A DNA stretch of 64,000 nt from assembly GCF_002001105.1 (NCBI RefSeq), contig NZ_MUNP01000050.1:1-64000 (forward strand), in the 5' to 3' direction. Made by a program: the position numbers and the translations under genes. The stretch's first letter is position 1. Each line of letters opens with the position of its first letter. The notes beneath the pieces are model-generated. The model worked only from the letters and a program-made list of their open reading frames with translations, was not told the origin of the DNA and did no database searches. The stretch comes from Rhodanobacter sp. C06. Lineage in GTDB: Bacteria; Pseudomonadota; Gammaproteobacteria; Xanthomonadales; Rhodanobacteraceae. Shown piece after piece: positions 1 to 64,000 of the stretch.

Positions 1-17
1 GGAGGGATGCGGGGGTA

Positions 18-893
18 TCAAACGAGTTTGGTGCGCTTCCACCACGAGGTGACCCGCTCCTCGCGCACCAGGGTGAACAGTCCAGCGCCGAGGATCAGCA
101 CGATGCCGACCCCCATCGGCCAGTCGAGCTTGTCGCCGAACAGCCAGTAGCCGAAGGCGATCGCCCACAGCATCTGGCTGTACTGGGTGGGAGCCACGCG
201 GTTGGCGTGGGCGAGCCGGGTGGCGTACATCAAGAGCACGCTGGCCAGCCCCGCGAGCAGGCCGTAGCCGGCGAGCAGGCCCCATTGCGCCAGGTTCGGC
301 CACATGAAGTGCGGCAGCATCAGCACGCCGCCGGCCACCAGCGGGCCGATGATGCCGGCGCCATATAGGCTGATGCGTTTTTCCTCGGCGCCGGCCATGC
401 GCAGCGCCACCACCGAACCCGCCGCGGCGATGCCGCAGGCGATCGCGGCGAAGTGGCCCAACCCCAGGTGGCGGAAACCGGGGCGCAGCACCACCAGTAC
501 GCCGGCGAAGCCCACGAACACCGCGGTCCAGCGACGCCAGCCCACGTGCTCCTTCAGCAGCAGCACCGAGAGGATGGTCACGAAGATCGGCATGAGGAAG
601 ATCATCGAGAACACCTCGGCCATCGGCAACAGGGTGAACGCGGTGACCGAGGCGATGTTGCCCACCGCGCCGGCCAGCGCGCGTACCCACCACAGCTTCG
701 GGCGGCGCGCGGCGAACACCTCGTGCCAGCGGTCGCCCTTGTCCATGAGGAAAGGCAGGGCGACCAGGCCCAGCGCGGCGCCGATGCATACCGATTCGTA
801 CGGCGGCACGCTGCCGTGCAAGGCCTTCACGAAGGCGTCGCTGATGGCGAAGGCCGCGAAGCTGGCGAAGCCCAGCAGCACACCCTTGAGCAT
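18..893 (-). CDS. EamA/DMT-family inner-membrane transporter
   Basis: Drug/metabolite-transporter-type integral membrane protein of about 291 aa with roughly ten hydrophobic helices and the internal EamA duplication; the second half carries the usual motif around RVAPTQYSQMLWAIAFGYWLFGD. The start is placed at the Met of MLKGVLLGFASFAAFAISDA, because the 25 residues that an upstream start would add are polar and unlike the family. The substrate cannot be inferred. It is transcribed away from the acyl-CoA dehydrogenase gene across a 125-bp divergent gap that must hold both promoters. A second, unrelated-looking EamA gene lies at 34353-35282. Confidence 0.85.
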   Translation of the reverse strand: MLKGVLLGFASFAAFAISDAFVKALHGSVPPYESVCIGAALGLVALPFLMDKGDRWHEVFAARRPKLWWVRALAGAVGNIASVTAFTLLPMAEVFSMIFLMPIFVTILSVLLLKEHVGWRRWTAVFVGFAGVLVVLRPGFRHLGLGHFAAIACGIAAAGSVVALRMAGAEEKRISLYGAGIIGPLVAGGVLMLPHFMWPNLAQWGLLAGYGLLAGLASVLLMYATRLAHANRVAPTQYSQMLWAIAFGYWLFGDKLDWPMGVGIVLILGAGLFTLVREERVTSWWKRTKLV

Positions 894-1018
894 GGGTTTT
901 CCGTGGCGGGAGGGGACGGGTTCGCATGATCGCACGACGCGCCTGCTGCGCCCGGCCATGACCGGCATGGGGCGCGCCGGGTAGAATCCGGGGTTTCCTG
1001 TCCGTCAATGGAACGCCC

Positions 1019-2191
1019 ATGGCTGCCGCCCGCCTGAATCCGCTCGACCTGTACGACGTCCGCTCGCTGCTTTCCGACGAGGAGCGCATGGTGCAGGACA
1101 CCGTCGGTCGCTTCGTCGACGAGAAGGTGCTGCCGATCATCGGCGACTGCTTCGACCAGGCGCGCTTCCCGAGCGAGCTGATCCCCGAGATCGCCAGCCT
1201 CGGCCTGCTCGGCGCCACGATTCCGGAGAAGTACGGTTGCGCGGGCATGAGCGGCGTCAGTTACGGCCTGATCTGCCAGGAGCTGGAGCGCGGCGACTCG
1301 GGCCTGCGCAGCTTCGCCTCGGTGCAGAGCTCGCTGGTGATGTATCCGATCTACGCCTACGGCAGCGAAGAGCAGCGCATGGAATACCTGCCGCAGATGG
1401 CGGCGGGCGAGATCATCGGCTGCTTCGGCCTCACCGAGCCGCACGGCGGCTCCGACCCGGCCAACATGAAGACCCACGCGAAGAAGGATGGCGGCGACTG
1501 GGTCATCAACGGCGCCAAGATGTGGATCACCAACGGCAACCTCGCGCAGGTCGCCGTGGTGTGGGCGCAGACCGACGACGGCATCCAGGGCTTCATCGTG
1601 CCCACGGATACCAAGGGCTTCACCGCCCAGCAGATCCACAAGAAGATGAGCCTGCGCGCCTCGGTCACCAGCGCGCTGTTCCTCGACAACGTGCGCGTGC
1701 CCGATGCGAACCGCCTGCCGAACGTGAAGGGCCTCAAGGGCCCGCTGGGCTGCCTCACCCAGGCCCGTTACGGCATCACCTGGGGCCCGATCGGCGCCGC
1801 GCAGGCCTGCCTCAAGGAAGTCATCGACTACACCGCGGAGCGCGTGCTGTTCGGCCGCCCCCTGGCTTCGAACCAGGCGATTCAGCTCAAGCTCGCCGAC
1901 ATGGCTCGCCGCATCACCACCGCGCAGCTGCTCTCGCTGCAGCTGGGTCGTCTGAAGGACGCCGGCAAGATGCAGCCCACCCAGGTCTCGCTGGCGAAGT
2001 GGAACAACTGCCGCATGGCGATCGACATCGCGCGCCAGTGCCGCGACATCCTCGGCGGCGCCGGCATCACCACCGAACACGGTGCGATCCGCCACGCGCT
2101 GAACCTGGAATCGGTGATCACCTACGAGGGCACCGAGACGGTGCACGAGCTGGTGGTTGGGCGTGAGCTGACCGGCATCAACGCGTTCTGA
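1019..2191 (+). CDS. gcdH: Glutaryl-CoA dehydrogenase
   Basis: Cytosolic FAD enzyme of lysine/tryptophan degradation that oxidises and decarboxylates glutaryl-CoA to crotonyl-CoA. The 390-aa protein has the usual acyl-CoA dehydrogenase N-terminal, middle and C-terminal domains: CFGLTEPHGGSDP and MWITNGNLA in the FAD/substrate region, and near the C-terminus YEGTETVHELVVGRELTG. In this last motif Glu370 corresponds to the catalytic base of known glutaryl-CoA dehydrogenases. The length matches the family. It stands alone, with a palindromic repeat downstream and no electron-transfer flavoprotein genes nearby. A general acyl-CoA dehydrogenase is the alternative, but the C-terminal motif favours GcdH. 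Confidence 0.9.
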   Translation: MAAARLNPLDLYDVRSLLSDEERMVQDTVGRFVDEKVLPIIGDCFDQARFPSELIPEIASLGLLGATIPEKYGCAGMSGVSYGLICQELERGDSGLRSFASVQSSLVMYPIYAYGSEEQRMEYLPQMAAGEIIGCFGLTEPHGGSDPANMKTHAKKDGGDWVINGAKMWITNGNLAQVAVVWAQTDDGIQGFIVPTDTKGFTAQQIHKKMSLRASVTSALFLDNVRVPDANRLPNVKGLKGPLGCLTQARYGITWGPIGAAQACLKEVIDYTAERVLFGRPLASNQAIQLKLADMARRITTAQLLSLQLGRLKDAGKMQPTQVSLAKWNNCRMAIDIARQCRDILGGAGITTEHGAIRHALNLESVITYEGTETVHELVVGRELTGINAF

Positions 2192-2238
2192 CTGCCTTCC
2201 TCGATTGAAGAGTGGAGCAGGGGGCAGCTCCGTTGACT

Positions 2239-2352
2239 CCCTCTCCCCCAACGGCGTAGCCATTGGGGGAGAGGGTTGGGGTGAGGGGGGCGGTCTTGCA
2301 TGAAAGCTTTCCCCCTCACCCAACCCTCTCCCCGAACAGGTTCGGGGGGAGA
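2239..2352. repeat. REP-like CT-rich composite palindrome
   Basis: An intergenic block holding nested inverted repeats: ctctcccccaa (2241-2251) pairs with ttgggggagag (2263-2273), and ctctccccgaa (from 2326) pairs with a following ttcggggggagag. The two hairpins are themselves inverted relative to each other: the G-rich stretch 2269-2289 is complementary to 2311-2331 with one extra G. A related CT/GA-rich element interrupts copA at about 31480-31624. Such units are typical dispersed palindromes of Xanthomonadales. It may also terminate gcdH transcription. Confidence 0.75.
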
Positions 2353-2382
2353 GGGCTCGAACCGTCACGCCGGAAGTGAACG

Positions 2383-2925
2383 ATGAGCTGGCAAGACATC
2401 TGCATCGAAACCGAACGCCTGATCCTGCGCCCGCCGCGCATCGAGGACTTCGACGCGTATGCAGAGAAGATGGCCGATGCCGAAGGTGCCCGCTTTATCG
2501 GTGGTGCGCAGGCGCGCGCCGTGGCCTGGCGCGGTTTCCTGGCTTCGGCCGGCGCTTGGGTGATCCAGGGTTTCTCCATGTTCTCGGTGATAGAGAAGGC
2601 CAGCGGCCAGTGGATTGGGCGGCTCGGCCCCTGGCGGCCGGAAGGCTGGCCCGGTACCGAGATCGGCTGGGGCCTGGCGCGCATGGCCTGGGGCAAGGGC
2701 TATGCCTACGAAGGAACCGTGGCGGCCGCCGACTGGGCCTTCGCCCATCTGGGCTGGAGCGAGATGATCCATTCCATCGACCCCGGCAACCACGCCTCCC
2801 AGAAATTGGCGCAGCGTTTGGGTTCGACCCTGCGCGGCCCCGGCAAGCTGCCCGCGCCGTTCGAGGATGCGCCCATCGAGATCTGGGGCCAGACACGCGA
2901 GCAATGGCAGCGCCGTCGCGCATGA
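2383..2925 (+). CDS. GNAT-family N-acetyltransferase (RimJ/RimL-like)
   Basis: A 180-aa acetyltransferase of the RimJ/RimL type. It opens with IETERLILRPPRIEDFDAYAE, and the acetyl-CoA-binding region is seen as GTEIGWGLARMAWGKGYAYEG followed by a helix. The SIDPGNHASQKLAQRLG segment is the usual C-terminal motif of amino-group acetyltransferases. The substrate (protein N-terminus, antibiotic or other amine) cannot be told. Its stop overlaps the start of the next gene (ATGA, 2922-2925), so the two are translationally coupled. Confidence 0.85.
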   Translation: MSWQDICIETERLILRPPRIEDFDAYAEKMADAEGARFIGGAQARAVAWRGFLASAGAWVIQGFSMFSVIEKASGQWIGRLGPWRPEGWPGTEIGWGLARMAWGKGYAYEGTVAAADWAFAHLGWSEMIHSIDPGNHASQKLAQRLGSTLRGPGKLPAPFEDAPIEIWGQTREQWQRRRA

Positions 2926-3398
2926 ACCCGGCGTTGCGCGAAGCGCTGGCAGCGGCCGCACCGGATCTTGAGCGCCATTGCCGCGACCCGTGGACGGTGA
3001 TCGGCAGCGCCGCTGCCGCGCTGGCCGGCGCCGAGGTCAGCGTTGCCGATCTCGACGTGCTGACCAGCGTGCGCGATGCCGAGGCGCTGATCGCGCTGTG
3101 GCACGACCGGCGCGATGCCGCGTACCTGCCCGCCACCGGCGCGGATCGCTTCCGCTCGCGCTTCGCGCGCTTCCGTTTTCCCGGTCTGCCGCTGGAACTG
3201 ATGGGTGGGCTGGAACTGAATGGTCTGCAGGGCTGGCGGCCGGTACAGGTGCGCGAGACAGTGCTGGTGGACTGCGACGGCATCGCGGTGCCGATTCCCG
3301 CGCCGGCCGAACAGGTGCGCATCCTGCAGGGTTTCGCCCGGCCCAAGGATCTGCAGCGCGCCGCCTTGCTGGCGGCCGTGCACTCGCCCGATCGATAA
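2922..3398 (+). CDS. Small nucleotidyltransferase-like hypothetical protein
   Basis: A 158-aa protein starting at ATG 2922, which overlaps the acetyltransferase stop. The N-terminal part reads WTVIGSAAAALAGAEVSVADLDVLTS. A Gly-Ser followed by an Asp-x-Asp-type pair after hydrophobic strands is the layout of nucleotidyltransferase-fold (MNT/antitoxin-like) proteins. The resemblance is by motif only and the full catalytic set is not certain. Coupling to the GNAT gene suggests a joint function, unknown here. It is not a known member of any operon I recognise. Confidence 0.7.
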   Translation: MNPALREALAAAAPDLERHCRDPWTVIGSAAAALAGAEVSVADLDVLTSVRDAEALIALWHDRRDAAYLPATGADRFRSRFARFRFPGLPLELMGGLELNGLQGWRPVQVRETVLVDCDGIAVPIPAPAEQVRILQGFARPKDLQRAALLAAVHSPDR

Positions 3399-3445
3399 TC
3401 CTCCTTTCGCCGCACCGCGGCTTCCCGCTACGGAAACACCCCACC

Positions 3446-5707
3446 ATGTCCGCCACCCCCATCGCCGCCCGCCACAAGGGCTTCAACCGCGCCGAGATCG
3501 TCGACCAGAACTTCACCGAGTTCGTCGGCGAGTGGCGGGGCGAGGTGCGCGCCGCGCCGCGCGACGATGCGCCGGTGCTGCCGGGCAGCGCGCTGGATGC
3601 GCGGGATTTTCGCGATCTGCTGGAATCGCAGCTGATCTCGCGCCACCTCGACCTGATGGCGCGCGTGCTGCGCGTGCAGAACAAGGTGTTCTACACGATC
3701 GGTTCCTCGGGCCACGAAGGCAACGCGATGGTGGCGCGGCTCACGCGCCATACCGATCCGGCGTTCCTGCACTACCGCTCAGGCGGCTTCATGGCCGAGC
3801 GTTTCCGCAAGCTGCCGGGCATGGACCCGGTGATGGATTCGGCGCTGTCCTTCGCCGCCAGCGCGGAAGATCCGGCTTCGGGCGGTCGCCACAAGGTGTG
3901 GGGCAGCAAGCCGCTGTGGGTGCTGCCGCAGACCTCGACCATCGCCTCGCACCTGCCCAAGGCGCTGGGCACCGCCATCGCCATCGACCACGCGCGGCGC
4001 ATCGGCCACACGCTGCCGGTGCCGGAGGATTCCATCGCGATCTGCTCGTTCGGCGATGCGTCCAGCAACCACGCCACCGCGCAGACCGCGTTCAACGCGG
4101 CGGCGTGGACGGCTTACCAGAAGCTGCCCGCACCGGTACTGTTCGTGTGCGAGGACAACGGCATCGGCATCTCGGTGAAGACGCCGACCGGCTGGGTCGC
4201 CAGCAACTTCCAGTCGCGCTCCAACCTCGATTATTTCTACGCCGACGGCCTCGACCTCGCCGAAGGCTACGCCCAGGTGCAGCGTGCGGTGGAGCATTGC
4301 CGCGGCACGCGCCGGCCGACGTTCCTGCACCTGCGCACCACCCGCCTGATGGGTCATGCCGGCACCGATTTCGAGATCGAGTGGCGCAGCATCGAGGAAC
4401 TGGTGGCGCTGGAAGCCACCGATCCGTTGCTGCGCTCGGCGGCAATCGCGCTGGAGTCGGGGCTGTATTCGAAGGACGCGCTGCTGGCGCTCTATGAAGC
4501 GACGCGCAAGCGTTGCTTCGCCGCCGCCGAAGACGCGGATCGCCGCCCGCGCATCACCACGCTGGCCGAGGTGATGAAGCCGCTGGCGCCGTATACCCCC
4601 GCGAAAGTGAAGGCCGAGGCCGAGCGCAGCGATTATGCGGACGCGCGCCTCAAGGCCTTCGGTAGTGCGGAAAAACTGCCGGAAAACCAGCCGCCGCGGC
4701 ATCTGGCCATCCAGATCGGCCAGGCGCTGCACGACATCATGGCCAAGTACCCCGAGTCGCTGCTGTTCGGCGAGGACGTGGCGCAGAAGGGCGGCGTGTA
4801 TACGGTCACCAAGGGCCTGCACAAGGCGTTCAAGAACACGCGCGTGTTCAACACCTTGCTGGACGAGACGGTCATCCTGGGCCTCGCCCAGGGTTACGCC
4901 AACATGGGCATGCTGCCGATTCCCGAGATCCAGTATCTCGCCTATTTCCACAACGCCGGCGACCAGATCCGCGGCGAGGCGGCCAGCCTGCAGTTCTTCT
5001 CCAACGACCAGTACCGCAACCCGCTGGTGATGCGCGTCGCTTCGCTGGGCTACCAGCGCGGCTTCGGTGGCCACTTCCACAACGACAATTCGATCACCGC
5101 GCTGCGCGATATTCCCGGCCTCGTCGTGGGTTGCCCCTCGCGCGGCGACGACGCTGCGATGATGCTGCGCACGCTCGCCGCACTGGCCAAGGTGGACGGC
5201 CGCGTCTGCGCCTTCCTCGAACCCATCGCGCTGTACATGGCCAAGGACCTGTACGAAGCCGGCGACGGTGCGTGGCAGTTCGCCTATCCCGCGCCGGGCG
5301 AGGCGATGCTCTTGGGCGAAGGCCGCGTCTACGACGACAAGGCGAAGGATCTGGTGGTGTTCACCTTCGGCAACGGCGTGCCGATGGCGCTGCGCGCCGC
5401 GCGCACGATCGAGAAGGAATTGAAGTGGAAGGTGCGCGTGGTCGACCTGCGCTGGCTGGCGCCGCTCAACGATGCCTTCATCGCGGCGCAGGCGAAGAGC
5501 GCCAAGCGCATCATCGTGCTGGACGAAGGCCGCAAGAGCGCCGGCGTGGGCGAGGGCGTGATCACTGCCATCGTCGAGGCGGGTCTCGGCGCCACGCCGC
5601 TGGAGCGCGTGGTCGGCGCCGACACCTTCACCCCGCTGGCGGGCGCGGCGTTCCTCGTGCTGCCCGGCGAGGCGGACGTGGTGGCCGCGGCGCGCAAGCT
5701 CGCCTGA
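3446..5707 (+). CDS. Fused 2-oxoacid dehydrogenase E1 alpha-beta (branched-chain type)
   Basis: Thiamine-diphosphate-dependent E1 decarboxylase carrying alpha and beta parts in one chain of about 753 aa. The alpha half (to about residue 400) has the ThDP motif beginning GDASSN near residue 204 and ending in EDNGIGIS near 236. The beta half begins near residue 418 (LAIQIGQALHDIMAKYPESLLFGEDV) and ends in the transketolase C-terminal domain (IIVLDEGRKSAGVGEGV). It probably feeds branched-chain 2-oxoacids to a lipoyl E2 encoded elsewhere, supplying precursors of the iso/anteiso fatty acids common in Xanthomonadales. The longer reading frame upstream of 3446 overlaps the previous gene and is rejected. 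Exact substrate not proven. Confidence 0.88.
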   Translation: MSATPIAARHKGFNRAEIVDQNFTEFVGEWRGEVRAAPRDDAPVLPGSALDARDFRDLLESQLISRHLDLMARVLRVQNKVFYTIGSSGHEGNAMVARLTRHTDPAFLHYRSGGFMAERFRKLPGMDPVMDSALSFAASAEDPASGGRHKVWGSKPLWVLPQTSTIASHLPKALGTAIAIDHARRIGHTLPVPEDSIAICSFGDASSNHATAQTAFNAAAWTAYQKLPAPVLFVCEDNGIGISVKTPTGWVASNFQSRSNLDYFYADGLDLAEGYAQVQRAVEHCRGTRRPTFLHLRTTRLMGHAGTDFEIEWRSIEELVALEATDPLLRSAAIALESGLYSKDALLALYEATRKRCFAAAEDADRRPRITTLAEVMKPLAPYTPAKVKAEAERSDYADARLKAFGSAEKLPENQPPRHLAIQIGQALHDIMAKYPESLLFGEDVAQKGGVYTVTKGLHKAFKNTRVFNTLLDETVILGLAQGYANMGMLPIPEIQYLAYFHNAGDQIRGEAASLQFFSNDQYRNPLVMRVASLGYQRGFGGHFHNDNSITALRDIPGLVVGCPSRGDDAAMMLRTLAALAKVDGRVCAFLEPIALYMAKDLYEAGDGAWQFAYPAPGEAMLLGEGRVYDDKAKDLVVFTFGNGVPMALRAARTIEKELKWKVRVVDLRWLAPLNDAFIAAQAKSAKRIIVLDEGRKSAGVGEGVITAIVEAGLGATPLERVVGADTFTPLAGAAFLVLPGEADVVAAARKLA

Positions 5708-5718
5708 CGCTTCGCTGC

Positions 5719-5790
5719 AGGAACGCACCCTGTGCGCGAATGCCCTGGCGCTGATCGGAGCAAAAGCATTCGCGCACAGGGTGCGCTCCT
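5719..5790. repeat. REP-like palindrome, GCGCACC family (copy 1)
   Basis: Two 25-nt arms (5719-5743 and 5766-5790) are complementary with a single mismatch and enclose a 22-nt loop. The core is aggaacgcaccctgtgcgcg. It sits between the convergent E1 and DUF924 genes and could form a strong bidirectional hairpin terminator. The same arm sequence recurs at 39247-39401, marking a dispersed repeat family. Confidence 0.85.
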
Positions 5791-5803
5791 ACCGAAATCT
5801 CGC

Positions 5804-6346
5804 TCAACCGGCAAAGCCGCCTTCGTCGAGGAACGCCTGCTCCTCGGCCGTGGTCTCCCGACCCAACACGGCATTGCGGTGCGGGAAGCGGCCGAAGCGG
5901 GCGACCACCTCGCGGTGGATATGGGCGTATTTCGCGTAGCCGTCCAGATCCTCGCACAGCCCCATCGCGCGATCCTGGTCGGCCAGCGCCTCGCTGTGTT
6001 CGAACGGCAGGTAGAAGAACACGCGCAGCGCCGGATCGACGGCGCAGTCGTGGCCGCGCGCCACGGCTTCGCGCGCGAACGACAGCGCCAGCGCATCGGT
6101 GGCGAACATGTGCGCCGTGCCGCGGAAGGCGTTGCGCGGGAACTGGTCGAGCAGGATCAGCAGCGCCAGCGCGCTGTCGGCCTCGCGCTGCCAGTGATCC
6201 AGCTCGCGCCGTGCGGCGGCCATGTGGGCGTCGAGAAAGCGCGTGGTGAACTCGTGATCGAACGCCTCGTTCTTGTCGAACCACTTGTCGGGACCGGCTT
6301 CGTGCCAGAAGCGGACGAGTTCATGAGGTTGGACAGGTTCGGTCAT
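5804..6346 (-). CDS. DUF924 family protein
   Basis: A 180-aa soluble protein with the family hallmarks RFWHEAGPDKWFDKNEAFD at the N-terminus, then LILLDQFPRNAFRGTAHMFATD, FFYLPFEHSE and FGRFPHRNAVLGRETTAEE. The function of DUF924 is not established; the structure is said to be TPR-like. The start is the Met of MTEPVQPHELV, which gives the usual family length; the very long upstream frame is antisense to the peptidase gene. It is convergent with the E1 gene. Confidence 0.88.
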   Translation of the reverse strand: MTEPVQPHELVRFWHEAGPDKWFDKNEAFDHEFTTRFLDAHMAAARRELDHWQREADSALALLILLDQFPRNAFRGTAHMFATDALALSFAREAVARGHDCAVDPALRVFFYLPFEHSEALADQDRAMGLCEDLDGYAKYAHIHREVVARFGRFPHRNAVLGRETTAEEQAFLDEGGFAG

Positions 6347-6475
6347 CGCGAATGCCTTGCTGGATGGAAGCAGGACATGGTCGCACAGCGCCGGCCTGTG
6401 CCAGTCGTCACCCTCGCGCGGCGCGCACCAGGTGCTAAGTTGAAGAAATTCCTCGACCCGACCACAGGTGCCGCC

Positions 6476-8428
6476 ATGCCCATCGCCACGTTCGCGCGTC
6501 CGCAACCAGTCCGTAGCCATGTCGTGGCGCGCCTCGCCTTGGCCGTGTCGCTGGCGTTGGCCGGCGGTTCCGCCTACGCCCAGGTCTCGCGCAGCGCGCA
6601 GGTGCCGGCGCCGCAGGACACGCCGTATCCCGGCACGATCGCGGTGCATGTCGACGCCAGCGATACGCGGCAGGGCATCTTCCGCGTGCACGAGACGATC
6701 CCGGTCGAAGCCGGCAAGCTGACCCTGCTGTATCCGGAATGGATCCCGGGCAACCACTCGCCCAGCGGCCCCGTGGCGATGCTGGCAGGCCTGAAGCTCA
6801 GCGCGAACGGCAAGCCGGTGGCGTGGACGCGCGACAAGTACGACGTCTACGCCTTCCACCTCGACGTGCCCGCGGGCGCGACCAGCCTCGATGCGGACTT
6901 CCAGTACCTCTCGCCGCGCCGCGGCGGCTACGAGATGACCGACCGCATGCTGATGCTGGAATGGGACAAGGTGTCGCTGTATCCGGCCGGGCACTATACC
7001 CGCGACATCCGCGTCGTGCCCAGCGTGACCTTGCCGCAGGGCTGGCAGTTCGGCAGCGCGCTGGAGGCGTCGTCGCAGTCGGGCGCCAGCACCACGTTCA
7101 AGCCGGTCACGTACAACACCCTGGTCGATTCGCCGATGTACGCGGGCCAGTACTTCAAGCGCGTGGACCTGAATCCCGGCGGCAAGGCGCCGGTGCATCT
7201 GGATATCGTGGCCGACGCGCCGAAGTATCTTGAGATGACGCCGGATCAGCTGAAGGAGCACCGCGCCCTGGTGACGCAGGCGCTGAAGCTGTTCGGCTCG
7301 CACCACTACGACCACTACGACTTCCTGTTCTCGCTTTCGGACGAGTTGGCCGGCAACGGCCTGGAGCACCACCAGTCCAGCGAGGACGGCATGGGCGCGG
7401 ACTACTTCACCGCCTGGGCCGGCAACGCGCCGAACCGCGACCTCCTGGCGCACGAGTACGTGCACTCGTGGAACGGTAAGTTCCGCCGCCCGGCGGATCT
7501 GTGGACGCCGAACTTCAACGTGCCGATGGGCGACTCCCTGCTGTGGGTGTACGAGGGCCAGACCCAGTACTGGGGCTTCGTGCTCACCGCGCGCGCCGGC
7601 TTGTGGACGCCGCAGCAGTTCCGCGACGCGCTGGCGATGACGGCGGCGAACTACGAACGCAACCGCCCCGGTTTCCGGTGGCGCACGCTGGAGGACACCA
7701 CCAACGACGCCACCGCCGCGCACCGCTCGGCGCTGCCCTACCGCAGCTGGCAGATGAGCGAGGACTACTACAGCGGCGGCCAGATGATGTGGCTGGCGGT
7801 GGACGCCAAGCTGCGCGAACTCAGCCACGGCAAGCAGTCGCTGGACGATTTCGCCAAGGCCTTCTTCGGCTTGGACAACGGCAGCTACGTCACCAGGACC
7901 TATACCTTCGACGACGTGGTGGCGGCCTTGAACGGCGTGGAAAAGTACGACTGGTCCAGCTTCCTGCGCGCCCGCGTCGACGCCCTGAATCCGCCGCTGC
8001 TGAGCGGTTTGGCTGCCTCCGGCTGGAAGCTGGTCTACACCGATACGCCCAGCGCCTACGAGAAGCAGTACAACAGCCGGCCGGAGTCCTCGCGCCACAT
8101 CTTCAACTTCGCCTGGTCGATCGGCCTCACGCTCACCAAGGGCGGCGAGATCAACGACGTGCGCTGGAACGGCCCCGCCTTCAAGGCCGGCGTCAGCACC
8201 GGCGCGACGGTGGTGGCGGTGAACGGGCAGGCGTATACCAGCGATGCGCTGAAGGAGGCGATCATCGCCGCCAAGGCGGGCAACGCACCGATCCAACTGC
8301 TGCTGAAATATCAGGGCAACCTGCAGACCGTGCCGGTGGACTACCACGGCGGCCTGCAGTACCCGCACCTGGAGCGCATCTCCGGCACGCCGGACTACCT
8401 CGACCAGATCATCGCGGCGCGGAAGTAG
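6476..8428 (+). CDS. M61 family metallopeptidase with C-terminal PDZ domain
   Basis: Exported zinc aminopeptidase/endopeptidase of the glycyl-aminopeptidase (M61) type, 650 aa. Residues 1 to about 36 form a signal peptide (ARLALAVSLALAGGSAYA). A beta-rich N-terminal domain is followed by the zinc site HEYVH (His326, Glu327, His330) and a downstream WVYEGQTQYWG whose Glu360 is the likely third ligand. The C-terminal part has a PDZ domain (NGPAFKAGVSTGATVVAVNG). It probably acts in the periplasm on peptides. The start at 6476 is chosen because it directly begins the signal peptide. Confidence 0.92.
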   Translation: MPIATFARPQPVRSHVVARLALAVSLALAGGSAYAQVSRSAQVPAPQDTPYPGTIAVHVDASDTRQGIFRVHETIPVEAGKLTLLYPEWIPGNHSPSGPVAMLAGLKLSANGKPVAWTRDKYDVYAFHLDVPAGATSLDADFQYLSPRRGGYEMTDRMLMLEWDKVSLYPAGHYTRDIRVVPSVTLPQGWQFGSALEASSQSGASTTFKPVTYNTLVDSPMYAGQYFKRVDLNPGGKAPVHLDIVADAPKYLEMTPDQLKEHRALVTQALKLFGSHHYDHYDFLFSLSDELAGNGLEHHQSSEDGMGADYFTAWAGNAPNRDLLAHEYVHSWNGKFRRPADLWTPNFNVPMGDSLLWVYEGQTQYWGFVLTARAGLWTPQQFRDALAMTAANYERNRPGFRWRTLEDTTNDATAAHRSALPYRSWQMSEDYYSGGQMMWLAVDAKLRELSHGKQSLDDFAKAFFGLDNGSYVTRTYTFDDVVAALNGVEKYDWSSFLRARVDALNPPLLSGLAASGWKLVYTDTPSAYEKQYNSRPESSRHIFNFAWSIGLTLTKGGEINDVRWNGPAFKAGVSTGATVVAVNGQAYTSDALKEAIIAAKAGNAPIQLLLKYQGNLQTVPVDYHGGLQYPHLERISGTPDYLDQIIAARK

Positions 8429-8438
8429 GGCCGCGCTC

Positions 8439-8687
8439 TCACGGCGTCGAGACGCGCTTCGCGGTCTCGACGCCAGCGGGGTTCCAGTGGAACACCTCGT
8501 CCAGCCGCTTGCCGAACACGTCGGCAATCTGGAACGCCACTTCCAGCGAGGGCGAGTAGCGGCACTGTTCGATCGCGGCGATGGTCTGGCGCGTGAGGCC
8601 CACGCGCCGGCCCAGTTCGGCCTGGGTCATGTCCTGCGCGAGGAAGCGCAGCAGGCGCACTTCGTTGGTGAGCGACTCAGTGGGCAA
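8439..8687 (-). CDS. Small XRE-type HTH transcriptional regulator
   Basis: An 82-aa DNA-binding protein made almost only of a helix-turn-helix: AELGRRVGLTRQTIAAIEQCRYSPSLEVAFQIADVFGKRLDEVF. This is the compact XRE subfamily usually paired with a small multispanning membrane protein. The frame opens at a TTG lying inside the last codons of the upstream membrane-protein gene (overlap about 11 nt), so translation is probably coupled; a GTG nine codons in is an alternative start. It probably represses its own operon through the palindrome at 9131-9147. Confidence 0.8.
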   Translation of the reverse strand: MPTESLTNEVRLLRFLAQDMTQAELGRRVGLTRQTIAAIEQCRYSPSLEVAFQIADVFGKRLDEVFHWNPAGVETAKRVSTP

Positions 8688-9105
8688 GGCGCGGCGTCCC
8701 GCGGTAGCCCGCCACGATCAGCGCGTAGCGCACCGTCTCGGCCAGCACGATCGCGAACAGCGCGGTGTTGGTGAGCTTCCAGCCGCTGTCGCTGAAGGGC
8801 ATCACCACGCCGACCACGATCATGCCGGTCAGCATCACGAAGTAGGCGGTGCGGGTGGCGCGTGCGTCGATGGCGCGGTCGCGCTCGTCCAGCAGCAGCG
8901 GCTCGCCGCGCTCCCGCCGCTTCATCCACAGCAGGCCGGCCACGTAAGCGATGGCGTGCACGCCGGCGACGACGGCGAGGCAGGCGATGCGCTGCTGGAA
9001 CGTGGTCAGCCAGTTCGGCCAGACGGCCTGGATCAGGAAATAGACGAGGTAAGGCGGGCACTGGCTCCACAAGGTCAGCCAGGCGCGTTTTTCCAGCGAC
9101 GACAT
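8677..9105 (-). CDS. Small multispanning membrane protein of unknown function
   Basis: A protein of about 142 aa with four predicted hydrophobic helices (YLVYFLIQAVW, IACLAVVAGVHAIAYVAGLLW, TAYFVMLTGMIVVGVVMPF, ALFAIVLAETVRYALIVAG) and a charged cytoplasmic loop (RRERGEPLLLDERDRAIDARATR). The start at 9105 is chosen because a good AAGGGGAAG ribosome-binding site lies just upstream; the frame is open to 9147 but that would run into the operator/promoter. It is co-transcribed with the overlapping XRE regulator. Similar pairs are common and mostly uncharacterised. Confidence 0.8.
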   Translation of the reverse strand: MSSLEKRAWLTLWSQCPPYLVYFLIQAVWPNWLTTFQQRIACLAVVAGVHAIAYVAGLLWMKRRERGEPLLLDERDRAIDARATRTAYFVMLTGMIVVGVVMPFSDSGWKLTNTALFAIVLAETVRYALIVAGYRGTPRLAH

Positions 9106-9130
9106 GATGCTTCCCCTTGAGTTCGCTGTG

Positions 9131-9167
9131 TTGAACGTAATGTTCAATATTTTTTACATCATGTCAA
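9131..9167 (-). promoter_or_regulatory. Promoter with embedded TTGAAC palindrome
   Basis: In the AT-rich gap upstream of the membrane-protein/XRE operon, the minus strand has a consensus -35 TTGACA (complement of 9162-9167). A perfect 6-bp inverted repeat TTGAAC-N5-GTTCAA occupies 9131-9147, where the -10/start region would fall. An operator overlapping the core promoter fits autorepression by the XRE protein. The -10 itself is not a good match, so the exact start site is uncertain. Confidence 0.55.
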
Positions 9168-9235
9168 GATAAATAACCTTTCCGCTGCGGCTGAAGGTCG
9201 TCGGCCGGTGCGCGCGGTTTGTGATCGGCTCAAGC

Positions 9236-9883
9236 TCAGACGTGACGGGCAAGCGTCACATGGGTGGCCGCGGGCGTGGCCACGTGCTCGACCACGCGGA
9301 AGCCCAGCGCCGGCAGGTCCAGCCCCGCGAACAAGGCCTCGCCCCGACCCAGCACCACCGGGGAGATCGCGAAATGCAGCTCGTCCACCAGGCCCGCCTG
9401 CAGGTACTGGCGCACCGTGCTCACGCCGCCACCGATCTTCACGTCCTTGTCGCCGGCCGCAGCACGCGCCTGCGCCAGTGCCGCCTCGATGCCTTCGGTG
9501 ACGAAATGGAAGGTGGTGCCGCCCGCCATCGGGATCGGTTCACGCGGGTGATGGGTGAGCACGAAGGTAGGCGCGTGGTAAGGCGGGTCCTCGCCCCACC
9601 AGCCTTTCCAGCCATCGTCCGGCCACGGTCCGCGCTGCGGGCCGAACATGTTGCGGCCAAGGATGAAGGCGCCGAAGCCAGCCATGGCGCGCACCGCCCA
9701 GGCGTCGTCCACGTCCTCCTTGCCGCCGGGCTGGCCGGTCATCGCGTGGAACGTGCGGGTGCCGAAGTACCACTGGAACAGCTCCTTGCCGCGTTTGCCC
9801 AGCGGATCGTCCAGGCTCTGCTCGACGCCTGCGCCGAAACCGTCGAGCGACAGCGAGAAACCGGCGACGCGAACCTTGCTCAT
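9236..9883 (-). CDS. RibD C-terminal/dihydrofolate-reductase-like protein
   Basis: A 215-aa protein of the DHFR-fold RibD-C family: it begins VRVAGFSLSLDGFGAG, has GAFILGRNMFGP and VKIGGGVSTVRQYLQAGLVDELHFAISPVVLGRGEALF. Members bind NADPH, but most, as here, are stand-alone proteins of unknown substrate. The Met of MSKVRVAG is the start; longer frames add an unrelated basic region. It is divergent from the YciI-family gene across 253 bp. This neighbourhood (DHFR-like, YciI-like, SRPBCC, ArsR) is a common bacterial association. Confidence 0.87.
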   Translation of the reverse strand: MSKVRVAGFSLSLDGFGAGVEQSLDDPLGKRGKELFQWYFGTRTFHAMTGQPGGKEDVDDAWAVRAMAGFGAFILGRNMFGPQRGPWPDDGWKGWWGEDPPYHAPTFVLTHHPREPIPMAGGTTFHFVTEGIEAALAQARAAAGDKDVKIGGGVSTVRQYLQAGLVDELHFAISPVVLGRGEALFAGLDLPALGFRVVEHVATPAATHVTLARHV

Positions 9884-10136
9884 GGGGGTGCCCTTGGTCG
9901 ATGTCCAGCGCATCTTGTACCGCGCGCGGCTTCCCGTATGCAAAGCAGCGGACTCATGGCGCGCGAGGGTGGGCCGCCAGGACGCCGGCCCGCGATGCCG
10001 GGTTGGCGCGATGGGGCGCGACTCCGACGCGCTCCGGCTTTCCGACGCGCCCCGTTTGTCGATCTGTCGCTGCACCGTTCGTCGTCCAGCCGAATGCCGC
10101 ATTCCACGCGGCGTCGCCACTCACGGGAGAGACACG

Positions 10137-10499
10137 ATGCGATTCCTTTCGATGATTCGGATCAACGAGCGCGCCGGCCAGCAGCCCAGCGCACAGCTGA
10201 TGGAGGACATGGGCAAATTGATGGCCGAGATGACGGCGGCTGGTTCGCTGCTGGATACCGCCGGCCTGCGGCCCACGGTCGAGGGCAAGCGCGTGCGTTT
10301 GTCGCGGGGCCGGCAGACGGTGATCGACGGCCCGTTCACCGAGGCGAAGGAGGTGATCGGCGGCTACGCGATGCTGCAGGCCGCCTCGATGGACGAGGCG
10401 CTGGCGCTCACCCGCCGCTTCCTGGACGTGCACGGCGACGAGTGGGAGATCGAGTGCGAAGTGCGCCAGCTGATGGAGGACTGCAGCGAAGCGGCGTGA
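10137..10499 (+). CDS. YciI/DGPF-domain protein
   Basis: A 120-aa protein with the YCII-related signature DGPFTEAKEVIGGYAML, preceded by LRPTVEGKRVRLSRGR and followed by the helix ALALTRRFLDVHGDEWEIE. The family adopts a ferredoxin-like fold; catalytic function is not established for this DGPF subgroup, which is often found beside ECF sigma or ArsR/SRPBCC genes. The start ATG follows a GGGAGAG ribosome-binding site. It converges with the arsR-like gene, the two stops being only 16 nt apart. Confidence 0.85.
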   Translation: MRFLSMIRINERAGQQPSAQLMEDMGKLMAEMTAAGSLLDTAGLRPTVEGKRVRLSRGRQTVIDGPFTEAKEVIGGYAMLQAASMDEALALTRRFLDVHGDEWEIECEVRQLMEDCSEAA

Positions 10500-10515
10500 G
10501 CGATCCTGCGCCGCG

Positions 10516-10845
10516 TCAGCTCTCGACGAGGCGCTTCAGGCGCGCCAGTGCCTGGTCCCACTGCGCCGCGATCGCGTCCAGCGCGCGGCGCGCCTCGGCC
10601 AGCCGCGACGGTTCCAGTTCCCAGAGCCGCTCGCGTCCCTGCCAGTCGTCGCGCACCAGTCCGGCATCCGCCAGCACCTGCAGGTGCTTGGTGACGGCCT
10701 GGCGGGTGATCGCGGTGCCGGCGGTGAGCTGCGCGATCGACAGTGCGCCGCCGGCGCACAGTGCGGCGAGCAGGCGCAGCCGCGTCGGATCGCCGAGTGC
10801 GGCGAACACCGGTGCGCTCTTCTGCCAGGCAGGTTGCTTCGGCAT
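10516..10845 (-). CDS. ArsR-family winged-helix repressor
   Basis: A 109-aa regulator with the ArsR fold: FAALGDPTRLRLLAALCAGGALSIAQLTAGTAITRQAVTKHLQVLADAGLVR. It lacks the metal-binding ELCVCDL motif of arsenic sensors, which places it with the metal-independent ArsR proteins that sit beside SRPBCC genes. It is the second gene of a two-gene operon, 7 nt after the SRPBCC stop. It probably binds the two GCAAC-N6-GTTGC palindromes at 11343-11398 and so controls its own operon and perhaps the divergent exporter. Confidence 0.87.
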   Translation of the reverse strand: MPKQPAWQKSAPVFAALGDPTRLRLLAALCAGGALSIAQLTAGTAITRQAVTKHLQVLADAGLVRDDWQGRERLWELEPSRLAEARRALDAIAAQWDQALARLKRLVES

Positions 10846-10852
10846 GGCGCGC

Positions 10853-11317
10853 TCAGGGCCGGGCCAGGTAGTTGCGGATGTTCTGCATCTGCTCGTCCCA
10901 GCCGCCGCTGTTCATGCGGAAGGCTTCGGCACGGCGCGCCAGCGGGATGCGCTCGAAACCGGATTCGACGAGGCGCAGCAGGATGCCGTCGGCATGCTCT
11001 TCCAGCGCGAATTCCACCAACGTGGTCGGTTCCCGCGAATAGTCCGCCGAGGGGTCGACCGCGTAGGGGTGCCAGCGATACGCGAACAGGTGCTCGGGTT
11101 CGATCCGTTCGATCTGCATCTCGCACACCAGGTGTTCGTAGCCGGGGTAGGTGATGTGGCCGCGGGCAGTTTCGCCGGCGACGAAGCACTGACCCTTGAG
11201 GTTCACGCCGAACCAGTCGCCGAAGGATTCGGCGTCGATCAAGGCACGCCAGACCTTGCCACGCGGGGCCGCGAGGAGGATCTGCCGCTCGATGCGGTCG
11301 CTGCTGCCGCTATTCAT
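10853..11317 (-). CDS. SRPBCC/AHSA1-family ligand-binding protein
   Basis: A 154-aa protein of the START-like SRPBCC (AHSA1-like) family: IERQILLAAPRGKVWRALIDAESFGDWFGV at the N-terminus, LVEFALEEHADGILLRLVESGF in the middle and GGWDEQMQNIRNYLARP at the end. Members fold around a hydrophobic cavity; the ligand is unknown. The start at 11317 (MNSGSSDR) is chosen because upstream in-frame codons lie within the operator. It is the first gene of the operon with the ArsR repressor. Confidence 0.87.
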   Translation of the reverse strand: MNSGSSDRIERQILLAAPRGKVWRALIDAESFGDWFGVNLKGQCFVAGETARGHITYPGYEHLVCEMQIERIEPEHLFAYRWHPYAVDPSADYSREPTTLVEFALEEHADGILLRLVESGFERIPLARRAEAFRMNSGGWDEQMQNIRNYLARP

Positions 11318-11342
11318 GGAGTGGTCTCCGCTGTGGGATTGG

Positions 11343-11398
11343 GCAACTGTCCGGTTGCATGTTACGCCGGGCATGATGAAATGCAACTTTCCGGTTGC
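11343..11398. promoter_or_regulatory. Tandem GCAAC-N6-GTTGC operator pair
   Basis: Two inverted repeats of the form GCAAC-N6-GTTGC lie at 11343-11358 and 11383-11398. They differ only at a few spacer bases (tgtccg against tttccg) and have a centre-to-centre distance of exactly 40 bp, close to four helical turns. They are just upstream of the SRPBCC-ArsR operon and between it and the divergent Bcr/CflA gene. This is the layout expected for cooperative binding by the neighbouring ArsR-type repressor. Confidence 0.7.
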
Positions 11399-11570
11399 GT
11401 GATTGGGCGACGGCGGGTTCGTGCGCGGAGGTCAGGAATGTTTTGCGCGGGACGGGTTGATTTCAGAACCAATAGGTTTAGTATTGCCGATCCCGACCGC
11501 GCCACATTGAGGCGCCTTGTCCACGGGGCGCTTTCGGCTCCGGTTCCCGCATCTCCATCGAGGTTCTGCC

Positions 11571-12788
11571 ATGACGTCCCGCCTGTTCGGTACGGCGCTG
11601 GTGCTTGGCCTGCTGTCGGCCGTCGGCCCGTTCGCCATCGACATGTACCTGCCCGCGCTGCCCGGCATCCAGCGCGGTCTGCACACCGACGTGGACGCGG
11701 CGCAGATGAGCCTGATGGCGTTCTTCGCGGCGATCGCGGCGGGCCAGGTGATCTATGGACCGGTGTCGGACATGCTGGGGCGCAAGCCACCGATCTATTT
11801 CGGCCTGTGCCTCTTCGCCGTGGCCAGCATCGGTTGCGCGCTGGCGCCGGACATCCACAGCCTGATCGCCTGCCGTTTCGTGCAGGGGCTGGGTGCCTGC
11901 GCCGGCATGGTGATCCCGCGCGCGATCGTGCGCGACATGCACACCGGCACCGAGGCGGCGCGGCTGATGGCTCTGCTGATGCTGGTGTTCAGCGTGTCGC
12001 CGATCCTGGCGCCGCTGACCGGCAGCCTGGTGATCCGCCTGGCGAGCTGGCGCGGCATCTTCTGGGTGGTGGCGGCTGCGGCGGTGCTGGGTCTCGCGCT
12101 GGCGGTGTTCGTGCTGAAGGAGACGCGCACCAGGGCGCAGCGGGTGGAAAGCAGCCTGCGCTCGGCGCTGGTTTCCTACCGCACGCTGCTGCGCGATCGC
12201 CACTTCCTGGGGCTGGTGTTCATCGGCGCCTTCGGCATTTCCAGCTTCTTCACCTACCTCGCCAACTCCTCCTTCGTGCTGATCGAGCACTACGGGCTCA
12301 CGCCGACGCAGTACAGCCTGGCGTTCTCGGTGAATGCAGTGTCCTTCATTGGCGCGGCGCAGTTCACCGGCCGGCTGGGCGAGCGTTACGGCCTGCGTCG
12401 GGTGGTGCGCAGCGCGGTGACGGGCTACGCCGCGACGATGCTGGCGTTGTTCGGCCTGGTCGCCGCGGGCATGGACCGGCTCGACCTGCTGATGGCGCTG
12501 CTGTTCGTGGGCTACGGGTTCCTCGGCCTGGTGATCCCGACCACCGCGGTGCTGGCGCTGGACCGGCACGGCCCGATCGCGGGGACCGCCTCGGCGCTGA
12601 TGGGCACGCTGCAGTTCGTGACTGGCGCGGCGGTGATCGCGGTGGTGGGGCGTTTCCTCGACGGCAGCGCCTTGCCGATGGTGGGTGGCATCGCCGGCTG
12701 TTCGGTGGTCGCGTTCCTGCTGGCGCGGGTTACGCTGCGCCGGGACGACGAGCCCACCATGGATGGCGTGGCGGTGGAGCAGGCGTGA
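11571..12788 (+). CDS. Bcr/CflA-family multidrug efflux MFS transporter
   Basis: A 405-aa inner-membrane proton antiporter with twelve hydrophobic helices and the Bcr/CflA hallmarks [14 protein letters not shown] in helix 1, [17 protein letters not shown] (motif A) and [12 protein letters not shown]. It exports drug-like compounds (bicyclomycin or chloramphenicol in characterised relatives). The Met of [13 protein letters not shown] is used; the extra 18 upstream codons are Arg-rich and precede the membrane segment. It is divergent from the SRPBCC-ArsR pair and may share its operators. A REP-type hairpin follows. Confidence 0.9.
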
Positions 12789-12790
12789 CT

Positions 12791-12816
12791 GTCATTCCGG
12801 CGCAGGCCGGAATGAC
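12791..12816. repeat. REP-like hairpin, GTCATTCCGG type
   Basis: A perfect 11-bp inverted repeat (gtcattccggc, gcag loop, gccggaatgac) placed 3 nt after the exporter stop. This GTCATTCCGGCGCAGGCCGG sequence type is a very widespread dispersed palindrome in Xanthomonadales and other proteobacteria. Here it may act as the transcription terminator of the exporter gene, although there is no T run. Confidence 0.8.
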
Positions 12817-12865
12817 GAGCTGAAGAAACAGCTGAAACTTTCACCTGTTGAACGCGGAGGTACGC

Positions 12866-13812
<947 letters not shown>

Positions 13813-13816
<4 letters not shown>

Positions 13817-14574
13817 ACTGGTACGGCATCCGCGCGATCTACCGTTTCGAAATGGCCCGCACCGGGCGCACACTGATGCAGAGCATCGCCTCGCCGGTGG
13901 TCTCCACCTCGCTCTATTTCGTGGTGTTCGGCTCGGCGATCGGCTCGCGCATCACCAGCGTGGAAGGGGTCAGCTACGCGGCTTTCATCATCCCCGGCCT
14001 GGTGATGCTGTCGCTGCTGATGCAGAGCGTCTCCAACGCCTCCTTCGGCATCTACTTTCCGAAGTTCGTGGGCACCATCTACGAGGTGCACTCCGCGCCG
14101 CTGTCGTTCCTGGAGATCGTGCTTGGCTATGTGGGCGCGGCCGCCACCAAGGCGGTCATCGTGGGGCTCATCATTCTGGCCACGGCGCGCGTCTTCGTGG
14201 ACTACTCGATCGCGCATCCGCTGGTGATGATCGCCTTCCTGCTGCTCACCACGATCACCTTCAGCCTGCTCGGCTTCATTATCGGCATCTGGGCGGACAA
14301 CTTCGAGAAGCTGCAGGTGGTGCCGCTGATGGTGATCACGCCGCTGACCTTCCTCGGCGGCAGTTTCTACTCCATCCACATGCTGCCGCCGTTCTGGCAG
14401 AAGGTGACGCTGTTCAATCCGGTGGTGTACCTGATCTCGGGTTTCCGCTGGAGCTTCTTCGATCTGGCCGACGTCAGCGTGGGCATCAGCCTCGCAGCCA
14501 CGCTGGCCTTCCTCGCACTGTGCCTGGCCGCGGTATGGTGGATCTTCCGTACCGGCTACAAGTTGAAGGTCTGA
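13813..14574 (+). CDS. ABC-2 exporter permease subunit
   Basis: A 253-aa membrane protein with six hydrophobic helices and the ABC-2 signature region around [42 protein letters not shown] and [15 protein letters not shown]. It resembles the YadH/NodJ-type permeases. It forms the membrane part of the exporter with the preceding ATPase, with which it is translationally coupled through a 4-nt overlap. No periplasmic adaptor or substrate gene is nearby. Confidence 0.9.
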
Positions 14575-14639
14575 GGCGGCACGGAACGATTCGGCCGCGC
14601 GCGAGTCGAATCCGGATCGCGACGATGGCTCGGAGGTGA

Positions 14640-15491
14640 ATGGTGACATACCGGCGCAAATCGGGCAGCAGCGGCTGGGTACCGGCGGTGATCGTGGTGG
14701 CGGTCATCGTCGTGGCGGGTGCCTGGGTGGCATGGCGTGCCACGCAGCCGAATGCGGGCGCCGGGCCGGCATCGGCATCTACTGCGGCCACTGCCGCGAG
14801 CACGACGGCGCCAACCCCGGCGGCCGGCATCCAGCACCCGATCGCGCAGGCTGCCGTACCGGCGCCCGCTTCCACCGCACCGCTGCCCGCGCTGGGCGAC
14901 AGCGACGCCAGCGTGCGTTCGGCGCTGGTCGCGCTGGGCGGCGACGGACTGAAGGACCTGCTATTGCCGCAATCCGTCGTGAACCACATCGTGGCCACCG
15001 TCGACGCATTGCCGCGGCACGAACTGGGCAGCAGCTTCATCCTGCCGCTGAGCACGCCACGTGGTGCGTTCCGGACCGGCGAGACCCAGGGCATCCTCAC
15101 CACCGACGCGCGCAACGCCGCGCGCTACGCGCCCTACATGGCCATCGTGCAGCACGCCGACCCGCAGGCGCTGGTGGCGTGGTACGTGCACAGCTATCCG
15201 CTGTTCCAGCAGGCCTGGCGCGAGCTGGGTTACCCCAAGAGTTATTTCAACGACCGGCTGATCGTGGCGATCGACGACATGCTCGCCGCGCCCACGCCGG
15301 CGCAGCCGCCCGCGCTGCAGCTGGAGAAGGGGCGCTACGTCTACGTCGATCCCGCGCTGGAATCGCTGTCGGTGGGGCAGAAGCTGATGCTGCGGCTGGG
15401 GCCGGCGAACGAGGCCGAACTCAAGGCGAAGCTGCACACGATCCGCGACCTGCTGACGGCACGGCCGCCGTCGACCGCACCGGTGCATTGA
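14640..15491 (+). CDS. DUF3014 family membrane-anchored protein
   Basis: A 283-aa protein with one N-terminal transmembrane anchor (VPAVIVVAVIVVAGAWVAW, about residues 14-32), an Ala/Pro/Thr-rich linker to about 75 and a conserved periplasmic DUF3014 domain (SDASVRSALVALGGDGL, VDALPRHELGSSFILPL, YPLFQQAWRELGYPKSYFNDRL). Function unknown. Two starts are possible: ATG 14640 lies only 3 nt after GGAGG, while GTG 14643 lies at a better 6 nt. The gene is not coupled to the ABC exporter (65-nt gap). Confidence 0.82.
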   Translation: MVTYRRKSGSSGWVPAVIVVAVIVVAGAWVAWRATQPNAGAGPASASTAATAASTTAPTPAAGIQHPIAQAAVPAPASTAPLPALGDSDASVRSALVALGGDGLKDLLLPQSVVNHIVATVDALPRHELGSSFILPLSTPRGAFRTGETQGILTTDARNAARYAPYMAIVQHADPQALVAWYVHSYPLFQQAWRELGYPKSYFNDRLIVAIDDMLAAPTPAQPPALQLEKGRYVYVDPALESLSVGQKLMLRLGPANEAELKAKLHTIRDLLTARPPSTAPVH

Positions 15492-15911
15492 CGAGCCGCT
15501 CCGTCGAACTCAGTCGACCTCGCACGACTGCGCGCGCCGCGCATCCTCGTCGGCGCGGCGCGAGTGTGTTTCAGAACGCCATGACACCAGCGTGGGCGCC
15601 GTCACGGGCGGACGCTGCGGTGTCGGTACCACGGGAGTCTTTCCGGCGAGCATCCCTGCGACCCTCAATGCTCCGCGTTCCACTGCGGAGCGGGTCAGCG
15701 GCATGTGCATGCTTCACCCCTCGGTCGCCCCTGTGCGACCGTCGGGAGCACTTTAATCGTATTCACGTGACCTGCACAATTGCCGGTCGCCGACTGTGGG
15801 CACCATGGCATGCTGCGGTGCATGAGCCGGCACCGGCCTTGTGGATGAGCGCAAGCTGTGGAAAGTGCGCTGCAGGCAGACAGAATCGGCATCCCCGGCG
15901 ACGAGCACCCC
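15492..15911. other. 420-bp intergenic region with no gene seen
   Basis: No reading frame with plausible composition and no tRNA-like fold was recognised between the DUF3014 and ThpR genes. The stretch contains short GC-rich self-complementary bits (such as gcatgtgcatgc near 15700) and must hold the ThpR promoter. Confidence 0.5.
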
Positions 15912-16505
15912 ATGAATCACCCGCACGCATCGCAGCATGACTTGTTCGGCGGCGAGCACGCTCCCGCCACGGTCGTCCACCGCCTGTTTCTGGCGCTGTT
16001 GCCGGACGAACCTGTGCGCACCCAGTTCGCGCAAAGGGCGGCCACGCTGCGCGCGGAGCAGGGGCCGTCCTCCGGCTGGATCGATCCGCTGCGCTACCAC
16101 GCCACGGTGCACTTCCTGGGCGATCATCCGTCGCCGCGACCCGACCTCGTCGCGGCGACGGAGCACATCGCCGGCCTGCTGCAGGGCCCGGCCTTCGACT
16201 GGACGTTGGACCGCGTGCGCAGCTTCCACGGGCGCCGTCTGCCGCGGGTGCTGTGCGGCAGCGCGTCGTCCGAGCCCTTGCAGGCCTTGTGGGCGCGCTG
16301 GCGCGAAGCCTTGTTGCGCACGGTGCCGGGACTGCGGCTGGAGAACCGCTTCGTGCCGCACGTCACGCTGGCCTACGGCCGCGAGTTGCTGCCGGAGGCG
16401 GAGGTCGAACCCGTGCATTGGCGGGTGAGCGGGGTCGCGCTGATCCAGAGCGTGGTCGGACAGCACGATTACCGCACGCTGGCGAGCTGGCCCTTGCGGG
16501 ACTAA
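15912..16505 (+). CDS. thpR: RNA 2',3'-cyclic phosphodiesterase (2'-5' RNA ligase family)
   Basis: A 197-aa member of the 2H phosphoesterase family with both catalytic HxT motifs: HATVHFLG (about residue 61) and HVTLAYG (about residue 154), in the usual symmetric arrangement. It begins with a short variable tail and then HRLFLALLPDEPVRTQFAQ. The bacterial enzymes hydrolyse 2',3'-cyclic phosphates of RNA and can ligate tRNA halves in vitro. The start at 15912 (MNHPHASQ) is chosen over 15858 because the earlier residues are not conserved in the family. A composite repeat begins at its stop codon. Confidence 0.9.
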   Translation: MNHPHASQHDLFGGEHAPATVVHRLFLALLPDEPVRTQFAQRAATLRAEQGPSSGWIDPLRYHATVHFLGDHPSPRPDLVAATEHIAGLLQGPAFDWTLDRVRSFHGRRLPRVLCGSASSEPLQALWARWREALLRTVPGLRLENRFVPHVTLAYGRELLPEAEVEPVHWRVSGVALIQSVVGQHDYRTLASWPLRD

Positions 16506-16809
16506 GAGCCTGTTCACGGCCTCCACATAGCCCGCGTTGCCTTGCCATGGCCGCCAGGTGGTAGTGCGTGGCGCAGCGCCTGCGTGGCTGGCAGAGCCTG
16601 CCCCTGCGAAAGCAGGGGTCAAGCCGCGCGCTGCCGCATGGTGGCCATGGCAAGGCAACCCCTGCACCCATCAACTTCGGGGCCGGTTCTGTTTGCCCGC
16701 ATCCCTGCGTCATCACTCGGTCGTGGACGGACGTCCACTTCCTCGTTCTTCCTTGGCCTGCGCGCAAACCGCTTCCGCCGCGGGCCATGTGGAGGCCGTG
16801 AGCAGGCTC
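16506..16809. repeat. Composite nested inverted-repeat element (about 304 bp)
   Basis: Outer 31-nt arms at 16506-16536 and 16779-16809 are complementary with two mismatches. Inner 19-nt arms at 16536-16554 and 16641-16659 are complementary with one mismatch. Between the inner arms is a perfect 7-bp hairpin with a GAAA loop (cccctgc/gcagggg, 16601-16618). The element starts at the ThpR stop and ends about 80 bp before the next gene. Terminal repeats without a transposase gene suggest a MITE- or REP-derived unit. Confidence 0.8.
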
Positions 16810-16887
16810 TGCGCCACAAGTCATGGCCGCGCCGTATGCCGATCGGGCGCACAATGCGCCTTCCCCTCGCTGAAATCGGAGTTCGTC

Positions 16888-17661
16888 ATGCGTCCGACTG
16901 TTCTTGCCGCGTTGCTTGCGCTCTCCCTCTCCACTGCCGTGCCGGCCATGGCTGCCGTGCCGTTCGGCAGACAGGAGGTGCCTGCCTATGTCACCGCCGC
17001 GATCAACGACCCCGCGCGCGCCGCCGACCACCATGACGATGCGCGCCGCCAGATCGCTGCGGTGATGACGTTCGCCCAGGTGAAACCGGGCGACACCGTG
17101 GTCGAGCTGGTGCCTGCCAGCGGCTACTGGACGCGGGTGTTCAGCGCCATCGTGGGCCTCAAGGGGCACGTCTACACCGTGTGGCCGGACGAGATGGCGA
17201 AGTATTCGGCCAAGGACTACGCGAACTGGCAGCAGCTGATCACCACGCCGCACTACGAGAACGTCAGCCTGCTGAAGCAGCCTGCGGCCCAGTTCAGCGT
17301 GCCGGCCAAGGCCGACCTGGTGTTCACTGCGCAGAACTACCACGACTACCACGACCCGTTCATGGGTCCGGTGGACATGGCGAAGTTCGACAAGCAGGTC
17401 TTTGACGCGCTGAAGCCCGGCGGCGTGTTCGTGGTGATCGACCACGTGGCGCCGGCGGGTTCCGGCCTGGCCGACACCGACACCTTGCATCGTATCGATC
17501 CCGCGGTGGTGAGGAAGGAAGTGGAGGCTGCCGGCTTCGTGTTCGACGGCGAAAGCCACGCGCTGCGCAACCCGGCCGACCCGCACACCAACAAGGTGTT
17601 CGACAAATCGATACGCGGCCACACCGACCAGTTCATCTACCGCTTCCGCAAGCCGAAGTAA
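16888..17661 (+). CDS. Exported SAM-dependent methyltransferase-like protein
   Basis: A 257-aa protein with a signal peptide (VLAALLALSLSTAVPAMAA, cleavage near residue 23) followed by a methyltransferase-fold domain: VKPGDTVVELVPASGYWTRVFSAIVG, the region around NYHDYHDPF, then LKPGGVFVVIDHVA. It belongs to the periplasmic predicted methyltransferases whose motif I is altered (ELVPASGYW rather than GxGxG). Whether they bind SAM outside the cytoplasm is unclear. The start is the Met that begins the signal peptide. A perfect hairpin follows the stop. Confidence 0.85.
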   Translation: MRPTVLAALLALSLSTAVPAMAAVPFGRQEVPAYVTAAINDPARAADHHDDARRQIAAVMTFAQVKPGDTVVELVPASGYWTRVFSAIVGLKGHVYTVWPDEMAKYSAKDYANWQQLITTPHYENVSLLKQPAAQFSVPAKADLVFTAQNYHDYHDPFMGPVDMAKFDKQVFDALKPGGVFVVIDHVAPAGSGLADTDTLHRIDPAVVRKEVEAAGFVFDGESHALRNPADPHTNKVFDKSIRGHTDQFIYRFRKPK

Positions 17662-17673
17662 CCGGCTGCCGGG

Positions 17674-17692
17674 TGCCTCGAACGTCGAGGCA
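17674..17692 (+). terminator. Hairpin terminator-like structure
   Basis: A perfect 8-bp stem with a 3-nt loop (tgcctcga-acg-tcgaggca) 12 nt after the methyltransferase stop. It lacks a T run, so it would be a weak intrinsic terminator or an RNA-end stabiliser. Confidence 0.5.
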
Positions 17693-17720
17693 GCCCGCGG
17701 GCCACGGATGGCCCGCACGC

Positions 17721-17744
17721 GTCCAATCATGTCCGTGATTGGAC
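17721..17744. repeat. Inverted repeat GTCCAATCA-N6-TGATTGGAC
   Basis: A perfect 9-bp inverted repeat upstream of selO. It could be an operator for selO or a second hairpin downstream of the methyltransferase gene. Its lower GC content stands out from the surroundings. No regulator assignment is possible. Confidence 0.5.
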
Positions 17745-17871
17745 GGCGGAGCCCAGACCGGCCTGTGGTCGGGCTGTGTTGGGCGAGTCTGGAAAGTGCA
17801 GGACTGCACATTCCGGACACCCAGGGAACAGGCTCTGCAACCTCGCATATGCCGCGAGCTACCATCGCAGC

Positions 17872-19431
<1,560 letters not shown>

Positions 19432-19529
19432 GCCATTGTTGCGCGGCTTTCTTGTGGAGCAGCCTTGGCTGCGAACGGCCACACGCTTCGTTGCGCGCGA
19501 GCGTGCTCCCGTAGGTCGCCCTGTCGCAG

Positions 19530-19547
19530 GTCGGGATTCATCCCGAC
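19530..19547. repeat. REP-like hairpin, GTCGGGAT type
   Basis: A perfect 8-bp inverted repeat (gtcgggat-tc-atcccgac) in the 205-bp gap between the convergent selO and methyltransferase genes. A close relative lies at 25114-25131. Both belong to the gtcgggcttcagcccgac-like dispersed repeats. Confidence 0.65.
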
Positions 19548-19636
19548 GCCCCATCGCCCGCAAGCCCGGTCGCGATGAATTCCGACCGGTGGGACCAAGG
19601 CTTTATGGGTTGCATGGCTGATGTTGTGGGAGCCGG

Positions 19637-20413
19637 TCAGCCCGGCGCCTTGCTGGCGCGCACGATCCATACCCACGGGAACATCAGGAAACTGGGGCCG
19701 TGGCGACGCGCGTCGGTCAGCCCTTCGGCGCGCAGCGTGCGTGCATAGGCGGCGGTGCAACGGAAATCGAGCAAGGCCACGCGGCCGCCGGGTTTCAGCA
19801 CGCGGGCGATCTCGCGCACGGCCTGCTCGCGGTCGGTTTGCGTAGGCAGATTGTGGATGGCGAGGCTGGCGACGACGGCATCGAAACTGGCGTCGGCGTA
19901 GGGCAGGTGGCGCATGTCGCCGGTATTGATGCGCACGCGGTCCGCGACGTCGGCGAGTTCGGCGTTGCGCCGGGTGGCCGCGGCGGCGTTGCCGCTCTGG
20001 TCGCGGGTGCTCCACAGGTCGATGCCGGTGGCGCGGCCTTGGGGCAGGTTGTGGGCGACTTCGAGCAACAGCATGCCGCGGCCGCAGCCCACTTCCAGGG
20101 CTTGCTCGTCGCCGCGCAGGTTCAGCGAGGAAACCATCCGGCGCAGCAGCAGGCGCTTGCCGACCCGGCTGCTCAACGTCATCGCGATGGCTTCCAGGCA
20201 CATTATCAGGCCGGTGAGCGTCATGGCCCCGAGCAGCGAGCGTGCCGCGTCGCTGGACGCCGCCAGCGGAAAACCATGGGTCAACACCATCGCCGCCAGC
20301 AACAATGCCGGCCCGCCGACGGCGAAACCCAGCACCAGCGTGGGCGCGTCGATGCCGAACCGCGGTTTGGCGTCGGCGTGGCGGCGTCCGATCTCGTGGG
20401 TGTTGCCCTGCAT
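19637..20413 (-). CDS. Membrane-anchored class I SAM-dependent methyltransferase
   Basis: A 258-aa protein with two N-terminal hydrophobic helices (LVLGFAVGGPALLLAAMVLTHG and LLGAMTLTGLIMCLEAIAM, about residues 26-85) and then a Rossmann methyltransferase domain: motif I ALEVGCGRGMLLLEVA, DMRHLPYADASFDAVVASLAIHNL and VLKPGGRVALLDF. The domain type matches small-molecule or lipid methyltransferases (UbiE-like), and the membrane anchor favours a lipid substrate. Substrate unknown. Monocistronic, with the next gene (acetate-uptake type) 168 bp upstream on the same strand. Confidence 0.85.
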   Translation of the reverse strand: MQGNTHEIGRRHADAKPRFGIDAPTLVLGFAVGGPALLLAAMVLTHGFPLAASSDAARSLLGAMTLTGLIMCLEAIAMTLSSRVGKRLLLRRMVSSLNLRGDEQALEVGCGRGMLLLEVAHNLPQGRATGIDLWSTRDQSGNAAAATRRNAELADVADRVRINTGDMRHLPYADASFDAVVASLAIHNLPTQTDREQAVREIARVLKPGGRVALLDFRCTAAYARTLRAEGLTDARRHGPSFLMFPWVWIVRASKAPG

Positions 20414-20581
20414 GGCGCGTGCTCCGTGTGCCCGACCCGGCCATCTTCCCGGCGCGCAGGTACGGCGATCCAGTGACAGCTGTCACGCCGATGACATGCG
20501 GCGACGTGCGGTTCGCAAGAAGCCGCCCGTCGCGCGAGCGGCGGGCGGCAGGGATTCAAGACATGTTTTCGGGTGTGTCGG

Positions 20582-21187
20582 TCAGGCGTGCGCGACCGTG
20601 CCGTGTGCGTCGTGGCTGTCGTGATGATCACCCAGCGCAAGCACGGTATGGCCGGCGCCGGCGTTGACCGTTTCCGCGGCGGAGATGTAGCCGCCGATCA
20701 GCGCGGTGATCAGGCCGAGGTAGCCGCCCAGCATGGTGAAGCCATTCGAACCGCTCCAGTCGGCGATGGCCAGCGCCAGCAGGCTCAGCCACAGACCCAG
20801 CATGAACAGGTTGCGCATGGTGCCGGCGCGCATCGAGCCCAGCCAGATCCAGAACGCGAACACCGCCCAGACCAGGAAATACCAGCCCATGTAGCCGCCG
20901 GCGTTGTCGCGCATCATGTCGCTGCTGCTGGCGTGGGCGTGCATCGCCCAGGTCCACCAGAACGCGCTGAAGCCGAGGAACGTCAGCATTTCGATCGTGC
21001 GCCCGCGGAAGAACTCCATCAGGCCGGCCAGCGCCATCACGGCGCCGCCGAAGGTGAAGGCCAGCAGCATGTCCATGTGCGCCGGCGCGGCACCGAACCA
21101 ACCGGCATTGAGCATGCTCACCATCCACAGCGTGAGCGCGAAGCCGGCGTAACCCAAAGTCGAAGCATTGGCAGTTTTGTCAGTCAT
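20582..21187 (-). CDS. GPR1/FUN34/YaaH-type (acetate uptake) membrane protein
   Basis: A 201-aa protein with six hydrophobic helices (LGYAGFALTLWMVSMLN, MLLAFTFGGAVMALAGLMEFFRG, EMLTFLGFSAFWWTWAM and three more) and an acidic, His-rich C-terminal tail (DHHDSHDAHG). Layout and the GGAVMALAGLMEFFRGRT region match the acetate/succinate channel family (SatP/YaaH). The usual N-terminal NPAPLGL motif is degenerate here, so the substrate is less certain. The start at 21187 is supported by an AAAGGAG ribosome-binding site. A 297-bp leader with a hairpin lies upstream. Confidence 0.82.
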   Translation of the reverse strand: MTDKTANASTLGYAGFALTLWMVSMLNAGWFGAAPAHMDMLLAFTFGGAVMALAGLMEFFRGRTIEMLTFLGFSAFWWTWAMHAHASSSDMMRDNAGGYMGWYFLVWAVFAFWIWLGSMRAGTMRNLFMLGLWLSLLALAIADWSGSNGFTMLGGYLGLITALIGGYISAAETVNAGAGHTVLALGDHHDSHDAHGTVAHA

Positions 21188-21285
21188 GGCGAACTCCTTT
21201 CGTGAGTGAAAGAGAGCAGTCGCCCTGGACTGGAGCCGCGAGCCGCGTCGCTGGATGCGGCTCGCAAACCCTCCATGGTTCGCAC

Positions 21286-21306
21286 GGCATCCCGGATCGG
21301 GATGCC
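21286..21306. repeat. Perfect hairpin in the leader of the YaaH-type gene
   Basis: ggcatcccg-gat-cgggatgcc, a perfect 9-bp stem with a 3-nt loop, about 100 nt upstream of the YaaH-type start and inside the 297-bp gap between it and mfd. No riboswitch fold was recognised. It may be an mfd terminator, a leader structure, or a small REP. Confidence 0.5.
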
Positions 21307-21484
21307 TGCAGGCGCCAGGGGGAACGGCTGGCGCCAACGGTGTGTTCCGCAGTTGCCGGCTGCGGATCGCCTGTCGGTAGGCAATTCACTTGGACAATGG
21401 AAACGAGAAATGATTCCCGCGATCCCGGGTTTCCGGGCGTGAGATTTAGTCACCTTTCCCGAAGTCGGCCGATCGGCTAGTGAT

Positions 21485-24400
21485 TCAGGCTGGCCGGCGC
21501 GCGCCCAGCAGCACCAGCACTTCCTGCGCGCTGCGGATGCGTTCTGCAGCACCGGGTAAGTCGAGCGTGATGCGCAGCTTGTCCTGGCCATCCAGCTTGT
21601 ACACGCGTGGCAGGCTCTGGATCAGCTTGATGATCGCCAGCGGGTCGACCTCGGGTTTGTCGCGGAACAGGATGCGGCCGCCGTTGGCTCCGAAGTCCAG
21701 CTTGCGGATGCCCAGCGGCGTGGCCATCAACTTGAGGCTGGACAGCGCGAACAGGGTCTTCGTGGGCTCGGGCAGCAAGCCGAAGCGGTCGATCATCTCC
21801 ACCTGCAGGTCGCGCAGATGATCCTCGCTGCGCGCGCTGGCGATGCGCTTGTACAGCGTGAGGCGTGCATGCACGTCGGGCAGGTAATCGTCGGGGATCA
21901 GCGCGGGAAGGTGCAATTCCACCTCTGTCTCGTGCTCACTCGACAGATCGAAGTCGGGCACCTTGCCGCTCTTCAGCGCGCGCACGGCGCGATCCAGCAG
22001 CTCGGTGTAGAGGCCGAAGCCGATCTCCTGGATCTGGCCGGACTGCTCGTCGCCCAGCAGCTCGCCGGCGCCGCGGATTTCCAGATCGTGGGTGGCGAGG
22101 GTGAAGCCGGCGCCGAGTTCCTCCAGCGAGGCCAAGGCTTCCAGCCGCTTCTCCGCGTCGGCGGTGATTGCCTTGCGATCGGGCACGACGAGATACGCGT
22201 AGGCGCGATGGTGCGAGCGGCCCACGCGGCCGCGCAGCTGGTGCAGCTGCGCGAGGCCGAAACGATCGGCGCGGTTGATGACGATGGTGTTGGCCGTGGG
22301 GATGTCGATGCCGGTTTCGATGATCGTGGTGCACACCAGCACGTTGAAGCGCTGGCGATGGAAATCCGCCATCACGCGCTCCAGCTCGCGCTCGGGCATC
22401 TGGCCGTGGGCGATGCCGATGCGCGCTTCGGGGATCAGCTCCTCCAGTTCGCGCGCGCTGCGCTCGATGCTCTCCACCTCGTTGTGCAGGAAATACACCT
22501 GGCCGCCGCGCGCCAGCTCGCGCTGGAACGCCTCGCGGATCGTCGCAGGGTCCCACACCGAGATGAAGGTGCGCACGGCCATGCGGTGCGCGGGCGGCGT
22601 GGTGATCAGCGAGAGATCGCGCAACCCGCTCATCGCCATGTTCAGCGTGCGCGGGATCGGCGTGGCGGTCATGGTGAGCAGGTCGACTTCCGCGCGCAGC
22701 TTCTTCAGCTGCTCCTTCTGGCGCACGCCGAAGCGCTGTTCCTCGTCCACCACCACCAGGCCCAGGTTCTTGAACTTGATGTCCGGTTGCAGCAGCTTGT
22801 GCGTGCCCACGATCACGTCGATCTGGCCGTCGGCGAGCCGCTTCAGCGCCTCGCTCACTTCCTTCGTCGACTTGAAGCGCGAGAGCACGTCCACCTTCAC
22901 CGGCCAGTCGGCGAAGCGGTCGGCGAAGTTGCGGTAGTGCTGCTGGGCGAGCAAGGTGGTCGGCACCAGCACGGCCACCTGCTTGCCCGCAGTGGCGGCG
23001 GCGAAGGCGGCGCGCAGGGCGACTTCGGTCTTGCCGAAGCCCACGTCGCCGCAGATCACGCGATCCATCGCGCGCGGCGCGGCGAGATCGCGCAGCACGG
23101 CGTCGATGGCTTGTTCCTGGTCGGGCGTTTCCTCGAATGGGAAGCTGGCGCCGAATTCCTCCACCAGCTGGCGATCAATGGAGAGCGACTCGCCGCCGCG
23201 CGCCTCGCGCTGGGCATAGATCGCCAGCAGTTCGGCAGCGACGTCGCGCACCTTCTCGGCGGCCTTCCTGCGCGCGCGTTCCCAGGCGTCGCCGCCCAGC
23301 GAGTGCAGCGGCGCGAGTTCCGGCGCGGTGCCGGAATAGCGGCTGACCAGGCCAAGCTGCGCCACCGGCACGTAGAGCTTGTCGCCCTTGGCGTACTCGA
23401 TGACCAGGAACTCGCCCTCCATGCCGCCCAGCTCCATCGACAGCAGGCCCTGGTAGCGGCCCACGCCGTGGTCCACATGCACGATGGGCGAGCCGATCGA
23501 CAGTTCGGTGAGGTCGCGGATGATCGCATCGGGATCGCGCGCCGCGCCGCGACGCCGGCGCCGTTCGCTGCGCACGCGCTCGCCGAACAGCTCGCGCTCG
23601 GTGAGCACGGTGAGCGCGGGGCTGGTCAGCGCAAAGCCCTGCTCCAGCGGAGCGATGGTGATGGCGAAGCGCGCTGCCCTTGCCGTTGCAGGAGCGGCTT
23701 CAGCCGCGATTCGTGCTTCATCGGTCGCGGCCGAAGCCGCTCCTGCAGCTGCAGATGCGCCGGTGAGGAAAGCTTGCCAACCCGCCACTGGCGTCGGCTT
23801 CAAGCCCGCTCCCGCCAGCATCTCCAGCAGCGCCTCGCGCCGCCCCGCCGAATCGGCGGCGACCAGCACGCGGCCCCGATAGTTTTCGAGGAAATGCCTG
23901 AGCGAGGTGCCCGGCTCCTCGCCCTTGCGGTTGAGCGGCAGCTCGGGCGCCGGCTGCGTTCCGGCATCCACCGCGTGTGCATGGCCCGGCTCCACCACTT
24001 CCACGCGCAGGCGCTTGTTGAGCTGTTCGCGCAATTGCTCGGGCGACAGGTACAGCTCGGCCGGCGGCAGCACCGGGCGCTCGATGTCGTGGGCGCGCTG
24101 GTCGTAGCGTTCGGCGGTCTGCGTCCAGAACGCCTCGCTGGACTCGCCCGCGCCTTCGCCCAGCACGAACAAGGCGTTGTCGGCGAGGTAGTCGAATAAC
24201 GTGGCGGTTTGTTCGAAGAATAATGGCAGGTAGTACTCGATGCCGCCCGGCGTCACGCCTTCCTTCATGTCCTGGTACAGCGGGCAGCGGCGCACGTCGA
24301 TGGGGAAGCGCTCCCGCAGCGCATTGCGGAAGCCCTTGGCGGCGTCCTCGGTGAGCGGAAACTCGCGCGCGGGCAGCAGTTCCATCTTCTCCACCGGCTG

Positions 24401-25015
24401 CTGCGAGCGCTGCGTCTCCGGGTCGAAGCTGCGGATCGAGTCCACCTCGTCGTCGAACAGCTCGATGCGGTAGGGCTGATCCGCACCCATCGGGTAGATG
24501 TCGATCAGCGCGCCGCGCACCGCGAAGTCGCCCGGCTCGGCCACCTGCGGCACGTTGCGATAGCCGGTCGCTTCCAGTCGGCGTTGCTCGGTGGCGAGAT
24601 CGAACTTCTGCCCCTTCGCCACCATCAGCCCCGAGCCGGTGATGTGCGAGCGCGGCGCGATGCGCTGCATCAGCGTGGCCACCGGCACCACCAGCACGCC
24701 GCGCTTCACGCCGGGCAGGCGGTACAGCGTGGCGATGCGCTGCGAGACGATTTCCGGATGCGGACTGAACGCGTCGTAGGGCAGGGTTTCCCAGTCGGGG
24801 AAATGCAGCACCGGCAGCTCGCCGGCGAACAGGCGCAACTCGTCCTCCAGCGCCGAGGCGCGCTGCGTGTCGCGCGTCACCGCCACCAGCAGGCCATCGT
24901 GGGAACGTGCCGCCTCGGCCAGCAGCAGGGCGCGCGCGGAGCCGTGCGGCGGCGTCCAGTAGCGGCGCTGTTTCGGGCTGGAGGGAAGCGGGGGATGCGG
25001 GATCGGAGCGGGCAT
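21485..25015 (-). CDS. mfd: Transcription-repair coupling factor Mfd
   Basis: A large SF2 translocase (about 1176 aa) that displaces RNA polymerase stalled at DNA lesions and recruits UvrA. N-terminal UvrB-homology region (LHFPDWETLPYDAFSPHPEIVSQR), RNA-polymerase-interacting domain (SIGSPIVHVDHGVGRYQGL), Walker A CGDVGFGKTEVALRAAF, DEEQ box VVVDEEQRFGV, motif VI QLRGRVGRSHHRAYAYL and the C-terminal autoinhibitory domain are all present. The start at 25015 (MPAPIPHPPLP) fits relatives; 25096 is also open. An in-frame REP-like palindrome at 23687-23747 adds an Ala-rich stretch near residues 423-443. Confidence 0.95.
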   Translation of the reverse strand: MPAPIPHPPLPSSPKQRRYWTPPHGSARALLLAEAARSHDGLLVAVTRDTQRASALEDELRLFAGELPVLHFPDWETLPYDAFSPHPEIVSQRIATLYRLPGVKRGVLVVPVATLMQRIAPRSHITGSGLMVAKGQKFDLATEQRRLEATGYRNVPQVAEPGDFAVRGALIDIYPMGADQPYRIELFDDEVDSIRSFDPETQRSQQPVEKMELLPAREFPLTEDAAKGFRNALRERFPIDVRRCPLYQDMKEGVTPGGIEYYLPLFFEQTATLFDYLADNALFVLGEGAGESSEAFWTQTAERYDQRAHDIERPVLPPAELYLSPEQLREQLNKRLRVEVVEPGHAHAVDAGTQPAPELPLNRKGEEPGTSLRHFLENYRGRVLVAADSAGRREALLEMLAGAGLKPTPVAGWQAFLTGASAAAGAASAATDEARIAAEAAPATARAARFAITIAPLEQGFALTSPALTVLTERELFGERVRSERRRRRGAARDPDAIIRDLTELSIGSPIVHVDHGVGRYQGLLSMELGGMEGEFLVIEYAKGDKLYVPVAQLGLVSRYSGTAPELAPLHSLGGDAWERARRKAAEKVRDVAAELLAIYAQREARGGESLSIDRQLVEEFGASFPFEETPDQEQAIDAVLRDLAAPRAMDRVICGDVGFGKTEVALRAAFAAATAGKQVAVLVPTTLLAQQHYRNFADRFADWPVKVDVLSRFKSTKEVSEALKRLADGQIDVIVGTHKLLQPDIKFKNLGLVVVDEEQRFGVRQKEQLKKLRAEVDLLTMTATPIPRTLNMAMSGLRDLSLITTPPAHRMAVRTFISVWDPATIREAFQRELARGGQVYFLHNEVESIERSARELEELIPEARIGIAHGQMPERELERVMADFHRQRFNVLVCTTIIETGIDIPTANTIVINRADRFGLAQLHQLRGRVGRSHHRAYAYLVVPDRKAITADAEKRLEALASLEELGAGFTLATHDLEIRGAGELLGDEQSGQIQEIGFGLYTELLDRAVRALKSGKVPDFDLSSEHETEVELHLPALIPDDYLPDVHARLTLYKRIASARSEDHLRDLQVEMIDRFGLLPEPTKTLFALSSLKLMATPLGIRKLDFGANGGRILFRDKPEVDPLAIIKLIQSLPRVYKLDGQDKLRITLDLPGAAERIRSAQEVLVLLGARRPA
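23687..23747. repeat. In-frame REP-like palindrome inside mfd
   Basis: Two 23-nt arms (23687-23709 and 23725-23747) are complementary with one mismatch around a 15-nt loop; the arm core is gagcggcttcagccgcga, a well-known dispersed palindrome type. It is fully inside the mfd reading frame and is translated as the Ala-rich segment AASAATDEARIAAEAA. This indicates insertion of a mobile palindrome into a non-essential linker without breaking the frame. Confidence 0.85.
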
Positions 25016-25113
25016 GGACACGTCGGCGCTGGGGGCGCGAGCGTCGAACTGCGCCGGGAAAGCGGCCAAGTGTAGCGCGATGCGCCTTGGTCCCATCCCC
25101 GCGATGCCCGTGG

Positions 25114-25164
25114 GTCGGGATTCGTCCCGACGGGTATGGCGTGGCGTGTCGGGCTGAAGCCCGA
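25114..25164. repeat. Pair of REP-like hairpins between mfd and the GNAT gene
   Basis: Two adjacent hairpins: gtcggga-ttcg-tcccgac (25114-25131) and tcgggct-ga-agcccga (25149-25164). Both belong to the GTCGGGCT dispersed-repeat type also seen at 19530. They lie immediately downstream of the GNAT gene stop (minus strand) and may terminate it. Confidence 0.7.
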
Positions 25165-25165
25165 T

Positions 25166-25768
25166 CTACAGTTTCAGCGTGATCTGCGCCGTGCCCGGTT
25201 CGTCGTGCATCAGGTGCTGGGCGAAGCCCAGCTCCCGGCACAACTCCAGCATCGGCCGGTTCTCCAGCAGCACGTAGCCCCAGATCTCGGCGAGGCCCCG
25301 GCGGCGGCAGTCGTCCACCAGCCGCTGCATCAGCAACGCGCCGAGGCCGATGCGGCTCCAGTCGCGCTCGACGATCACCGAGAATTCGGCGCTGTCGGCG
25401 GCCTCGTCCACGTAGATGCGACCCACGCCGCGGATCTCGGCGGGACGCACCGCTTCGTCCACCAGCACCAGCGCCGTTTCACGGGCAGGGTCGATGTTGC
25501 ACAGGCGCTGCGCCATCGGCACGGGCAGCTCGGACATCGCGTGCAGGAAGCGGCGACGGATGTCCTCCGGCGGCAGCCGGGTGAAGCAGCGCCGCAGCGC
25601 TGCCACGTCCCCCGGCTCGATGTCGCGCAACCACAGTTCGCGACCGTCGCGCGTGCGCATGCGCTCGCCGTGGGCGGTGTGCACGGCCAAGGTGGGGGCG
25701 TAGCGATCACGGCTGCGCGGGGGCAGCGGCGGATGCGGGATGGTCAAGCGCAGGGTGGCGGAGATCAT
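25166..25768 (-). CDS. GNAT-family N-acetyltransferase
   Basis: A 200-aa protein with a GNAT domain: MRTRDGRELWLRDIEPGDVAALRRCF, AEFSVIVERDWSRIGLGALLMQRLVDDCRRRGLAEIWGYVL and the terminal NRPMLELCRELGF. The acetyl-CoA loop appears as RIGLGALL. Similar domains occur in protein-lysine acetyltransferases of the Pat type and as stand-alone enzymes; the substrate is not inferable. The start is taken at MISATLRLTIPHPPLPP, and an upstream Met at 25795 is possible. A CAATAC-N6-GTATTG inverted repeat (25771-25788) lies directly in front of this start. Confidence 0.82.
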   Translation of the reverse strand: MISATLRLTIPHPPLPPRSRDRYAPTLAVHTAHGERMRTRDGRELWLRDIEPGDVAALRRCFTRLPPEDIRRRFLHAMSELPVPMAQRLCNIDPARETALVLVDEAVRPAEIRGVGRIYVDEAADSAEFSVIVERDWSRIGLGALLMQRLVDDCRRRGLAEIWGYVLLENRPMLELCRELGFAQHLMHDEPGTAQITLKL

Positions 25769-25770
25769 TT

Positions 25771-25788
25771 CAATACTTCTGCGTATTG
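25771..25788 (-). promoter_or_regulatory. CAATAC-N6-GTATTG inverted repeat at the GNAT start
   Basis: A perfect 6-bp inverted repeat with a 6-nt spacer, 2 nt upstream of the preferred ATG of the GNAT gene. If the ATG at 25768 is right, this is an operator or a leader hairpin that would mask the ribosome-binding site. Confidence 0.4.
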
Positions 25789-25867
25789 TGTGCATTGCAG
25801 CATGAGACGAACCCTGTCTGGATGCAAGCCTTTGCGCCGCTTTGCCGCAGTCGCGCAAACCTGCTGT

Positions 25868-26413
25868 TCAGCCCGGATCGACCTTGGCCGGCCGTCGTGG
25901 CCGCTTCGGACCGGGCGCGGAATGCCGACCCTGCGTCGCGTCGATCGCGTCGATCCAACCCGCGCGCGCGGCGGGAAAGGCATCGGCGTAAGGCACGTAG
26001 GGCTTGATGTCCAGGATCGGCGTGCCGTCCAGCAGATCCACCCCGCGCACACGCAATGCGCGTTCCTCCACTGCGACTAGTTCCACGGCGGACAGCCCGA
26101 TCGCATTGGGCCGGTGCGGCGAACGCGTGGCCAGCACGCCGCGCTTGCCGCCGCCGCGCGGCGGCCGCACCAGCGGCTTCCAGCCCTCGCTGCGATGGAA
26201 CACGAACAGCAGCCAGATCCGCTCGAAACCCGCGAGGTCGGCAAACGCCTCGGCCGGCAAACCCTCCACGAACTCGATGCGCGCCTCAGCCTCGGCACCA
26301 CTCTCGGTGCCCGTCACCACGGTGGACTGATGCGGCGCGTCGATGCGCCGCGCATAGGGCGAGCGCACATGGGCGATGGGGTGGGCAGTGAAAGGCGCGG
26401 CTGTGTGCGACAT
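25868..26413 (-). CDS. trmO: tRNA (t6A37) N6-methyltransferase TrmO
   Basis: A 181-aa member of the TsaA/TrmO family, which methylates t6A at position 37 of threonine tRNA to m6t6A using SAM. Diagnostic motifs are present: PIAHVRSPYARR, RIEFVEGLPAEAFADLAGFERIWLLFVFHR, GVLATRSPHRPNAIGLSAVEL and DLLDGTPILDIKPYVPYADAF. This chain has only the N-terminal catalytic domain plus a basic tail (PGPKRPRRPAK) and lacks the extra C-terminal domain of the E. coli enzyme. Monocistronic. Confidence 0.93.
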   Translation of the reverse strand: MSHTAAPFTAHPIAHVRSPYARRIDAPHQSTVVTGTESGAEAEARIEFVEGLPAEAFADLAGFERIWLLFVFHRSEGWKPLVRPPRGGGKRGVLATRSPHRPNAIGLSAVELVAVEERALRVRGVDLLDGTPILDIKPYVPYADAFPAARAGWIDAIDATQGRHSAPGPKRPRRPAKVDPG

Positions 26414-26549
26414 CGGCGAGGCCGGATATTCGAGCCAGGACGGGGGATGGCCGTCATTGTAGTGGGCACGATGGTTGCCGGGTTCCGGCGGCTGGCCACT
26501 CGATGCACGCCGGGCTGGTAGTCGGGAGCGGGCGCGTCGCCGGCGCCTG

Positions 26550-26978
26550 TCACGGACGGCTGTCTGGCTTGGCCTGCTTCGCGCGCGTGCGCCGCGGAGT
26601 TGCCGTCGAGGCTGCAGTCTTGCCGCCTGACTTGCCTGGCTCCATCACCACCGTTTCCGGTATGTGCTGCTTGCCCCAGCGTACAAACGCGAGCAGCACG
26701 TCGCCCAGGGCCTTGCCCTTGGGGGTAAGCGTGTAGGCGTAGCGCACCGGGCGCTCCTGGTAGGGCGTGCCGACGATGATTCCGGCAGTTTCCAGACGCT
26801 TGAGGCGCTCCGCGAGGATGTTGGTCGGAATATGTTCCGGCGAGTTCGCGAGCTCGCCGTACGTGCTCTTGCCGTACAGCAGGTCGCGCACCACGAGCAG
26901 TGACCATTTGTCGCCCACGACGTCGAGTGAGTTGGCGACCGCGCAGGCCGAACGCGCAAAAGGCTTGGTGGTGCTCAT
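26550..26978 (-). CDS. HxlR-family winged-helix transcriptional regulator
   Basis: A 142-aa regulator with the HxlR (DUF24) domain: SACAVANSLDVVGDKWSLLVVRDLLYGKSTYGELANSPEHIPTNILAERLKRLETAGII and YTLTPKGKALGDVLLAFVRWG, followed by a Lys/Arg-rich tail from about residue 115. It keeps one N-terminal Cys (SACAV), the position used for redox sensing in some HxlR/HypR proteins. It is divergent from a membrane-protein gene, and the 106-bp gap holds two near-identical palindromes that are its likely operators. Confidence 0.88.
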   Translation of the reverse strand: MSTTKPFARSACAVANSLDVVGDKWSLLVVRDLLYGKSTYGELANSPEHIPTNILAERLKRLETAGIIVGTPYQERPVRYAYTLTPKGKALGDVLLAFVRWGKQHIPETVVMEPGKSGGKTAASTATPRRTRAKQAKPDSRP

Positions 26979-27012
26979 TTCAACCCGTACTCCGTTGCCG
27001 CATGACTAGTGA

Positions 27013-27067
27013 CTTGCATTATGCAAGCAATGGCGCTAGCGTCGCCACACACTTGCAAAATGCAAGT
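27013..27067. promoter_or_regulatory. Two CTTGCAt/a palindromes in the HxlR divergent promoter
   Basis: CTTGCAT-t-ATGCAAG (27013-27027) and ACTTGCA-aaa-TGCAAGT (27051-27067) are inverted repeats with the same half-site CTTGCA. Their centres are about 39 bp apart, on nearly the same DNA face. They fill the gap between the hxlR-type gene and the divergent membrane-protein gene. The second lies close upstream of the latter's GGAGG site and could repress it directly. Confidence 0.7.
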
Positions 27068-27084
27068 CTATAGAGGAGGTCACC

Positions 27085-27750
27085 ATGTCTGCCACAGTTC
27101 TTCCGCGTCCGGCCGAGTCGCAGCCCACGGGGGCCGGCGGTATTCGTCCGGGCATCATCCTGGTTCTGACCGCATGGCTCGTGCTCGTCGTGTCGCTCGG
27201 TGCATCCGGCGCCTTCGTCGGGCGCCCCGGGCAGCCGCCTGTTGCGGTTGCCATCGGATTCGCGTCGCCCCTGTTGCTGTTTTTTGCGTGGCTGCGGCTC
27301 TCGTCGTCGTTCCGCGATTTCGTACTCTCGCTCGATCTGCGTCTGATCGCGGGCATGCAGGCGTGGCGTTGGGGGGGGCTGGGTTTCCTGTCCCTGTATG
27401 CGCACAACGTGCTGCCGGCCATGTTCGCCCTGCCGGCAGGCCTCGGCGACATGGCCGTCGGTTTCGCGGCCCCGTGGATGATCCTCGCCCTCGTGCGTCG
27501 TCCCGATTTCGCCGCCAGCCCTGCATTCGTCCGCTGGAATGTGCTGGGCATGCTCGATCTCGCCCTGGCCATTGCCCTTGGAACCTTGAGCGCCACGCTG
27601 TCCACGGGCGCTGCCGGGGAGATCACGACCGCGCCGATGGCCACGCTGCCGCTGCTGTTGATCCCGGTATTTCTCGTGCCGCTGTTCCTCATGTTGCACG
27701 TTGCCGCACTCATGCAGAGTCGGCGAATCGTGCGCAGCCGAGGAGCGTAG
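27085..27750 (+). CDS. Hypothetical multispanning membrane protein
   Basis: A 221-aa protein with about six to seven hydrophobic helices (GIILVLTAWLVLVVSLGASG, PPVAVAIGFASPLLLFFAWL, WGGLGFLSLYAHNVLPAMFALPAGLGDMAVG, MLDLALAIALGTLSATL, LPLLLIPVFLVPLFLMLHVAAL). I do not recognise the family. A ribosome-binding site GAGGAGGT sits 6 nt before the start. Its control by the divergent HxlR regulator is strongly suggested by the shared operators, so it is the probable target of whatever that protein senses. Confidence 0.8.
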   Translation: MSATVLPRPAESQPTGAGGIRPGIILVLTAWLVLVVSLGASGAFVGRPGQPPVAVAIGFASPLLLFFAWLRLSSSFRDFVLSLDLRLIAGMQAWRWGGLGFLSLYAHNVLPAMFALPAGLGDMAVGFAAPWMILALVRRPDFAASPAFVRWNVLGMLDLALAIALGTLSATLSTGAAGEITTAPMATLPLLLIPVFLVPLFLMLHVAALMQSRRIVRSRGA

Positions 27751-28057
27751 AAGCCGTGGAGGACAGTGCGCTGTCGCCAATGGCGGCAGCGCGCCGAGTC
27801 ACTCGTGCCAGTGTTGCCTCGTCGCAGCACGCGTGTGCAGTGAGTACGACGAGACCGATGCGGGACACATCAGGCACTGCCCACTGACGTGCCGACCCGA
27901 TCCGTGATTTCGTTGACGTGTGGTGGTTGCCGCACGGAAGGGTTGCGAAGTGGTGTCGCCGTGACACGAGGCTTTGCTGCAACACTACCGGGATCGCCTG
28001 TCGCGAACCCGGTGGTCATTTCGTCACCGTCGCGCAGTTTGGGTGCCGAGCCGAGGC
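27751..28057. other. 307-bp intergenic region with no gene seen
   Basis: Between the convergent membrane-protein and Slp-type genes. No convincing reading frame, RNA gene or strong hairpin was recognised; composition is slightly lower in GC near 27900-27960. Confidence 0.45.
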
Positions 28058-28567
28058 TCAGCGGATGCCCACGCCCAGCCCCACGCCGAAATTGATGTTC
28101 GGATGTCCGCTGCGCATCTCCTCGGCGGTCCACACGTGCGACTGTGCGGTCTGCACCAGCGGGAACACGTAGTCGGCCTCGCCGACCTTGCCGGCGCGGC
28201 TGCCGGCGAGCCGGCCGTCGACGGTGATCGGTGCACCGTTGGGGTAGTTCATCGGTTCGGCGTAGCCGGGTAGCAGGGCAATGAAGCGGCCGTTGCCGCC
28301 GGCGCCGAATTTCGGCCGCTGCGAGGAATCCAGCGGGTAGGCGAGGATCTCGATCTCGCTGTGGTCGGGCAGGTTGTTCACGGCCACCACGCGGCCGCCC
28401 CAGATCACCTGGCCGCGGGCGTACTGCTCGGGCGTCTGTGCCACTTGCGTTGGGGTGGCGGCGAGGGTGCCGGGCGCAGTCTTGTAGATCGGCGCAGGGG
28501 CGCAGGCGGCGAGGCCGAGCAGCAAAGCGGGCAGAATGATGCGTGTGGCGGTGGCGGCGTGGCGCAT
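28058..28567 (-). CDS. Slp-family outer-membrane lipoprotein
   Basis: A 169-aa protein with a lipoprotein signal peptide (ILPALLLGLAAC, lipobox Cys at residue 22) and an Slp-type domain: GQVIWGGRVVAVNNLPDHSEIEILAYPLDSSQRP, then RFIALLPGYAEPMNYPNGAPITVDGRLAG and DYVFPLVQ. In E. coli Slp is a starvation- and acid-induced outer-membrane lipoprotein. The protein ends in a Gly-rich tail (INFGVGLGVGIR). Monocistronic. Confidence 0.88.
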   Translation of the reverse strand: MRHAATATRIILPALLLGLAACAPAPIYKTAPGTLAATPTQVAQTPEQYARGQVIWGGRVVAVNNLPDHSEIEILAYPLDSSQRPKFGAGGNGRFIALLPGYAEPMNYPNGAPITVDGRLAGSRAGKVGEADYVFPLVQTAQSHVWTAEEMRSGHPNINFGVGLGVGIR

Positions 28568-28618
28568 GGCGGACTCCGGGGCGAAGGGCCGAGGTTTTGT
28601 CGGAGGCTACCTCAATTC

Positions 28619-28770
28619 CGTTCGCTCTGAGCGTAGCGCCGCAGGCGCGACGCGGGGAGTGGAAATGGATGTCCGCGCTTTGGGGAGCTAGGAAGTCGAA
28701 GGAGGCGTTGCTGCCGGGCTGGTGTGTTTCGACTTCGCGGAACTCCGTTCCGCTACGCTCAATACGAACC
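28619..28770. repeat. Inverted repeat with cgctacgctca arms
   Basis: A stretch around 28620-28638 (gttcgctctgagcgtagcg) is inverted near 28752-28770 (cgctacgctcaatacgaac), matching at about 16 of 19 positions. Together with short internal palindromes it fills most of the 245-bp gap between the Slp and RlmJ genes. The translated signature of these arms is typical of another Xanthomonadales dispersed palindrome. Confidence 0.6.
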
Positions 28771-28812
28771 GGGTTTGCGCACAACACGAGCGGGCATCGT
28801 CGATGCCGTGCG

Positions 28813-29748
28813 TCAGCGGCGGCGCGGCGTGGGCGATAGCCGCGTGGGCCTGCCGGGTTTCGCGGGCGTGGCGGCGGATTCGGCCACCAACCAGTCCAGT
28901 TTCCACTCGGCGGGGCGTTCCTGTGCGAGCAGGCGGGCCAGCGCGCGCAGCGGTTCGCGCAGGGTTTCGTCGAGTTGCCAGGGCGCGTTGACGATGACCA
29001 TGCCGGAGCCGTTCAGGCGCAGCGGCGAGTCGTCGCCGTGCACCAGCAGTTCCGCGCGCAGCACGCGCTTGGCGCCGCAGTGGCCGAGCCAGCGCAGGAA
29101 GGGTTGCACCTGGCTGCGCCGCTTGATCGGATACCAGATCGCATAGATGCCGGTGGGCCAGCGCACCAGCGCTTCCTTGAGGGCTTGCTCGATCAGCCGG
29201 TATTCGGCCTCCTGCGCCTCGTAGGGCGGGTCGATCAGCACCAGGCCGCGCTTCTCCTGCGGCGGCAGCAGCGCCTTCAGTGCCTCGTAGCCGTTGCGTT
29301 CGTGCACGTGCATGCGCGCGTCGCGGTGGAACAGCTCGCGCAGCCGCGCGGCTTCCTCCGGATGCAGTTCGCACAGCTGCGCGCTGTCGATGTCGCGCAT
29401 GGCGAGCGCGGCCTGCAGCGGCGAACCGGGGTAGACCTTGAGGGTCTCCTCGTTGCCGGGCACGGCGAGGATGCCCTCCAGCCAGCGACGCAGCAGGTGC
29501 GGCAGCGCGGCGGCGGTGCGGGTGTCGGCATACAGGTCGGGATAGAGCAGGCGGGCGATGCCGTCCTTGTACTCGCCGGTCTTGCCGGCCTCGGCGCCGT
29601 CCAGCGCGTAGCAGCCGCTGCCGGCGTGGGTGTCGACCACGCAGAACGGCGCGGGCTTGAGCTTGAGCGCATCGATCAGCGCCAGCAGCACGGCGTGCTT
29701 GAGGACGTCGGCGAAATTGCCCGCGTGGTAGGCATGGCGGTAGTTCAT
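28813..29748 (-). CDS. rlmJ: 23S rRNA (adenine2030-N6)-methyltransferase RlmJ
   Basis: A 311-aa SAM-dependent rRNA methyltransferase. The N-terminus MNYRHAYHAGNFADVLKHAVL is almost diagnostic for RlmJ; motif I lies in FCVVDTHAGSGCYAL, the catalytic DPPY motif in GLVLIDPPYEAQEAEY, and the C-terminal half has GIYAIWYPIKRRSQVQPFL and LNGSGMVIVNAPWQLDE. The longer frame upstream of 29748 is not conserved. The basic C-terminal tail (about 25 residues) extends past the usual family end. Confidence 0.95.
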   Translation of the reverse strand: MNYRHAYHAGNFADVLKHAVLLALIDALKLKPAPFCVVDTHAGSGCYALDGAEAGKTGEYKDGIARLLYPDLYADTRTAAALPHLLRRWLEGILAVPGNEETLKVYPGSPLQAALAMRDIDSAQLCELHPEEAARLRELFHRDARMHVHERNGYEALKALLPPQEKRGLVLIDPPYEAQEAEYRLIEQALKEALVRWPTGIYAIWYPIKRRSQVQPFLRWLGHCGAKRVLRAELLVHGDDSPLRLNGSGMVIVNAPWQLDETLREPLRALARLLAQERPAEWKLDWLVAESAATPAKPGRPTRLSPTPRRR

Positions 29749-29846
29749 GGCGCGAGTATAGAGGCCGCGCCACGGAAACCTCCGGCAGCCGTGTCGGAGC
29801 CTGCTCCAGAGTTGAGGTGCCGGCAGGCAGTCGATAGGCTCGCGGC

Positions 29847-30230
29847 ATGCCGTTTTCGCTGTGCCAGCTTGCCCGTTCACGCCGTCTGCGAGTGATGGCT
29901 GCGCTGGCGTGGCTGCTGCTGGTGGTCAACGCCGCGATGCCGATGGCGACGGCGGCAGGCTCGTCCGTCCATGTCGCGCATGCGCTGGTCGGCACGCACA
30001 CCGGGAAGGCGCCGATGCCTCACACCGCGTGTGACGATGGTCATGCCGGTTGTTGCGGCGGTCAGCTCTCCCCGGGTTGCCATTGCGCGGCGATGAGCGG
30101 CGGCCTGTTGCTGCCGGTGTTCGCCGCCATGCCGGGCGCGATGGCGATGGCCGTCGTGCCTGAGCGTCCGCTGCCGCGACACGCACCGTCGCCGACGGCC
30201 TCGCCGCCGCTGCGACCACCGGCGACCTGA
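29847..30230 (+). CDS. copL: CopL-family copper-operon regulatory protein
   Basis: A 127-aa exported, His/Cys-rich protein with a hydrophobic leader (VMAALAWLLLVVNAAMPMATA) and clustered possible copper ligands (HTACDDGHAGCCGGQ and CHCAAM). It directly precedes copAB in the same direction. In Xanthomonas, the small CopL protein encoded in front of copA is required for copper-inducible expression of copAB. Identification rests on position, size and metal-ligand content, because CopL sequences are poorly conserved. Confidence 0.78.
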   Translation: MPFSLCQLARSRRLRVMAALAWLLLVVNAAMPMATAAGSSVHVAHALVGTHTGKAPMPHTACDDGHAGCCGGQLSPGCHCAAMSGGLLLPVFAAMPGAMAMAVVPERPLPRHAPSPTASPPLRPPAT

Positions 30231-30334
30231 CTCTCCCGACTTGTGCTGCGCGCGCCTGCCGCTCTGCCGGTGCGCGCGAACCATGCCGCGCTCGGCATGG
30301 CCCCGCGCAATGCCGATGTATTCCGAGGGATTCC

Positions 30335-32146
30335 ATGAAACCGTTTGTTCCCACCGCGACCGATCTGTCGCGCCGTCGTTTCGTTCAGGGCATCGTGCTG
30401 GGGGGCGCGGTTGCCGGCCTTGGCCTGCTGCGTTCGTCGAACGCCTGGGCGTCGGGCAGCCCGGGCCAGCTGCGCGTGTTGAGCGGCACCGACTTTGCGC
30501 TCGACATCGACGAGACCCCGGTGAACTACACCGGCCGGCCGCGCCTTGCCACCACCGTCAATGGCAGTGTTCCCGGTCCGATCCTGCGCTGGAAGCAAGG
30601 CACCACGGTCACCCTGCGCGTCACCAATCGGTTGCGCGTGCCCACGTCGATCCACTGGCACGGCATCATCCTGCCGTTCCAGGAGGATGGCGTGCCCGGC
30701 ATCAGCTTCCCTGGCATCGCACCGGGCGAAACCTTCACTTACCGTTTCCCGGTGCGTCAGAGCGGTACTTACTGGTACCACTCGCATTCGGGTTGGCAGG
30801 AGCAGACCGGGCTGTACGGCCCGCTGGTGATCGAGCCGGCCGGCCCGGGGCGGCACCCGACCGCGCGGGATTACGTGGTGATGCTCAACGACTGGAGCGA
30901 CCAGAACCCCGGGCACATCTACGCCACGCTGAAACGGCAGAGCGATTACTACAACTACGCGCAGCTCACCGCACCCGAATTCTTCCGCGACGTGCGCGAG
31001 CAGGGGCTGCGACGCGCGCTGGCCGAGCGCAGGATGTGGAACGAGATGCGCATGAATCCCGGCGATCTCAGCGACGTTTCCGGTGACGCCTACACGTATC
31101 TGATGAACGGCGCCGTCCCGGCCGGCAACTGGACCGGCCTGTTCAAGCCTGGCGAGAAGCTCCGGCTGCGCTTCATCAACGGGTCGTCGATGACGATCTT
31201 CGACGTGCGCATTCCGGGCCTGAAGATGACCGTGGTCAGCGCCGATGGCCAGGATGTCGAACCGGTGCCGGTGGATGAATTCCGCATCGCGGTGGCGGAG
31301 ACCTACGACGTGATCGTCGAGCCGCAGGAGGATCGGGCGTTCGCGATCTTCGCCCAGGCTATCGACCGCACGGGTTATGCGTGCGGCACGCTGGCGCCAC
31401 GGCCCGGCATGCAGGCAGCGGTGCCGGCGATGGATCCGCGCATGCCGCTGGCGATGGTGGACATGATGGGCGCGATGGGATCTTCTCCCTTCTCCCTTGG
31501 GGAGAGGGTACGGGCGAAGCGTGGCGTCGCCGATTCCTCCGAACCCTCACCCCCAACCCCTCTTCCTCGCTCCTCAAAGCAGGGGCATCCTGCCCCTTCC
31601 CCGCGTCCGGAGGGAGAGGGGAGCATGGTGCATCACGCCCGCACCGAATACCGCAACCCCGGCGTGGACATGCACGTGGACATGCCGCGCACCAACCTCG
31701 ACGACCCCGGCACCGGCCTGCGCGACAACGGTCGCCGCGTGCTCACCTATGCCGACCTGCACACGATCGGCGGTTCCATCGACCCGCGCGAACCGGGCCG
31801 CGAGATCGAGCTGCACCTCACCGGCAACATGGAGCGCTACATGTGGTCGTTCGACGGCGTGAAGTACTCCGACGCCAAGCCGGTCCACTTCCGCAGCGGC
31901 GAGCGGTTGCGCATCGTGCTGGTCAACGACACCATGATGAACCACCCGATCCACCTGCACGGCATGTGGAGCGAACTGGAGAACCCGGGCGGCCAGTTCC
32001 AGGTGCGCAAGCACACCATCAACGTGCAGCCCGCGCAGCGCATCGCCTACGGCGTGAGCGCGGACAATCTCGGGCGCTGGGCCTACCACTGCCACATGCT
32101 CTACCACATGGAGGCGGGGATGATGCGCGAGGTGGTGGTGTCATGA
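30335..32146 (+). CDS. copA: Copper-resistance multicopper oxidase CopA
   Basis: Periplasmic multicopper oxidase (603 aa) that oxidises and sequesters copper. Twin-arginine signal DLSRRRFVQGIVLGGAVAG; first copper motifs SIHWHGIIL and YWYHSHSGWQEQ; C-terminal NHPIHLHGMWSEL and the type-1 motif AYHCHMLYHMEAGMM. The middle linker, normally Met/His-rich, is interrupted around residues 383-430 by a stretch translated from a REP-like element (SPFSLGERVRAKRG to PSPRPEGEG). The stop overlaps the copB start (ATGA). All copper ligands appear intact, so the enzyme is probably active. Confidence 0.95.
   Translation: MKPFVPTATDLSRRRFVQGIVLGGAVAGLGLLRSSNAWASGSPGQLRVLSGTDFALDIDETPVNYTGRPRLATTVNGSVPGPILRWKQGTTVTLRVTNRLRVPTSIHWHGIILPFQEDGVPGISFPGIAPGETFTYRFPVRQSGTYWYHSHSGWQEQTGLYGPLVIEPAGPGRHPTARDYVVMLNDWSDQNPGHIYATLKRQSDYYNYAQLTAPEFFRDVREQGLRRALAERRMWNEMRMNPGDLSDVSGDAYTYLMNGAVPAGNWTGLFKPGEKLRLRFINGSSMTIFDVRIPGLKMTVVSADGQDVEPVPVDEFRIAVAETYDVIVEPQEDRAFAIFAQAIDRTGYACGTLAPRPGMQAAVPAMDPRMPLAMVDMMGAMGSSPFSLGERVRAKRGVADSSEPSPPTPLPRSSKQGHPAPSPRPEGEGSMVHHARTEYRNPGVDMHVDMPRTNLDDPGTGLRDNGRRVLTYADLHTIGGSIDPREPGREIELHLTGNMERYMWSFDGVKYSDAKPVHFRSGERLRIVLVNDTMMNHPIHLHGMWSELENPGGQFQVRKHTINVQPAQRIAYGVSADNLGRWAYHCHMLYHMEAGMMREVVVS
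31480..31624. repeat. In-frame REP-like element inside copA
   Basis: A block of CT-rich and GA-rich inverted segments, including the perfect palindrome tctccc-ttg-gggaga (31491-31505) and an opposing ccctcaccccc...gggagagggg pair. The type is like the intergenic element at 2239-2352. It lies wholly within copA and keeps the frame, adding about 48 residues of low-complexity Pro/Ser/Arg sequence in the linker before the second half of the oxidase. Confidence 0.85.
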
Positions 32147-33339
32147 CGACGAATCGCCGCCGCACTTCACGCGCCGGGTGTCGCCCGGTGTGGTTGACGG
32201 CCTTGCTGCTGGCCTTGCCCCCGACCGCTCCGGCGCAAACGGCTCCCGCGTCGTCGAGCAGCACCTCGACGGTGGACGTGGGCGCCATGCCCGGCGTGGA
32301 TCACGGCAGCATGCCCGGCATGGCGATGTCGGCCACGACGCCGAAGCCGGTGAAGACACCCGGCAAGCAAGCCGGCAAGAAATCTTCGACGGCAAAACCG
32401 GCGGCACCCAGCCATGACATGGGTGCCTTGCCCGGCATGGAGCACGGTGCGATGTCGGGCCTGACGCCGGCGCCCACCGCGGCAGGCGACACATCAGGCA
32501 GCATGCAAGGCATGGATCATTCGGCCATGCCCGGGATGCAGCACGATGAAGCGGCCCACGCCATGCATGGCGGCATGCCGGGGATGCAGTCGACGCCCGG
32601 CATGACGATGGGTCCGATGCAAGGCGGCCGCGCGCCGCCGGATGCGCGCAGCCCGGACTACTCCGATGGCGTGGGCTACGGCGGCATGGCGGCCATGGAA
32701 CGGCATGACGCCAAGCCGCTGGGCATGTTGCTGATCGACCAGCTGGAGGCCTTCCACGGTCGCGACGCGAACGGCCAGAGTTGGGAAGCCCAGGGCTGGT
32801 ACGGCAGCGACACCAACAAGCTGTGGGTTCGCACGGAAGGCGAGCGCGGCGGCGGCAGGCTGGAGGACGGCGATGTGGAGGCGTTCTGGAGTCACGCGGT
32901 CGCCGCGTTCTGGGACAGCCAGCTCGGCGTGCGCCAGGACTTCGGCGCAGGCCCGAGGCGGACGTGGGCCGCGTTCGGCGTGCAAGGCCTGGCGCCGTAC
33001 TGGTTCGAGCTGGAAGCCACCGGCTATGTCGGCGCCAACAGCCGCACCGCCGCGCGCCTGCGGGCCGATTACGAACTGCTGTTCACCCAGCGGCTGATCC
33101 TGCAACCCGAGGCCGAGGTCAACCTGTATGGCAAGGACGATCCGCAGCGCCGCATCGGCAGCGGCGTGTCCGACGTGCAGTTCGGGCTGCGCCTGCGCTA
33201 CGAGTTCCACCGCCAGTTCGCACCCTACATCGGCGTGAACTGGATCCGCCGCATCGGCACCACGGCCGACTACGCGCGGCAGGATCACCAACCCGTACTC
33301 GACCGGCAGCTCGTGGCCGGCGTCCGCATCTGGTTCTGA
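32143..33339 (+). CDS. copB: Copper-resistance outer-membrane protein CopB
   Basis: A 398-aa protein: signal peptide (WLTALLLALPPTAPAQ), a Met/His-rich copper-binding region of about 150 residues with repeated MPGM and MDHS units (such as SMQGMDHSAMPGMQHDE), then the conserved CopB beta-barrel domain ending in a C-terminal Phe (VAGVRIWF) typical of outer-membrane barrels. It overlaps copA by 4 nt. CopB is thought to bind copper and to move it across, or hold it at, the outer membrane. Confidence 0.94.
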   Translation: MTTNRRRTSRAGCRPVWLTALLLALPPTAPAQTAPASSSSTSTVDVGAMPGVDHGSMPGMAMSATTPKPVKTPGKQAGKKSSTAKPAAPSHDMGALPGMEHGAMSGLTPAPTAAGDTSGSMQGMDHSAMPGMQHDEAAHAMHGGMPGMQSTPGMTMGPMQGGRAPPDARSPDYSDGVGYGGMAAMERHDAKPLGMLLIDQLEAFHGRDANGQSWEAQGWYGSDTNKLWVRTEGERGGGRLEDGDVEAFWSHAVAAFWDSQLGVRQDFGAGPRRTWAAFGVQGLAPYWFELEATGYVGANSRTAARLRADYELLFTQRLILQPEAEVNLYGKDDPQRRIGSGVSDVQFGLRLRYEFHRQFAPYIGVNWIRRIGTTADYARQDHQPVLDRQLVAGVRIWF

Positions 33340-33351
33340 AGGGGATTGCCC

Positions 33352-34002
33352 ATGAAAAAGCACGCTGCACACCTCATCACGGTCGCCGTCACGCTGGGCG
33401 TATTGGTCGTCGGCGCCGCTGCGTTCGCCTGGTCCGGCCTTTACAACATCGGCGCGGACGATCACCACACCAGACCGGTGTTCGCGGTCCTGCAAACCTT
33501 GCGCGACCGTTCGATCCACCTGCGCTCGGAGGATCTGACCGTGCCGAATCTCGACGATCCGCAGTTGATCCTGAAAGGCGCCGGCCAGTACGCGGCGATG
33601 TGCACCGGCTGCCACCTTTCGCCGGGCGTCGACGACACCGAGCTGCGGGCCGGCATGTACCCGCAGCCGCCCAATCTCTCCAGGGTGCACGTCGATCCGA
33701 AGGAGGCGTTCTGGGTCATCAAGCACGGCATCAAGATGAGCGCGATGCCCGCCTGGGGTATGGCCGGCCACGACGATTCCACCATCTGGAGCATGGTGGC
33801 CTTCCTCCAGAAGCTGCCCGGCATGTCGCCTGCCGAATACAAGGCCATCGTGGCGAAGGCGCCGCCTGACGAGGACATGGACGATGACCACGGCGCCACG
33901 CATGCGCACGATGCGACGCACATGCGGGGGATGGACATGTCCGGCCATCATCCCGAGCCAGCCACTGCTGGCGATGCCGGACATTCGCAACATGAGCCTT
34001 GA
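33352..34002 (+). CDS. Membrane-anchored c-type cytochrome of the copper operon
   Basis: A 216-aa protein with an N-terminal hydrophobic segment (LITVAVTLGVLVVGAAAFAWSG), one haem-attachment site CTGCH (about residue 85) with a downstream Met ligand candidate (IKMSAMPAWG), and a His/Met/Asp-rich tail (HAHDATHMRGMDMSGHH) that looks copper-binding. The start ATG follows AGGGG. Position directly after copB suggests it carries electrons in copper oxidation by CopA. It overlaps the next gene by 11 nt. The label is from the haem motif; its exact subfamily is not known. Confidence 0.88.
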   Translation: MKKHAAHLITVAVTLGVLVVGAAAFAWSGLYNIGADDHHTRPVFAVLQTLRDRSIHLRSEDLTVPNLDDPQLILKGAGQYAAMCTGCHLSPGVDDTELRAGMYPQPPNLSRVHVDPKEAFWVIKHGIKMSAMPAWGMAGHDDSTIWSMVAFLQKLPGMSPAEYKAIVAKAPPDEDMDDDHGATHAHDATHMRGMDMSGHHPEPATAGDAGHSQHEP

Positions 34003-34207
34003 GCCGATCCTGCAGAGCACGCTGACCTGTCCGCATTGCGGTCATCGGTCGGTTGAAACGATGCCGACCGATGCCTGCATCTACTTCCACGAGTGCGCCG
34101 GCTGCGGCGTACTGCTGCGGCCCAGGGCGGGCGACTGCTGCGTGTTCTGCTCCCAAGGCAGCGTGCCGTGCCCGCCTGTGCAGTTGCAGAAGTCCTGCTG
34201 CGGTTAG
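33992..34207 (+). CDS. GDCCVxC-domain small Cys-rich protein
   Basis: A 71-aa cytosolic protein with nine cysteines: LTCPHCGH, then ECAGCGVLLRP, then RAGDCCVFCSQGSVPCPP and a CC pair near the end. The GDCCVxC motif defines a small family found in mercury, arsenic and copper gene clusters, and some members carry selenocysteine. It is probably a metal-binding or thiol-redox protein. The start at 33992 is chosen for family-like length; it is inside the cytochrome gene, so translation is coupled. Confidence 0.85.
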   Translation: MSLEPILQSTLTCPHCGHRSVETMPTDACIYFHECAGCGVLLRPRAGDCCVFCSQGSVPCPPVQLQKSCCG

Positions 34208-34352
34208 CGCGCGGACAGCTCGGCGCCAGAGCTGCGGCAAGTGTCACTTCGATGGTGGCATGGACGAGTTCCTCGCGGATCGCCAGTAGCCGGGTGATGC
34301 TGCAGGTGCTGGAAGGGCATCGGCGCGAACATGTCGCGCCGGTGCCCCGGCG

Positions 34353-35282
34353 TCAGTCGACCATGTTGTGACTCTCGGTCGTGCCGAGCAGCTCGGTCTG
34401 CCGCGGCCCGCGCCGCACGCGATGCAGCAGCGGATGCGTGAACACCGCGGCCAGGATCACCGCCACGCCGGCGTAGAACCAGCCGTCCAGCTGGCGCTGC
34501 TCGCCGAGCAGCAGCATCGCCAGCACGATCGCGTAGACCGGTTCCAGGTTGGTCACCATCTGGGTACCGAACGCGCTCATGTGGCGCAGCGCCACCAGTG
34601 CCAGTGTGAACGGCAACAAGGTGCAGCCGAAGGCCAGTGCCAGCAGCAGCACGCTGTCGTGCGCGTCCGGCGGCAAGAAGGCCGACCCCGTATGCGGCAG
34701 CAGCGGCGCCAGCAAGGTGAGGAAGATGGTGCCGGTGCCCAGCTCGATGCAGGTGACGGTGAGCGGGTCGCCGTGTTCCACCAGGCGCTTGTTGAGCGAG
34801 CCGAACAGCGCCACGAACAGCGCGGACAGCACGCCCACCGCGATGCCGAGGCGCATGTCCGTCGGCACGCCGCCCACCACCATCGCCACGCCCGGCACCA
34901 CCGCCACGCCGATCAGCAGCTCGCGCGGGTCGAAGCGGCGCTTCGCGATCCACGGCTCGACGAAGGCCAGGAACACCGGCCCCAGCGCGATGCAGGTCGC
35001 GCCCACCGATGCGTTGGCGAGCTTGATCGCGGCGTAGAACGTGAGCCAGTGCAGCGACACCAGCACGCCGATGCCGGCGTAGGCCCAGCGCAGCCGTGCC
35101 GGCATCGCGTGCAGCCCGCGCCATACCCGCGGCATCAGCAGCAGCGCCAGCGTCACCAGCAGCATGCGCCACCACACCAGCGGCAGCGCGGGCAGGGAGA
35201 TCAGCTTGCCGAGGATCGCGGTGAAGCCCCACAGCAGGACGCAGAAGTGGATCTGCAGGCGGGCGCGGTGGGTGGCTTGCAT
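34353..35282 (-). CDS. EamA/DMT-family transporter
   Basis: A 309-aa membrane protein with ten hydrophobic helices and the EamA duplication (ARLQIHFCVLLWGFTAILGKL at the start of repeat 1; FGTQMVTNLEPVYAIVLAMLLLGE in repeat 2). The subtype resembles RhaT/YdcZ-like exporters of small metabolites; substrate unknown. The Met of MQATHRARLQ is the start. It converges with the copper operon, with a 145-bp gap in which I see no gene. Confidence 0.85.
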   Translation of the reverse strand: MQATHRARLQIHFCVLLWGFTAILGKLISLPALPLVWWRMLLVTLALLLMPRVWRGLHAMPARLRWAYAGIGVLVSLHWLTFYAAIKLANASVGATCIALGPVFLAFVEPWIAKRRFDPRELLIGVAVVPGVAMVVGGVPTDMRLGIAVGVLSALFVALFGSLNKRLVEHGDPLTVTCIELGTGTIFLTLLAPLLPHTGSAFLPPDAHDSVLLLALAFGCTLLPFTLALVALRHMSAFGTQMVTNLEPVYAIVLAMLLLGEQRQLDGWFYAGVAVILAAVFTHPLLHRVRRGPRQTELLGTTESHNMVD

Positions 35283-35388
35283 GGGGCGGCGCCGAAGGGG
35301 GACGCAGCATTCTACGTCGTGCCCGTGAAGAGTGCGGCCAGGGATGGCCACCCATTTGACTTGCGCGATCAGGACGATCGCAAAAAAC

Positions 35389-37509
35389 TCAGCGCCGGGC
35401 CGGCGCGCGCATCTGCTGCAGCACCGTGGTGCAGGTGTTGGCATCGCCGGTGTCGTGGCTGGGCGCGACCAGCGCCAGCAGCGCAGCCGCGGGTGCGGCG
35501 ACCACGCCCAGCGCAACTGCACCGCTGGCACGCAGCAGCAGCGGGCCCTTCTGCACGCCGACGTCGGGGTTCTTCAACGTGCCCCTGACGTACAGTGGTG
35601 AGCGCAGCGAGAAGATGCGCAGGCCCTTGGTATGCGGGGTCACGTCCAGATCCAGCTTTTCGTCGGCGAAATTCACCGTGCCATCGACATCGATCAATGC
35701 GTCCTGGGTGTCGAACACGAACAGCCGGGTACGGAACAAGCCCTCCTGGGCGGCAAGGTCGGCGGCGGCGCAGTTGATCTTCACCGTGCGGTCCCCGAAC
35801 AGCTTGCCCAGCACGATGTTGCCCACGTTGAGGCCGGCGGTCTCCAGCAGGTTGCGGCTGATCGCGCCGTCGTTCATCAGCAGTTTCAGCTCGCCGCTGC
35901 TGCTGCCGAGCAGGGCGGCGACGGAGTTGCCGCGCGCGTCCAGCACCGCGTCGCCGTTGATCTCGCCGAGGCTGGTGTGCATCGGCGCGAAGTCCGGGAA
36001 CAGCTGCTTGAGTTTCAGGTGGCGCATGCGCAGCTGCAGCGTCCCGTGCATCGGCACGGACTTGCCGTCGAGGTGCAAGGCACCGTCCACATGGCCGCCG
36101 GCGATGTCGAAGCGCAGCGGGTCCAGCGCCAGCGTGCCGTCGTTCATCGCCAGGTGGGTGGACAGCGCTTCGAGCGGCAGCGACGGGCCGTGCTCGATGC
36201 GCGCGGCGGCGAACGTCACGTCGGCATCCATCGCCTGCCAGCGGTCGGTGCGGAAGGCCTGCGTGGGCAGCACGCGATTCGCGGCGGCGGGTGCCGGCGT
36301 GGTGGTGCTGGAACCGCCGCCGCCGATCAACGGCGCGAGGTCGGCAAAGCGCAACCGGGTGGCCTGCAGCTTGCCGCTGAGTTTCGGACGCGCGCCGCCG
36401 GTGACGTAGTCGAGGTCGCCGGCGAGGTCGCTGCCGCCCACGCGGCCACGGAAATCGTGGTAGCCGAAACGGCTGCCGTGGCGGCCCAGCGTGGCGGTGA
36501 GCCGGCCGCGGGTGGCGTAGGGCGGGGTGTCGGGCAGCGCCACGCCGAGGATGGGGTAAAGCTTCGCCATGCTGGAACCGGCCAGCCACAGGCGCAGGTC
36601 CAGCGCGCCCAGCTGCAGCGGGTCGGTCAGCGTGCCGACCAGGCCGATGTGGGTGTCGCCGATGCGCAGCCGCGCCTGCACCGGGAACGGCTGGTCGGCC
36701 TGCTGCAGGGCCAGCACGGCGCCGGTCTTGCCGCTGCCTTCCAGCGGCGCGCCCTGGAAGCTGCCGTGCGCGGTCCAGGCGAACTGGTAGGCGGCCTGTC
36801 GCGCGGCTGCGCCGCCGGGCTCGTTGCCCGCCGTGTCGCCGCCCAGCGACTTGCCCGCGCCGCGGCCGGCGCTGCGTTCGGCCTGCGTGCGCGCATCGGC
36901 GCTGGCCTGCGCCACGATCTGGTCATAGGGAATCGCCTGCTTCAGCGGCTCGACGCGGGCGTCGATTTGCACGCGGCCGGAGGCATCGTCCAGCGTGATC
37001 CCGCCGGCGTCGAAGCCGATCGCGCCGAGATCCACCGTCCACGCGGAAGGCGTGTCGTCCTGCGGCAGCGCGAACGTCCAGTTGGCGCGGCCCTGCGCAT
37101 CGCGCTCCAGGTCCACGCGCGGATTCACCAGCTGCAGCACGGGAATGCGCACGCGATGCCGGAGCAGATCCAGCGGCGCCAGGCGGAAGCGCAGCGCATC
37201 CAGATGCGCGAATTGCGGCTGCTTCGCCCATGCGGGGTTCGCGACCGCAATGTCCTGCGCCACGACCTGCGGCCACGGCACCCAGGCGGCCAGGCCGTGC
37301 GATTGCGGGTCGCGCTGCCATGTCACGGCGAGGTTGCCGTTGATCGCGAACGGTCGGCCGATCGCCGCGCTGGCATGCGCATCGATGGTCGGTTTCAGCT
37401 TGTTCCAGTCGTACAGGGACAGTGTCACCACCAGCGCCGTGACCAGCACGATGACCAGCGTCACCGGTACGCCGATGATCCATGCCAGCAGCTTGTGCCT
37501 GCGCCTCAT
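35389..37509 (-). CDS. AsmA-family envelope protein
   Basis: A 706-aa inner-membrane-anchored protein: one N-terminal helix (LLAWIIGVPVTLVIVLVTALVVTLSLYDW) and a long periplasmic region with AsmA features (DWNKLKPTIDAHASAAIGRPFAINGNLAV at the N-terminus; LNGDGSI-like ELKLLMNDGAISRNLLETAGLNV and VDGTVNFADEKLDLDVTPHTKG near the C-terminus). AsmA-like proteins are bridge-like lipid-transfer factors linked to outer-membrane phospholipid homeostasis. The start is the Met before the RRRHK basic stretch. Confidence 0.9.
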   Translation of the reverse strand: MRRRHKLLAWIIGVPVTLVIVLVTALVVTLSLYDWNKLKPTIDAHASAAIGRPFAINGNLAVTWQRDPQSHGLAAWVPWPQVVAQDIAVANPAWAKQPQFAHLDALRFRLAPLDLLRHRVRIPVLQLVNPRVDLERDAQGRANWTFALPQDDTPSAWTVDLGAIGFDAGGITLDDASGRVQIDARVEPLKQAIPYDQIVAQASADARTQAERSAGRGAGKSLGGDTAGNEPGGAAARQAAYQFAWTAHGSFQGAPLEGSGKTGAVLALQQADQPFPVQARLRIGDTHIGLVGTLTDPLQLGALDLRLWLAGSSMAKLYPILGVALPDTPPYATRGRLTATLGRHGSRFGYHDFRGRVGGSDLAGDLDYVTGGARPKLSGKLQATRLRFADLAPLIGGGGSSTTTPAPAAANRVLPTQAFRTDRWQAMDADVTFAAARIEHGPSLPLEALSTHLAMNDGTLALDPLRFDIAGGHVDGALHLDGKSVPMHGTLQLRMRHLKLKQLFPDFAPMHTSLGEINGDAVLDARGNSVAALLGSSSGELKLLMNDGAISRNLLETAGLNVGNIVLGKLFGDRTVKINCAAADLAAQEGLFRTRLFVFDTQDALIDVDGTVNFADEKLDLDVTPHTKGLRIFSLRSPLYVRGTLKNPDVGVQKGPLLLRASGAVALGVVAAPAAALLALVAPSHDTGDANTCTTVLQQMRAPARR

Positions 37510-37627
37510 GCCCGTCTCCCGCGGCCAACGTGCGGCCGATGATGGCGATGCATCCGGGAATAACCGATGGCATGGCAAGGTTTCGTGGTGACGACGCGGT
37601 TTCGCTTACCGCGCGTTCATCGGGCGA

Positions 37628-38413
37628 TCAATCCGTCTCTTCGTCTTCCATTGCCTGCCAGTAGCCGGTGGCCTTGATCCAGTCCTTCGGCACGCCGCGT
37701 TGGTCCAGCCATTGGCGCATGGCGCGGGCGCGACGCGATTCGGCGGCGATCCAGTAGAACGTGTCGCCCGCGATGGCGGGCAGTTCGTGCAGTGCACGTT
37801 CCAGCAGTTCGCCGTGTTCGGCGCCGTCGCGTGCGAGCCAGCGGATTTCGACTTCGCCGCGTGAGGACAACGCCTGGCGGTCGGCGGCTTCGGGAGTCTC
37901 GACCAACGCGGTGGCGCGCGCGCCGGCGGGCAGCTCCTCCAGCCAGCGGCCGATCGCGGGCAGGGCGGTCTCGTCGCCCATCAGCACGTAGCGATCGAAG
38001 TCGCCAGCGATCACGTGGGAGCCGCGCGGGCCGCCGGCACCGAGGCGTTGGCCCGGTGCGGCCTGCATGGCCCAGTTCGACGCGGGGCCGTCGCCGTGCA
38101 GCACGAAGTCGATCACCAACTCGCCGCGCGCAGCGTCGTGGCGGCGCGGGGTGTAGTCGCGCATCGACGAAGGCTCGCGGCCGGCGGGAAACTCCGCACC
38201 GTTCGGGCCGAGCGCGGGCAGCACCAGCTCGCCGTCGCGGTTGGGGAAGAACAGCTTCACATGGTCGTCCGGCGCGGCGCTGTGGAAGCCGCGCAGCTCG
38301 GGGCCGCCGAACGTCACCCGCCGCATGTGCGGGGAGAGCGGCTCGACGCGCAGCACGGCTAGCCTGCGCAGCACGACGTCGTGGCGCAGGCGCCGGTGGA
38401 TGTGGGGTGCCAT
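37628..38413 (-). CDS. Siderophore-interacting (ferric-siderophore reductase) protein
   Basis: A 261-aa flavoprotein of the SIP family that reduces ferric siderophores in the cytosol. FAD-binding part: RVTFGGPELRGFHSAAPDDHVKLFFP and SMRDYTPRRHD (RxYT motif), WAMQAAPGQRLGAGGPRGSH; NAD(P)H part: YVLMGDETALPAIGRWLEELP and YWIAAESRRARAMRQWL. A GTG at 38416 directly before the ATG is an alternative start. It is the downstream partner of a PadR regulator, a frequent pairing in which PadR controls the reductase. Confidence 0.92.
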   Translation of the reverse strand: MAPHIHRRLRHDVVLRRLAVLRVEPLSPHMRRVTFGGPELRGFHSAAPDDHVKLFFPNRDGELVLPALGPNGAEFPAGREPSSMRDYTPRRHDAARGELVIDFVLHGDGPASNWAMQAAPGQRLGAGGPRGSHVIAGDFDRYVLMGDETALPAIGRWLEELPAGARATALVETPEAADRQALSSRGEVEIRWLARDGAEHGELLERALHELPAIAGDTFYWIAAESRRARAMRQWLDQRGVPKDWIKATGYWQAMEDEETD

Positions 38414-38515
38414 CACGGGATACCTCGTGGTGAGCGGGCGCGTGGCGACGGCTGGCGCGTGAGGGAGCGCCGCCGTGGGGGAGTGCCGCCGTGGGGCGCG
38501 GCGGCACGGCGTGGT

Positions 38516-39163
38516 TCAGTCCTGAGGACGGCCGGTGGCGATCTCGCTGGCGGCGCGTTCAAGGACCGCGGCCACGCGTTCGGCTTCGGCCTTGTCCCAG
38601 CTCGTGCGCATCAGCAGGGCGTGCTTCAGCGCATGCATGGCCTTGCGTACGCGCATCGGCGCGGCCATCTTCGCCGCCAGCTTCGCGCTGTGCTCGGTGC
38701 GCGCGGTCGCGGCGTCCACCGCGGCGCGGTTTTCGTGAAGGAAGGCGCGGCCCTCGGCGGTGATCGCGTACAGCTTGCGGTTGCCCGCTTCGCTCTCCAC
38801 CTGCGCGTAGCCCATGTCTTCGAGCATGGACAAGGTGGGGTAGATCGCGCCGGGGCTGGGCGTGTACTGGCCGTGGAACATCTCCTCGATCATGCGGATC
38901 AGCTCGTAGCCGTGACGCGGCTGCTGCTCGATCAACGCCAGCAGCAGCAACTTGAGGTCGCCGTGGCCGAACATGCGGCCGCCGCCGTGTCGACCGCCGC
39001 CGCGCAGCCCGCCCCAGCCGCTGAAGTCGGCGCCGCCGCGCGGCTCGTCGAACGGCCCGTGGCGGCCGGCATGGCAGCCGTGCTCGCCGCCCTCCATGTC
39101 GAAAGCGTGGAAGCCGTGGTGATGGTGGTGCCTGAAATGATGGAACAGCGAATGCATGCGCAC
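38516..39163 (-). CDS. PadR-family transcriptional regulator
   Basis: A protein of about 215 aa with a His/Gly-rich N-terminal region (HHFRHHHHHGFHAF and repeated GG/RG, residues 1-65) and a PadR winged-helix domain: LLLLALIEQQPRHGYELIRMIEEMFHGQYTPSPGAIYPTLSMLEDMGYAQVE, then a C-terminal dimerisation helix. The His-rich tail could bind metal and would fit control of iron uptake. GTG 39163 is used because a GGAG lies 6 nt before it; ATG 39157 is the alternative. Palindromes upstream are the likely operators. Confidence 0.87.
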   Translation of the reverse strand: MRMHSLFHHFRHHHHHGFHAFDMEGGEHGCHAGRHGPFDEPRGGADFSGWGGLRGGGRHGGGRMFGHGDLKLLLLALIEQQPRHGYELIRMIEEMFHGQYTPSPGAIYPTLSMLEDMGYAQVESEAGNRKLYAITAEGRAFLHENRAAVDAATARTEHSAKLAAKMAAPMRVRKAMHALKHALLMRTSWDKAEAERVAAVLERAASEIATGRPQD

Positions 39164-39172
39164 GACTAACTC

Positions 39173-39214
39173 CGATATATCGTAGGTGTATTCACGATAT
39201 ATCGTAGATATATC
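39173..39214 (-). promoter_or_regulatory. CGATATATCG operator array before padR
   Basis: Three related palindromes precede the padR-type gene: cgatatatcg (39173-39182), acgatatatcgt (39194-39205) and gatatatc (39207-39214). Their centres are about 22 and 11 bp apart, two and one helical turns. The AT-rich boxes stand out in the GC-rich DNA, and ATAT-rich palindromes are typical PadR operators. This suggests autoregulation of the padR-siderophore-reductase operon. Confidence 0.72.
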
Positions 39215-39246
39215 TTTTGCAAGAGCATGCAACGCGCCGCTCGTGC

Positions 39247-39401
39247 AGGAGCGCACCCTGTGCGCGACGGGTGGGACGGAAGGAGTGAGTTAAGAGGAGT
39301 GAGAAGCGAGAGAGGAGCGGGATGGAGCGCGGCCTTGGCTTTCCCTATCTACGCGGTTCTCTTCACTCACTCCTCGCCCTTCGCGCACGGGGTGCGCTCC
39401 T
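39247..39401. repeat. REP-like palindrome, GCGCACC family (copy 2)
   Basis: 21-nt arms at 39247-39267 and 39381-39401 are complementary with one mismatch, and have the same core (aggagcgcaccctgtgcgcg) as the element at 5719-5790. The 113-bp interior contains a second inverted pair (ggagtgag type on the left, ctcactcc type on the right), making a larger composite than copy 1. Confidence 0.82.
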
Positions 39402-39410
39402 ACGCAGGCT

Positions 39411-39986
39411 TCAGCCTCGGCGGCGGATGCGCCAGACCCAGGCCGGCGGCAGGTTGAGCCAGGCGCCGCCGATGCGTTCGGCCACGAGGCCCAGCCGCTG
39501 CCGCAACGCGCGCGGCACCGGACAGCGCAGGCCGTAGGTGAACTGGTAGAGCGCGCCGTCGGGTTGCAGTTGGCGCTCGAACACACCCTCGACGATGGCG
39601 GCGACCTTGTCGGCCGGGATCGACAGCAGCGGCAGGCCGCTGATCACCGCGCTGGCGCGCTCGTCACCGAACAGCGACGATGCGTGGCCCAGCCCGGCGG
39701 CATCCATGCGCAGCACGCGCGCGTGCGGATAGCGCTGCGCCAGTGCGCCGGCCAGCACGGCGTCGGTCTCCACCAGCACCAGCCGGTGTCCGGGCAGGCC
39801 GCGTTCCAGCAGGGCCCGGGTGAACACGCCGGTACCGGGCCCGAGCTCGATCACCGGGCCGTGTGCCTGGTCGACGTGGGCGGTCATCAGCCGCGCCAGC
39901 GCAGGGCCGGACGGCGCCAGCGCACCGACGCTGCGTGGATCACGCAACCAGGCGCGCAGCAGATGCAGGTTGTCGTTCAGGGGCAT
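39411..39986 (-). CDS. Phospholipid N-methyltransferase-like protein
   Basis: A 191-aa class I SAM-dependent methyltransferase: LRAWLRDPRSVGALAPSGPALARLM at the N-terminus, motif I GPVIELGPGTGVFTRALLERG, VVETD-like LVLVETDAVLAGALAQRYP and VISGLPLLSIPADKV (the SGLP motif is characteristic of PmtA-like enzymes related to rRNA dimethyladenosine transferases). Phosphatidylethanolamine is a plausible substrate but this is inference. Monocistronic. Confidence 0.82.
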   Translation of the reverse strand: MPLNDNLHLLRAWLRDPRSVGALAPSGPALARLMTAHVDQAHGPVIELGPGTGVFTRALLERGLPGHRLVLVETDAVLAGALAQRYPHARVLRMDAAGLGHASSLFGDERASAVISGLPLLSIPADKVAAIVEGVFERQLQPDGALYQFTYGLRCPVPRALRQRLGLVAERIGGAWLNLPPAWVWRIRRRG

Positions 39987-40169
39987 CGATGGCGGGCCGC
40001 TCGGCGCATGGCGGTCACCATAACCGGAACGGCCAAACCGGATGTTCGGATACGGTTATGCCGCCGTGTCCGTCGTCACGCTCGCGGTGTCACCGGCTTG
40101 CCGCCGCCACGCGCCGGAATTTTCGCGGGAATGGCTCGGCGGGGCCGATGTTCGCGACGGCACGCCATG

Positions 40170-41102
40170 TCACAGCGACTTCCCGTCCACCCGCACCGGC
40201 GCGTGGATATCGCAGATGCCCAGCTTGCCCACCGGCGTTGGATAGAACGCGTTGTGGCCATGGCGGGCGGCGTCGATCAGCGCGCTGAAGGTGGGGCTGC
40301 CGGTGTGCAGCACCTGGATGTTTTCGCGCTGCGCGGGCGGCAGGTCGGCGGCGAGCTTCACCGACAGGATAGCCGTGCGTTCGCCGGCCTTTTCGTAGAA
40401 GCCCATCGGCCCGGTACCGCGAGGCAGCGCCGACAGGTACTGCATGCCTTGCAGTACGCGGCCAGCCACGGCCAGGTTGTGGTCCAGCCGGCGCGGCGCC
40501 TGTCCGATCACGGCGTACAACGCGCTGCCGTTGCCGCTGTCGGGAGCCACGTCGCGCGCCACGCCGACCATGCCGTAGCACTGCACCAGCCACTCCTTGC
40601 CGCTGGCCGGATCGCGCGCCACCGGGAAGCCCCCGGAGAAGCCGACCTGCGGCGCGTAGACGTCGCCGTCGGGCAGCGGCGTCCACGGCTGCTTGGCATC
40701 GATCGGACGGGTGAATTCCGGCGGCAAAGTGGCCTTGGCCTTTCCCAGCGGATGCATCTTCGCCTTGTCGCCGCCGTCGTCGCCGTTCGGGTCGTCCCAT
40801 TGGGTGACGAAGTTGTCCTGCACGCGCACGATGGCGAGGCCGTCGAAGTAGCCCTGGCGCACCAGGGTGCGGATGTTCGCCGCGTGCAGCGGGGTGAAGT
40901 CCGGCGCCAGCTCGATCACCACGCGGCCGGCGGGCAGCTGCATGTAGAGCAGGTTGGCCGGGTCGGGCGTGCGCCATTCGGAAGGCTTCGAGGCCGCCAG
41001 GATGTCCTTCGCGCTGGGCGTGGGCTTGTCCTGCGCGGCGAAGGTCGGCATAGCCGCGAAGGCGAGCGCCAGTGCGACGGCGGCGGCAAGGTGATGGCGC
41101 AT
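40170..41102 (-). CDS. Exported cyclophilin-type peptidylprolyl isomerase
   Basis: A 310-aa protein with a signal peptide (LAAAVALALAFAAMPTFAA) and a divergent cyclophilin domain: LLYMQLPAGRVVIELAPDFTPLHAANIRTLVRQGYFDGLAIVRVQDNFVTQWDDPNGD. An insertion of about 50 residues (KAKMHPLGKAKATLPPEF) separates it from CYGMVGVARD and LYAVIGQAPRRLDHNLAVAGRVLQGM. It is likely a periplasmic folding catalyst. The family (large Xanthomonadales cyclophilins) is longer than the usual PpiA, and the C-terminal 70 residues are extra. Confidence 0.87.
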   Translation of the reverse strand: MRHHLAAAVALALAFAAMPTFAAQDKPTPSAKDILAASKPSEWRTPDPANLLYMQLPAGRVVIELAPDFTPLHAANIRTLVRQGYFDGLAIVRVQDNFVTQWDDPNGDDGGDKAKMHPLGKAKATLPPEFTRPIDAKQPWTPLPDGDVYAPQVGFSGGFPVARDPASGKEWLVQCYGMVGVARDVAPDSGNGSALYAVIGQAPRRLDHNLAVAGRVLQGMQYLSALPRGTGPMGFYEKAGERTAILSVKLAADLPPAQRENIQVLHTGSPTFSALIDAARHGHNAFYPTPVGKLGICDIHAPVRVDGKSL

Positions 41103-41162
41103 GCTGGTCTCCCCGGATGGCTGGTGTCGCGGCACGGTAGCAGGAGCCGGCTCGCGTGTGCG

Positions 41163-42089
41163 CTATTTGCGGAAGCGCACGAAGGCGCGCTTGGCCAGGT
41201 ACAGCAGGTGGCCGGTGAGGCCGGCATCCTGGGCCTGGCGCAGCGCGGTGTTCTCGGCGTAGAGCAGGCGGATGTGCGCGTCGCGCTGCTCGATCAGCTG
41301 CCGGATCTCGGCCACGTCGCCGCGCGACAGCGTGCTGCCTTCGTCCAGGTGCGGCGGCAACTGGCGGCTCACGTAGTAGGTGGTGTGCCGCGGCGCCGTT
41401 TCCGCGACGGGGCGATCCTTGGTGTAGAAGTACAGCGCGATGGAGCGGCGCGTGAGTGCGGCATGTTCCGGTGGCAGCTCGATCCGGTTGAACGCGTGCC
41501 AGGAGCGCTCGGAGGTCTCGAAGATCACGCAGCGGTTGAACGCCGGCGCCACCGAACGCGCGGGGCGCGCATCGGCGTGCGGGTCGCGGAACAGTTCCAG
41601 GCAGCCGCCCCACGACTCCTCCCACTGCGGGTTGAGGTAGACGATGAGGTTGAGCCGCCGGTGCCAGCGTTCGCTGGGGTGGTAGTTGAAATCCACGTGC
41701 GGGTCCAGGCTCATCCCGTCGCGGTTCTCGTGGGTACCGCCGCCGAGATACCACGGGTCGTAGATCAGCCCTTCGATGCCGGTGAGCTTGCCCACGGCTT
41801 CGAGGAATTCGGGGCTCTGGATCGCGTCGTCGAGCCGCTGCCAGACCGGGCCCAGCTGGCGGATCTTCGCCAGCGTGGACTTGCCGCCGGGCTTGCCGTC
41901 GTCGCCCACCGCGTTGCCGCGCTCGAAGGCGGGAAAGTCATCCAGCAGCGCCGCGGCGAAATCCGGCGCGAGGAAATCGTCGATCACCACGTGGGGGAAT
42001 GGCGCCGCCGCGACGAATTCGTTACGGCTGGCCTCGGCGCATTCCAGCACGCGTGGATGGATGATCGACAGTTCCGTTGAGCCCTGCAT
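41163..42089 (-). CDS. 2OG-Fe(II) dioxygenase-family protein
   Basis: A 308-aa protein with a prolyl-4-hydroxylase-like double-stranded beta-helix: PFPHVVIDDFLAPDFAAALLDDFP, the iron HxD motif in SLDPHVDFNYHP, a strand region RRLNLIVYLNPQW, and the second His and Arg in SERSWHAFNRIELP and TRRSIALYFYT. A C-terminal coiled segment (RQLIEQRDAHIRLLYAENTALRQAQ) follows. Proteins of this type often sit in glycan or secondary-metabolite clusters; the substrate here is unknown. The start at 42089 has a GGGAAG upstream; 42119 is also open. Confidence 0.85.
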   Translation of the reverse strand: MQGSTELSIIHPRVLECAEASRNEFVAAAPFPHVVIDDFLAPDFAAALLDDFPAFERGNAVGDDGKPGGKSTLAKIRQLGPVWQRLDDAIQSPEFLEAVGKLTGIEGLIYDPWYLGGGTHENRDGMSLDPHVDFNYHPSERWHRRLNLIVYLNPQWEESWGGCLELFRDPHADARPARSVAPAFNRCVIFETSERSWHAFNRIELPPEHAALTRRSIALYFYTKDRPVAETAPRHTTYYVSRQLPPHLDEGSTLSRGDVAEIRQLIEQRDAHIRLLYAENTALRQAQDAGLTGHLLYLAKRAFVRFRK

Positions 42090-42155
42090 GCGTCTTCCCG
42101 GCGGCCAATGACCCGCCATTCTACTTGGCTTGCGACCACGCTTCGTGGCGCGCGC

Positions 42156-43550
42156 TCACTTCCCGTCGAGCGTGGGCTTGCCGGCGCGCCGGCGCTTCCA
42201 CGCATAGCCGATCCCCAGCAGCACGAACCACACCGGGCTGGCCAGCAGGGCGGCGCGGGTGTCGGACTGCAGGCACAGCAGCACCAGCACGAACGCGAAG
42301 AACGCCAGGCAGACCCAGCACATGAACACGCCGCCCGGCATCTTGTACGCCGAGTCCGCGTGCTGCTGCGGGCGTTTGCGACGGTAGGCCATGTACGCGC
42401 ACAGGATCAGCGACCACACGAACATGAACAGCACGGCGGACAGCGTGGTGACCAGGGTGAACGCGGTCATCAGGTTGGGCACCAGGTAGATCAGCGCCGC
42501 GCCCAGCAGCAGGCAGAAGCAGGAGAACAGCAGGCCCAGCGAGGGCACCGCCGCCTTGGACAGGCGCGCGAACGCCTTCGGCGCGTGGTTCTCGCCGGCC
42601 AGGCCGTACAGCATGCGGCTGGTGGAGAAGATGCCGCTGTTGGCCGAAGACGTGGCCGAGGTCAGCACCACGAAATTGATCAGGCTGGCCGCGGCGGGGA
42701 TGCCGGCGAGCACGAACAGCTCCACGAACGGGCTCTTGTCCGCCTCGACCAGTCGCCACGGTGTCACCGCCATGATCGCCGCCAGCGCCAGCACGTAGAA
42801 AATGATGATGCGCACCGGGATCGAGTTGATCGCCTTCGGCAGGTTGCGCCGCGGGTCGGTCGTTTCGGCCGCGGTGGTGCCGACCAGCTCGATGCCGACG
42901 AAGGCGAACACCGCGATCTGGAAGCCGGCGAAGAAACCGCTCAACCCGTGCGGGAAGAAGCCGCCGTCGTTCCACAGGTTGGCCAGCGAAGCCTTGTTCC
43001 CCGCCGGCGAGTGAAAGCCCCACGCCACCAGCGCGAAGCCGACCACGACCAGCGCGATGATCGCCACGATCTTGATCAGCGCGAACCAGAACTCCAGCTC
43101 GCCGAACATCCGCACCGTCGCCAGGTTCAGGCTGAGCAGCAGCAGCACGCACAGCAGCGCCGGTATCCACGGTGCGAGGTGCGGCAGCCAGAACTGCACG
43201 TAGGCGGCGATCGCGATCACCTCGGCGATCGCGGTGACGATCCAGCAGAACCAGTACGTCCAGCCGCAGAAGAAGCCGGCCCACGGCCCCAGCAGGTCGG
43301 TGGAGAAGTCGATGAACGACTTGTATTCCAGGTTCGACAGCAGCAGCTCGCCCATCGCGCGCATCACGAAGAACAGCATCACGCCGATGATGAGGTACAC
43401 CAAGAGGATCGACGGCCCGGCCAGGCTGATCGTCTTGCCCGAGCCCATGAACAGGCCGGTGCCGATGGCGCCGCCCAGCGCGATCAATTGCAAGTGGCGG
43501 TTGGAGAGGCTGCGCCTCAGGTGATCCGGTTGCTCCGAGGAGACGGTCAT
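42156..43550 (-). CDS. cycA: D-serine/D-alanine/glycine permease CycA
   Basis: A 464-aa proton-coupled amino acid permease of the APC superfamily with twelve hydrophobic helices. Near-identical blocks to E. coli CycA run through the chain: LIALGGAIGTGLFMGSGKTI, MRAMGELLLSNLEYKSF, SGFFAGFQIAVFAFVGIELVG, INFVVLTSATSSANSGIFS and AYKMPGG. The substrate therefore is very likely D-serine, D-alanine and glycine. The Met of MTVSSEQPDHL is used (GAGGAG upstream). Monocistronic, followed on the same strand by no obvious partner. Confidence 0.95.
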   Translation of the reverse strand: MTVSSEQPDHLRRSLSNRHLQLIALGGAIGTGLFMGSGKTISLAGPSILLVYLIIGVMLFFVMRAMGELLLSNLEYKSFIDFSTDLLGPWAGFFCGWTYWFCWIVTAIAEVIAIAAYVQFWLPHLAPWIPALLCVLLLLSLNLATVRMFGELEFWFALIKIVAIIALVVVGFALVAWGFHSPAGNKASLANLWNDGGFFPHGLSGFFAGFQIAVFAFVGIELVGTTAAETTDPRRNLPKAINSIPVRIIIFYVLALAAIMAVTPWRLVEADKSPFVELFVLAGIPAAASLINFVVLTSATSSANSGIFSTSRMLYGLAGENHAPKAFARLSKAAVPSLGLLFSCFCLLLGAALIYLVPNLMTAFTLVTTLSAVLFMFVWSLILCAYMAYRRKRPQQHADSAYKMPGGVFMCWVCLAFFAFVLVLLCLQSDTRAALLASPVWFVLLGIGYAWKRRRAGKPTLDGK

Positions 43551-43755
43551 GCGGGCGCCGAGGTCGTGGACGGGCCGCCACGATAGAAGAAACACCCGAC
43601 TCTTGGGAAGGACACAAAGTCACGTACGGCCGCGGATTGGCGTCTGCCGTTTCCACGCGTCCGCCCCGCTGTCCCAGCCGTCGCCGACTCACGCCAACGT
43701 CCGTGCGGATCGTCGACGCCATGCACCCGTGTCACGGGTTCGGCCCGGCCAGGGG

Positions 43756-44274
43756 CTACTGATGCGGCACCTTGTACAGCTTCGACACGTCGTAGCCGAG
43801 CGCCTTGACCCGCCCAACCAGTGACGCGTAGTCGGCCGGCGACACACTCGGCGTGCGCGCGAACACCCATGTGTAATCGCGCTTGTCGCGGGCCACGATC
43901 ATTTCGCTGTAATCCGGTTTCAGCCAGGCCACGATGTATTGCGCCTTGAAGCCCCAGAACAGTTTCACGCCCCACACGGCGTTGCCGCTGCCGGCATGCA
44001 CGTAGCCGGTCGATTGGATGTGCTTGACCGGGCCGTCGATGGCGCCGTTGTTGAAGCGGAAGGTGGTGCGGACGTTCCCGTCCGGTTGCAGCGTGTACGT
44101 CTCCACCGCGTTGAACGCATGCTTCTCGAACACGGTGGGAATGGTGGCGATCAAATACCACGGGCCCATGAAGCGCGGCAGATCCACCTTCGTCACCGGC
44201 TTGATCGGCGGCAGCTCGCCGGCGCAGGCCGCACCGGCGCCGAGCAGCAACGCCGCGATCAACGCATATCGCAT
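43756..44274 (-). CDS. Lipocalin (Blc-type)
   Basis: A 172-aa exported lipocalin: signal peptide (ALIAALLLGAGAACAG), then FMGPWYLIATIPTVFEKHAFNAVETYTL (the GxWY motif of strand A), NAVWGVKLFWGFKAQYIVAWL and DYTWVFARTPSVSPADYASLVGRVKALGYDVSKLYKVPH. The Cys in the signal region is in a poor lipobox context, so membrane anchoring is uncertain. Bacterial lipocalins bind fatty acids and lysophospholipids in the envelope and are stress-inducible. It follows the lipid-modification operon after 47 nt and is probably its last gene. Confidence 0.9.
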   Translation of the reverse strand: MRYALIAALLLGAGAACAGELPPIKPVTKVDLPRFMGPWYLIATIPTVFEKHAFNAVETYTLQPDGNVRTTFRFNNGAIDGPVKHIQSTGYVHAGSGNAVWGVKLFWGFKAQYIVAWLKPDYSEMIVARDKRDYTWVFARTPSVSPADYASLVGRVKALGYDVSKLYKVPHQ

Positions 44275-44321
44275 GCAGGTGCGCGCCGCGGAAACTTCCG
44301 GGCGGTTGCGGTCGGCGGGAA

Positions 44322-45401
44322 TCACGGGCGCGCGAAGCGGTAGTGCGCCACCATCCACTCCTGGCCATCGGCGTAGCCGAACAATTCGGCGCAGGACATC
44401 CAGAACATGCGCCAGCGCTGGAACCACAGCGCGGCGTGTTCGCCGTAAGCTTCCTTGAGCACCGCCATCACGGCGTCGCGCTGGCCGTCCTGTCGCTGCA
44501 GCCAGTGGTTCGCGCTCTTTTGGTAATGCGTGCCGTCGATCAGCCAGCGCTGCTCGATCTGCAGTGCCTGCTGGAAGTGCAGCAAGGTGTCCGCCGCCGG
44601 CATCAGGCCGCCGGTGAAGAAGTGGCGGCCCATCCAGTTGTCCGCGCCCGCGGTCTCGAACGGATACGCCAGGGTGCGGTGCGCGAAGATGTGCACGAAC
44701 AGCTTGCCTTCGGGCGCCAGCCAGCCGGCGATGCGCTGCATCAGCACCTGGTAGTTGCGCATGTGCTCGAACATCTCGATCGACACGCAGCGGTCGAACT
44801 GGCTCGCCGCCATCGCCAGCGTGTTCACGTCCTGGGTCATCACCGACACGTTGCCCAGGCCGCGCAACCGGCATTGCGCCTCGATGTGGCGGCGCTGGCC
44901 GTGTGAGTTGGAGACCGCGGTGATGCGCGCGTTCGGATAGCGCGAGGCCATCCAGAGCGTGAGTGAACCCCAGCCACAGCCGAGTTCGAGGATGCGCTGG
45001 CCGTCGGCCAGCTCCGCGCGCTCGCCGTACAGCGCCAGCATCGCGTCTTCCGCCTCGGCCAGCGTCTCGTCGCCGCGCGGGTAGTAGCAGCCCGAATACT
45101 TCAGGCGCGGACCGAGGCAATGTTCGAAGAACGCCGGTGGCAGTTCGTAGTGCTGCGCATTCGCGGCCGCCGTCTCGATCGCCACCGGGCTGTGCCGAAG
45201 CAGGTCGATCAGCCGCGACTGGCGCGCGGCCTGCGCGGCGAGACCGCCGGCCTGTTCCGCGCGCAGGCGCGCGGCGCACATCCGGCGGATGCCGAGGCGC
45301 AGCAACGCATCGGGCAACAGGCCGCGCTCGGCCAGGCCGAGCACGCCGGGTGCGGCGCGGCCCGCGGAAAGTTCGACGGTGTCCAGGGCAACGGTAGTCA
45401 T
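44322..45401 (-). CDS. Cyclopropane-fatty-acyl-phospholipid synthase family protein (second copy)
   Basis: A 359-aa SAM-dependent enzyme of the CFA-synthase/mycolic-acid methyltransferase family: HYELPPAFFEHCLGPRLKYSGCYYPRGDETLAEAEDAML, motif I RILELGCGWGSLTLWMASRYPNARI, VSIEMFEHMRNYQVLMQRI and a C-terminal segment FQRWRMFWMSCAELFGYADGQEWMVAHYRF. It is clearly divergent from the other CFA-like enzyme of the operon (46722-47996), so the two probably act at different steps or on different acyl chains. It is coupled to the DUF1295 gene by a 4-nt overlap. Confidence 0.9.
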   Translation of the reverse strand: MTTVALDTVELSAGRAAPGVLGLAERGLLPDALLRLGIRRMCAARLRAEQAGGLAAQAARQSRLIDLLRHSPVAIETAAANAQHYELPPAFFEHCLGPRLKYSGCYYPRGDETLAEAEDAMLALYGERAELADGQRILELGCGWGSLTLWMASRYPNARITAVSNSHGQRRHIEAQCRLRGLGNVSVMTQDVNTLAMAASQFDRCVSIEMFEHMRNYQVLMQRIAGWLAPEGKLFVHIFAHRTLAYPFETAGADNWMGRHFFTGGLMPAADTLLHFQQALQIEQRWLIDGTHYQKSANHWLQRQDGQRDAVMAVLKEAYGEHAALWFQRWRMFWMSCAELFGYADGQEWMVAHYRFARP

Positions 45402-46195
45402 TCTTCCATCCTCGGGTCGCGGGAACGCTTGGGAAACCACGGAAACAGCATTGGCGTGCTGCGCTGGTAGGCGCGGTAATCCTCGCCGCGCGTGCGCAGC
45501 GCTTGTGCCTCGGTGAACGGAATGCCGCTGATGTAGCGCAGGAACAGGTACATCAGCAGCGGTCCGCTCCACGCCAGCCACGCCAACGGTGAACCGGCCG
45601 CGAGCGCCACGTAGGCGAACCAGTGCAGCCATTCGAAGAAGTAGTTGGGGTGGCGCGAACAGCGCCACAGCCCGGCGCGGCAGCTGCGGCCGCGATGCCG
45701 CGGATCGGCGCGGAACCGCGCGAGCTGCGCGTCGGCGATCGCCTCGCCGAGCACCCCGAGCAGCCAGGTCGCGGCGCCCAGGGCCAGCCACGCGGGCGCG
45801 GTCCTCGCGTTGGCCGCCACCACCACGAACGGCAGCGCGAACAGCGGAACCAGCAGCGCCTGGAACTGGAAGAACGCGAACAGCTTGCGCTGGTCGCCCT
45901 GCCAGCGCTCGCGCAAGGCGCGATAACGGCCGTCCTCCGCCTCGTGCCGCACGCGGCGCCACAAATGCCACGCCAGCCGCCAGCCCCACAGTCCGCCCAG
46001 CAGCGCGAGCGATACGCGCGGCGCCGGCGCCCCGGAGCCAAGCAAGGCCAGCAGCACCGCCGCGCCGCCCAGCCCGGCGGCCCACAGCACGTCGACGATG
46101 CCCGTGTTGGCGCGTCGTCGCTGCCAGCGCCAGCCCAGTGCCATCACCGTTGCCGCCAGCACCCATACCAGCAGCAAGGCCAGCCACGCGTTCAT
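45398..46195 (-). CDS. DUF1295 membrane protein (steroid-reductase-like)
   Basis: A 265-aa membrane protein with about six helices and the DUF1295 core: GRYRALRERWQGDQRKLFAFFQFQALLVPLFALPF and the conserved CSRHPNYFFEWLHWFAYVALA motif followed by PLLMYLFLRYISGIPFTEAQALRTRGEDYRAYQRSTPMLFPW. Such proteins are related to isoprenylcysteine methyltransferases and 3-oxo-5-alpha-steroid dehydrogenases and are thought to act on lipids with NADPH. It overlaps both neighbours by 4 nt within the lipid operon. Confidence 0.9.
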   Translation of the reverse strand: MNAWLALLLVWVLAATVMALGWRWQRRRANTGIVDVLWAAGLGGAAVLLALLGSGAPAPRVSLALLGGLWGWRLAWHLWRRVRHEAEDGRYRALRERWQGDQRKLFAFFQFQALLVPLFALPFVVVAANARTAPAWLALGAATWLLGVLGEAIADAQLARFRADPRHRGRSCRAGLWRCSRHPNYFFEWLHWFAYVALAAGSPLAWLAWSGPLLMYLFLRYISGIPFTEAQALRTRGEDYRAYQRSTPMLFPWFPKRSRDPRMEE

Positions 46196-46725
46196 GGCGT
46201 GCTCCGTACGGAGTCGGCTTGCAACCAGCGCCGCGCCAAGCTGGTGAGCAGGGGCAGCGCGATGGCCCAGCCCGCCGCCAAGGCCAGCAGCGTCGGCCAT
46301 GCCGGCGTGGGCAGCAGCACCGCGTGCCAGCCGCGCGCGGCACCGAGGTAGGCCAGCGGGCCGCCGATCGCACCGAACAGCGCGGCCAGCACGGGCCGTG
46401 CGTGCAGGTAGGCGAACAAGGGCACGATGGTCAGCGCAAAGGCCACCCACAAGGCCATCAGCCAGGCCGGCGCCTCGGCCAGCGGCCACGGCGACGCGTA
46501 GCCCACCAGTCCGGCGCGCACCCACACGCCTTCCAGGACCAGGCCCAGCAGCAAGGCCATGGCGACCAGCCGCAGTTCCACGCCGCGATGCGCCGATGCC
46601 GCCAAGCGCCAGGCGGCGAAGGCCAGCGTGCCGACCACGCCCGGCCACCAGTGCCCGTGGCCCGCGCCGATCACGGCGGCGAACCACACCGCTTCGTAGG
46701 CGATCAGGGTGAGCCAGAAATTCAT
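46192..46725 (-). CDS. DUF2878 membrane protein
   Basis: A 177-aa protein with five to six hydrophobic helices: WLTLIAYEAVWFAAVIGAGHGHWWPGVVGTLAFAAW, LVAMALLLGLVLEGVWVRAGLVGYASPWPLAEAPAWLMALWVAFALTIV and LPLLTSL near the end. The WxxG and APAWL features match DUF2878. The function is unknown, but in other proteobacteria it travels with CFA-like, DUF1365 and ChrR-regulated genes. Overlaps of 4 nt with both neighbours show tight coupling. Confidence 0.85.
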   Translation of the reverse strand: MNFWLTLIAYEAVWFAAVIGAGHGHWWPGVVGTLAFAAWRLAASAHRGVELRLVAMALLLGLVLEGVWVRAGLVGYASPWPLAEAPAWLMALWVAFALTIVPLFAYLHARPVLAALFGAIGGPLAYLGAARGWHAVLLPTPAWPTLLALAAGWAIALPLLTSLARRWLQADSVRSTP

Positions 46726-47996
46726 GCCGCGCCGCGCTCGGTCGCGGTACTGCTGCGCTGCCAGCGTGGGCGCGCCATCAGCAGGTGCGACACGCCGATC
46801 GAGCGTTCGCGGAAGCCGCCCTCGCAGTACGCGAGGTAGAACTCCCACATGCGGATGAAGCGCTCGTCGAAACCTTGCGCGCGCACCTCCGGCAGCCGCG
46901 CCATGAAGCGTTCGCGCCAGGCGTGCAGCGTGCGCGCGTAGGAGTCGCCGAAATCCTCCTGCGCGATCAGGCCGAGGTCGCTGCTGCGGGCCTTGGCCGC
47001 CAGCAGCGCGCCGAGCGAGGGAATGAAGCTGCCGGGAAACACGTGGCGCTTGATGAAGTCCACCGACTTGAGCGCCTGCGCGTAGCGGTGGTCCTCGATG
47101 GTGATCGCCTGCAGCAGGGCCAGGCCGTCGGGCTTGAGCAGGCGGCCGAGCTGGTGGAAATACGCGTCCAGGAATTCGGCGCCGATCGCCTCGACCATCT
47201 CGATCGATACCAGCTTGTCGAACTGGCCGTCCAGGTCGCGGTAGTCCTGCAGCAGCACGTGGACGCGCTCGCCCAGGCCCGCGGCGGCCACGCGCTCGCG
47301 CGCCAGCGCGTGCTGCTCCCGCGAGATCGTGGTGGTGGTGACGTGGCAGCCGTAGTGCCGCGCCGCATGCAGCGCGAAGCCGCCCCAGCCGGTGCCGATC
47401 TCCACCACGCGATCGCCCGGCTTGAGCGCGAGCTTGCGGCAGATCAGGTCGAGCTTGCGGGTGGAGGCGGCCTCCAGCGTGTCGTCCGCGCCGCACCAGT
47501 ACGCCGAGGAGTACATCAGGTCGCCCGACAGGAACAGCCGGAAGAAATCGTTGCCGAGGTCGTAGTGCGCGGCGATGTTGCGCCGGCTGCCGTGGCGGGT
47601 ATTGCGCCGGCAGGCATGCACCGCGCGCATCGCCATGCCGCCGAGCCGCGCCAGGCCGGTTTCCATGCCGTCGAGCAGGTCGCGGTTGCGCAGCAGCAGG
47701 CGGATCAGGCCGACCAGGTCGTTGCAGTGCCACTGGCCGTCCATCCAGGACTCGCCGGCGCCCACGCTGCCGTTGGCGGCGACGGCGCGATAGAAGGCCG
47801 GGTCGAGCACCTCGATCTCCACGGCCAGATCCGTCGCTTCCCCGGCCGGTGTGCCGATCGCCACTGTGCCCAGCGCATCGCGCAAGGTCAGCCGGCCGTG
47901 GCCGAAGCCGGCCAGTTGCTGCAGCAGGCGCCCGCGCAGGAAGCGGTCGAGGCCGCCGATCGGCGTGTCGATGTCGCGTTGGACGATGGCGTTCAT
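46722..47996 (-). CDS. Cyclopropane-fatty-acyl-phospholipid synthase family methyltransferase
   Basis: A 424-aa enzyme with an N-terminal substrate-binding domain (LLQQLAGFGHGRLTLRDALG to GSVGAGESWMDGQW) and a C-terminal SAM domain: NIAAHYDLGNDFFRLFLSGDLMYSSAYW, motif I RVVEIGTGWGGFALHAARHYGC, SIEMVEAIGAEFLDAYFHQLGRLLKPDG and FIKRHVFPGSFIPSL. The family adds a SAM-derived methyl(ene) to double bonds of membrane lipids, giving cyclopropane or methyl-branched chains. Its operon context (FAD oxidoreductase, DUF1365) marks the stress-linked branch rather than the housekeeping Cfa. Confidence 0.92.
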   Translation of the reverse strand: MNAIVQRDIDTPIGGLDRFLRGRLLQQLAGFGHGRLTLRDALGTVAIGTPAGEATDLAVEIEVLDPAFYRAVAANGSVGAGESWMDGQWHCNDLVGLIRLLLRNRDLLDGMETGLARLGGMAMRAVHACRRNTRHGSRRNIAAHYDLGNDFFRLFLSGDLMYSSAYWCGADDTLEAASTRKLDLICRKLALKPGDRVVEIGTGWGGFALHAARHYGCHVTTTTISREQHALARERVAAAGLGERVHVLLQDYRDLDGQFDKLVSIEMVEAIGAEFLDAYFHQLGRLLKPDGLALLQAITIEDHRYAQALKSVDFIKRHVFPGSFIPSLGALLAAKARSSDLGLIAQEDFGDSYARTLHAWRERFMARLPEVRAQGFDERFIRMWEFYLAYCEGGFRERSIGVSHLLMARPRWQRSSTATERGAA

Positions 47997-48004
47997 GGCA
48001 GGCC

Positions 48005-48769
48005 TCAGGAAAGTTGCGGGTGGTCGTGGAAGGGATTGCGTTTCAGCCACAGGCGCAGCGCGTTCCAGTAGATCGCGCCCACCACCTGCGTCGTCATCAG
48101 CGGATAGCGCCACAGCACGCGCGCCAACGAAGCACCGGTGAGCGGCAGGCGTTCCAGCCGCAGGTGCGCGTCGAATTCGCGCTCGCCGTCGCGCAGCACG
48201 TTCATCTGCACCTGCAGTTCGTCGCCCGGCAGGCTGAAGCACCATTCGTACTGGCGCTCCATCGGCATGAACGGCGAGACGTGGAAGGTCTTCGGGAAGT
48301 CCCAGCGCAGCAGGCGCCCGTGGGCATGCGCGGTTTCGCACGGCAGCACGTAGGCATGGCGCTCGCGCCACGGCGTGTTGGTGATCTCGGCGACGATGCA
48401 GTCCAGCGTTTCGCCATCGCCGGCATAGCAGTAGTAGAAGCTCACCGGGTTGAAGACACTGCCGCCATAGCGCAGATGGGTGAGCAGGCGGATCGGGCCA
48501 CCGGGGCGGCGTCCGATGGCCTGCTCCACGCGTTGGCGCACCGCCTCGGCCAGCGGCAGCTCGGCGGGCCCGAGGTAGTCGCCGCGGCGGAACTCGGCGA
48601 GGTTGCGGCGCCCGTTCGACCACAGCCAGCGGCCCGCGAACACGCGGTCCAGCTCGTCCAGGTCCAGGTAAAGCTGCGCCATGCGGTAGGAGAAGGCGTG
48701 CGGATGCGGCGCCCGGCGGCGATGCCACACCGCGCCTTCGTACACCGCGCTGCGCAGCGACTCGGTCAT
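48005..48769 (-). CDS. DUF1365 family protein
   Basis: A 254-aa protein: [38 protein letters not shown] at the N-terminus, then [22 protein letters not shown] (diagnostic), [29 protein letters not shown] and a basic C-terminus. The biochemical role is not known, but the gene is nearly always next to the FAD oxidoreductase and CFA-like genes, so it probably acts in the same lipid modification. Starts inside the 3' end of the FAD gene (overlap 4 nt). Confidence 0.92.
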
Positions 48770-50055
48770 GCGGCCGCTCCGGCGGCGCGCCGCAAGGCGG
48801 TGGACTTGTATGCCGGCCAGCGCACGTCGAACGCGGCCGCCACCTCCACCGCGCTGCGCATGCCGTCCTCGTGGAAGCCCCAGCCCCAGTAGGCGCCGGC
48901 GAACCAGGTGCGGTTGACGCCCTGGATCTCGTGCTTGCGCCGCTGCGCGGCCACCGAGGCCTGCGTGTACACGGGATGGCGGTAGTGCATGCGCCGCAAC
49001 ACCTTGGCCGGGGCTATCGCCTCGCTGCGGTTGAGCGTGACCACGAACGGCGCGGGCGCGTCGAGGCCTTGCAGCAGGTTCATGCAATAACTCACCGTGC
49101 ACGGCGCGCCGGCTTCGCGCGGCAGGTAGGCGTTCCACGCGGCCCACGCCTTGCGCCGGCGCGGCAGCAGCGTGGCGTCGGTGTGCAGCACGACGTCGTT
49201 GGACTGGTAGGGGATCGCGCCGAGGATCGCGTGTTCGCGTTCGCCGGCGTCCGCCAGCAGGGCCAGGGCCTGGTCGCTGTGGCAGGCCAGCACGACCTGG
49301 TCGTAGCGCTCGCTGCCGGTGTCGCTCGTCACGATGGCGCCGAGCCCGTCGCGGCGGATCGCACGCACCGGGCTGTTCAGGCGTTCGTGCACATTCCAGC
49401 GGTGGCGCAACGCGTGCACGTAGCTGGCCGAACCGCCGCGCACCACGCGCCATTCGGGCCGGCCGGCCACCTGCAGCATCTGGTGGTTCGCCATGAACTG
49501 CACCAGGTAGCGCGCGGGGAACGCCAGGATCTGCGCGGGCGGCGCCGACCACAGCGCCGAAGCCATCGGCACCAGGTGTTCGTCGCGGAAGGCGGTGCCG
49601 TAGCGGTGTTCCGCCAGCCAGTCGCCCAGCGCGGGGCCGTTGCGCGGCCCGTCGAGCAGGGCCGGCGCCTCGCGGTAGAAGCGGAACAGGTCGCGCACCA
49701 TGCCGAGGAAGCGCGGCGACAGCAGGTTGCGGCGCTGGCAGAACAAGCTGTCCAGCGAGGCGGCGTTGTATTCCAGTCCGCTGGCGGCGTTGTGCACCGA
49801 GAAGCTCATCGTGGTGGGCTGCGAGGCCACGCCCAGCTCGTCGAACAGCTGGGTCAGCAAGGGGTAATGCACCGGGTTGTGCACGATGAAGCCGGTGTCC
49901 ACCGCGTACTGCCGGCCGGCGAGCTCGATCGCGTGCGTGTGCGTGTGGCCACCGAGGTAGTCGTTCGCCTCGTACAGCGTCACCTCGTGGCCGCGCGACA
50001 GCAGCCAGGCCGAGGCCAGCCCCGCGATGCCCGATCCGACCACGGCGATGCGCAT
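48766..50055 (-). CDS. FAD-dependent amine-oxidase-like oxidoreductase of the lipid operon
   Basis: A 429-aa flavoprotein with the dinucleotide-binding motif [28 protein letters not shown] at residues 3-30, then [28 protein letters not shown] (typical of the NAD/FAD-binding proteins paired with DUF1365), and a C-terminal [21 protein letters not shown]. It resembles phytoene-desaturase/amine-oxidase folds. In alphaproteobacteria, similar flavoproteins act in furan-fatty-acid formation, which makes lipid desaturation the likely reaction. It is 1 nt downstream of the desaturase gene. Confidence 0.9.
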
Positions 50056-50056
50056 G

Positions 50057-51064
50057 TCAGCGCTCCGCCTTGGCGAGCACCCAGGCGGGCACCGGTTTCA
50101 GGTCCTGCACCAGCCCCAGCAACGCCATCAGCCTGAGGCCGTACCAGGTCAGGTCGACCTCCCACCAGCGAAAACCCTGCCGTGCGCTGCCGGGAAAGAA
50201 GTGGTGGTTGTTGTGCCAGCCTTCGCCGAACGTGAGCAAGGCCAGCCAAACGTTGTTGCGGCTGTCATCGCGGGTGCCGTAGCGACGCGAGCCGTAGCGG
50301 TGCGCCAGCGAGTTGATCGTCACGGTGGCGTGGAACAGCACCACGGTGGAGACGAAGAAGCCCCACACCAGCATTTGCCCGCCGCCGGTGTGCAGCTGCG
50401 GCGCGGCATGATGCAGCAGCACGCCGAGTAGATACAGAGCCACCGCCAGCAGCACCGGCACGGCGATGTCGTAGCGGTCCAGCCAGCGCAGTTCGGGATA
50501 TTTCGCCAGGTCCGGCACCCGTTCCAGCTCGGTGCGGAACGCGCGCGGCGTGAGGAACCAGCCCATGTGGCTCCACAGGAAGCCGTGCACGCCCGGGGAA
50601 TGCGGATCGAGCACGGTGTCGGCGTGGCGATGATGGTTGCGGTGATGCGCCGCCCACCACAGCGGGCCGCGCTGCACGCAGGCGGCGCCGATCAGCGCGA
50701 ACACGAACTGCACCGTGCGCGACGTGCGGAAGGTGCGGTGCGAGAAGTAGCGATGGTAGAAACCGGTCAGCGCGAACATGCGCACTGCGTACAGCGCGGC
50801 GGCCACGGCCAACGCAATGGGAGACACTCCCACCCAGATCACGCCGAGGCAAGCCAGGTGCAACGCAACGAACGGTGCGCCGCGGACCCAGTCGATACGG
50901 TCGGCACGGGACTCGTCGAGTGCCCCGTCGGGGGTGCTGTCGATCCAGTGGCGCACTTCGCGCAGCAGTCGCGGCCGGCGCGACTGCATGACGACGGTGT
51001 CGCCGGCCGCAGGATGGGCGGTCGGTGGGGACGAGGGATTCAGCGGGAGGCGCGAGCGTGTCAT
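50057..51064 (-). CDS. Fatty-acyl (delta-9 type) desaturase
   Basis: A 335-aa membrane di-iron desaturase with all three His boxes: HRYFSHRTF, HHRNHHRHAD and EGWHNNHHFF, between four hydrophobic helices. The layout is that of acyl-CoA/acyl-lipid delta-9 desaturases. It is the first gene of a tightly packed seven-gene operon (to 44322) with the FAD oxidoreductase 1 nt downstream, and it probably supplies double bonds for the CFA-like enzymes. The Met at 51064 is used; a later Met (MQSRRPRL) is possible. A sigma/ChrR-type promoter lies at 51095-51121. Confidence 0.92.
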   Translation of the reverse strand: MTRSRLPLNPSSPPTAHPAAGDTVVMQSRRPRLLREVRHWIDSTPDGALDESRADRIDWVRGAPFVALHLACLGVIWVGVSPIALAVAAALYAVRMFALTGFYHRYFSHRTFRTSRTVQFVFALIGAACVQRGPLWWAAHHRNHHRHADTVLDPHSPGVHGFLWSHMGWFLTPRAFRTELERVPDLAKYPELRWLDRYDIAVPVLLAVALYLLGVLLHHAAPQLHTGGGQMLVWGFFVSTVVLFHATVTINSLAHRYGSRRYGTRDDSRNNVWLALLTFGEGWHNNHHFFPGSARQGFRWWEVDLTWYGLRLMALLGLVQDLKPVPAWVLAKAER

Positions 51065-51094
51065 TAAGGTGCCTGTCGACGATTCAATGACAGG

Positions 51095-51121
51095 TACGAA
51101 CGAAATGGCGCCTTGGATGCA
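51095..51121 (-). promoter_or_regulatory. Candidate ECF promoter of the lipid operon
   Basis: On the minus strand, TGCATCC (51121-51115), a 16-nt spacer and CGTA (51098-51095). The ATG of the desaturase gene is about 30 nt further on. It is one of six sites in the window with identical spacing; the 11-nt string TGCATCCAAGG is shared exactly with the sigma gene's own promoter at 58389. Confidence 0.8.
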
Positions 51122-51193
51122 TACGATGGCACGGCTGGCCCCGGCGTGGCGGCCGAATCCATCCCGCGGTCGGCGGGTTCAGCCGGATCGCGG

Positions 51194-51220
51194 TGCATCC
51201 AGTGGGCAGCCTGCCGCGTA
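51194..51220 (+). promoter_or_regulatory. Candidate ECF promoter of the hydrolase-MAPEG operon
   Basis: TGCATCC (51194-51200), 16 nt, CGTA (51217-51220), followed by CC as in most other copies. It is divergent from the lipid-operon promoter, about 70 bp away. It lies inside the longest open frame of the hydrolase gene, which argues for the downstream start at 51253. Confidence 0.78.
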
Positions 51221-51252
51221 CCTATCCTGTCTTCTTCGGCCAGGCGGGACTC

Positions 51253-52230
51253 ATGGGCATTTCGGCAGGGGCACGTTCGCTACGACGTTGCGCGATGACG
51301 CTGTTGGCCTTGCTGCAGACCTTGCTGTTGAGCGGCTGCCAGGCGAGCCTGTTTCACGCCCTCAATGCCACGACCGGTGACAGCGGGCTCAGCGTGCAAC
51401 CGGACATCGTGTTTGATCCCGAGCTCCATCTGGCATTGGACATCTATGCGCCGCGCGGCGCGCACGATCTGCCGGTCGTGGTGTTTTTTCATGGTGGCAG
51501 CTGGCAGGACGGCGAACGCCAGTGGTACCGCTGGATGGGCGAGGCGTTGGCGCGGCACGGGTTGGTGGTGGCGATTCCCGATTACCGCAAGTATCCGCAG
51601 GTGCGCATGGCGGGTTTCATGTCCGATGCGAGCCATGCCGTGGCGTGGGTGCATGCCCATGCCGCCGACCATGGCGGTGATCCGCGAGCGCTGTTCCTGA
51701 TGGGGCATTCGGCGGGGGCGCATATCGCCGCGCTGCTCGCCACCGACGGGCACTGGTTGGAAAGTGTCGGCCTGCGTCCCGATCGGCTGGCCGGATTCAT
51801 CGGGTTGGCTGGCCCGTATGATTTCCTGCCGCTGACCGAGCCAGCCTACGTCGGCATGTTCGGTGCTTCGCCACAAGCGCAGGCGCGCTCGCAACCCGTC
51901 AACTTTGTCGATGGCGACGAGCCGCCGATGCTGCTTTTGCAGGGGATGACGGACCGCTATGTGGCGCCGAAGAATGCGTGTGCGCTGGCGAGCCGAATGC
52001 GCGCGCACGGCGAACCGGTCGAGGTGCATCTTTATCCTGGCATGGGCCATGTCCGCTTGCTGTTGTCGTTTTCCCATCCGCTACGCAACAGTTCGACGGC
52101 CCTGGATGCCACTCTGCGCTTCATTCATGAACACGAAGCGGATCATCAAGCGGGTTCGGAGGTTTCCGGGAGCGTGGCGAAGGGAGCTGACGCCTGCGAC
52201 CGGGTGGTATCCGCAAGGCCTTCGCAGTGA
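51253..52230 (+). CDS. Lipoprotein alpha/beta hydrolase
   Basis: A protein of about 325 aa with a lipoprotein signal (MTLLALLQTLLLSGC, the lipobox Cys at about residue 29) and an esterase fold: LPVVVFFHGGSWQDGERQWY (oxyanion HGG), nucleophile motif GHSAGAHIA, and a C-terminal catalytic His region (YPGMGHVRLL). It resembles carboxylesterases and kynurenine-formamidase-like enzymes. The start at 51253 is preferred because the sigma-type promoter at 51194-51220 is upstream; a Met at 51295 gives a compact signal peptide and is equally possible. Probably cleaves oxidised lipids or esters at the membrane. Confidence 0.86.
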   Translation: MGISAGARSLRRCAMTLLALLQTLLLSGCQASLFHALNATTGDSGLSVQPDIVFDPELHLALDIYAPRGAHDLPVVVFFHGGSWQDGERQWYRWMGEALARHGLVVAIPDYRKYPQVRMAGFMSDASHAVAWVHAHAADHGGDPRALFLMGHSAGAHIAALLATDGHWLESVGLRPDRLAGFIGLAGPYDFLPLTEPAYVGMFGASPQAQARSQPVNFVDGDEPPMLLLQGMTDRYVAPKNACALASRMRAHGEPVEVHLYPGMGHVRLLLSFSHPLRNSSTALDATLRFIHEHEADHQAGSEVSGSVAKGADACDRVVSARPSQ

Positions 52231-52332
52231 ATTCGTGGAAACGCCCGGAAACCTGGTTCATGGGCTTTGCGTGCGTTTCGGTCTGGCCGCGCAAGGACAC
52301 TTGCGGGTGCCCAACCCATCGGAGGTGTCGAT

Positions 52333-52725
52333 ATGAGCGTTGAGCTGCAAATGCTGGGCTGGTCGGTCGTGCTTGGTCTGGTGTATGTACTGGTGGCGGC
52401 GGCCTTCGGCACCTGGCAACGCGGCTTGCGGTGGAATGCGGGCAACCGCGACGGCGAGGCGGACCCGCTAGCCAAGTACGCCGCCCGCGCGGACCGCGCC
52501 AACCGCAATTTCCTCGAAACCTTTGCGTTCTTCGCCGCCGCCACCTTGGCGGTGGTGGCGATGCACAAAGCCGGCGCGCAAACCGCGACCGGTGCGCAGA
52601 TCTATTTCTGGGCACGCGTGGCGTACCTGCCGGTCTATGTCCTCGGCATTCCCTATCTGCGTACGGCTATCTGGATCGCCAGCCTGTGGGGGATCCTGCA
52701 GATGCTGGAAGCGTTGCTGCGCTAG
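52333..52725 (+). CDS. MAPEG-family membrane protein
   Basis: A 130-aa protein with four hydrophobic helices and the MAPEG pattern: LQMLGWSVVLGLVYVLVAA, YAARADRANRNFLETFAFFAAATLAVVAM (the conserved Glu/Asn-rich RxxxNxxE motif) and AYLPVYVLGIPYLRTAIWIASLWGI. MAPEG proteins handle glutathione- and eicosanoid-type lipid-soluble electrophiles in eukaryotes; bacterial roles are mostly unknown. A GGAGGTGTCGAT site precedes the ATG. It follows the hydrolase gene by about 100 nt and would share its promoter, fitting lipid-peroxide handling. Confidence 0.88.
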   Translation: MSVELQMLGWSVVLGLVYVLVAAAFGTWQRGLRWNAGNRDGEADPLAKYAARADRANRNFLETFAFFAAATLAVVAMHKAGAQTATGAQIYFWARVAYLPVYVLGIPYLRTAIWIASLWGILQMLEALLR

Positions 52726-52975
52726 CTTGTCGGAGGACGGGATGGCGAGCCATGGACCGGGCTGCGCGATGTGCGGCCTGCGGCAGGAATGACCTGCGAA
52801 CTTTTCCATGCTGCTGCTCGCGAAAAAGCGCGGCGGTGGCGTTGCGTCGTCGCCTACCGCCGCGAAACTTGTCCTGCTTTTTCGCAGACCGGCATCAGGC
52901 CACCCCCTGTTCACTGCCTCATGGCAATGCGGTAAGGCCGGCTTCGCTCCATGCAGGCGAAGCGCGGCGTTCCGG

Positions 52976-53836
52976 TCAATCCGGATCACGCATGCCCTGC
53001 ATGCCTTGCATCGGCTTCGAGCTGAAGAACAGGTAGAAGTTGGAAGGCACCTCGATGGCCTGACCCTGCCTCTCGGCCTTGCGCAGTTTCGCCACCGAGG
53101 TGATGCCGAAGCCGCCACTCTGGTCTGGCCAATCGGCCGGGTCGGTGACCAGCACCGGCTCCACTTCCCACCAGATCGCCTTTTCCGTGTTTGCGAGCGC
53201 ATTGGCGATCACGTGGCTGTGGTTCGGCGTGGGCAGGAACACATTCGTCGCCGGTGCCGGCAGCTTCCCGAGCGCGACCAGCACCTTGCCGAGGTCGACC
53301 GCGGAGGCGTGCATCGTGCAGGTCCCCGGCATCGAGCCCGGCCCGGGACAGTCGGTGAACACCAGCGGCTTGATCTTGTAGGCCTCCGGCACCGCTCCGA
53401 ACAGCTGGATCAGCACCTTGCCGAGGGCGGGCCCGCACAGCGTGGCGGCCCTGACCCCGGTCGGGCACGGGATGGCGTCGTTGGGGTTCTGGTCCTTGTC
53501 CAGCGAGAACATCGGCACCAGCACGTAAAGAATGGCCGTTCTCTTCGCGTTTTCGCCGGTCGGATCGATCGTGGGCTGGGTGCCGGCCTGGCAGATCGGT
53601 GTCTGGAATTCGCCCGGGTCCGATTGCGCCAATACGCCGTTGTAGTCGAGATCATCGCCGGGCTGATCGACACAGGCAAAGTTCTGCTGGTAGGTGAACT
53701 TGACCAGCTTGCCGTGCGCAAACCCCTCGGTCTGGTTGGGTCGTAGCGATTGGGCGTTGGCGCCGCCGACGGCAAACAGCGCCGCAAGCAAGGCCGCCGG
53801 CAAGAGCTTCAGGAGTGAACGCTTCGTGGGTTTCAT
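52976..53836 (-). CDS. Secreted Cys-containing protein of unknown function
   Basis: A 286-aa protein with a Sec signal peptide (LLKLLPAALLAALFAVGGANAQ, cleavage near residue 29) and six Cys in the mature part (FACVDQ, PICQAG, IPCPTG, TLCGPA, TDCPGP, GTCTMH), consistent with three disulphides in the periplasm or outside the cell. Distinctive blocks are LDYNGVLAQSDPGEFQTPIC, FLPTPNHSHVIANALANTEKAIWWEVEPVLV and a Met-rich end (MQGMQGMRDPD). I do not recognise the family. A sigma/ChrR-type promoter stands 85 bp upstream. The gene is single. Confidence 0.82.
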   Translation of the reverse strand: MKPTKRSLLKLLPAALLAALFAVGGANAQSLRPNQTEGFAHGKLVKFTYQQNFACVDQPGDDLDYNGVLAQSDPGEFQTPICQAGTQPTIDPTGENAKRTAILYVLVPMFSLDKDQNPNDAIPCPTGVRAATLCGPALGKVLIQLFGAVPEAYKIKPLVFTDCPGPGSMPGTCTMHASAVDLGKVLVALGKLPAPATNVFLPTPNHSHVIANALANTEKAIWWEVEPVLVTDPADWPDQSGGFGITSVAKLRKAERQGQAIEVPSNFYLFFSSKPMQGMQGMRDPD

Positions 53837-53920
53837 GGTGCCCTCCTACAGGGATCCATACCTCGCGTACGCCTCTCGCCCCGTATCGCCGATGCGGGAG
53901 TCTCGGGCGTACGCATCAGG

Positions 53921-53947
53921 TACGAAGGCCATCGGTCGGCGGATGCA
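53921..53947 (-). promoter_or_regulatory. Candidate ECF promoter of the secreted Cys-rich protein gene
   Basis: Minus strand TGCATCC (53947-53941), 16 nt, CGTA (53924-53921), then CC. Same spacing as the other five sites. The gene starts about 85 nt downstream, leaving a leader of roughly 75 nt. Confidence 0.78.
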
Positions 53948-54013
53948 CGGAGGAACCCGCTTTTCCGCGACAGGGTTTGCCGCCCTGCCACGGCACGGGA
54001 GCCGTTGCGGCCG

Positions 54014-55117
54014 TCACCGGTCGCAGGAAGCAGGCAGGGTCGGCCCATTCCTTCCCGCCGAAGTACGGTTCTGATGGATCAGCCGATTGAGACGGTCGCG
54101 CAACTGGCGCACCACGGCGCTGCCACCCGTGCGCAGCGTCACGTGATCGTCGCCGGCCGCCGCACGATCGATGGCGTACAACATGCGTTCCAGCGGCAAC
54201 CAGGTGCGCCACCACAGCCAGACGGTGCCGAGCACGGCCAGCAGGCCCAGGCAAGCCACGCCCGCCAGCAACGGTATCGCTTCGCGCGGAACCATGCGCT
54301 GCGCGCCACCGGTCGAGGGCAGCAGCAACCAGACGGCCCGGCCGTTGGAGACCGGTACGGCGAGCGCATCGGCCACCGCCGAACCTGCGCCGGGCAGCGA
54401 CCGTGGGCCATCGCTGGCCGACAGCGCGACTCCACGCAAGCGGGTCAATTCCGTCGGCGATGGCGGCACCGCGCCGCTGTACACGAGTGGGATGGTCGGG
54501 TTGGACGCGCTCAGCAAGGCGAGATCCACGCCGCTCGTGTCGTGTACTTCATTCGCAAAAGCGGCTTCGACGCGCCGAGCAGTCACCACCAGGCCTTGCA
54601 GGCTGCGACCGCGCAACAACGGAGCTATCGCCACGCGCAGCAGGCGATCGTCATCCAGCCAGTATCCCTGCACCGGTTGGTCAGTGGCGATGGCTTTGCG
54701 TACCAGCGGATCGCTGGCGATGGTGGCGGGCGCGCGCGCAAGCAGGCCCGAAATGCCCGCCGGTTTGCCGGCAGGATCGAGCACCAAGGCCACGTCGTAG
54801 CCGTGGCGGCGTTCGTTCAGCTGGTCGATGATGGATGCGCTGTCGATGGCGCCGCCAAGCTGCGGGTTGGGGATCAGCGATTGCGCCATGTAATCGACGA
54901 AGGCGGAATCGTTGGCGAGGGCCTGCGCACGCAGGGCGAGGTTGTCCATGTCCATCCGCTCCAGTGTCGCCAGCAGCTTGCCGCCGGTGGCGACGTTGTG
55001 GCGGGCGTTGGCCAAGGCTTGCCGGCGGGACAGATGGATGGTGCCGACGGCCGCGGCCACGGTGCCGGCCAGCACCAGCAGCAAGCCCAGCGCGAGGGAA
55101 CGATAGGCCGCGCTCAC
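54014..55117 (-). CDS. Cache-type periplasmic sensor protein without output domain
   Basis: A 367-aa protein with an N-terminal helix (LALGLLLVLAGTVAAAVGTIHL), a periplasmic sensor region of about 250 residues resembling double-Cache domains (VALVLDPAGKPAGISGLLARAPATIASDPLVRKAIATDQPVQGYW), a second helix near residue 290 (AIPLLAGVACLGLLAVLGTVWLWWRTW) and a short HAMP-like cytoplasmic tail (LERMLYAIDRAAAGDDHVTLRTGGSAVVRQLRDRLNRLI). No GGDEF, kinase or chemotaxis output follows. It starts at a GTG overlapping the cupredoxin gene stop (GTGA), so the two are made together. Confidence 0.8.
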   Translation of the reverse strand: MSAAYRSLALGLLLVLAGTVAAAVGTIHLSRRQALANARHNVATGGKLLATLERMDMDNLALRAQALANDSAFVDYMAQSLIPNPQLGGAIDSASIIDQLNERRHGYDVALVLDPAGKPAGISGLLARAPATIASDPLVRKAIATDQPVQGYWLDDDRLLRVAIAPLLRGRSLQGLVVTARRVEAAFANEVHDTSGVDLALLSASNPTIPLVYSGAVPPSPTELTRLRGVALSASDGPRSLPGAGSAVADALAVPVSNGRAVWLLLPSTGGAQRMVPREAIPLLAGVACLGLLAVLGTVWLWWRTWLPLERMLYAIDRAAAGDDHVTLRTGGSAVVRQLRDRLNRLIHQNRTSAGRNGPTLPASCDR

Positions 55118-56052
55118 GGGCCAGGCTCCGGATTGATGTCCGCGACGATCGCTGGTTTGCTGATGATCACGCGTTCGTGCAGGTCGCCGAGTGGCGCGGT
55201 CACTGATCGCCTCAGCAATTCGCCCCGCGGGTTCCACACATACAGCGCCCCCGGACCCGGTGGCAGATGGCGCAGGCTGAAATGGCCATCGGCGCTTGCG
55301 GTAGTGCGGTAAGGGCTGGGCACCACCAGCAAGTCCAGTTCCATCGAACGGTGCACGTTGCAACTGATCAGCATCAGGCCGGCACGATCGAAGCTGTGCG
55401 TGGCGGTCTGGCCCGCAGTCTGAAAGCCGAGGTCGAAGGCGCCCCCGGGCGTCACCGAGAACACGTTGTGGCGGATCTGGTCCAGATTCACGAACTTGAC
55501 CGTGCTGCCGAGCGGGATGGCCATGGCCTCCGGCTTGAAGTCGCGATTGACGGTATAGACCGTGTATGTCCCGGCGTGGACCCTGGAAGTGCCCGAGGCG
55601 GGTACGAAATAGACCAGGGTGTTGGCCATGTCGCCGGCCGATATGGGCTGCCCGGACTTGCCGATCAGTTCGATTCGTCCGCTCAGTTCGGCGGAGGTCG
55701 AGTCCGCTTCGGGTCGCGCAGCGACGCTGCGTTGCGAGGCATGCGCCACGCGGGCGATGCGCGGCAGCGGCGACACCGGGGCGACCGGCGCGGATGGCGT
55801 CGCCGGAGGGGTCGCGGTCGCCGGTGCGAGCGCGGCGACCTCCGGCGACGCCGACGGTGCAGCTGGCACCTGCGCCGATGCGGCTGGCGCCGCGGGTTCG
55901 CTCTGGGCAGGCGCAGGCGCCGTACCGGCAACGGATGCGGCGGACGAAGGCGCCACCGTCGGCGCCGAGGTGGAAGGTGTATTTGCCCTGGGTGCCGGAT
56001 TGCACGCGCACAAGCCGAGTGCAGACAACAGAACAAGTCGTTTATCGAGCAT
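55114..56052 (-). CDS. Cupredoxin-domain lipoprotein (methylamine-utilisation-like)
   Basis: A 312-aa exported protein with a lipoprotein-like leader (LVLLSALGLCAC), an Ala/Pro-rich linker (to about residue 115) and a plastocyanin-like domain: TVKFVNLDQIRHNVFSVTPGG and DRAGLMLISCNVHRSMELDLLVV, where His, Cys, His and Met are the type-1 copper ligands. A carboxypeptidase-regulatory-like domain follows (GHFSLRHLPPGPGALYVWNPRG). Such proteins often precede sensor or cytochrome genes; here the Cache protein is coupled to it. Copper binding is inferred from the ligand pattern. Confidence 0.84.
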   Translation of the reverse strand: MLDKRLVLLSALGLCACNPAPRANTPSTSAPTVAPSSAASVAGTAPAPAQSEPAAPAASAQVPAAPSASPEVAALAPATATPPATPSAPVAPVSPLPRIARVAHASQRSVAARPEADSTSAELSGRIELIGKSGQPISAGDMANTLVYFVPASGTSRVHAGTYTVYTVNRDFKPEAMAIPLGSTVKFVNLDQIRHNVFSVTPGGAFDLGFQTAGQTATHSFDRAGLMLISCNVHRSMELDLLVVPSPYRTTASADGHFSLRHLPPGPGALYVWNPRGELLRRSVTAPLGDLHERVIISKPAIVADINPEPGP

Positions 56053-56176
56053 GACAGCCCCCTGTGGCTGTTGTAAGCAAAGTGCTTGCGCCTTTGCGGG
56101 CGCAGCTTTTTCATGGAAAGCGACACCACGCGAACGCCGCGGTTGGCTCGCGACGTTCGCGTGAGAGATCACTTCC

Positions 56177-56677
56177 TCATGGCTTGGTGATGATCTGCCG
56201 GTTCATCGGCGCGAGTTTGGCCAGCAGCTTGTTCTGGGCGCGGAACGGGATGTCGTGCTTGCTCATCGCCTTCTGCAGGTCTTCGACCAGCGCATTGAAA
56301 TCGGCGCGGTCGACGTTCATGCCACGATGCACCGAGGCCATGTCCTTGCCGGTGTAGCTGCACGGGCCATCCAGGATCACGCAGAACTGGTCCACCAGTT
56401 CGACCTTGATGTGCTCGCGGTCGGCGTTCTGGAAGAACGGGCGGGTGACCGGGTCGGCCATCAGGTTGTCCATGAAATCGTTCATCAGCGCGACCAGGCC
56501 GGGCTTGCCGCCGAATTGCTCGAATACCGGCTTGAGGGAAGGATCGCGCGGCGCGGTCGGGTAGGCATCGCCGCCGGCGTTGGAACCGGCCGGTTGCATG
56601 GCGGTTTGCGCCGAAACAGTGGTGCCGGCCATCAGGCCGGCGGCGAGGAGCAGGGCGCAGGGCAGGATCTTGTACAT
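56177..56677 (-). CDS. Group 1 truncated haemoglobin with signal peptide
   Basis: A 166-aa protein: a clear Sec signal (ILPCALLLAAGLMAGTTVSAQ) followed after a linker by a 2/2 globin domain, KPVFEQFGGKPGLVALMNDFMDNLMADPVTRPFFQN, with Phe-rich core and VDQFCVILDGPCSYTGKDMASVHRGMNV, where the His of VHRGM is the proximal haem ligand. Truncated haemoglobins bind O2/NO; export to the periplasm is unusual and suggests a role in NO or oxidant detoxification at the envelope. It is 26 nt downstream of the DUF3034 gene and shares its promoter. Confidence 0.88.
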   Translation of the reverse strand: MYKILPCALLLAAGLMAGTTVSAQTAMQPAGSNAGGDAYPTAPRDPSLKPVFEQFGGKPGLVALMNDFMDNLMADPVTRPFFQNADREHIKVELVDQFCVILDGPCSYTGKDMASVHRGMNVDRADFNALVEDLQKAMSKHDIPFRAQNKLLAKLAPMNRQIITKP

Positions 56678-56703
56678 GGTCAATTCCTCGTGGCGTGATC
56701 GGG

Positions 56704-57618
56704 TCAGAAGCCCACCTGCACGGACGCGTACAGGCCGTGCTGGTTGTCCTTGATGACGACGTTGCCGAGGTTGGCGTAAGCCAGCGTCAGCGAGACGTGC
56801 TTGGTCGGCGCCCAGGCGACGAAGGCGTCGTACCAGTCGTCCTCCTTGGCGATGCCGAGGTTGTTCGGCTTCTGGCGGTATTCCGCGCCGATGGCCCAGT
56901 TGCGGCTGAGCAGGTAGGCGACCGAGCCTTCGAATTCGGCCTGGTAGCTGTCGTTCTTGTCGCCGCCGAAGCCGAGGATGCCGATCTGGTTGGCCTTGGT
57001 GAAGCGCACGGTGGCGTCCAGCAACAGGCTCTGCGACAGGAACAGCTTGGTCGCGCTGATGTAGTAGTCGGTGCTGTGGTCGCTCTTGGCGCCGATCGCG
57101 TGCAGGACCGCGCCCTGGTCGTTGCTCTTGTATTGCATGCCCACCGATACCTGCGGCAACCAGCTGTCCTGGTCGAGTACGGCGTCGCCGAACAGCCGCA
57201 CCTTCACGCCGATCACGTTCTGCCGGAAGCTGAAGCCGCGACCCAGCCCTAGCGCGGCGCCCACGTCCTCGGTGTCGAAACGCTGCTGTGCCACCGAAAA
57301 CTCGACGCGGTTGTCGATGCCGAACATCGCGCCGGCATCGTCGAGGTGGTAGTCCTGCACGTTGACCCGGGTGTAGAACGCGTTCGCGCCGAACTGGCCC
57401 TGCGTGCCGTAGCTGCCGATCAGCGCCCACGGGGTGAGACCGCCGCCGGCGGAACCTTCGATCTGCGACACGCCGCCGGTGAGCAGCAGCTTGCCGCTGA
57501 CGTTGTCAGCTGGATCGCCGCCGTCGGCGGCGATCGCCTGGAGCGAAACCAGTCCGCCAGCCAGCGCCAAGGCGCCGACCAGCAGCAGCTTTTGCCTGCG
57601 AAATTTGTGCATTGCCAT
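56704..57618 (-). CDS. DUF3034 family outer-membrane protein
   Basis: A 304-aa exported protein: signal peptide (LLLVGALALAGGLVSLQAIAA), then the DUF3034 hallmark GKLLLTGGVSQIEGSAGGGLTPWALIGSYGTQGQFGANAFYTRVNVQDYHLDD and alternating beta strands ending in Phe (YASVQVGF), which looks like an outer-membrane beta-barrel. The function of DUF3034 is not known. GGGAGG stands just before the ATG at 57618. The gene begins an operon with the exported truncated haemoglobin under a sigma/ChrR-type promoter. Confidence 0.87.
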   Translation of the reverse strand: MAMHKFRRQKLLLVGALALAGGLVSLQAIAADGGDPADNVSGKLLLTGGVSQIEGSAGGGLTPWALIGSYGTQGQFGANAFYTRVNVQDYHLDDAGAMFGIDNRVEFSVAQQRFDTEDVGAALGLGRGFSFRQNVIGVKVRLFGDAVLDQDSWLPQVSVGMQYKSNDQGAVLHAIGAKSDHSTDYYISATKLFLSQSLLLDATVRFTKANQIGILGFGGDKNDSYQAEFEGSVAYLLSRNWAIGAEYRQKPNNLGIAKEDDWYDAFVAWAPTKHVSLTLAYANLGNVVIKDNQHGLYASVQVGF

Positions 57619-57658
57619 GTCCTCCCTCTTTGGCGCACCACTTGCGCCATGAGGGAGG

Positions 57659-57685
57659 TACGGAGCAAATGCGTCCAAGGATGCA
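57659..57685 (-). promoter_or_regulatory. Candidate ECF promoter of the DUF3034-haemoglobin operon
   Basis: Minus strand TGCATCC (57685-57679), 16 nt, CGTA (57662-57659), then CC. Forty-odd nucleotides upstream of the DUF3034 start. One of six identically spaced sites. Confidence 0.8.
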
Positions 57686-57698
57686 CGGCGAGCGTTTT

Positions 57699-58088
57699 TC
57701 ATTGGACTCGCGCCACGTGCCAGTTGCCGTTCACCCCGTTGCCCAGTGCCGTGCCGGGCGCGGTATCGCCGGCGTAGCGGTAGAGCGGGCGCCCCCGATA
57801 GCTCCACTGCCGGCTGTGATCGGCACGCGAAACCAGTCCGAACCCACCCGCCGCCTTGGCGTCTGTCGCGGCGAGATACGGCGGCCACAACGCGGCGCAG
57901 GTCCCGTTGCACTGGCTATGGCCGCTGTTACCGTCCGGATCGTAGGTGTACAGCGTCATTCCGTGGCTGCCGACCAGCCGCTGCTGGGTGTCGGCCGCAG
58001 GTGGCACCTGCGTTTGCGCGGTGGCCAGGGATGGCTGCAAGCACAGCACGCCCAGCAGGATCGAACAGGTCAGGACCGAGGCTTTCAT
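57699..58088 (-). CDS. Exported YxWxxD-repeat (COG4315-type) protein
   Basis: A 129-aa exported protein with a signal peptide (VLTCSILLGVLCLQPSLATAQ) and the secreted-repeat motif TLYTYDPDGNSGHSQCNGTCAALWPPYLA followed by WSYRGRPLYRYAGDTAPG. The Yx(F/W/Y)xxD pattern and Cys pair match the COG4315 predicted lipoproteins, which are of unknown function and often lie in ECF-sigma-controlled operons. It has its own sigma-type promoter upstream. Confidence 0.86.
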   Translation of the reverse strand: MKASVLTCSILLGVLCLQPSLATAQTQVPPAADTQQRLVGSHGMTLYTYDPDGNSGHSQCNGTCAALWPPYLAATDAKAAGGFGLVSRADHSRQWSYRGRPLYRYAGDTAPGTALGNGVNGNWHVARVQ

Positions 58089-58133
58089 CGCGTATCTACC
58101 CGCTCGACGCAGGCAAATGCCTGCCGAGCTAGA

Positions 58134-58160
58134 TACGGCTGGCGAAGGCGTGCGGATGCG
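58134..58160 (-). promoter_or_regulatory. Candidate ECF promoter of the YxWxxD-protein gene
   Basis: Minus strand CGCATCC (58160-58154; first base differs from the other five copies), 16 nt, CGTA (58137-58134), then TC. The gene starts about 45 nt downstream. Confidence 0.72.
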
Positions 58161-58388
58161 TGATGGATGGGGGTACGGAGGTGGGCGTCCAGCGCGGCGG
58201 GGAAAGCGGCTGTTCGGCGCCACGTTTGGTTCTTCAAGCGGAATCGACACAAACGTCCCGGGCGTGTCGCGAGCTCGCATGAGAAGGAAGCTTCGGTTGC
58301 GAGCGGTCTTGTTTGGTTGAATACCGAAAAGGCAATTGCACGAGGTTGTGCGCGTTCGCCTGCCTGCCCGCAGATTCGCAGCGGCGAC

Positions 58389-58415
58389 TGCATCCAAGGA
58401 GCGTGGCTTCACGTA
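58389..58415 (+). promoter_or_regulatory. Candidate autoregulatory ECF promoter of the sigma/ChrR operon
   Basis: TGCATCC (58389-58395), 16 nt, CGTA (58412-58415). It lies in the 370-bp divergent gap (58089-58458), which holds this site, the opposite-facing site at 58134-58160 and no other gene. If used, translation of the sigma gene must start at 58459 or 58513, not at the further upstream ATG at 58336. Confidence 0.82.
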
Positions 58416-58458
58416 TGAGGGAGAGCAAACATTCGGAATCCAGGCTTTCTGTCCTACC

Positions 58459-59085
58459 ATGGCTACCCATCGCACACACGGAAGCCTGTCGCCGTTCGAG
58501 GCGGCGCGAGCCATGTCGAGCATCGAAACCCACGCGAAGGATGCGGGCTACTGGGCCGGTCAGATGGTGGCCGTCTCGTGCACGCGCGATCGGGATAGCT
58601 TCATGCGCATCTACGACCACTTCGCGCCCCGTGTTCAGCTCTACCTGAAGGGACTGGGTTCGCCTGAAGCCGTCGCGGAGGAGTTGACCCAGGAAGCGTT
58701 GCTGCGACTCTGGCAGCGGGCCGAACTCTACGATGCGGCGCGTAGTGGCCTGTCGACCTGGTTGTTCCGGATCGCCCGGAATCTGCATATCGACCGCGTC
58801 CGTAGGGAACCGCAGTGGGTACCGGTACAAGACGCGCTGGAACGACTCGACGAGCCTGAGGATGCCGGGCCCTCGCCGGCGGAGAGCTACGCCGAGCACG
58901 TCGACCTCAGGAACCGCATCGAGCAGCTCCCGGCCACCCAAGCCCGATTGATCCGCATGTCCTATTTCGAAGCCAAGTCCCACCAGGAAATTGCCGACGA
59001 GCTCGGCATGCCGCTGGGCACGGTGAAATCCTGCCTGCGCCGCGCATTCCTGCGCCTGCAGCTGGGTGTAAGGAGGGGCGCATGA
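58459..59085 (+). CDS. ECF sigma factor (ChrR-associated, RpoE-like)
   Basis: A sigma-70-family ECF factor of 190-208 aa. Region 2: FMRIYDHFAPRVQLYLKGLGSPEAVAEELTQEALLRLWQRAELYD and the following GLSTWLFRIARNLHIDRVRR; region 4: RIEQLPATQARLIRMSYFEAKSHQEIADELGMPLGTVKSCLRRAFLRL with its helix-turn-helix. It overlaps the ChrR-type anti-sigma gene by 4 nt. In Rhodobacter the homologous RpoE-ChrR pair answers singlet oxygen. The start 58459 follows the promoter; a Met at 58513 (MSSIETHAK) is the alternative. Confidence 0.92.
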   Translation: MATHRTHGSLSPFEAARAMSSIETHAKDAGYWAGQMVAVSCTRDRDSFMRIYDHFAPRVQLYLKGLGSPEAVAEELTQEALLRLWQRAELYDAARSGLSTWLFRIARNLHIDRVRREPQWVPVQDALERLDEPEDAGPSPAESYAEHVDLRNRIEQLPATQARLIRMSYFEAKSHQEIADELGMPLGTVKSCLRRAFLRLQLGVRRGA

Positions 59086-59765
59086 CTCCGCGTCATCATC
59101 TCAATGAAGCCACCCTGGTCAGCTTTGCTGCCGGCGCCTTGTCGCCCGAGATGACCGCGGTGGCGGCCACGCATCTCGAAGCCTGCCGCGATTGCCGCGA
59201 CAGGTTGGCCCACGCCGAACGCATCGGTGGCCTCTTGCTGGGACAGCAGCAGGCCGCCGAGCTGGATGCAGCCAAGCGCGGCCGCCTGCGCCGGGAAATG
59301 CTGGATCGCCTCGACGAATCAACGCAAAGCCGCCACGACGGAACCATCCAGGCGCTCTCGCCTGACGTGAGCCCCGGCGATCCGGATGGCCTGCCGCAAC
59401 CGCTGCGGGCTTATTTCGGCCCCACATGGAGTGCACTGCGCTGGCGCTGGGTCGCGCCCGGCGTGCACATGATCCGGGCTGCGCACACCAGCGGCGACAC
59501 CTTGCTTTTGCTCAAGATCGCGCCGGGCAAGAGCATGCCCGTGCATAGCCATCAAGGCACCGAGTTGACCCAGATCCTCCAAGGTGCCTACGACGATGCA
59601 CTGGGTCATTTCAGCCCCGGGGATGCGGCCGACCTCGACAACGAAACGGAGCATCAGCCGATCACCGCGCCGGGCGCGCCGTGTATTTGTGTCGCGGCAA
59701 TGGATGCGCCTTTGCGCTTCCCGGGTTGGCTCGCTCGCAAGCTGCAGCCGCTTGTGGGGTTGTAA
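59082..59765 (+). CDS. chrR: ChrR-type anti-sigma factor with cupin domain
   Basis: A 227-aa zinc anti-sigma factor. The N-terminal sigma-binding domain has the four ligands at ChrR-like positions: His5 or His6, His31, Cys35 and Cys38 (HLEACRDC). A C-terminal cupin domain (residues about 110-210) shows the metal-binding HSHQGTE and later EHQPITAPG segment. In Rhodobacter, the cupin is needed for release of the sigma factor by singlet oxygen. Translational coupling to the sigma gene and the conserved ligands make this assignment firm. Confidence 0.93.
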   Translation: MTPRHHLNEATLVSFAAGALSPEMTAVAATHLEACRDCRDRLAHAERIGGLLLGQQQAAELDAAKRGRLRREMLDRLDESTQSRHDGTIQALSPDVSPGDPDGLPQPLRAYFGPTWSALRWRWVAPGVHMIRAAHTSGDTLLLLKIAPGKSMPVHSHQGTELTQILQGAYDDALGHFSPGDAADLDNETEHQPITAPGAPCICVAAMDAPLRFPGWLARKLQPLVGL

Positions 59766-59890
59766 AAGCTGCAGCAGGCATTGCGGCAAACTTGGCTACG
59801 TTGATCGCCACCTGCGCGGCATGTTCCTGGTCATGGCGTGTCGGAATCCACGCATCCAAACCTTCCCCGCTCGGTCAGCGGATTCCATTC

Positions 59891-61378
59891 CTACGGCTGC
59901 GCACTCGCCAGGCTGAGCGCCTTTTCCAACTCGGGATCGCGTCCTTCCTTGATGTCGTCGATGGTGATCGCCACGCGGATATCCGGGTCGATGCCGGCAT
60001 CGGGCTGCGCAACGACGGGAAACGTGCCGATCAGGGGCAGATCCATCTCCAGTCCCGAATGCGGCAGCCTCACGAAGAAGAATGCGCCGCCGTTGATGCC
60101 GCGGCGATTGCCGCCTGTCCGCTGTCCGATCAGGGTGCCCAGGTGTTGCGACTTCACGATGCCGGCAAACTGGAACGTCGCCGAGCTGTCGGTCGGGCCG
60201 ACCAGGACGAAGACGTGACCGGTGAAGCGTGGTGACAGGGCGGCGATGATCGTGCCTCGCGCATCGTCGTCGTACTTCGTGAGTCGGTAGAAGCGCTGGT
60301 TGTACGGCTTCGCCTTGTCGCCCCAGTCCTTGAACGACGCATCCCACGTGTCGAGGTAGGGCAGGAGATCCCGCGGCACGCTGCGATAGCGCACCAGACG
60401 CAGGTAGTCGGGCAAGGTCGGATCGCGTGCGACCAGATGCGCCAGAATCACGTTGCCGACGTCGTCGCCACCTTCGTTGGCGCGAAGATCGATGATCAGC
60501 GAGCGGGCATGCCTTGCCTGGAGTTTCGCAAAGACGCCATCGAGGTAACGGTGCCAATCCCAGGTACTGTTGTACATCGCCCAGGTCGGCATATCGAGCA
60601 ACGCGACACCTTGCCTCGGAAACGTGAGTTGCCAGGGCGATCCGGAACCGGCGGCGGCTTTGGGCCGGAACGACAGGCGTTGTTTGTACGAGAGCGCGGG
60701 AACGGACGTTGTCCAGGCGACTCCGTTCGTATCGCGCACCTTGAGTGCGATGGCCGGGCCGATCTGCTGGTAGAACAGCGGCAGGAAGATATCGAAGGCT
60801 TCGTAATCGTCGTTTCCCTGCACTTCGAGATAGGCGATGCGCTTGGCGTCGTTCGCGCCGTCCGCGCGTGCGACCGTCATGAGCGTTTTCAGGATTTGCG
60901 GTGTCGCCACGCCATCGATGGCGAGAATCTCCGATCCGGGGCGCAGCCGCGTGTCGCTGGAGAAATTGCGGGTGACGATCATGCGTCCGTCCAGCCAGCG
61001 GAAATAGAACGGCACGCGGTTGGTTCCCTTGAACAAGGCTGCCTGCACCGCAGGCGACTGGTTGTAGAAGTTCGCATAGGTGTGGCCACACTCGATGGTT
61101 GCGGCTAACTGCGAAAGGGCGACGAAGACGGATGCGCGTGATTGATCGTGGTCGAGCGCGCGGCGCAGCGACGCGAAATGCGCCTTAATCTCCTCGGGTG
61201 TGTTGTATCGAAGAAGTCCGGGATGAAGGGTTTCGTAGGCGCGCTGCAGGATGTCGACATCCGCCTGGAGGCCAGCCGTGGCGAGATTGTCCGTCTCAGC
61301 CGGTTGTTCGGACGCTGCGACCGCCGGGCATCCGGCAAGCACGATGCACAGAAATGCCGCAATACCATGAAAGCGCAT
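59891..61378 (-). CDS. S41 family peptidase-like lipoprotein
   Basis: A 495-aa protein with a lipoprotein signal (FHGIAAFLCIVLAGC, lipobox Cys at residue 17) and an S41 (C-terminal-processing/tricorn) domain: SLIIDLRANEGGDDVGNVILAHLV and FVLVGPTDSSATFQFAGIVKSQHLGTLIGQRTGGN, in which the Ser of DSSATF is the probable nucleophile. A PDZ-like region (RLRPGSEILAIDGVATPQIL) precedes it. The ATG at 61378 follows GAGGAG. It converges with the sigma/ChrR operon, and a near-match of the -35 element lies upstream but lacks CGTA. Confidence 0.88.
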   Translation of the reverse strand: MRFHGIAAFLCIVLAGCPAVAASEQPAETDNLATAGLQADVDILQRAYETLHPGLLRYNTPEEIKAHFASLRRALDHDQSRASVFVALSQLAATIECGHTYANFYNQSPAVQAALFKGTNRVPFYFRWLDGRMIVTRNFSSDTRLRPGSEILAIDGVATPQILKTLMTVARADGANDAKRIAYLEVQGNDDYEAFDIFLPLFYQQIGPAIALKVRDTNGVAWTTSVPALSYKQRLSFRPKAAAGSGSPWQLTFPRQGVALLDMPTWAMYNSTWDWHRYLDGVFAKLQARHARSLIIDLRANEGGDDVGNVILAHLVARDPTLPDYLRLVRYRSVPRDLLPYLDTWDASFKDWGDKAKPYNQRFYRLTKYDDDARGTIIAALSPRFTGHVFVLVGPTDSSATFQFAGIVKSQHLGTLIGQRTGGNRRGINGGAFFFVRLPHSGLEMDLPLIGTFPVVAQPDAGIDPDIRVAITIDDIKEGRDPELEKALSLASAQP

Positions 61379-61501
61379 CGGTCGACTCCTCGATAGATTC
61401 ATGCGACCCGTCAGATTGGTTCGTGAGCGACCTTCAGTCGGCTTGCAGAGAGTCCGGGCTTGCATGGAAGCTGCTTGGGTTCGGATGCTTTCGTGCCGGT
61501 G

Positions 61502-63031
61502 TCATAGATCGTCAAGGTTGTTCAGCAGTTCGGTCGCGCGGTCGCGCAGCACGGCAAGACGAGCTTCGGGCCAGCGACCGAGCTGCCGGTACGCAAACGC
61601 AAGGCGGGGGTTGTCGGCCAGCATGTGGCGATGCCGCGCAAGAAAATCCCAGTACAAGGCGTTGAACGGGCAGGCGTCGTCGCCGACTTGCTTGTCTCGC
61701 CGGTACCGGCAGCCTCGGCAATAGTCGCTCATGCGATGGATGTACGCCGCCGACGCGACATACGGTTTGGTGGCGAGCAAGCCGCCGTCCGCGTACTGGC
61801 TCATGCCCAGGGTGTTGGGCAGTTCCACCCACTCGAACGCGTCGATGTAGATGCCCAGGTACCAGCGGTGCAGCTGCCCGGGATCCAGCCCGGCCAGCAG
61901 CGCGAAGTTGCCGGTCAGCATCAGCCGCTGGATGTGGTGGGCATGCGCATGCTCCAGCGAGTGCGTGATCGCGTGGTGCAGGCAATTCATCCGGGTGTCG
62001 CCAGTCCAGAACCACGCCGGCAGATCGCGCTGGTGGCCGAAGGCGTTGCTCTCGGCATAGGCTGGCATGTGTGCCCAGTACACGCCGCGGATGTATTCGC
62101 GCCAACCCAGGATCTGGCGGATGAAACCCTCGGCAGCGGCCAGCGGCACCTTTCCTGCGCGCCATGCCGATTCGGCACGGGCGATGACTTCGCGCGGCGA
62201 CAGCATCTTGACGTTGAGGGCGAAAGACAACAGGGAGTGGAACAGGCGTGCCGCCTGGGTACTCATCGCATCTTGGTAGTTGCCGAAATGCGGCAACGCC
62301 TGCTCCACGAAGGCATCCAGCTGCTGCAGGGCCTCGGCGCGATTCAAGGGCCAGCGAAAATCCCCGGCATGTGGTTGGCCGAAACTCCGGACGCCGGCGG
62401 CGACGATGCTTGCCCACAGGGCGCGGTGATCGTGGATGGGGCGGTTGTCCGGCGGCTCCAGCGGCATGCCCGACCAGGATCGGCGATTCTCCGCATCGAA
62501 GTTCCAGCGCCCGGTCGCTGGTTGGCCGTCTTTTTCCATCAGCACGTCGTGTACCGCGCGCATGTGGCGATAGAACGTTTCCATCCGCCAGTGCTTGCGC
62601 GCACCGAACAGTCCCGCGACGTCGTCGCGCCGCGTCAGGAAATGCTCGCTGTCGACCATGCGCGCCGGGATGGCCAAGGTCTGCACGTAATCGGCCAATT
62701 GCCGGTCGAGGCGCCACTCGTCGGGTGCCTGGTATTCGAAGGTGGTTGCGTGGCGGTCGACCATCAAGCGGTCGAGGTTGGCCGGGATGGCGTGCAGGTT
62801 GTAGGGGTCGTCGATCGCGAGGTAACACACGCGGTTGCCCGCCGACTGGAGTTGCCGCGCGAAATCGCGCATCGCGGCGAAAATGCCCAGGATTTTCTGG
62901 GCGTGGTGCAGGACGTAGTCGGTTTCCTGGCGCACCTCCATCAGGACATGCAGGACGTTGGGGTCGACGGCCTCGAACCACGAGTGCCGCGGATTCAACT
63001 GATCACCCAGCAGCAGCCGCAGCATGGTCAT
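61502..63031 (-). CDS. Iron-sulfur photolyase/cryptochrome (PhrB-type)
   Basis: A 509-aa member of the FeS-BCP class of photolyases, light-driven DNA-repair enzymes (some 6-4 photolyases). N-terminal alpha/beta domain starts LRLLLGDQLNPRHSWF; the FAD-binding helical part includes FIRQILGWREYIRGVYW and the 4Fe-4S ligands: a Cys in DTRMNCLHH and Cys438, Cys441 and Cys454 in SDYCRGCRYRRDKQVGDDACPFN. These match the numbering in Agrobacterium PhrB. It ends the lipocalin-TspO-photolyase operon and is a typical singlet-oxygen regulon member. Confidence 0.93.
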   Translation of the reverse strand: MTMLRLLLGDQLNPRHSWFEAVDPNVLHVLMEVRQETDYVLHHAQKILGIFAAMRDFARQLQSAGNRVCYLAIDDPYNLHAIPANLDRLMVDRHATTFEYQAPDEWRLDRQLADYVQTLAIPARMVDSEHFLTRRDDVAGLFGARKHWRMETFYRHMRAVHDVLMEKDGQPATGRWNFDAENRRSWSGMPLEPPDNRPIHDHRALWASIVAAGVRSFGQPHAGDFRWPLNRAEALQQLDAFVEQALPHFGNYQDAMSTQAARLFHSLLSFALNVKMLSPREVIARAESAWRAGKVPLAAAEGFIRQILGWREYIRGVYWAHMPAYAESNAFGHQRDLPAWFWTGDTRMNCLHHAITHSLEHAHAHHIQRLMLTGNFALLAGLDPGQLHRWYLGIYIDAFEWVELPNTLGMSQYADGGLLATKPYVASAAYIHRMSDYCRGCRYRRDKQVGDDACPFNALYWDFLARHRHMLADNPRLAFAYRQLGRWPEARLAVLRDRATELLNNLDDL

Positions 63032-63051
63032 CGCCGGTCATCCGCCTGCGT

Positions 63052-63813
63052 TTAATCACCGATCCGGGGCTGGCCTGGATGCGATGCCCCGACTTGCTGC
63101 CACAACGACGTCACCACCACAACGGCAGCCAGCCCCAAGGCAACCCATGCCGCGACCGTCGCGCCTGCCAGCGTCGAAACATGCTGTTTGGCGTATACCC
63201 CGACCAGGCCCCAAACGGCGGCCAGCGTGTACCAGGGATTGCCGCGCAGGCGCACGATCGTCGTCAGCAGCAAGACGGCGGCCAGGGCGAACAGGACCAG
63301 CGTCCACGGCAGCATCTGCACGGTCGGGAGCAGCCGGAAAGCCACGATCACCTGGGCGACATTGAGAAACACCGCCAGCGACACCCAGCCGGCGTGCAGC
63401 GACAGCGGCAGCCATGGCCACCAGCGGCTGCGCGGATGGTGCACGGTATGCGACACCTGCCAGGCCGCGTACAGCAGGCACGCCAGACTGGCCCAGATGA
63501 TCGCCAGCGCCAGCCAGAACCACTGCAAGGTGAACACGATCATCCAGGTTGCGGTGAACGCGAAACCCGCGGCCGTCCAAGGCCGGGTACGTCGCAGGCG
63601 CTCGTCCGGCCGGCGGTCGAACAGTTGCCGGATGCCGTAAAGCAGATCGAGCAGGAAGATCGGTCCCCAGATCGCGAAGGCGTAGCCGGCCGCCACGATC
63701 AGCGTGGGGTAACGGTCCGAGATGGCGCCATTGGTCGGCCCGAACACGCCCGTGTTGGACAGCCACGCGACGACGGGCATGGCCAGGGCGAACAGTGCGA
63801 CGAGGTATTTCAT
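63052..63813 (-). CDS. TspO/MBR-related membrane protein
   Basis: A 253-aa protein with seven to eight hydrophobic helices (LVALFALAMPVVAWLSNTG, TLIVAAGYAFAIWGPIFLLDLLYG, WTAAGFAFTATWMIVFTLQWFWLALAIIWASL and others). The FAIWGPIF and TWMIVF features match the TspO/peripheral-benzodiazepine-receptor-like proteins that accompany photolyase genes. Exact ligand (porphyrin or other) is unknown. It overlaps the lipocalin gene by 4 nt and is 20 nt upstream of the photolyase gene, so the three are one transcript. Confidence 0.85.
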   Translation of the reverse strand: MKYLVALFALAMPVVAWLSNTGVFGPTNGAISDRYPTLIVAAGYAFAIWGPIFLLDLLYGIRQLFDRRPDERLRRTRPWTAAGFAFTATWMIVFTLQWFWLALAIIWASLACLLYAAWQVSHTVHHPRSRWWPWLPLSLHAGWVSLAVFLNVAQVIVAFRLLPTVQMLPWTLVLFALAAVLLLTTIVRLRGNPWYTLAAVWGLVGVYAKQHVSTLAGATVAAWVALGLAAVVVVTSLWQQVGASHPGQPRIGD

Positions 63814-64000
63814 GAACAGGCTCCCGTGAACGTCTGGCTGCCCTCGCCGATTTCGGGCCAGCGCTGCGGCACCTTCTCGATCCTGCTGACGTCGTAGCCC
63901 ATCGCCTTGGCCCGATCGAGCATGGCCCGATAGTCGCCGTCCGAAACCGCGGGTGTGCGCGCCATGTACCAGAGGTAGTCCCGTCCATCGCGCACGACCA
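63810..64000 (-). CDS. Lipocalin (partial, 5' end beyond the window)
   Basis: The last 63 or so residues of a Blc-type lipocalin: DYLWYMARTPAVSDGDYRAMLDRAKAMGYDVSRIEKVPQRW, closely like the C-terminus of the lipocalin at 43756-44274. The start and promoter lie past position 64000. It opens the operon with the TspO-like and photolyase genes, and a sigma-type promoter is expected just outside the window. Confidence 0.85.
   Translation of the reverse strand, partial: VVRDGRDYLWYMARTPAVSDGDYRAMLDRAKAMGYDVSRIEKVPQRWPEIGEGSQTFTGACS

Follow-up and report, generated by a model that had tools for sequence, protein, structure and literature searches.

ECF sigma factor groups have mostly been described as insulated from one another by distinct promoters, and the question raised by this locus is whether a promoter recurring around an ECF sigma/anti-sigma operon belongs to that operon alone. 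The window, i.e. the whole stretch of 64,000 nucleotides of Rhodanobacter sp. C06 DNA that was analysed, had been described in a sequence-only reading as containing six copies of (T/C)GCATCC-N16-CGTA. An exact scan of both strands recovered all six with the coordinates and strands proposed; it found six matches to YGCATCC-N16-CGTA in the window and no further ones there, the chance level being 0.10 (mean of 100 dinucleotide shuffles; largest value, 2). The accompanying counts, i.e. TGCATCC in five of the six sites and CGTACC in four, were reproduced, as was the observation that each site lies upstream of a gene start in the right orientation, the ATG of a same-strand gene following 30-84 nt after CGTA in all six cases.

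A scan of the whole genome, also proposed in that reading, had a mixed outcome. GCATCC-N16-CGTA has 12 matches in 4.14 Mb, namely the six window sites, one before a lipocalin gene at C4:64443-64469 (-), 443 nt past the window end, one before a DsbD-like gene (contig C3), one before a fasciclin gene (contig C55) and three within long reading frames (contigs C22, C25 and C81); exact TGCATCC-N16-CGTA occurs six times, five times in the window and once at the fasciclin site. The looser motif GCATCC-N15to17-CGTA is not enriched genome-wide (17 matches versus 27 for the reversed control), and the signal thus lies in clustering and position rather than in total number. Motif counts per genome average 4.18 in 17 ECF11 genomes versus 1.28 in the remaining 134 of the order set (0.12 and 0.28, respectively, with the pattern reversed as a control) and, inside the window genome's own family (f1) only, 4.17 versus 2.39; these counts are useful, yet weaker than a promoter-by-promoter test. 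That the repeat arose by chance or base composition and regulates nothing would agree with the lack of a genome-wide excess of the loose motif (first base dropped, spacing free), but the six sites seen against 0.10 expected, their conservation at the same place across dozens of species and the clean negative-control genes leave that explanation with next to no credence, and it is refuted as far as sequence can do so. The six repeated sites have the appearance of genuine start signals for membrane-lipid and light-damage stress genes.

The ECF sigma factor encoded in the window (58459..59085, +) matches PF04542 and PF08281 above cut-off, has regions 2 and 4, and has R. sphaeroides RpoE as its best PDB match (2q1z_A, E 2.4e-31). 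The adjoining gene (59082..59765, +) encodes a ChrR anti-sigma factor with a zinc domain and a cupin, scoring 168.3 bits against TIGR02451 (cut-off 124.5) and 154.2 against the narrower equivalog NF051881, i.e. under the cut-off of 300. In the alignment with PDB 2z2s_B (E 2.2e-34) all eight zinc ligands are aligned, being H6, H31, C35 and C38 plus H155, H157, E161 and H191 here (counted by eye in the alignment), and H6, H31, C35 and C38 plus H141, H143, E147 and H177 in the reference protein (PMC6852236). Of the 107 f1 genomes, 32 have ECF11, and exactly those 32 have ChrR. The profile and structure matches identify the window pair as a genuine ECF11 sigma factor with its ChrR. Its operon follows TGCATCC-N16-CGTA at 58389..58415 (+), and an N16 site precedes the sigma gene in 72 of 80 loci, which bears out the proposal that the sites are ECF-type promoters and that the sigma gene carries one itself. 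The six sites look like promoters of an ECF11 sigma/ChrR regulon, the sigma factor's own promoter included.

The other sites precede a varied set of genes. TGCATCC-N16-CGTA at 51095..51121 (-) heads a lipid operon beginning with a fatty acid desaturase (50057..51064, -; PF00487) and an FAD-dependent amine-oxidase-like oxidoreductase (FADox; 48766..50055, -; PF01593); the open reading frames of the remainder (43756..48769, -) encode DUF1365-like, two cyclopropane-fatty-acid-synthase-like, two membrane and lipocalin-like proteins, as named by reading translations rather than by family search. The DUF3034/globin gene set, comprising a DUF3034 protein (56704..57618, -; PF11231, E 5.4e-110) and a truncated (bacterial-like) globin (56177..56680, -; PF01152), follows TGCATCC-N16-CGTA at 57659..57685 (-). 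Comparison of DUF3034 orthologues, from which 8 of 23 listed places were dropped as likely paralogues (E worse than 1e-130), showed that 12 of 13 close orthologues from genomes with ECF11 or ECF18 have an N16 site with at most one mismatch, and that neither of the two from genomes lacking both has one. An alpha/beta hydrolase gene (BD-FAE; 51253..52230, +; PF20434) is preceded by TGCATCC-N16-CGTA at 51194..51220 (+), a site that is kept in L018 (treated as the same genome as G080, coordinates and sequence context agreeing) and absent at L045, the only other locus with a homologue (46% identity). The gene at 52976..53836 (-), with TGCATCC-N16-CGTA at 53921..53947 (-), encodes a product of unassigned family, probably secreted as judged by eye, for which a profile search gave no Pfam and no NCBIfam matches; a secreted-repeat protein (Lipoprotein_15; 57699..58088, -; PF03640) is preceded by CGCATCC-N16-CGTA at 58134..58160 (-). 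Each of these two genes is present in only one of the 80 loci, L018, and both promoters are kept there. Conservation support for three of the six sites comes from this one very close relative only. The gene for a DPRP photolyase-related protein (61502..63031, -; PF04244) is perhaps read from the site at C4:64443-64469, by putative co-transcription.

With respect to the sequence of the boxes, a contrast had been drawn with the Rhodobacter RpoE consensus, given as TGATCC with longer spacing. The first part stands, the -35 here being (T/C)GCATCC, with TG(C/A)ATCC-like sequences at that position in most relatives; the second does not, the spacer being no shorter than those of known relatives, since promoters of P. 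syringae PSPTO_1043 (PMC5507510) and Shewanella RpoE2 (PMC4336711) are both TGATCC-N16-CGTA, a comparison that covers these two systems. The spacing is identical and no more than two -35 bases differ (TG to GC); TGCATCC is a promoter variant, outside the definition of ECF11 at the protein level. In the sigma recognition helix, nearly all Lysobacterales ECF11 rows have LRRAF, the three Pseudomonas rows have LRLAF and ten ECF18 rows have WIRR; TGATCC is the -35 of the three Pseudomonas loci. The single recognition-helix arginine is suggestive as an explanation for GC in place of TG, but is not sufficient, because G001 pairs LRRAF with GGGATCC.

Comparison with the ECF11 RpoE-ChrR systems of R. 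sphaeroides, P. syringae (PSPTO_1043/1042) and Shewanella (RpoE2) reveals shared features, including the sigma/ChrR operon with its autoregulated promoter, photolyase and cyclopropane-synthase targets, and, with P. syringae and Shewanella, the N16 spacer and CGTA -10; the table of R. sphaeroides regulon members also lists a fasciclin gene, RSP_1409 (PMC7074977). The present locus differs in its -35 (TGCATCC rather than TGATCC), in the additional DUF3034/globin, Lipoprotein_15 and hydrolase targets, and in having a further sigma pair associated with that promoter. The nearest relative studied is S. maltophilia, where rpoEc-chrR-chrA and smlt2375-smlt2367 form a ChrR-controlled lipid cluster in the order desaturase, oxidoreductase, hypothetical, CFA, two membrane proteins, CFA, lipocalin (PMC11832516); the order of the lipid operon here parallels smlt2372-2367 (PMC11832516 Table 1). 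The syntenic S. maltophilia cluster is reported to be 165- to 697-fold up in a chrR mutant, reverting without rpoEc, and the pair to serve superoxide tolerance, not singlet oxygen (PMC11832516). The S. maltophilia locus L063 has TGCATCC-N16-CGTA upstream of sigma, and Figure 6 of PMC11832516 gives the S. maltophilia motif, so that recognition of TGCATCC by the ECF11 factor of S. maltophilia may have been published before. Use of the promoter by ECF11 has the backing of published work on a relative. In contrast with S. maltophilia, there is no chrA after chrR here, because the next gene is on the other strand; the operon lies 7 kb from the sigma gene, not divergent from it, and the genome also has ECF18/RskA.

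The latter pair is encoded at C4:65927-67275, outside the window and 7 kb away. The ECF18/SigK-like sigma factor has SigK (4nqw, E 1.2e-36) as its best PDB match and retains C133 and C183, the two cysteines conserved in 94% of ECF18 and 56% of ECF19 (PMC7509140); the RskA-like neighbour scores 74.8 bits against PF10099 (cut-off 29.4). In a tree, ECF11 and ECF18 form separate clades (support 98/100 and 97/93). The pair resembles the mpt83-sigK-rskA arrangement of SigK-RskA systems (ECF18/ECF19) in its SigK/RskA_C composition, both cysteines and a fasciclin gene, but differs in the CGTA -10, as in ECF11, in links to lipid and photolyase genes and in mostly lacking an own-gene site in f1.

It is the distribution of the two sigma factors that bears on which of them reads the promoter. 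Of 56 named loci, 54 have an N16 promoter before the desaturase operon, orthologous to the window's own; among control genes a site was found before chrR in 0 of 79 loci, before cfa (CFA1) in 0 of 55 and upstream of FADox in 3 of 57. Scored by genome, with CGTA and at most one mismatch in TGCATCC, the desaturase promoter is present in f1 in 32/32 ECF11 genomes (one of them, G135, scored from a separate search) and in 19/20 ECF18-only genomes, 18/20 being exact; in a second family (f2), with ECF11 scored via ChrR, the values are 9/10 and 14/14, respectively (G298, whose ChrR match is two pieces under cut-off, was counted positive). Overall, 74 of 76 genomes with either sigma factor (34/35 genera) have the N16 promoter, against 2 of 26 with neither (1/14 genera); the genera in this table are not fully independent samples. 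The exceptions are G217 (ECF18; N17 form only), G001 (ECF11; GGGATCC) and the sigma-less G150 and G171, where the promoter is kept, but 222-226 nt upstream. Four further sigma-less f2 genomes have exact boxes with an N17 spacer, and if N17 is allowed, the table therefore becomes 75/76 versus 6/26; the boxes, at that spacing, may serve a third ECF located next to a ChrR-like cupin. The sequence, position, orientation and conservation of the sites are direct observations, and genome comparison shows that, across relatives, the desaturase promoter depends on whether a sigma gene is present. The claim that the motif defines a sigma/ChrR regulon is supported as regards ECF11/ChrR but is incomplete in naming that pair alone, because relatives without ECF11/ChrR but with the SigK/RskA-like pair keep the promoter.

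ECF18 often adjoins the operon, and sigma gene and operon may therefore simply be co-inherited. A third common regulator might read the promoter, the sigma correlation reflecting shared ancestry of a lipid-operon island, in keeping with the two sigma-free genomes that keep the N16 site and the four with the N17 form, in which a third ECF adjoins a cupin protein. Nevertheless, where both sigma factors are absent the operon persists without its promoter: the desaturase-FADox pair is intact in all seven sigma-less f1 genomes re-examined (of eight), six being promoterless, and genera g6 and g76 contain sigma-less members with a promoterless operon beside promoter-bearing members. Furthermore, the fasciclin promoter, on another contig in G000, tracks ECF18, and we consider such a regulator very improbable.

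A different alternative is that only ECF11/ChrR reads the regulon here, ECF18 using a similar motif elsewhere and being insulated in this genome. ECF11 does sit within the cluster with a site before its own gene, induction in S. maltophilia is lost without rpoEc (PMC11832516), and in the window genome the motif was not found upstream of the ECF18 gene. Against this, the promoter (at most one mismatch) is kept in 33 of 34 ECF18-only genomes from two families, and the fasciclin gene of the window genome carries the exact motif, its orthologues lying in ECF18 genomes in 14 of 16 cases (21 of 37 listed places were dropped as likely paralogues, E worse than 1e-70). This mpt83-like gene has TGCATCC-N16-CGTA upstream, a site whose class was set by comparison with the window sites; it is exact in seven of eight ECF18-only genomes, among which G164 and G210 have neither ECF11 nor desaturase. 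We therefore regard insulation of ECF18 as unlikely. Autoregulation of ECF18 through the motif is a weakened proposal, the site being absent in the window genome and exact or near-exact in 1 of 31 f1 genomes (of 33 with ECF18; G187 and G207 left out), so that in f1 ECF18 is mostly not autoregulated in this way; yet 6 of the 15 f2 genomes having both ECF18 and desaturase do carry it, 175-316 nt ahead of the ECF18 gene and with at most one mismatch (two exact, three TGAATCC and one CGCATCC).

Our preferred reading, which we consider probable, is that one promoter class is served by two non-orthologous sigma/anti-sigma pairs and governs one envelope-lipid and photo-oxidative-damage regulon, the best reading of whose membership comprises the six sites, the site just past the window and the fasciclin site elsewhere in the genome. 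The ECF11 sigma factor, freed from zinc-containing ChrR, would drive the lipid operon as well as its own; the ECF18/SigK-like factor, restrained by an RskA-like anti-sigma factor that presumably sits in the membrane, would read the same -35/-10 and could switch on the same genes, in which case the promoters may merge two signals. Promoter use by ECF18 is what we infer from conservation, either pair alone going with a kept promoter in relatives. We lean slightly towards the stronger version, in which cytoplasmic ECF11/ChrR and membrane ECF18/RskA have converged on one promoter as interchangeable masters of the lipid/photo-repair regulon, and, with the same slight preference, one in which the promoter survives a sigma swap, decaying only when both sigma factors are gone.

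In the literature searched we found no prior description of promoter sharing by ECF11 and ECF18; most ECF groups are reported to be orthogonal, with ECF11 among those showing some crosstalk, and ECF18 does not appear in the available text of the same source (PMC3817407). In Rhodobacter capsulatus, a singlet-oxygen-induced SigK/RskA-like pair stands where the RpoE-ChrR pair would; homologues of the RSP_1087-1091 operon are lacking, and the accessible part of the report describes no shared promoter (PMC7074977). If our reading is correct, two ECF groups share a promoter set and replace each other in evolution, and such sigma replacement, which may apply to Rhodobacter capsulatus, could explain how ChrR is lost with the response being kept.

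An exact scan of the window for YGCATCC-N16-CGTA returned six sites where 0.10 were expected, at 51095-51121 (-), 51194-51220 (+), 53921-53947 (-), 57659-57685 (-), 58134-58160 (-) and 58389-58415 (+). The coordinates and strands proposed in a sequence-only reading are thus confirmed, as are its observations that five of the six have TGCATCC, that four continue as CGTACC and that all lie upstream of gene starts, with 30 to 84 nt between the end of CGTA and a same-strand ATG. The whole 4.14 Mb genome has 12 matches to GCATCC-N16-CGTA: these six, one at C4:64443 (-) on the window's contig, one each on contigs C3 and C55, and three within long reading frames (one each on C22, C25 and C81). A looser motif with free spacing gave no genome-wide excess (17 vs 27 for a reversed control).

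The sigma gene at 58459-59085 encodes both sigma domains; the top match among solved structures is R. sphaeroides RpoE, and the closest named relative among the records searched is from Rhodanobacter sp. DHB23 (97% identity). The product of the next gene scores above the ChrR family cut-off and, aligned to R. sphaeroides ChrR, retains 8/8 zinc ligands (ligands as listed in PMC6852236). The two genes are an ECF11/ChrR pair. When 80 named loci retrieved via the sigma factor were scanned upstream of genes for [N]G[CA]ATCC-N16-CGTA, the site was found before the sigma gene in 72/80 and before the desaturase gene in 54/56, compared with 0/79 for chrR, 0/55 for the first cyclopropane-fatty-acid-synthase-like (CFA-like) gene and 3/57 for the FAD oxidoreductase gene, i.e. 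control genes expected to lack their own promoter. The eight sigma-gene misses include all three Pseudomonas loci, which have TGATCC-N16-CGTA. Conservation of the sites of the hydrolase, 52976-53836 and Lipoprotein_15 genes was confirmed only in a very close relative (L018). Neither Pfam nor NCBIfam gave a match for the proteins encoded at 52976-53836 (-), a gene with a promoter of this class to itself, and at 55114-56052 (-).

The ECF11 part belongs to a known type of regulon, here with a -35 element particular to the clade. The P. syringae PSPTO_1043 consensus from ChIP-seq is TGATCC-N16-CGTA (PMC5507510), and the five predicted Shewanella RpoE2 promoters, two with mapped start sites, have TGATCC in four cases and TGATCA in one, together with CGTA (PMC4336711). 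The N16 spacer is identical in both, so the longer spacing that the earlier reading gave for the Rhodobacter RpoE consensus does not hold for these two; the window -35 differs from TGATCC in having GC for TG, plus a T one base further upstream. The P. syringae PSPTO_4231 site is gcATCC-N16-CGTA, and this gene responds 7-fold to sigma overexpression (PMC5507510). In one ECF11-only genome (G001; L200, L247) the sigma and desaturase promoters are both GGGATCC-N16-CGTA, the -35 having changed in step.

The operon behind 51095-51121 (-) runs leftwards from 51064 and encodes a desaturase, FAD oxidoreductase, DUF1365-like protein, CFA-like protein, two membrane proteins, a second CFA-like protein and a lipocalin-like protein, the names after the first two being assigned by reading translations. 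The closest published experiment seen is in S. maltophilia, where a chrR mutant is reported to express nine genes, smlt2375-2367, at levels 165- to 697-fold higher, induction dropping back without rpoEc; smlt2374-2367 have the same gene order as the window operon (PMC11832516). These data support the view that ECF11 reads the promoter.

The earlier reading credited sigma/ChrR only. Outside the window, 7 kb past this pair, C4:64486-67275 encodes a class I photolyase, an RskA-like anti-sigma factor and an ECF sigma factor that is SigK-like (PDB 4nqw, E 1.2e-36) and has both cysteines that mark ECF18 (PMC7509140); ECF18 and ECF11 form separate clades (support 97/93 and 98/100). Among 107 genomes of the window's own family, ECF11 and ChrR co-occur in an identical 32 and the desaturase is present in 60. 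Its promoter is exactly TGCATCC-N16-CGTA in 32/32 ECF11 genomes (the site in one, G135, being taken from a separate search) and in 18/20 genomes with ECF18 and without ECF11, the others having TGAATCC with N16 (G194) or only an N17 form (G217). Six of the eight with neither sigma have no such site before the desaturase; in the other two, G150 (exact) and G171 (CGCATCC), it lies >220 nt upstream. In a second family (89 genomes, 42 with the desaturase), the promoter is present with ≤1 mismatch in 14/14 ECF18-only genomes (11 exact), in 9/10 with ECF11/ChrR (7 exact) and, as an N16 form, in 0/18 with neither. Overall, 74/76 genomes with either sigma have the promoter vs 2/26 with neither (34/35 vs 1/14 by genus), or 75/76 vs 6/26 if N17 is also allowed. 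DUF3034 promoters (≤1 mismatch) are present in 12/13 genomes with either sigma and 0/2 without. Re-examination covered seven of the eight sigma-less genomes of the first family, six of these seven being promoterless; the desaturase-oxidoreductase order is retained in 7/7, implying that the operon outlives its promoter.

Exact boxes with N17 occur in 4/18 sigma-less genomes of the second family. TGCATCC-N17-CGTA lies upstream of the desaturase in L195, L206, L209 and L211 and of DUF3034 in L229, and in these genomes a third ECF adjoins a ChrR-like cupin protein; perhaps this sigma uses the same boxes with one extra base. In G150, which has an ECF of this kind, the spacer is N16; neither form is present in G243 or G254. 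A distant relative (G016), in which an ECF11 search at E 1e-20 gave no match, has divergent exact sites at 5405-5431 (-) and 5443-5469 (+) of L109, 11 nt apart.

The main point against ECF18 also using these promoters in the window genome is the missing site before its own gene, none with ≤1 mismatch being found in the 350 nt upstream. By the same scan, such a site precedes the ECF18 gene in 1/31 genomes examined of the first family vs 6/15 of the second (175 to 316 nt upstream, N16; L188, L178, L179, L182, L184, L212), which marks it as a lineage trait.

MPT83 is a fasciclin protein. In the mpt83-sigK-rskA cassette, a SigK site is joined to mpt83 (PMC7509140). The sole exact TGCATCC-N16-CGTA outside the cluster in the window genome, at L103 2028-2054 (-) (C55:77727-77753), follows a parE-like gene (identified by eye) and stands 49 nt upstream of a secreted fasciclin gene. 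Close orthologues in the first family fall in ECF18 genomes in 14/16 cases, 12 of which carry the exact site, including 7/8 without ECF11; the two ECF11-only genomes have N17 and TGCATCT forms. G164 and G210, with ECF18 and without ECF11 or the desaturase, keep the exact site. The R. sphaeroides RpoE regulon also lists a fasciclin, RSP_1409 (PMC7074977).

A seventh site, GGCATCC-N16-CGTA at C4:64443-64469 (-), 443 nt past the window end, precedes a lipocalin gene, behind which on the same strand lie 63055-63807 (no Pfam match) and a DPRP photolyase gene (61502-63031); it is common to 12/51 lipocalin homologues, i.e. 12/14 of those with at least 60% identity. CGCATCC-N16-CGTA at L100 1992-2017 (+) (C3:91791) may mark a further target or be a chance match; a DsbD/thioredoxin-like gene lies ~70 nt downstream of it, in divergent orientation to another ECF sigma gene (PF04542).

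We recognised no description of ECF11/ECF18 promoter sharing in our literature search. The nearest published hint is in R. capsulatus, where a SigK/RskA-like pair replaces RpoE-ChrR (PMC7074977); P. syringae B728a has both sigma types, with no shared regulon described in the portion of the report available (PMC3597554). The recognition helix reads LRRAF in Lysobacterales ECF11, WIRR in ECF18 and LRLAF in Pseudomonas ECF11, residues that, judged from sequence, could possibly explain the boxes used; a one-residue rule is contradicted by G001. Most likely, ECF11 would be held in the cytoplasm by ChrR and ECF18 at the membrane by the RskA-like protein, with the freeing of either sigma predicted to activate the same boxes.
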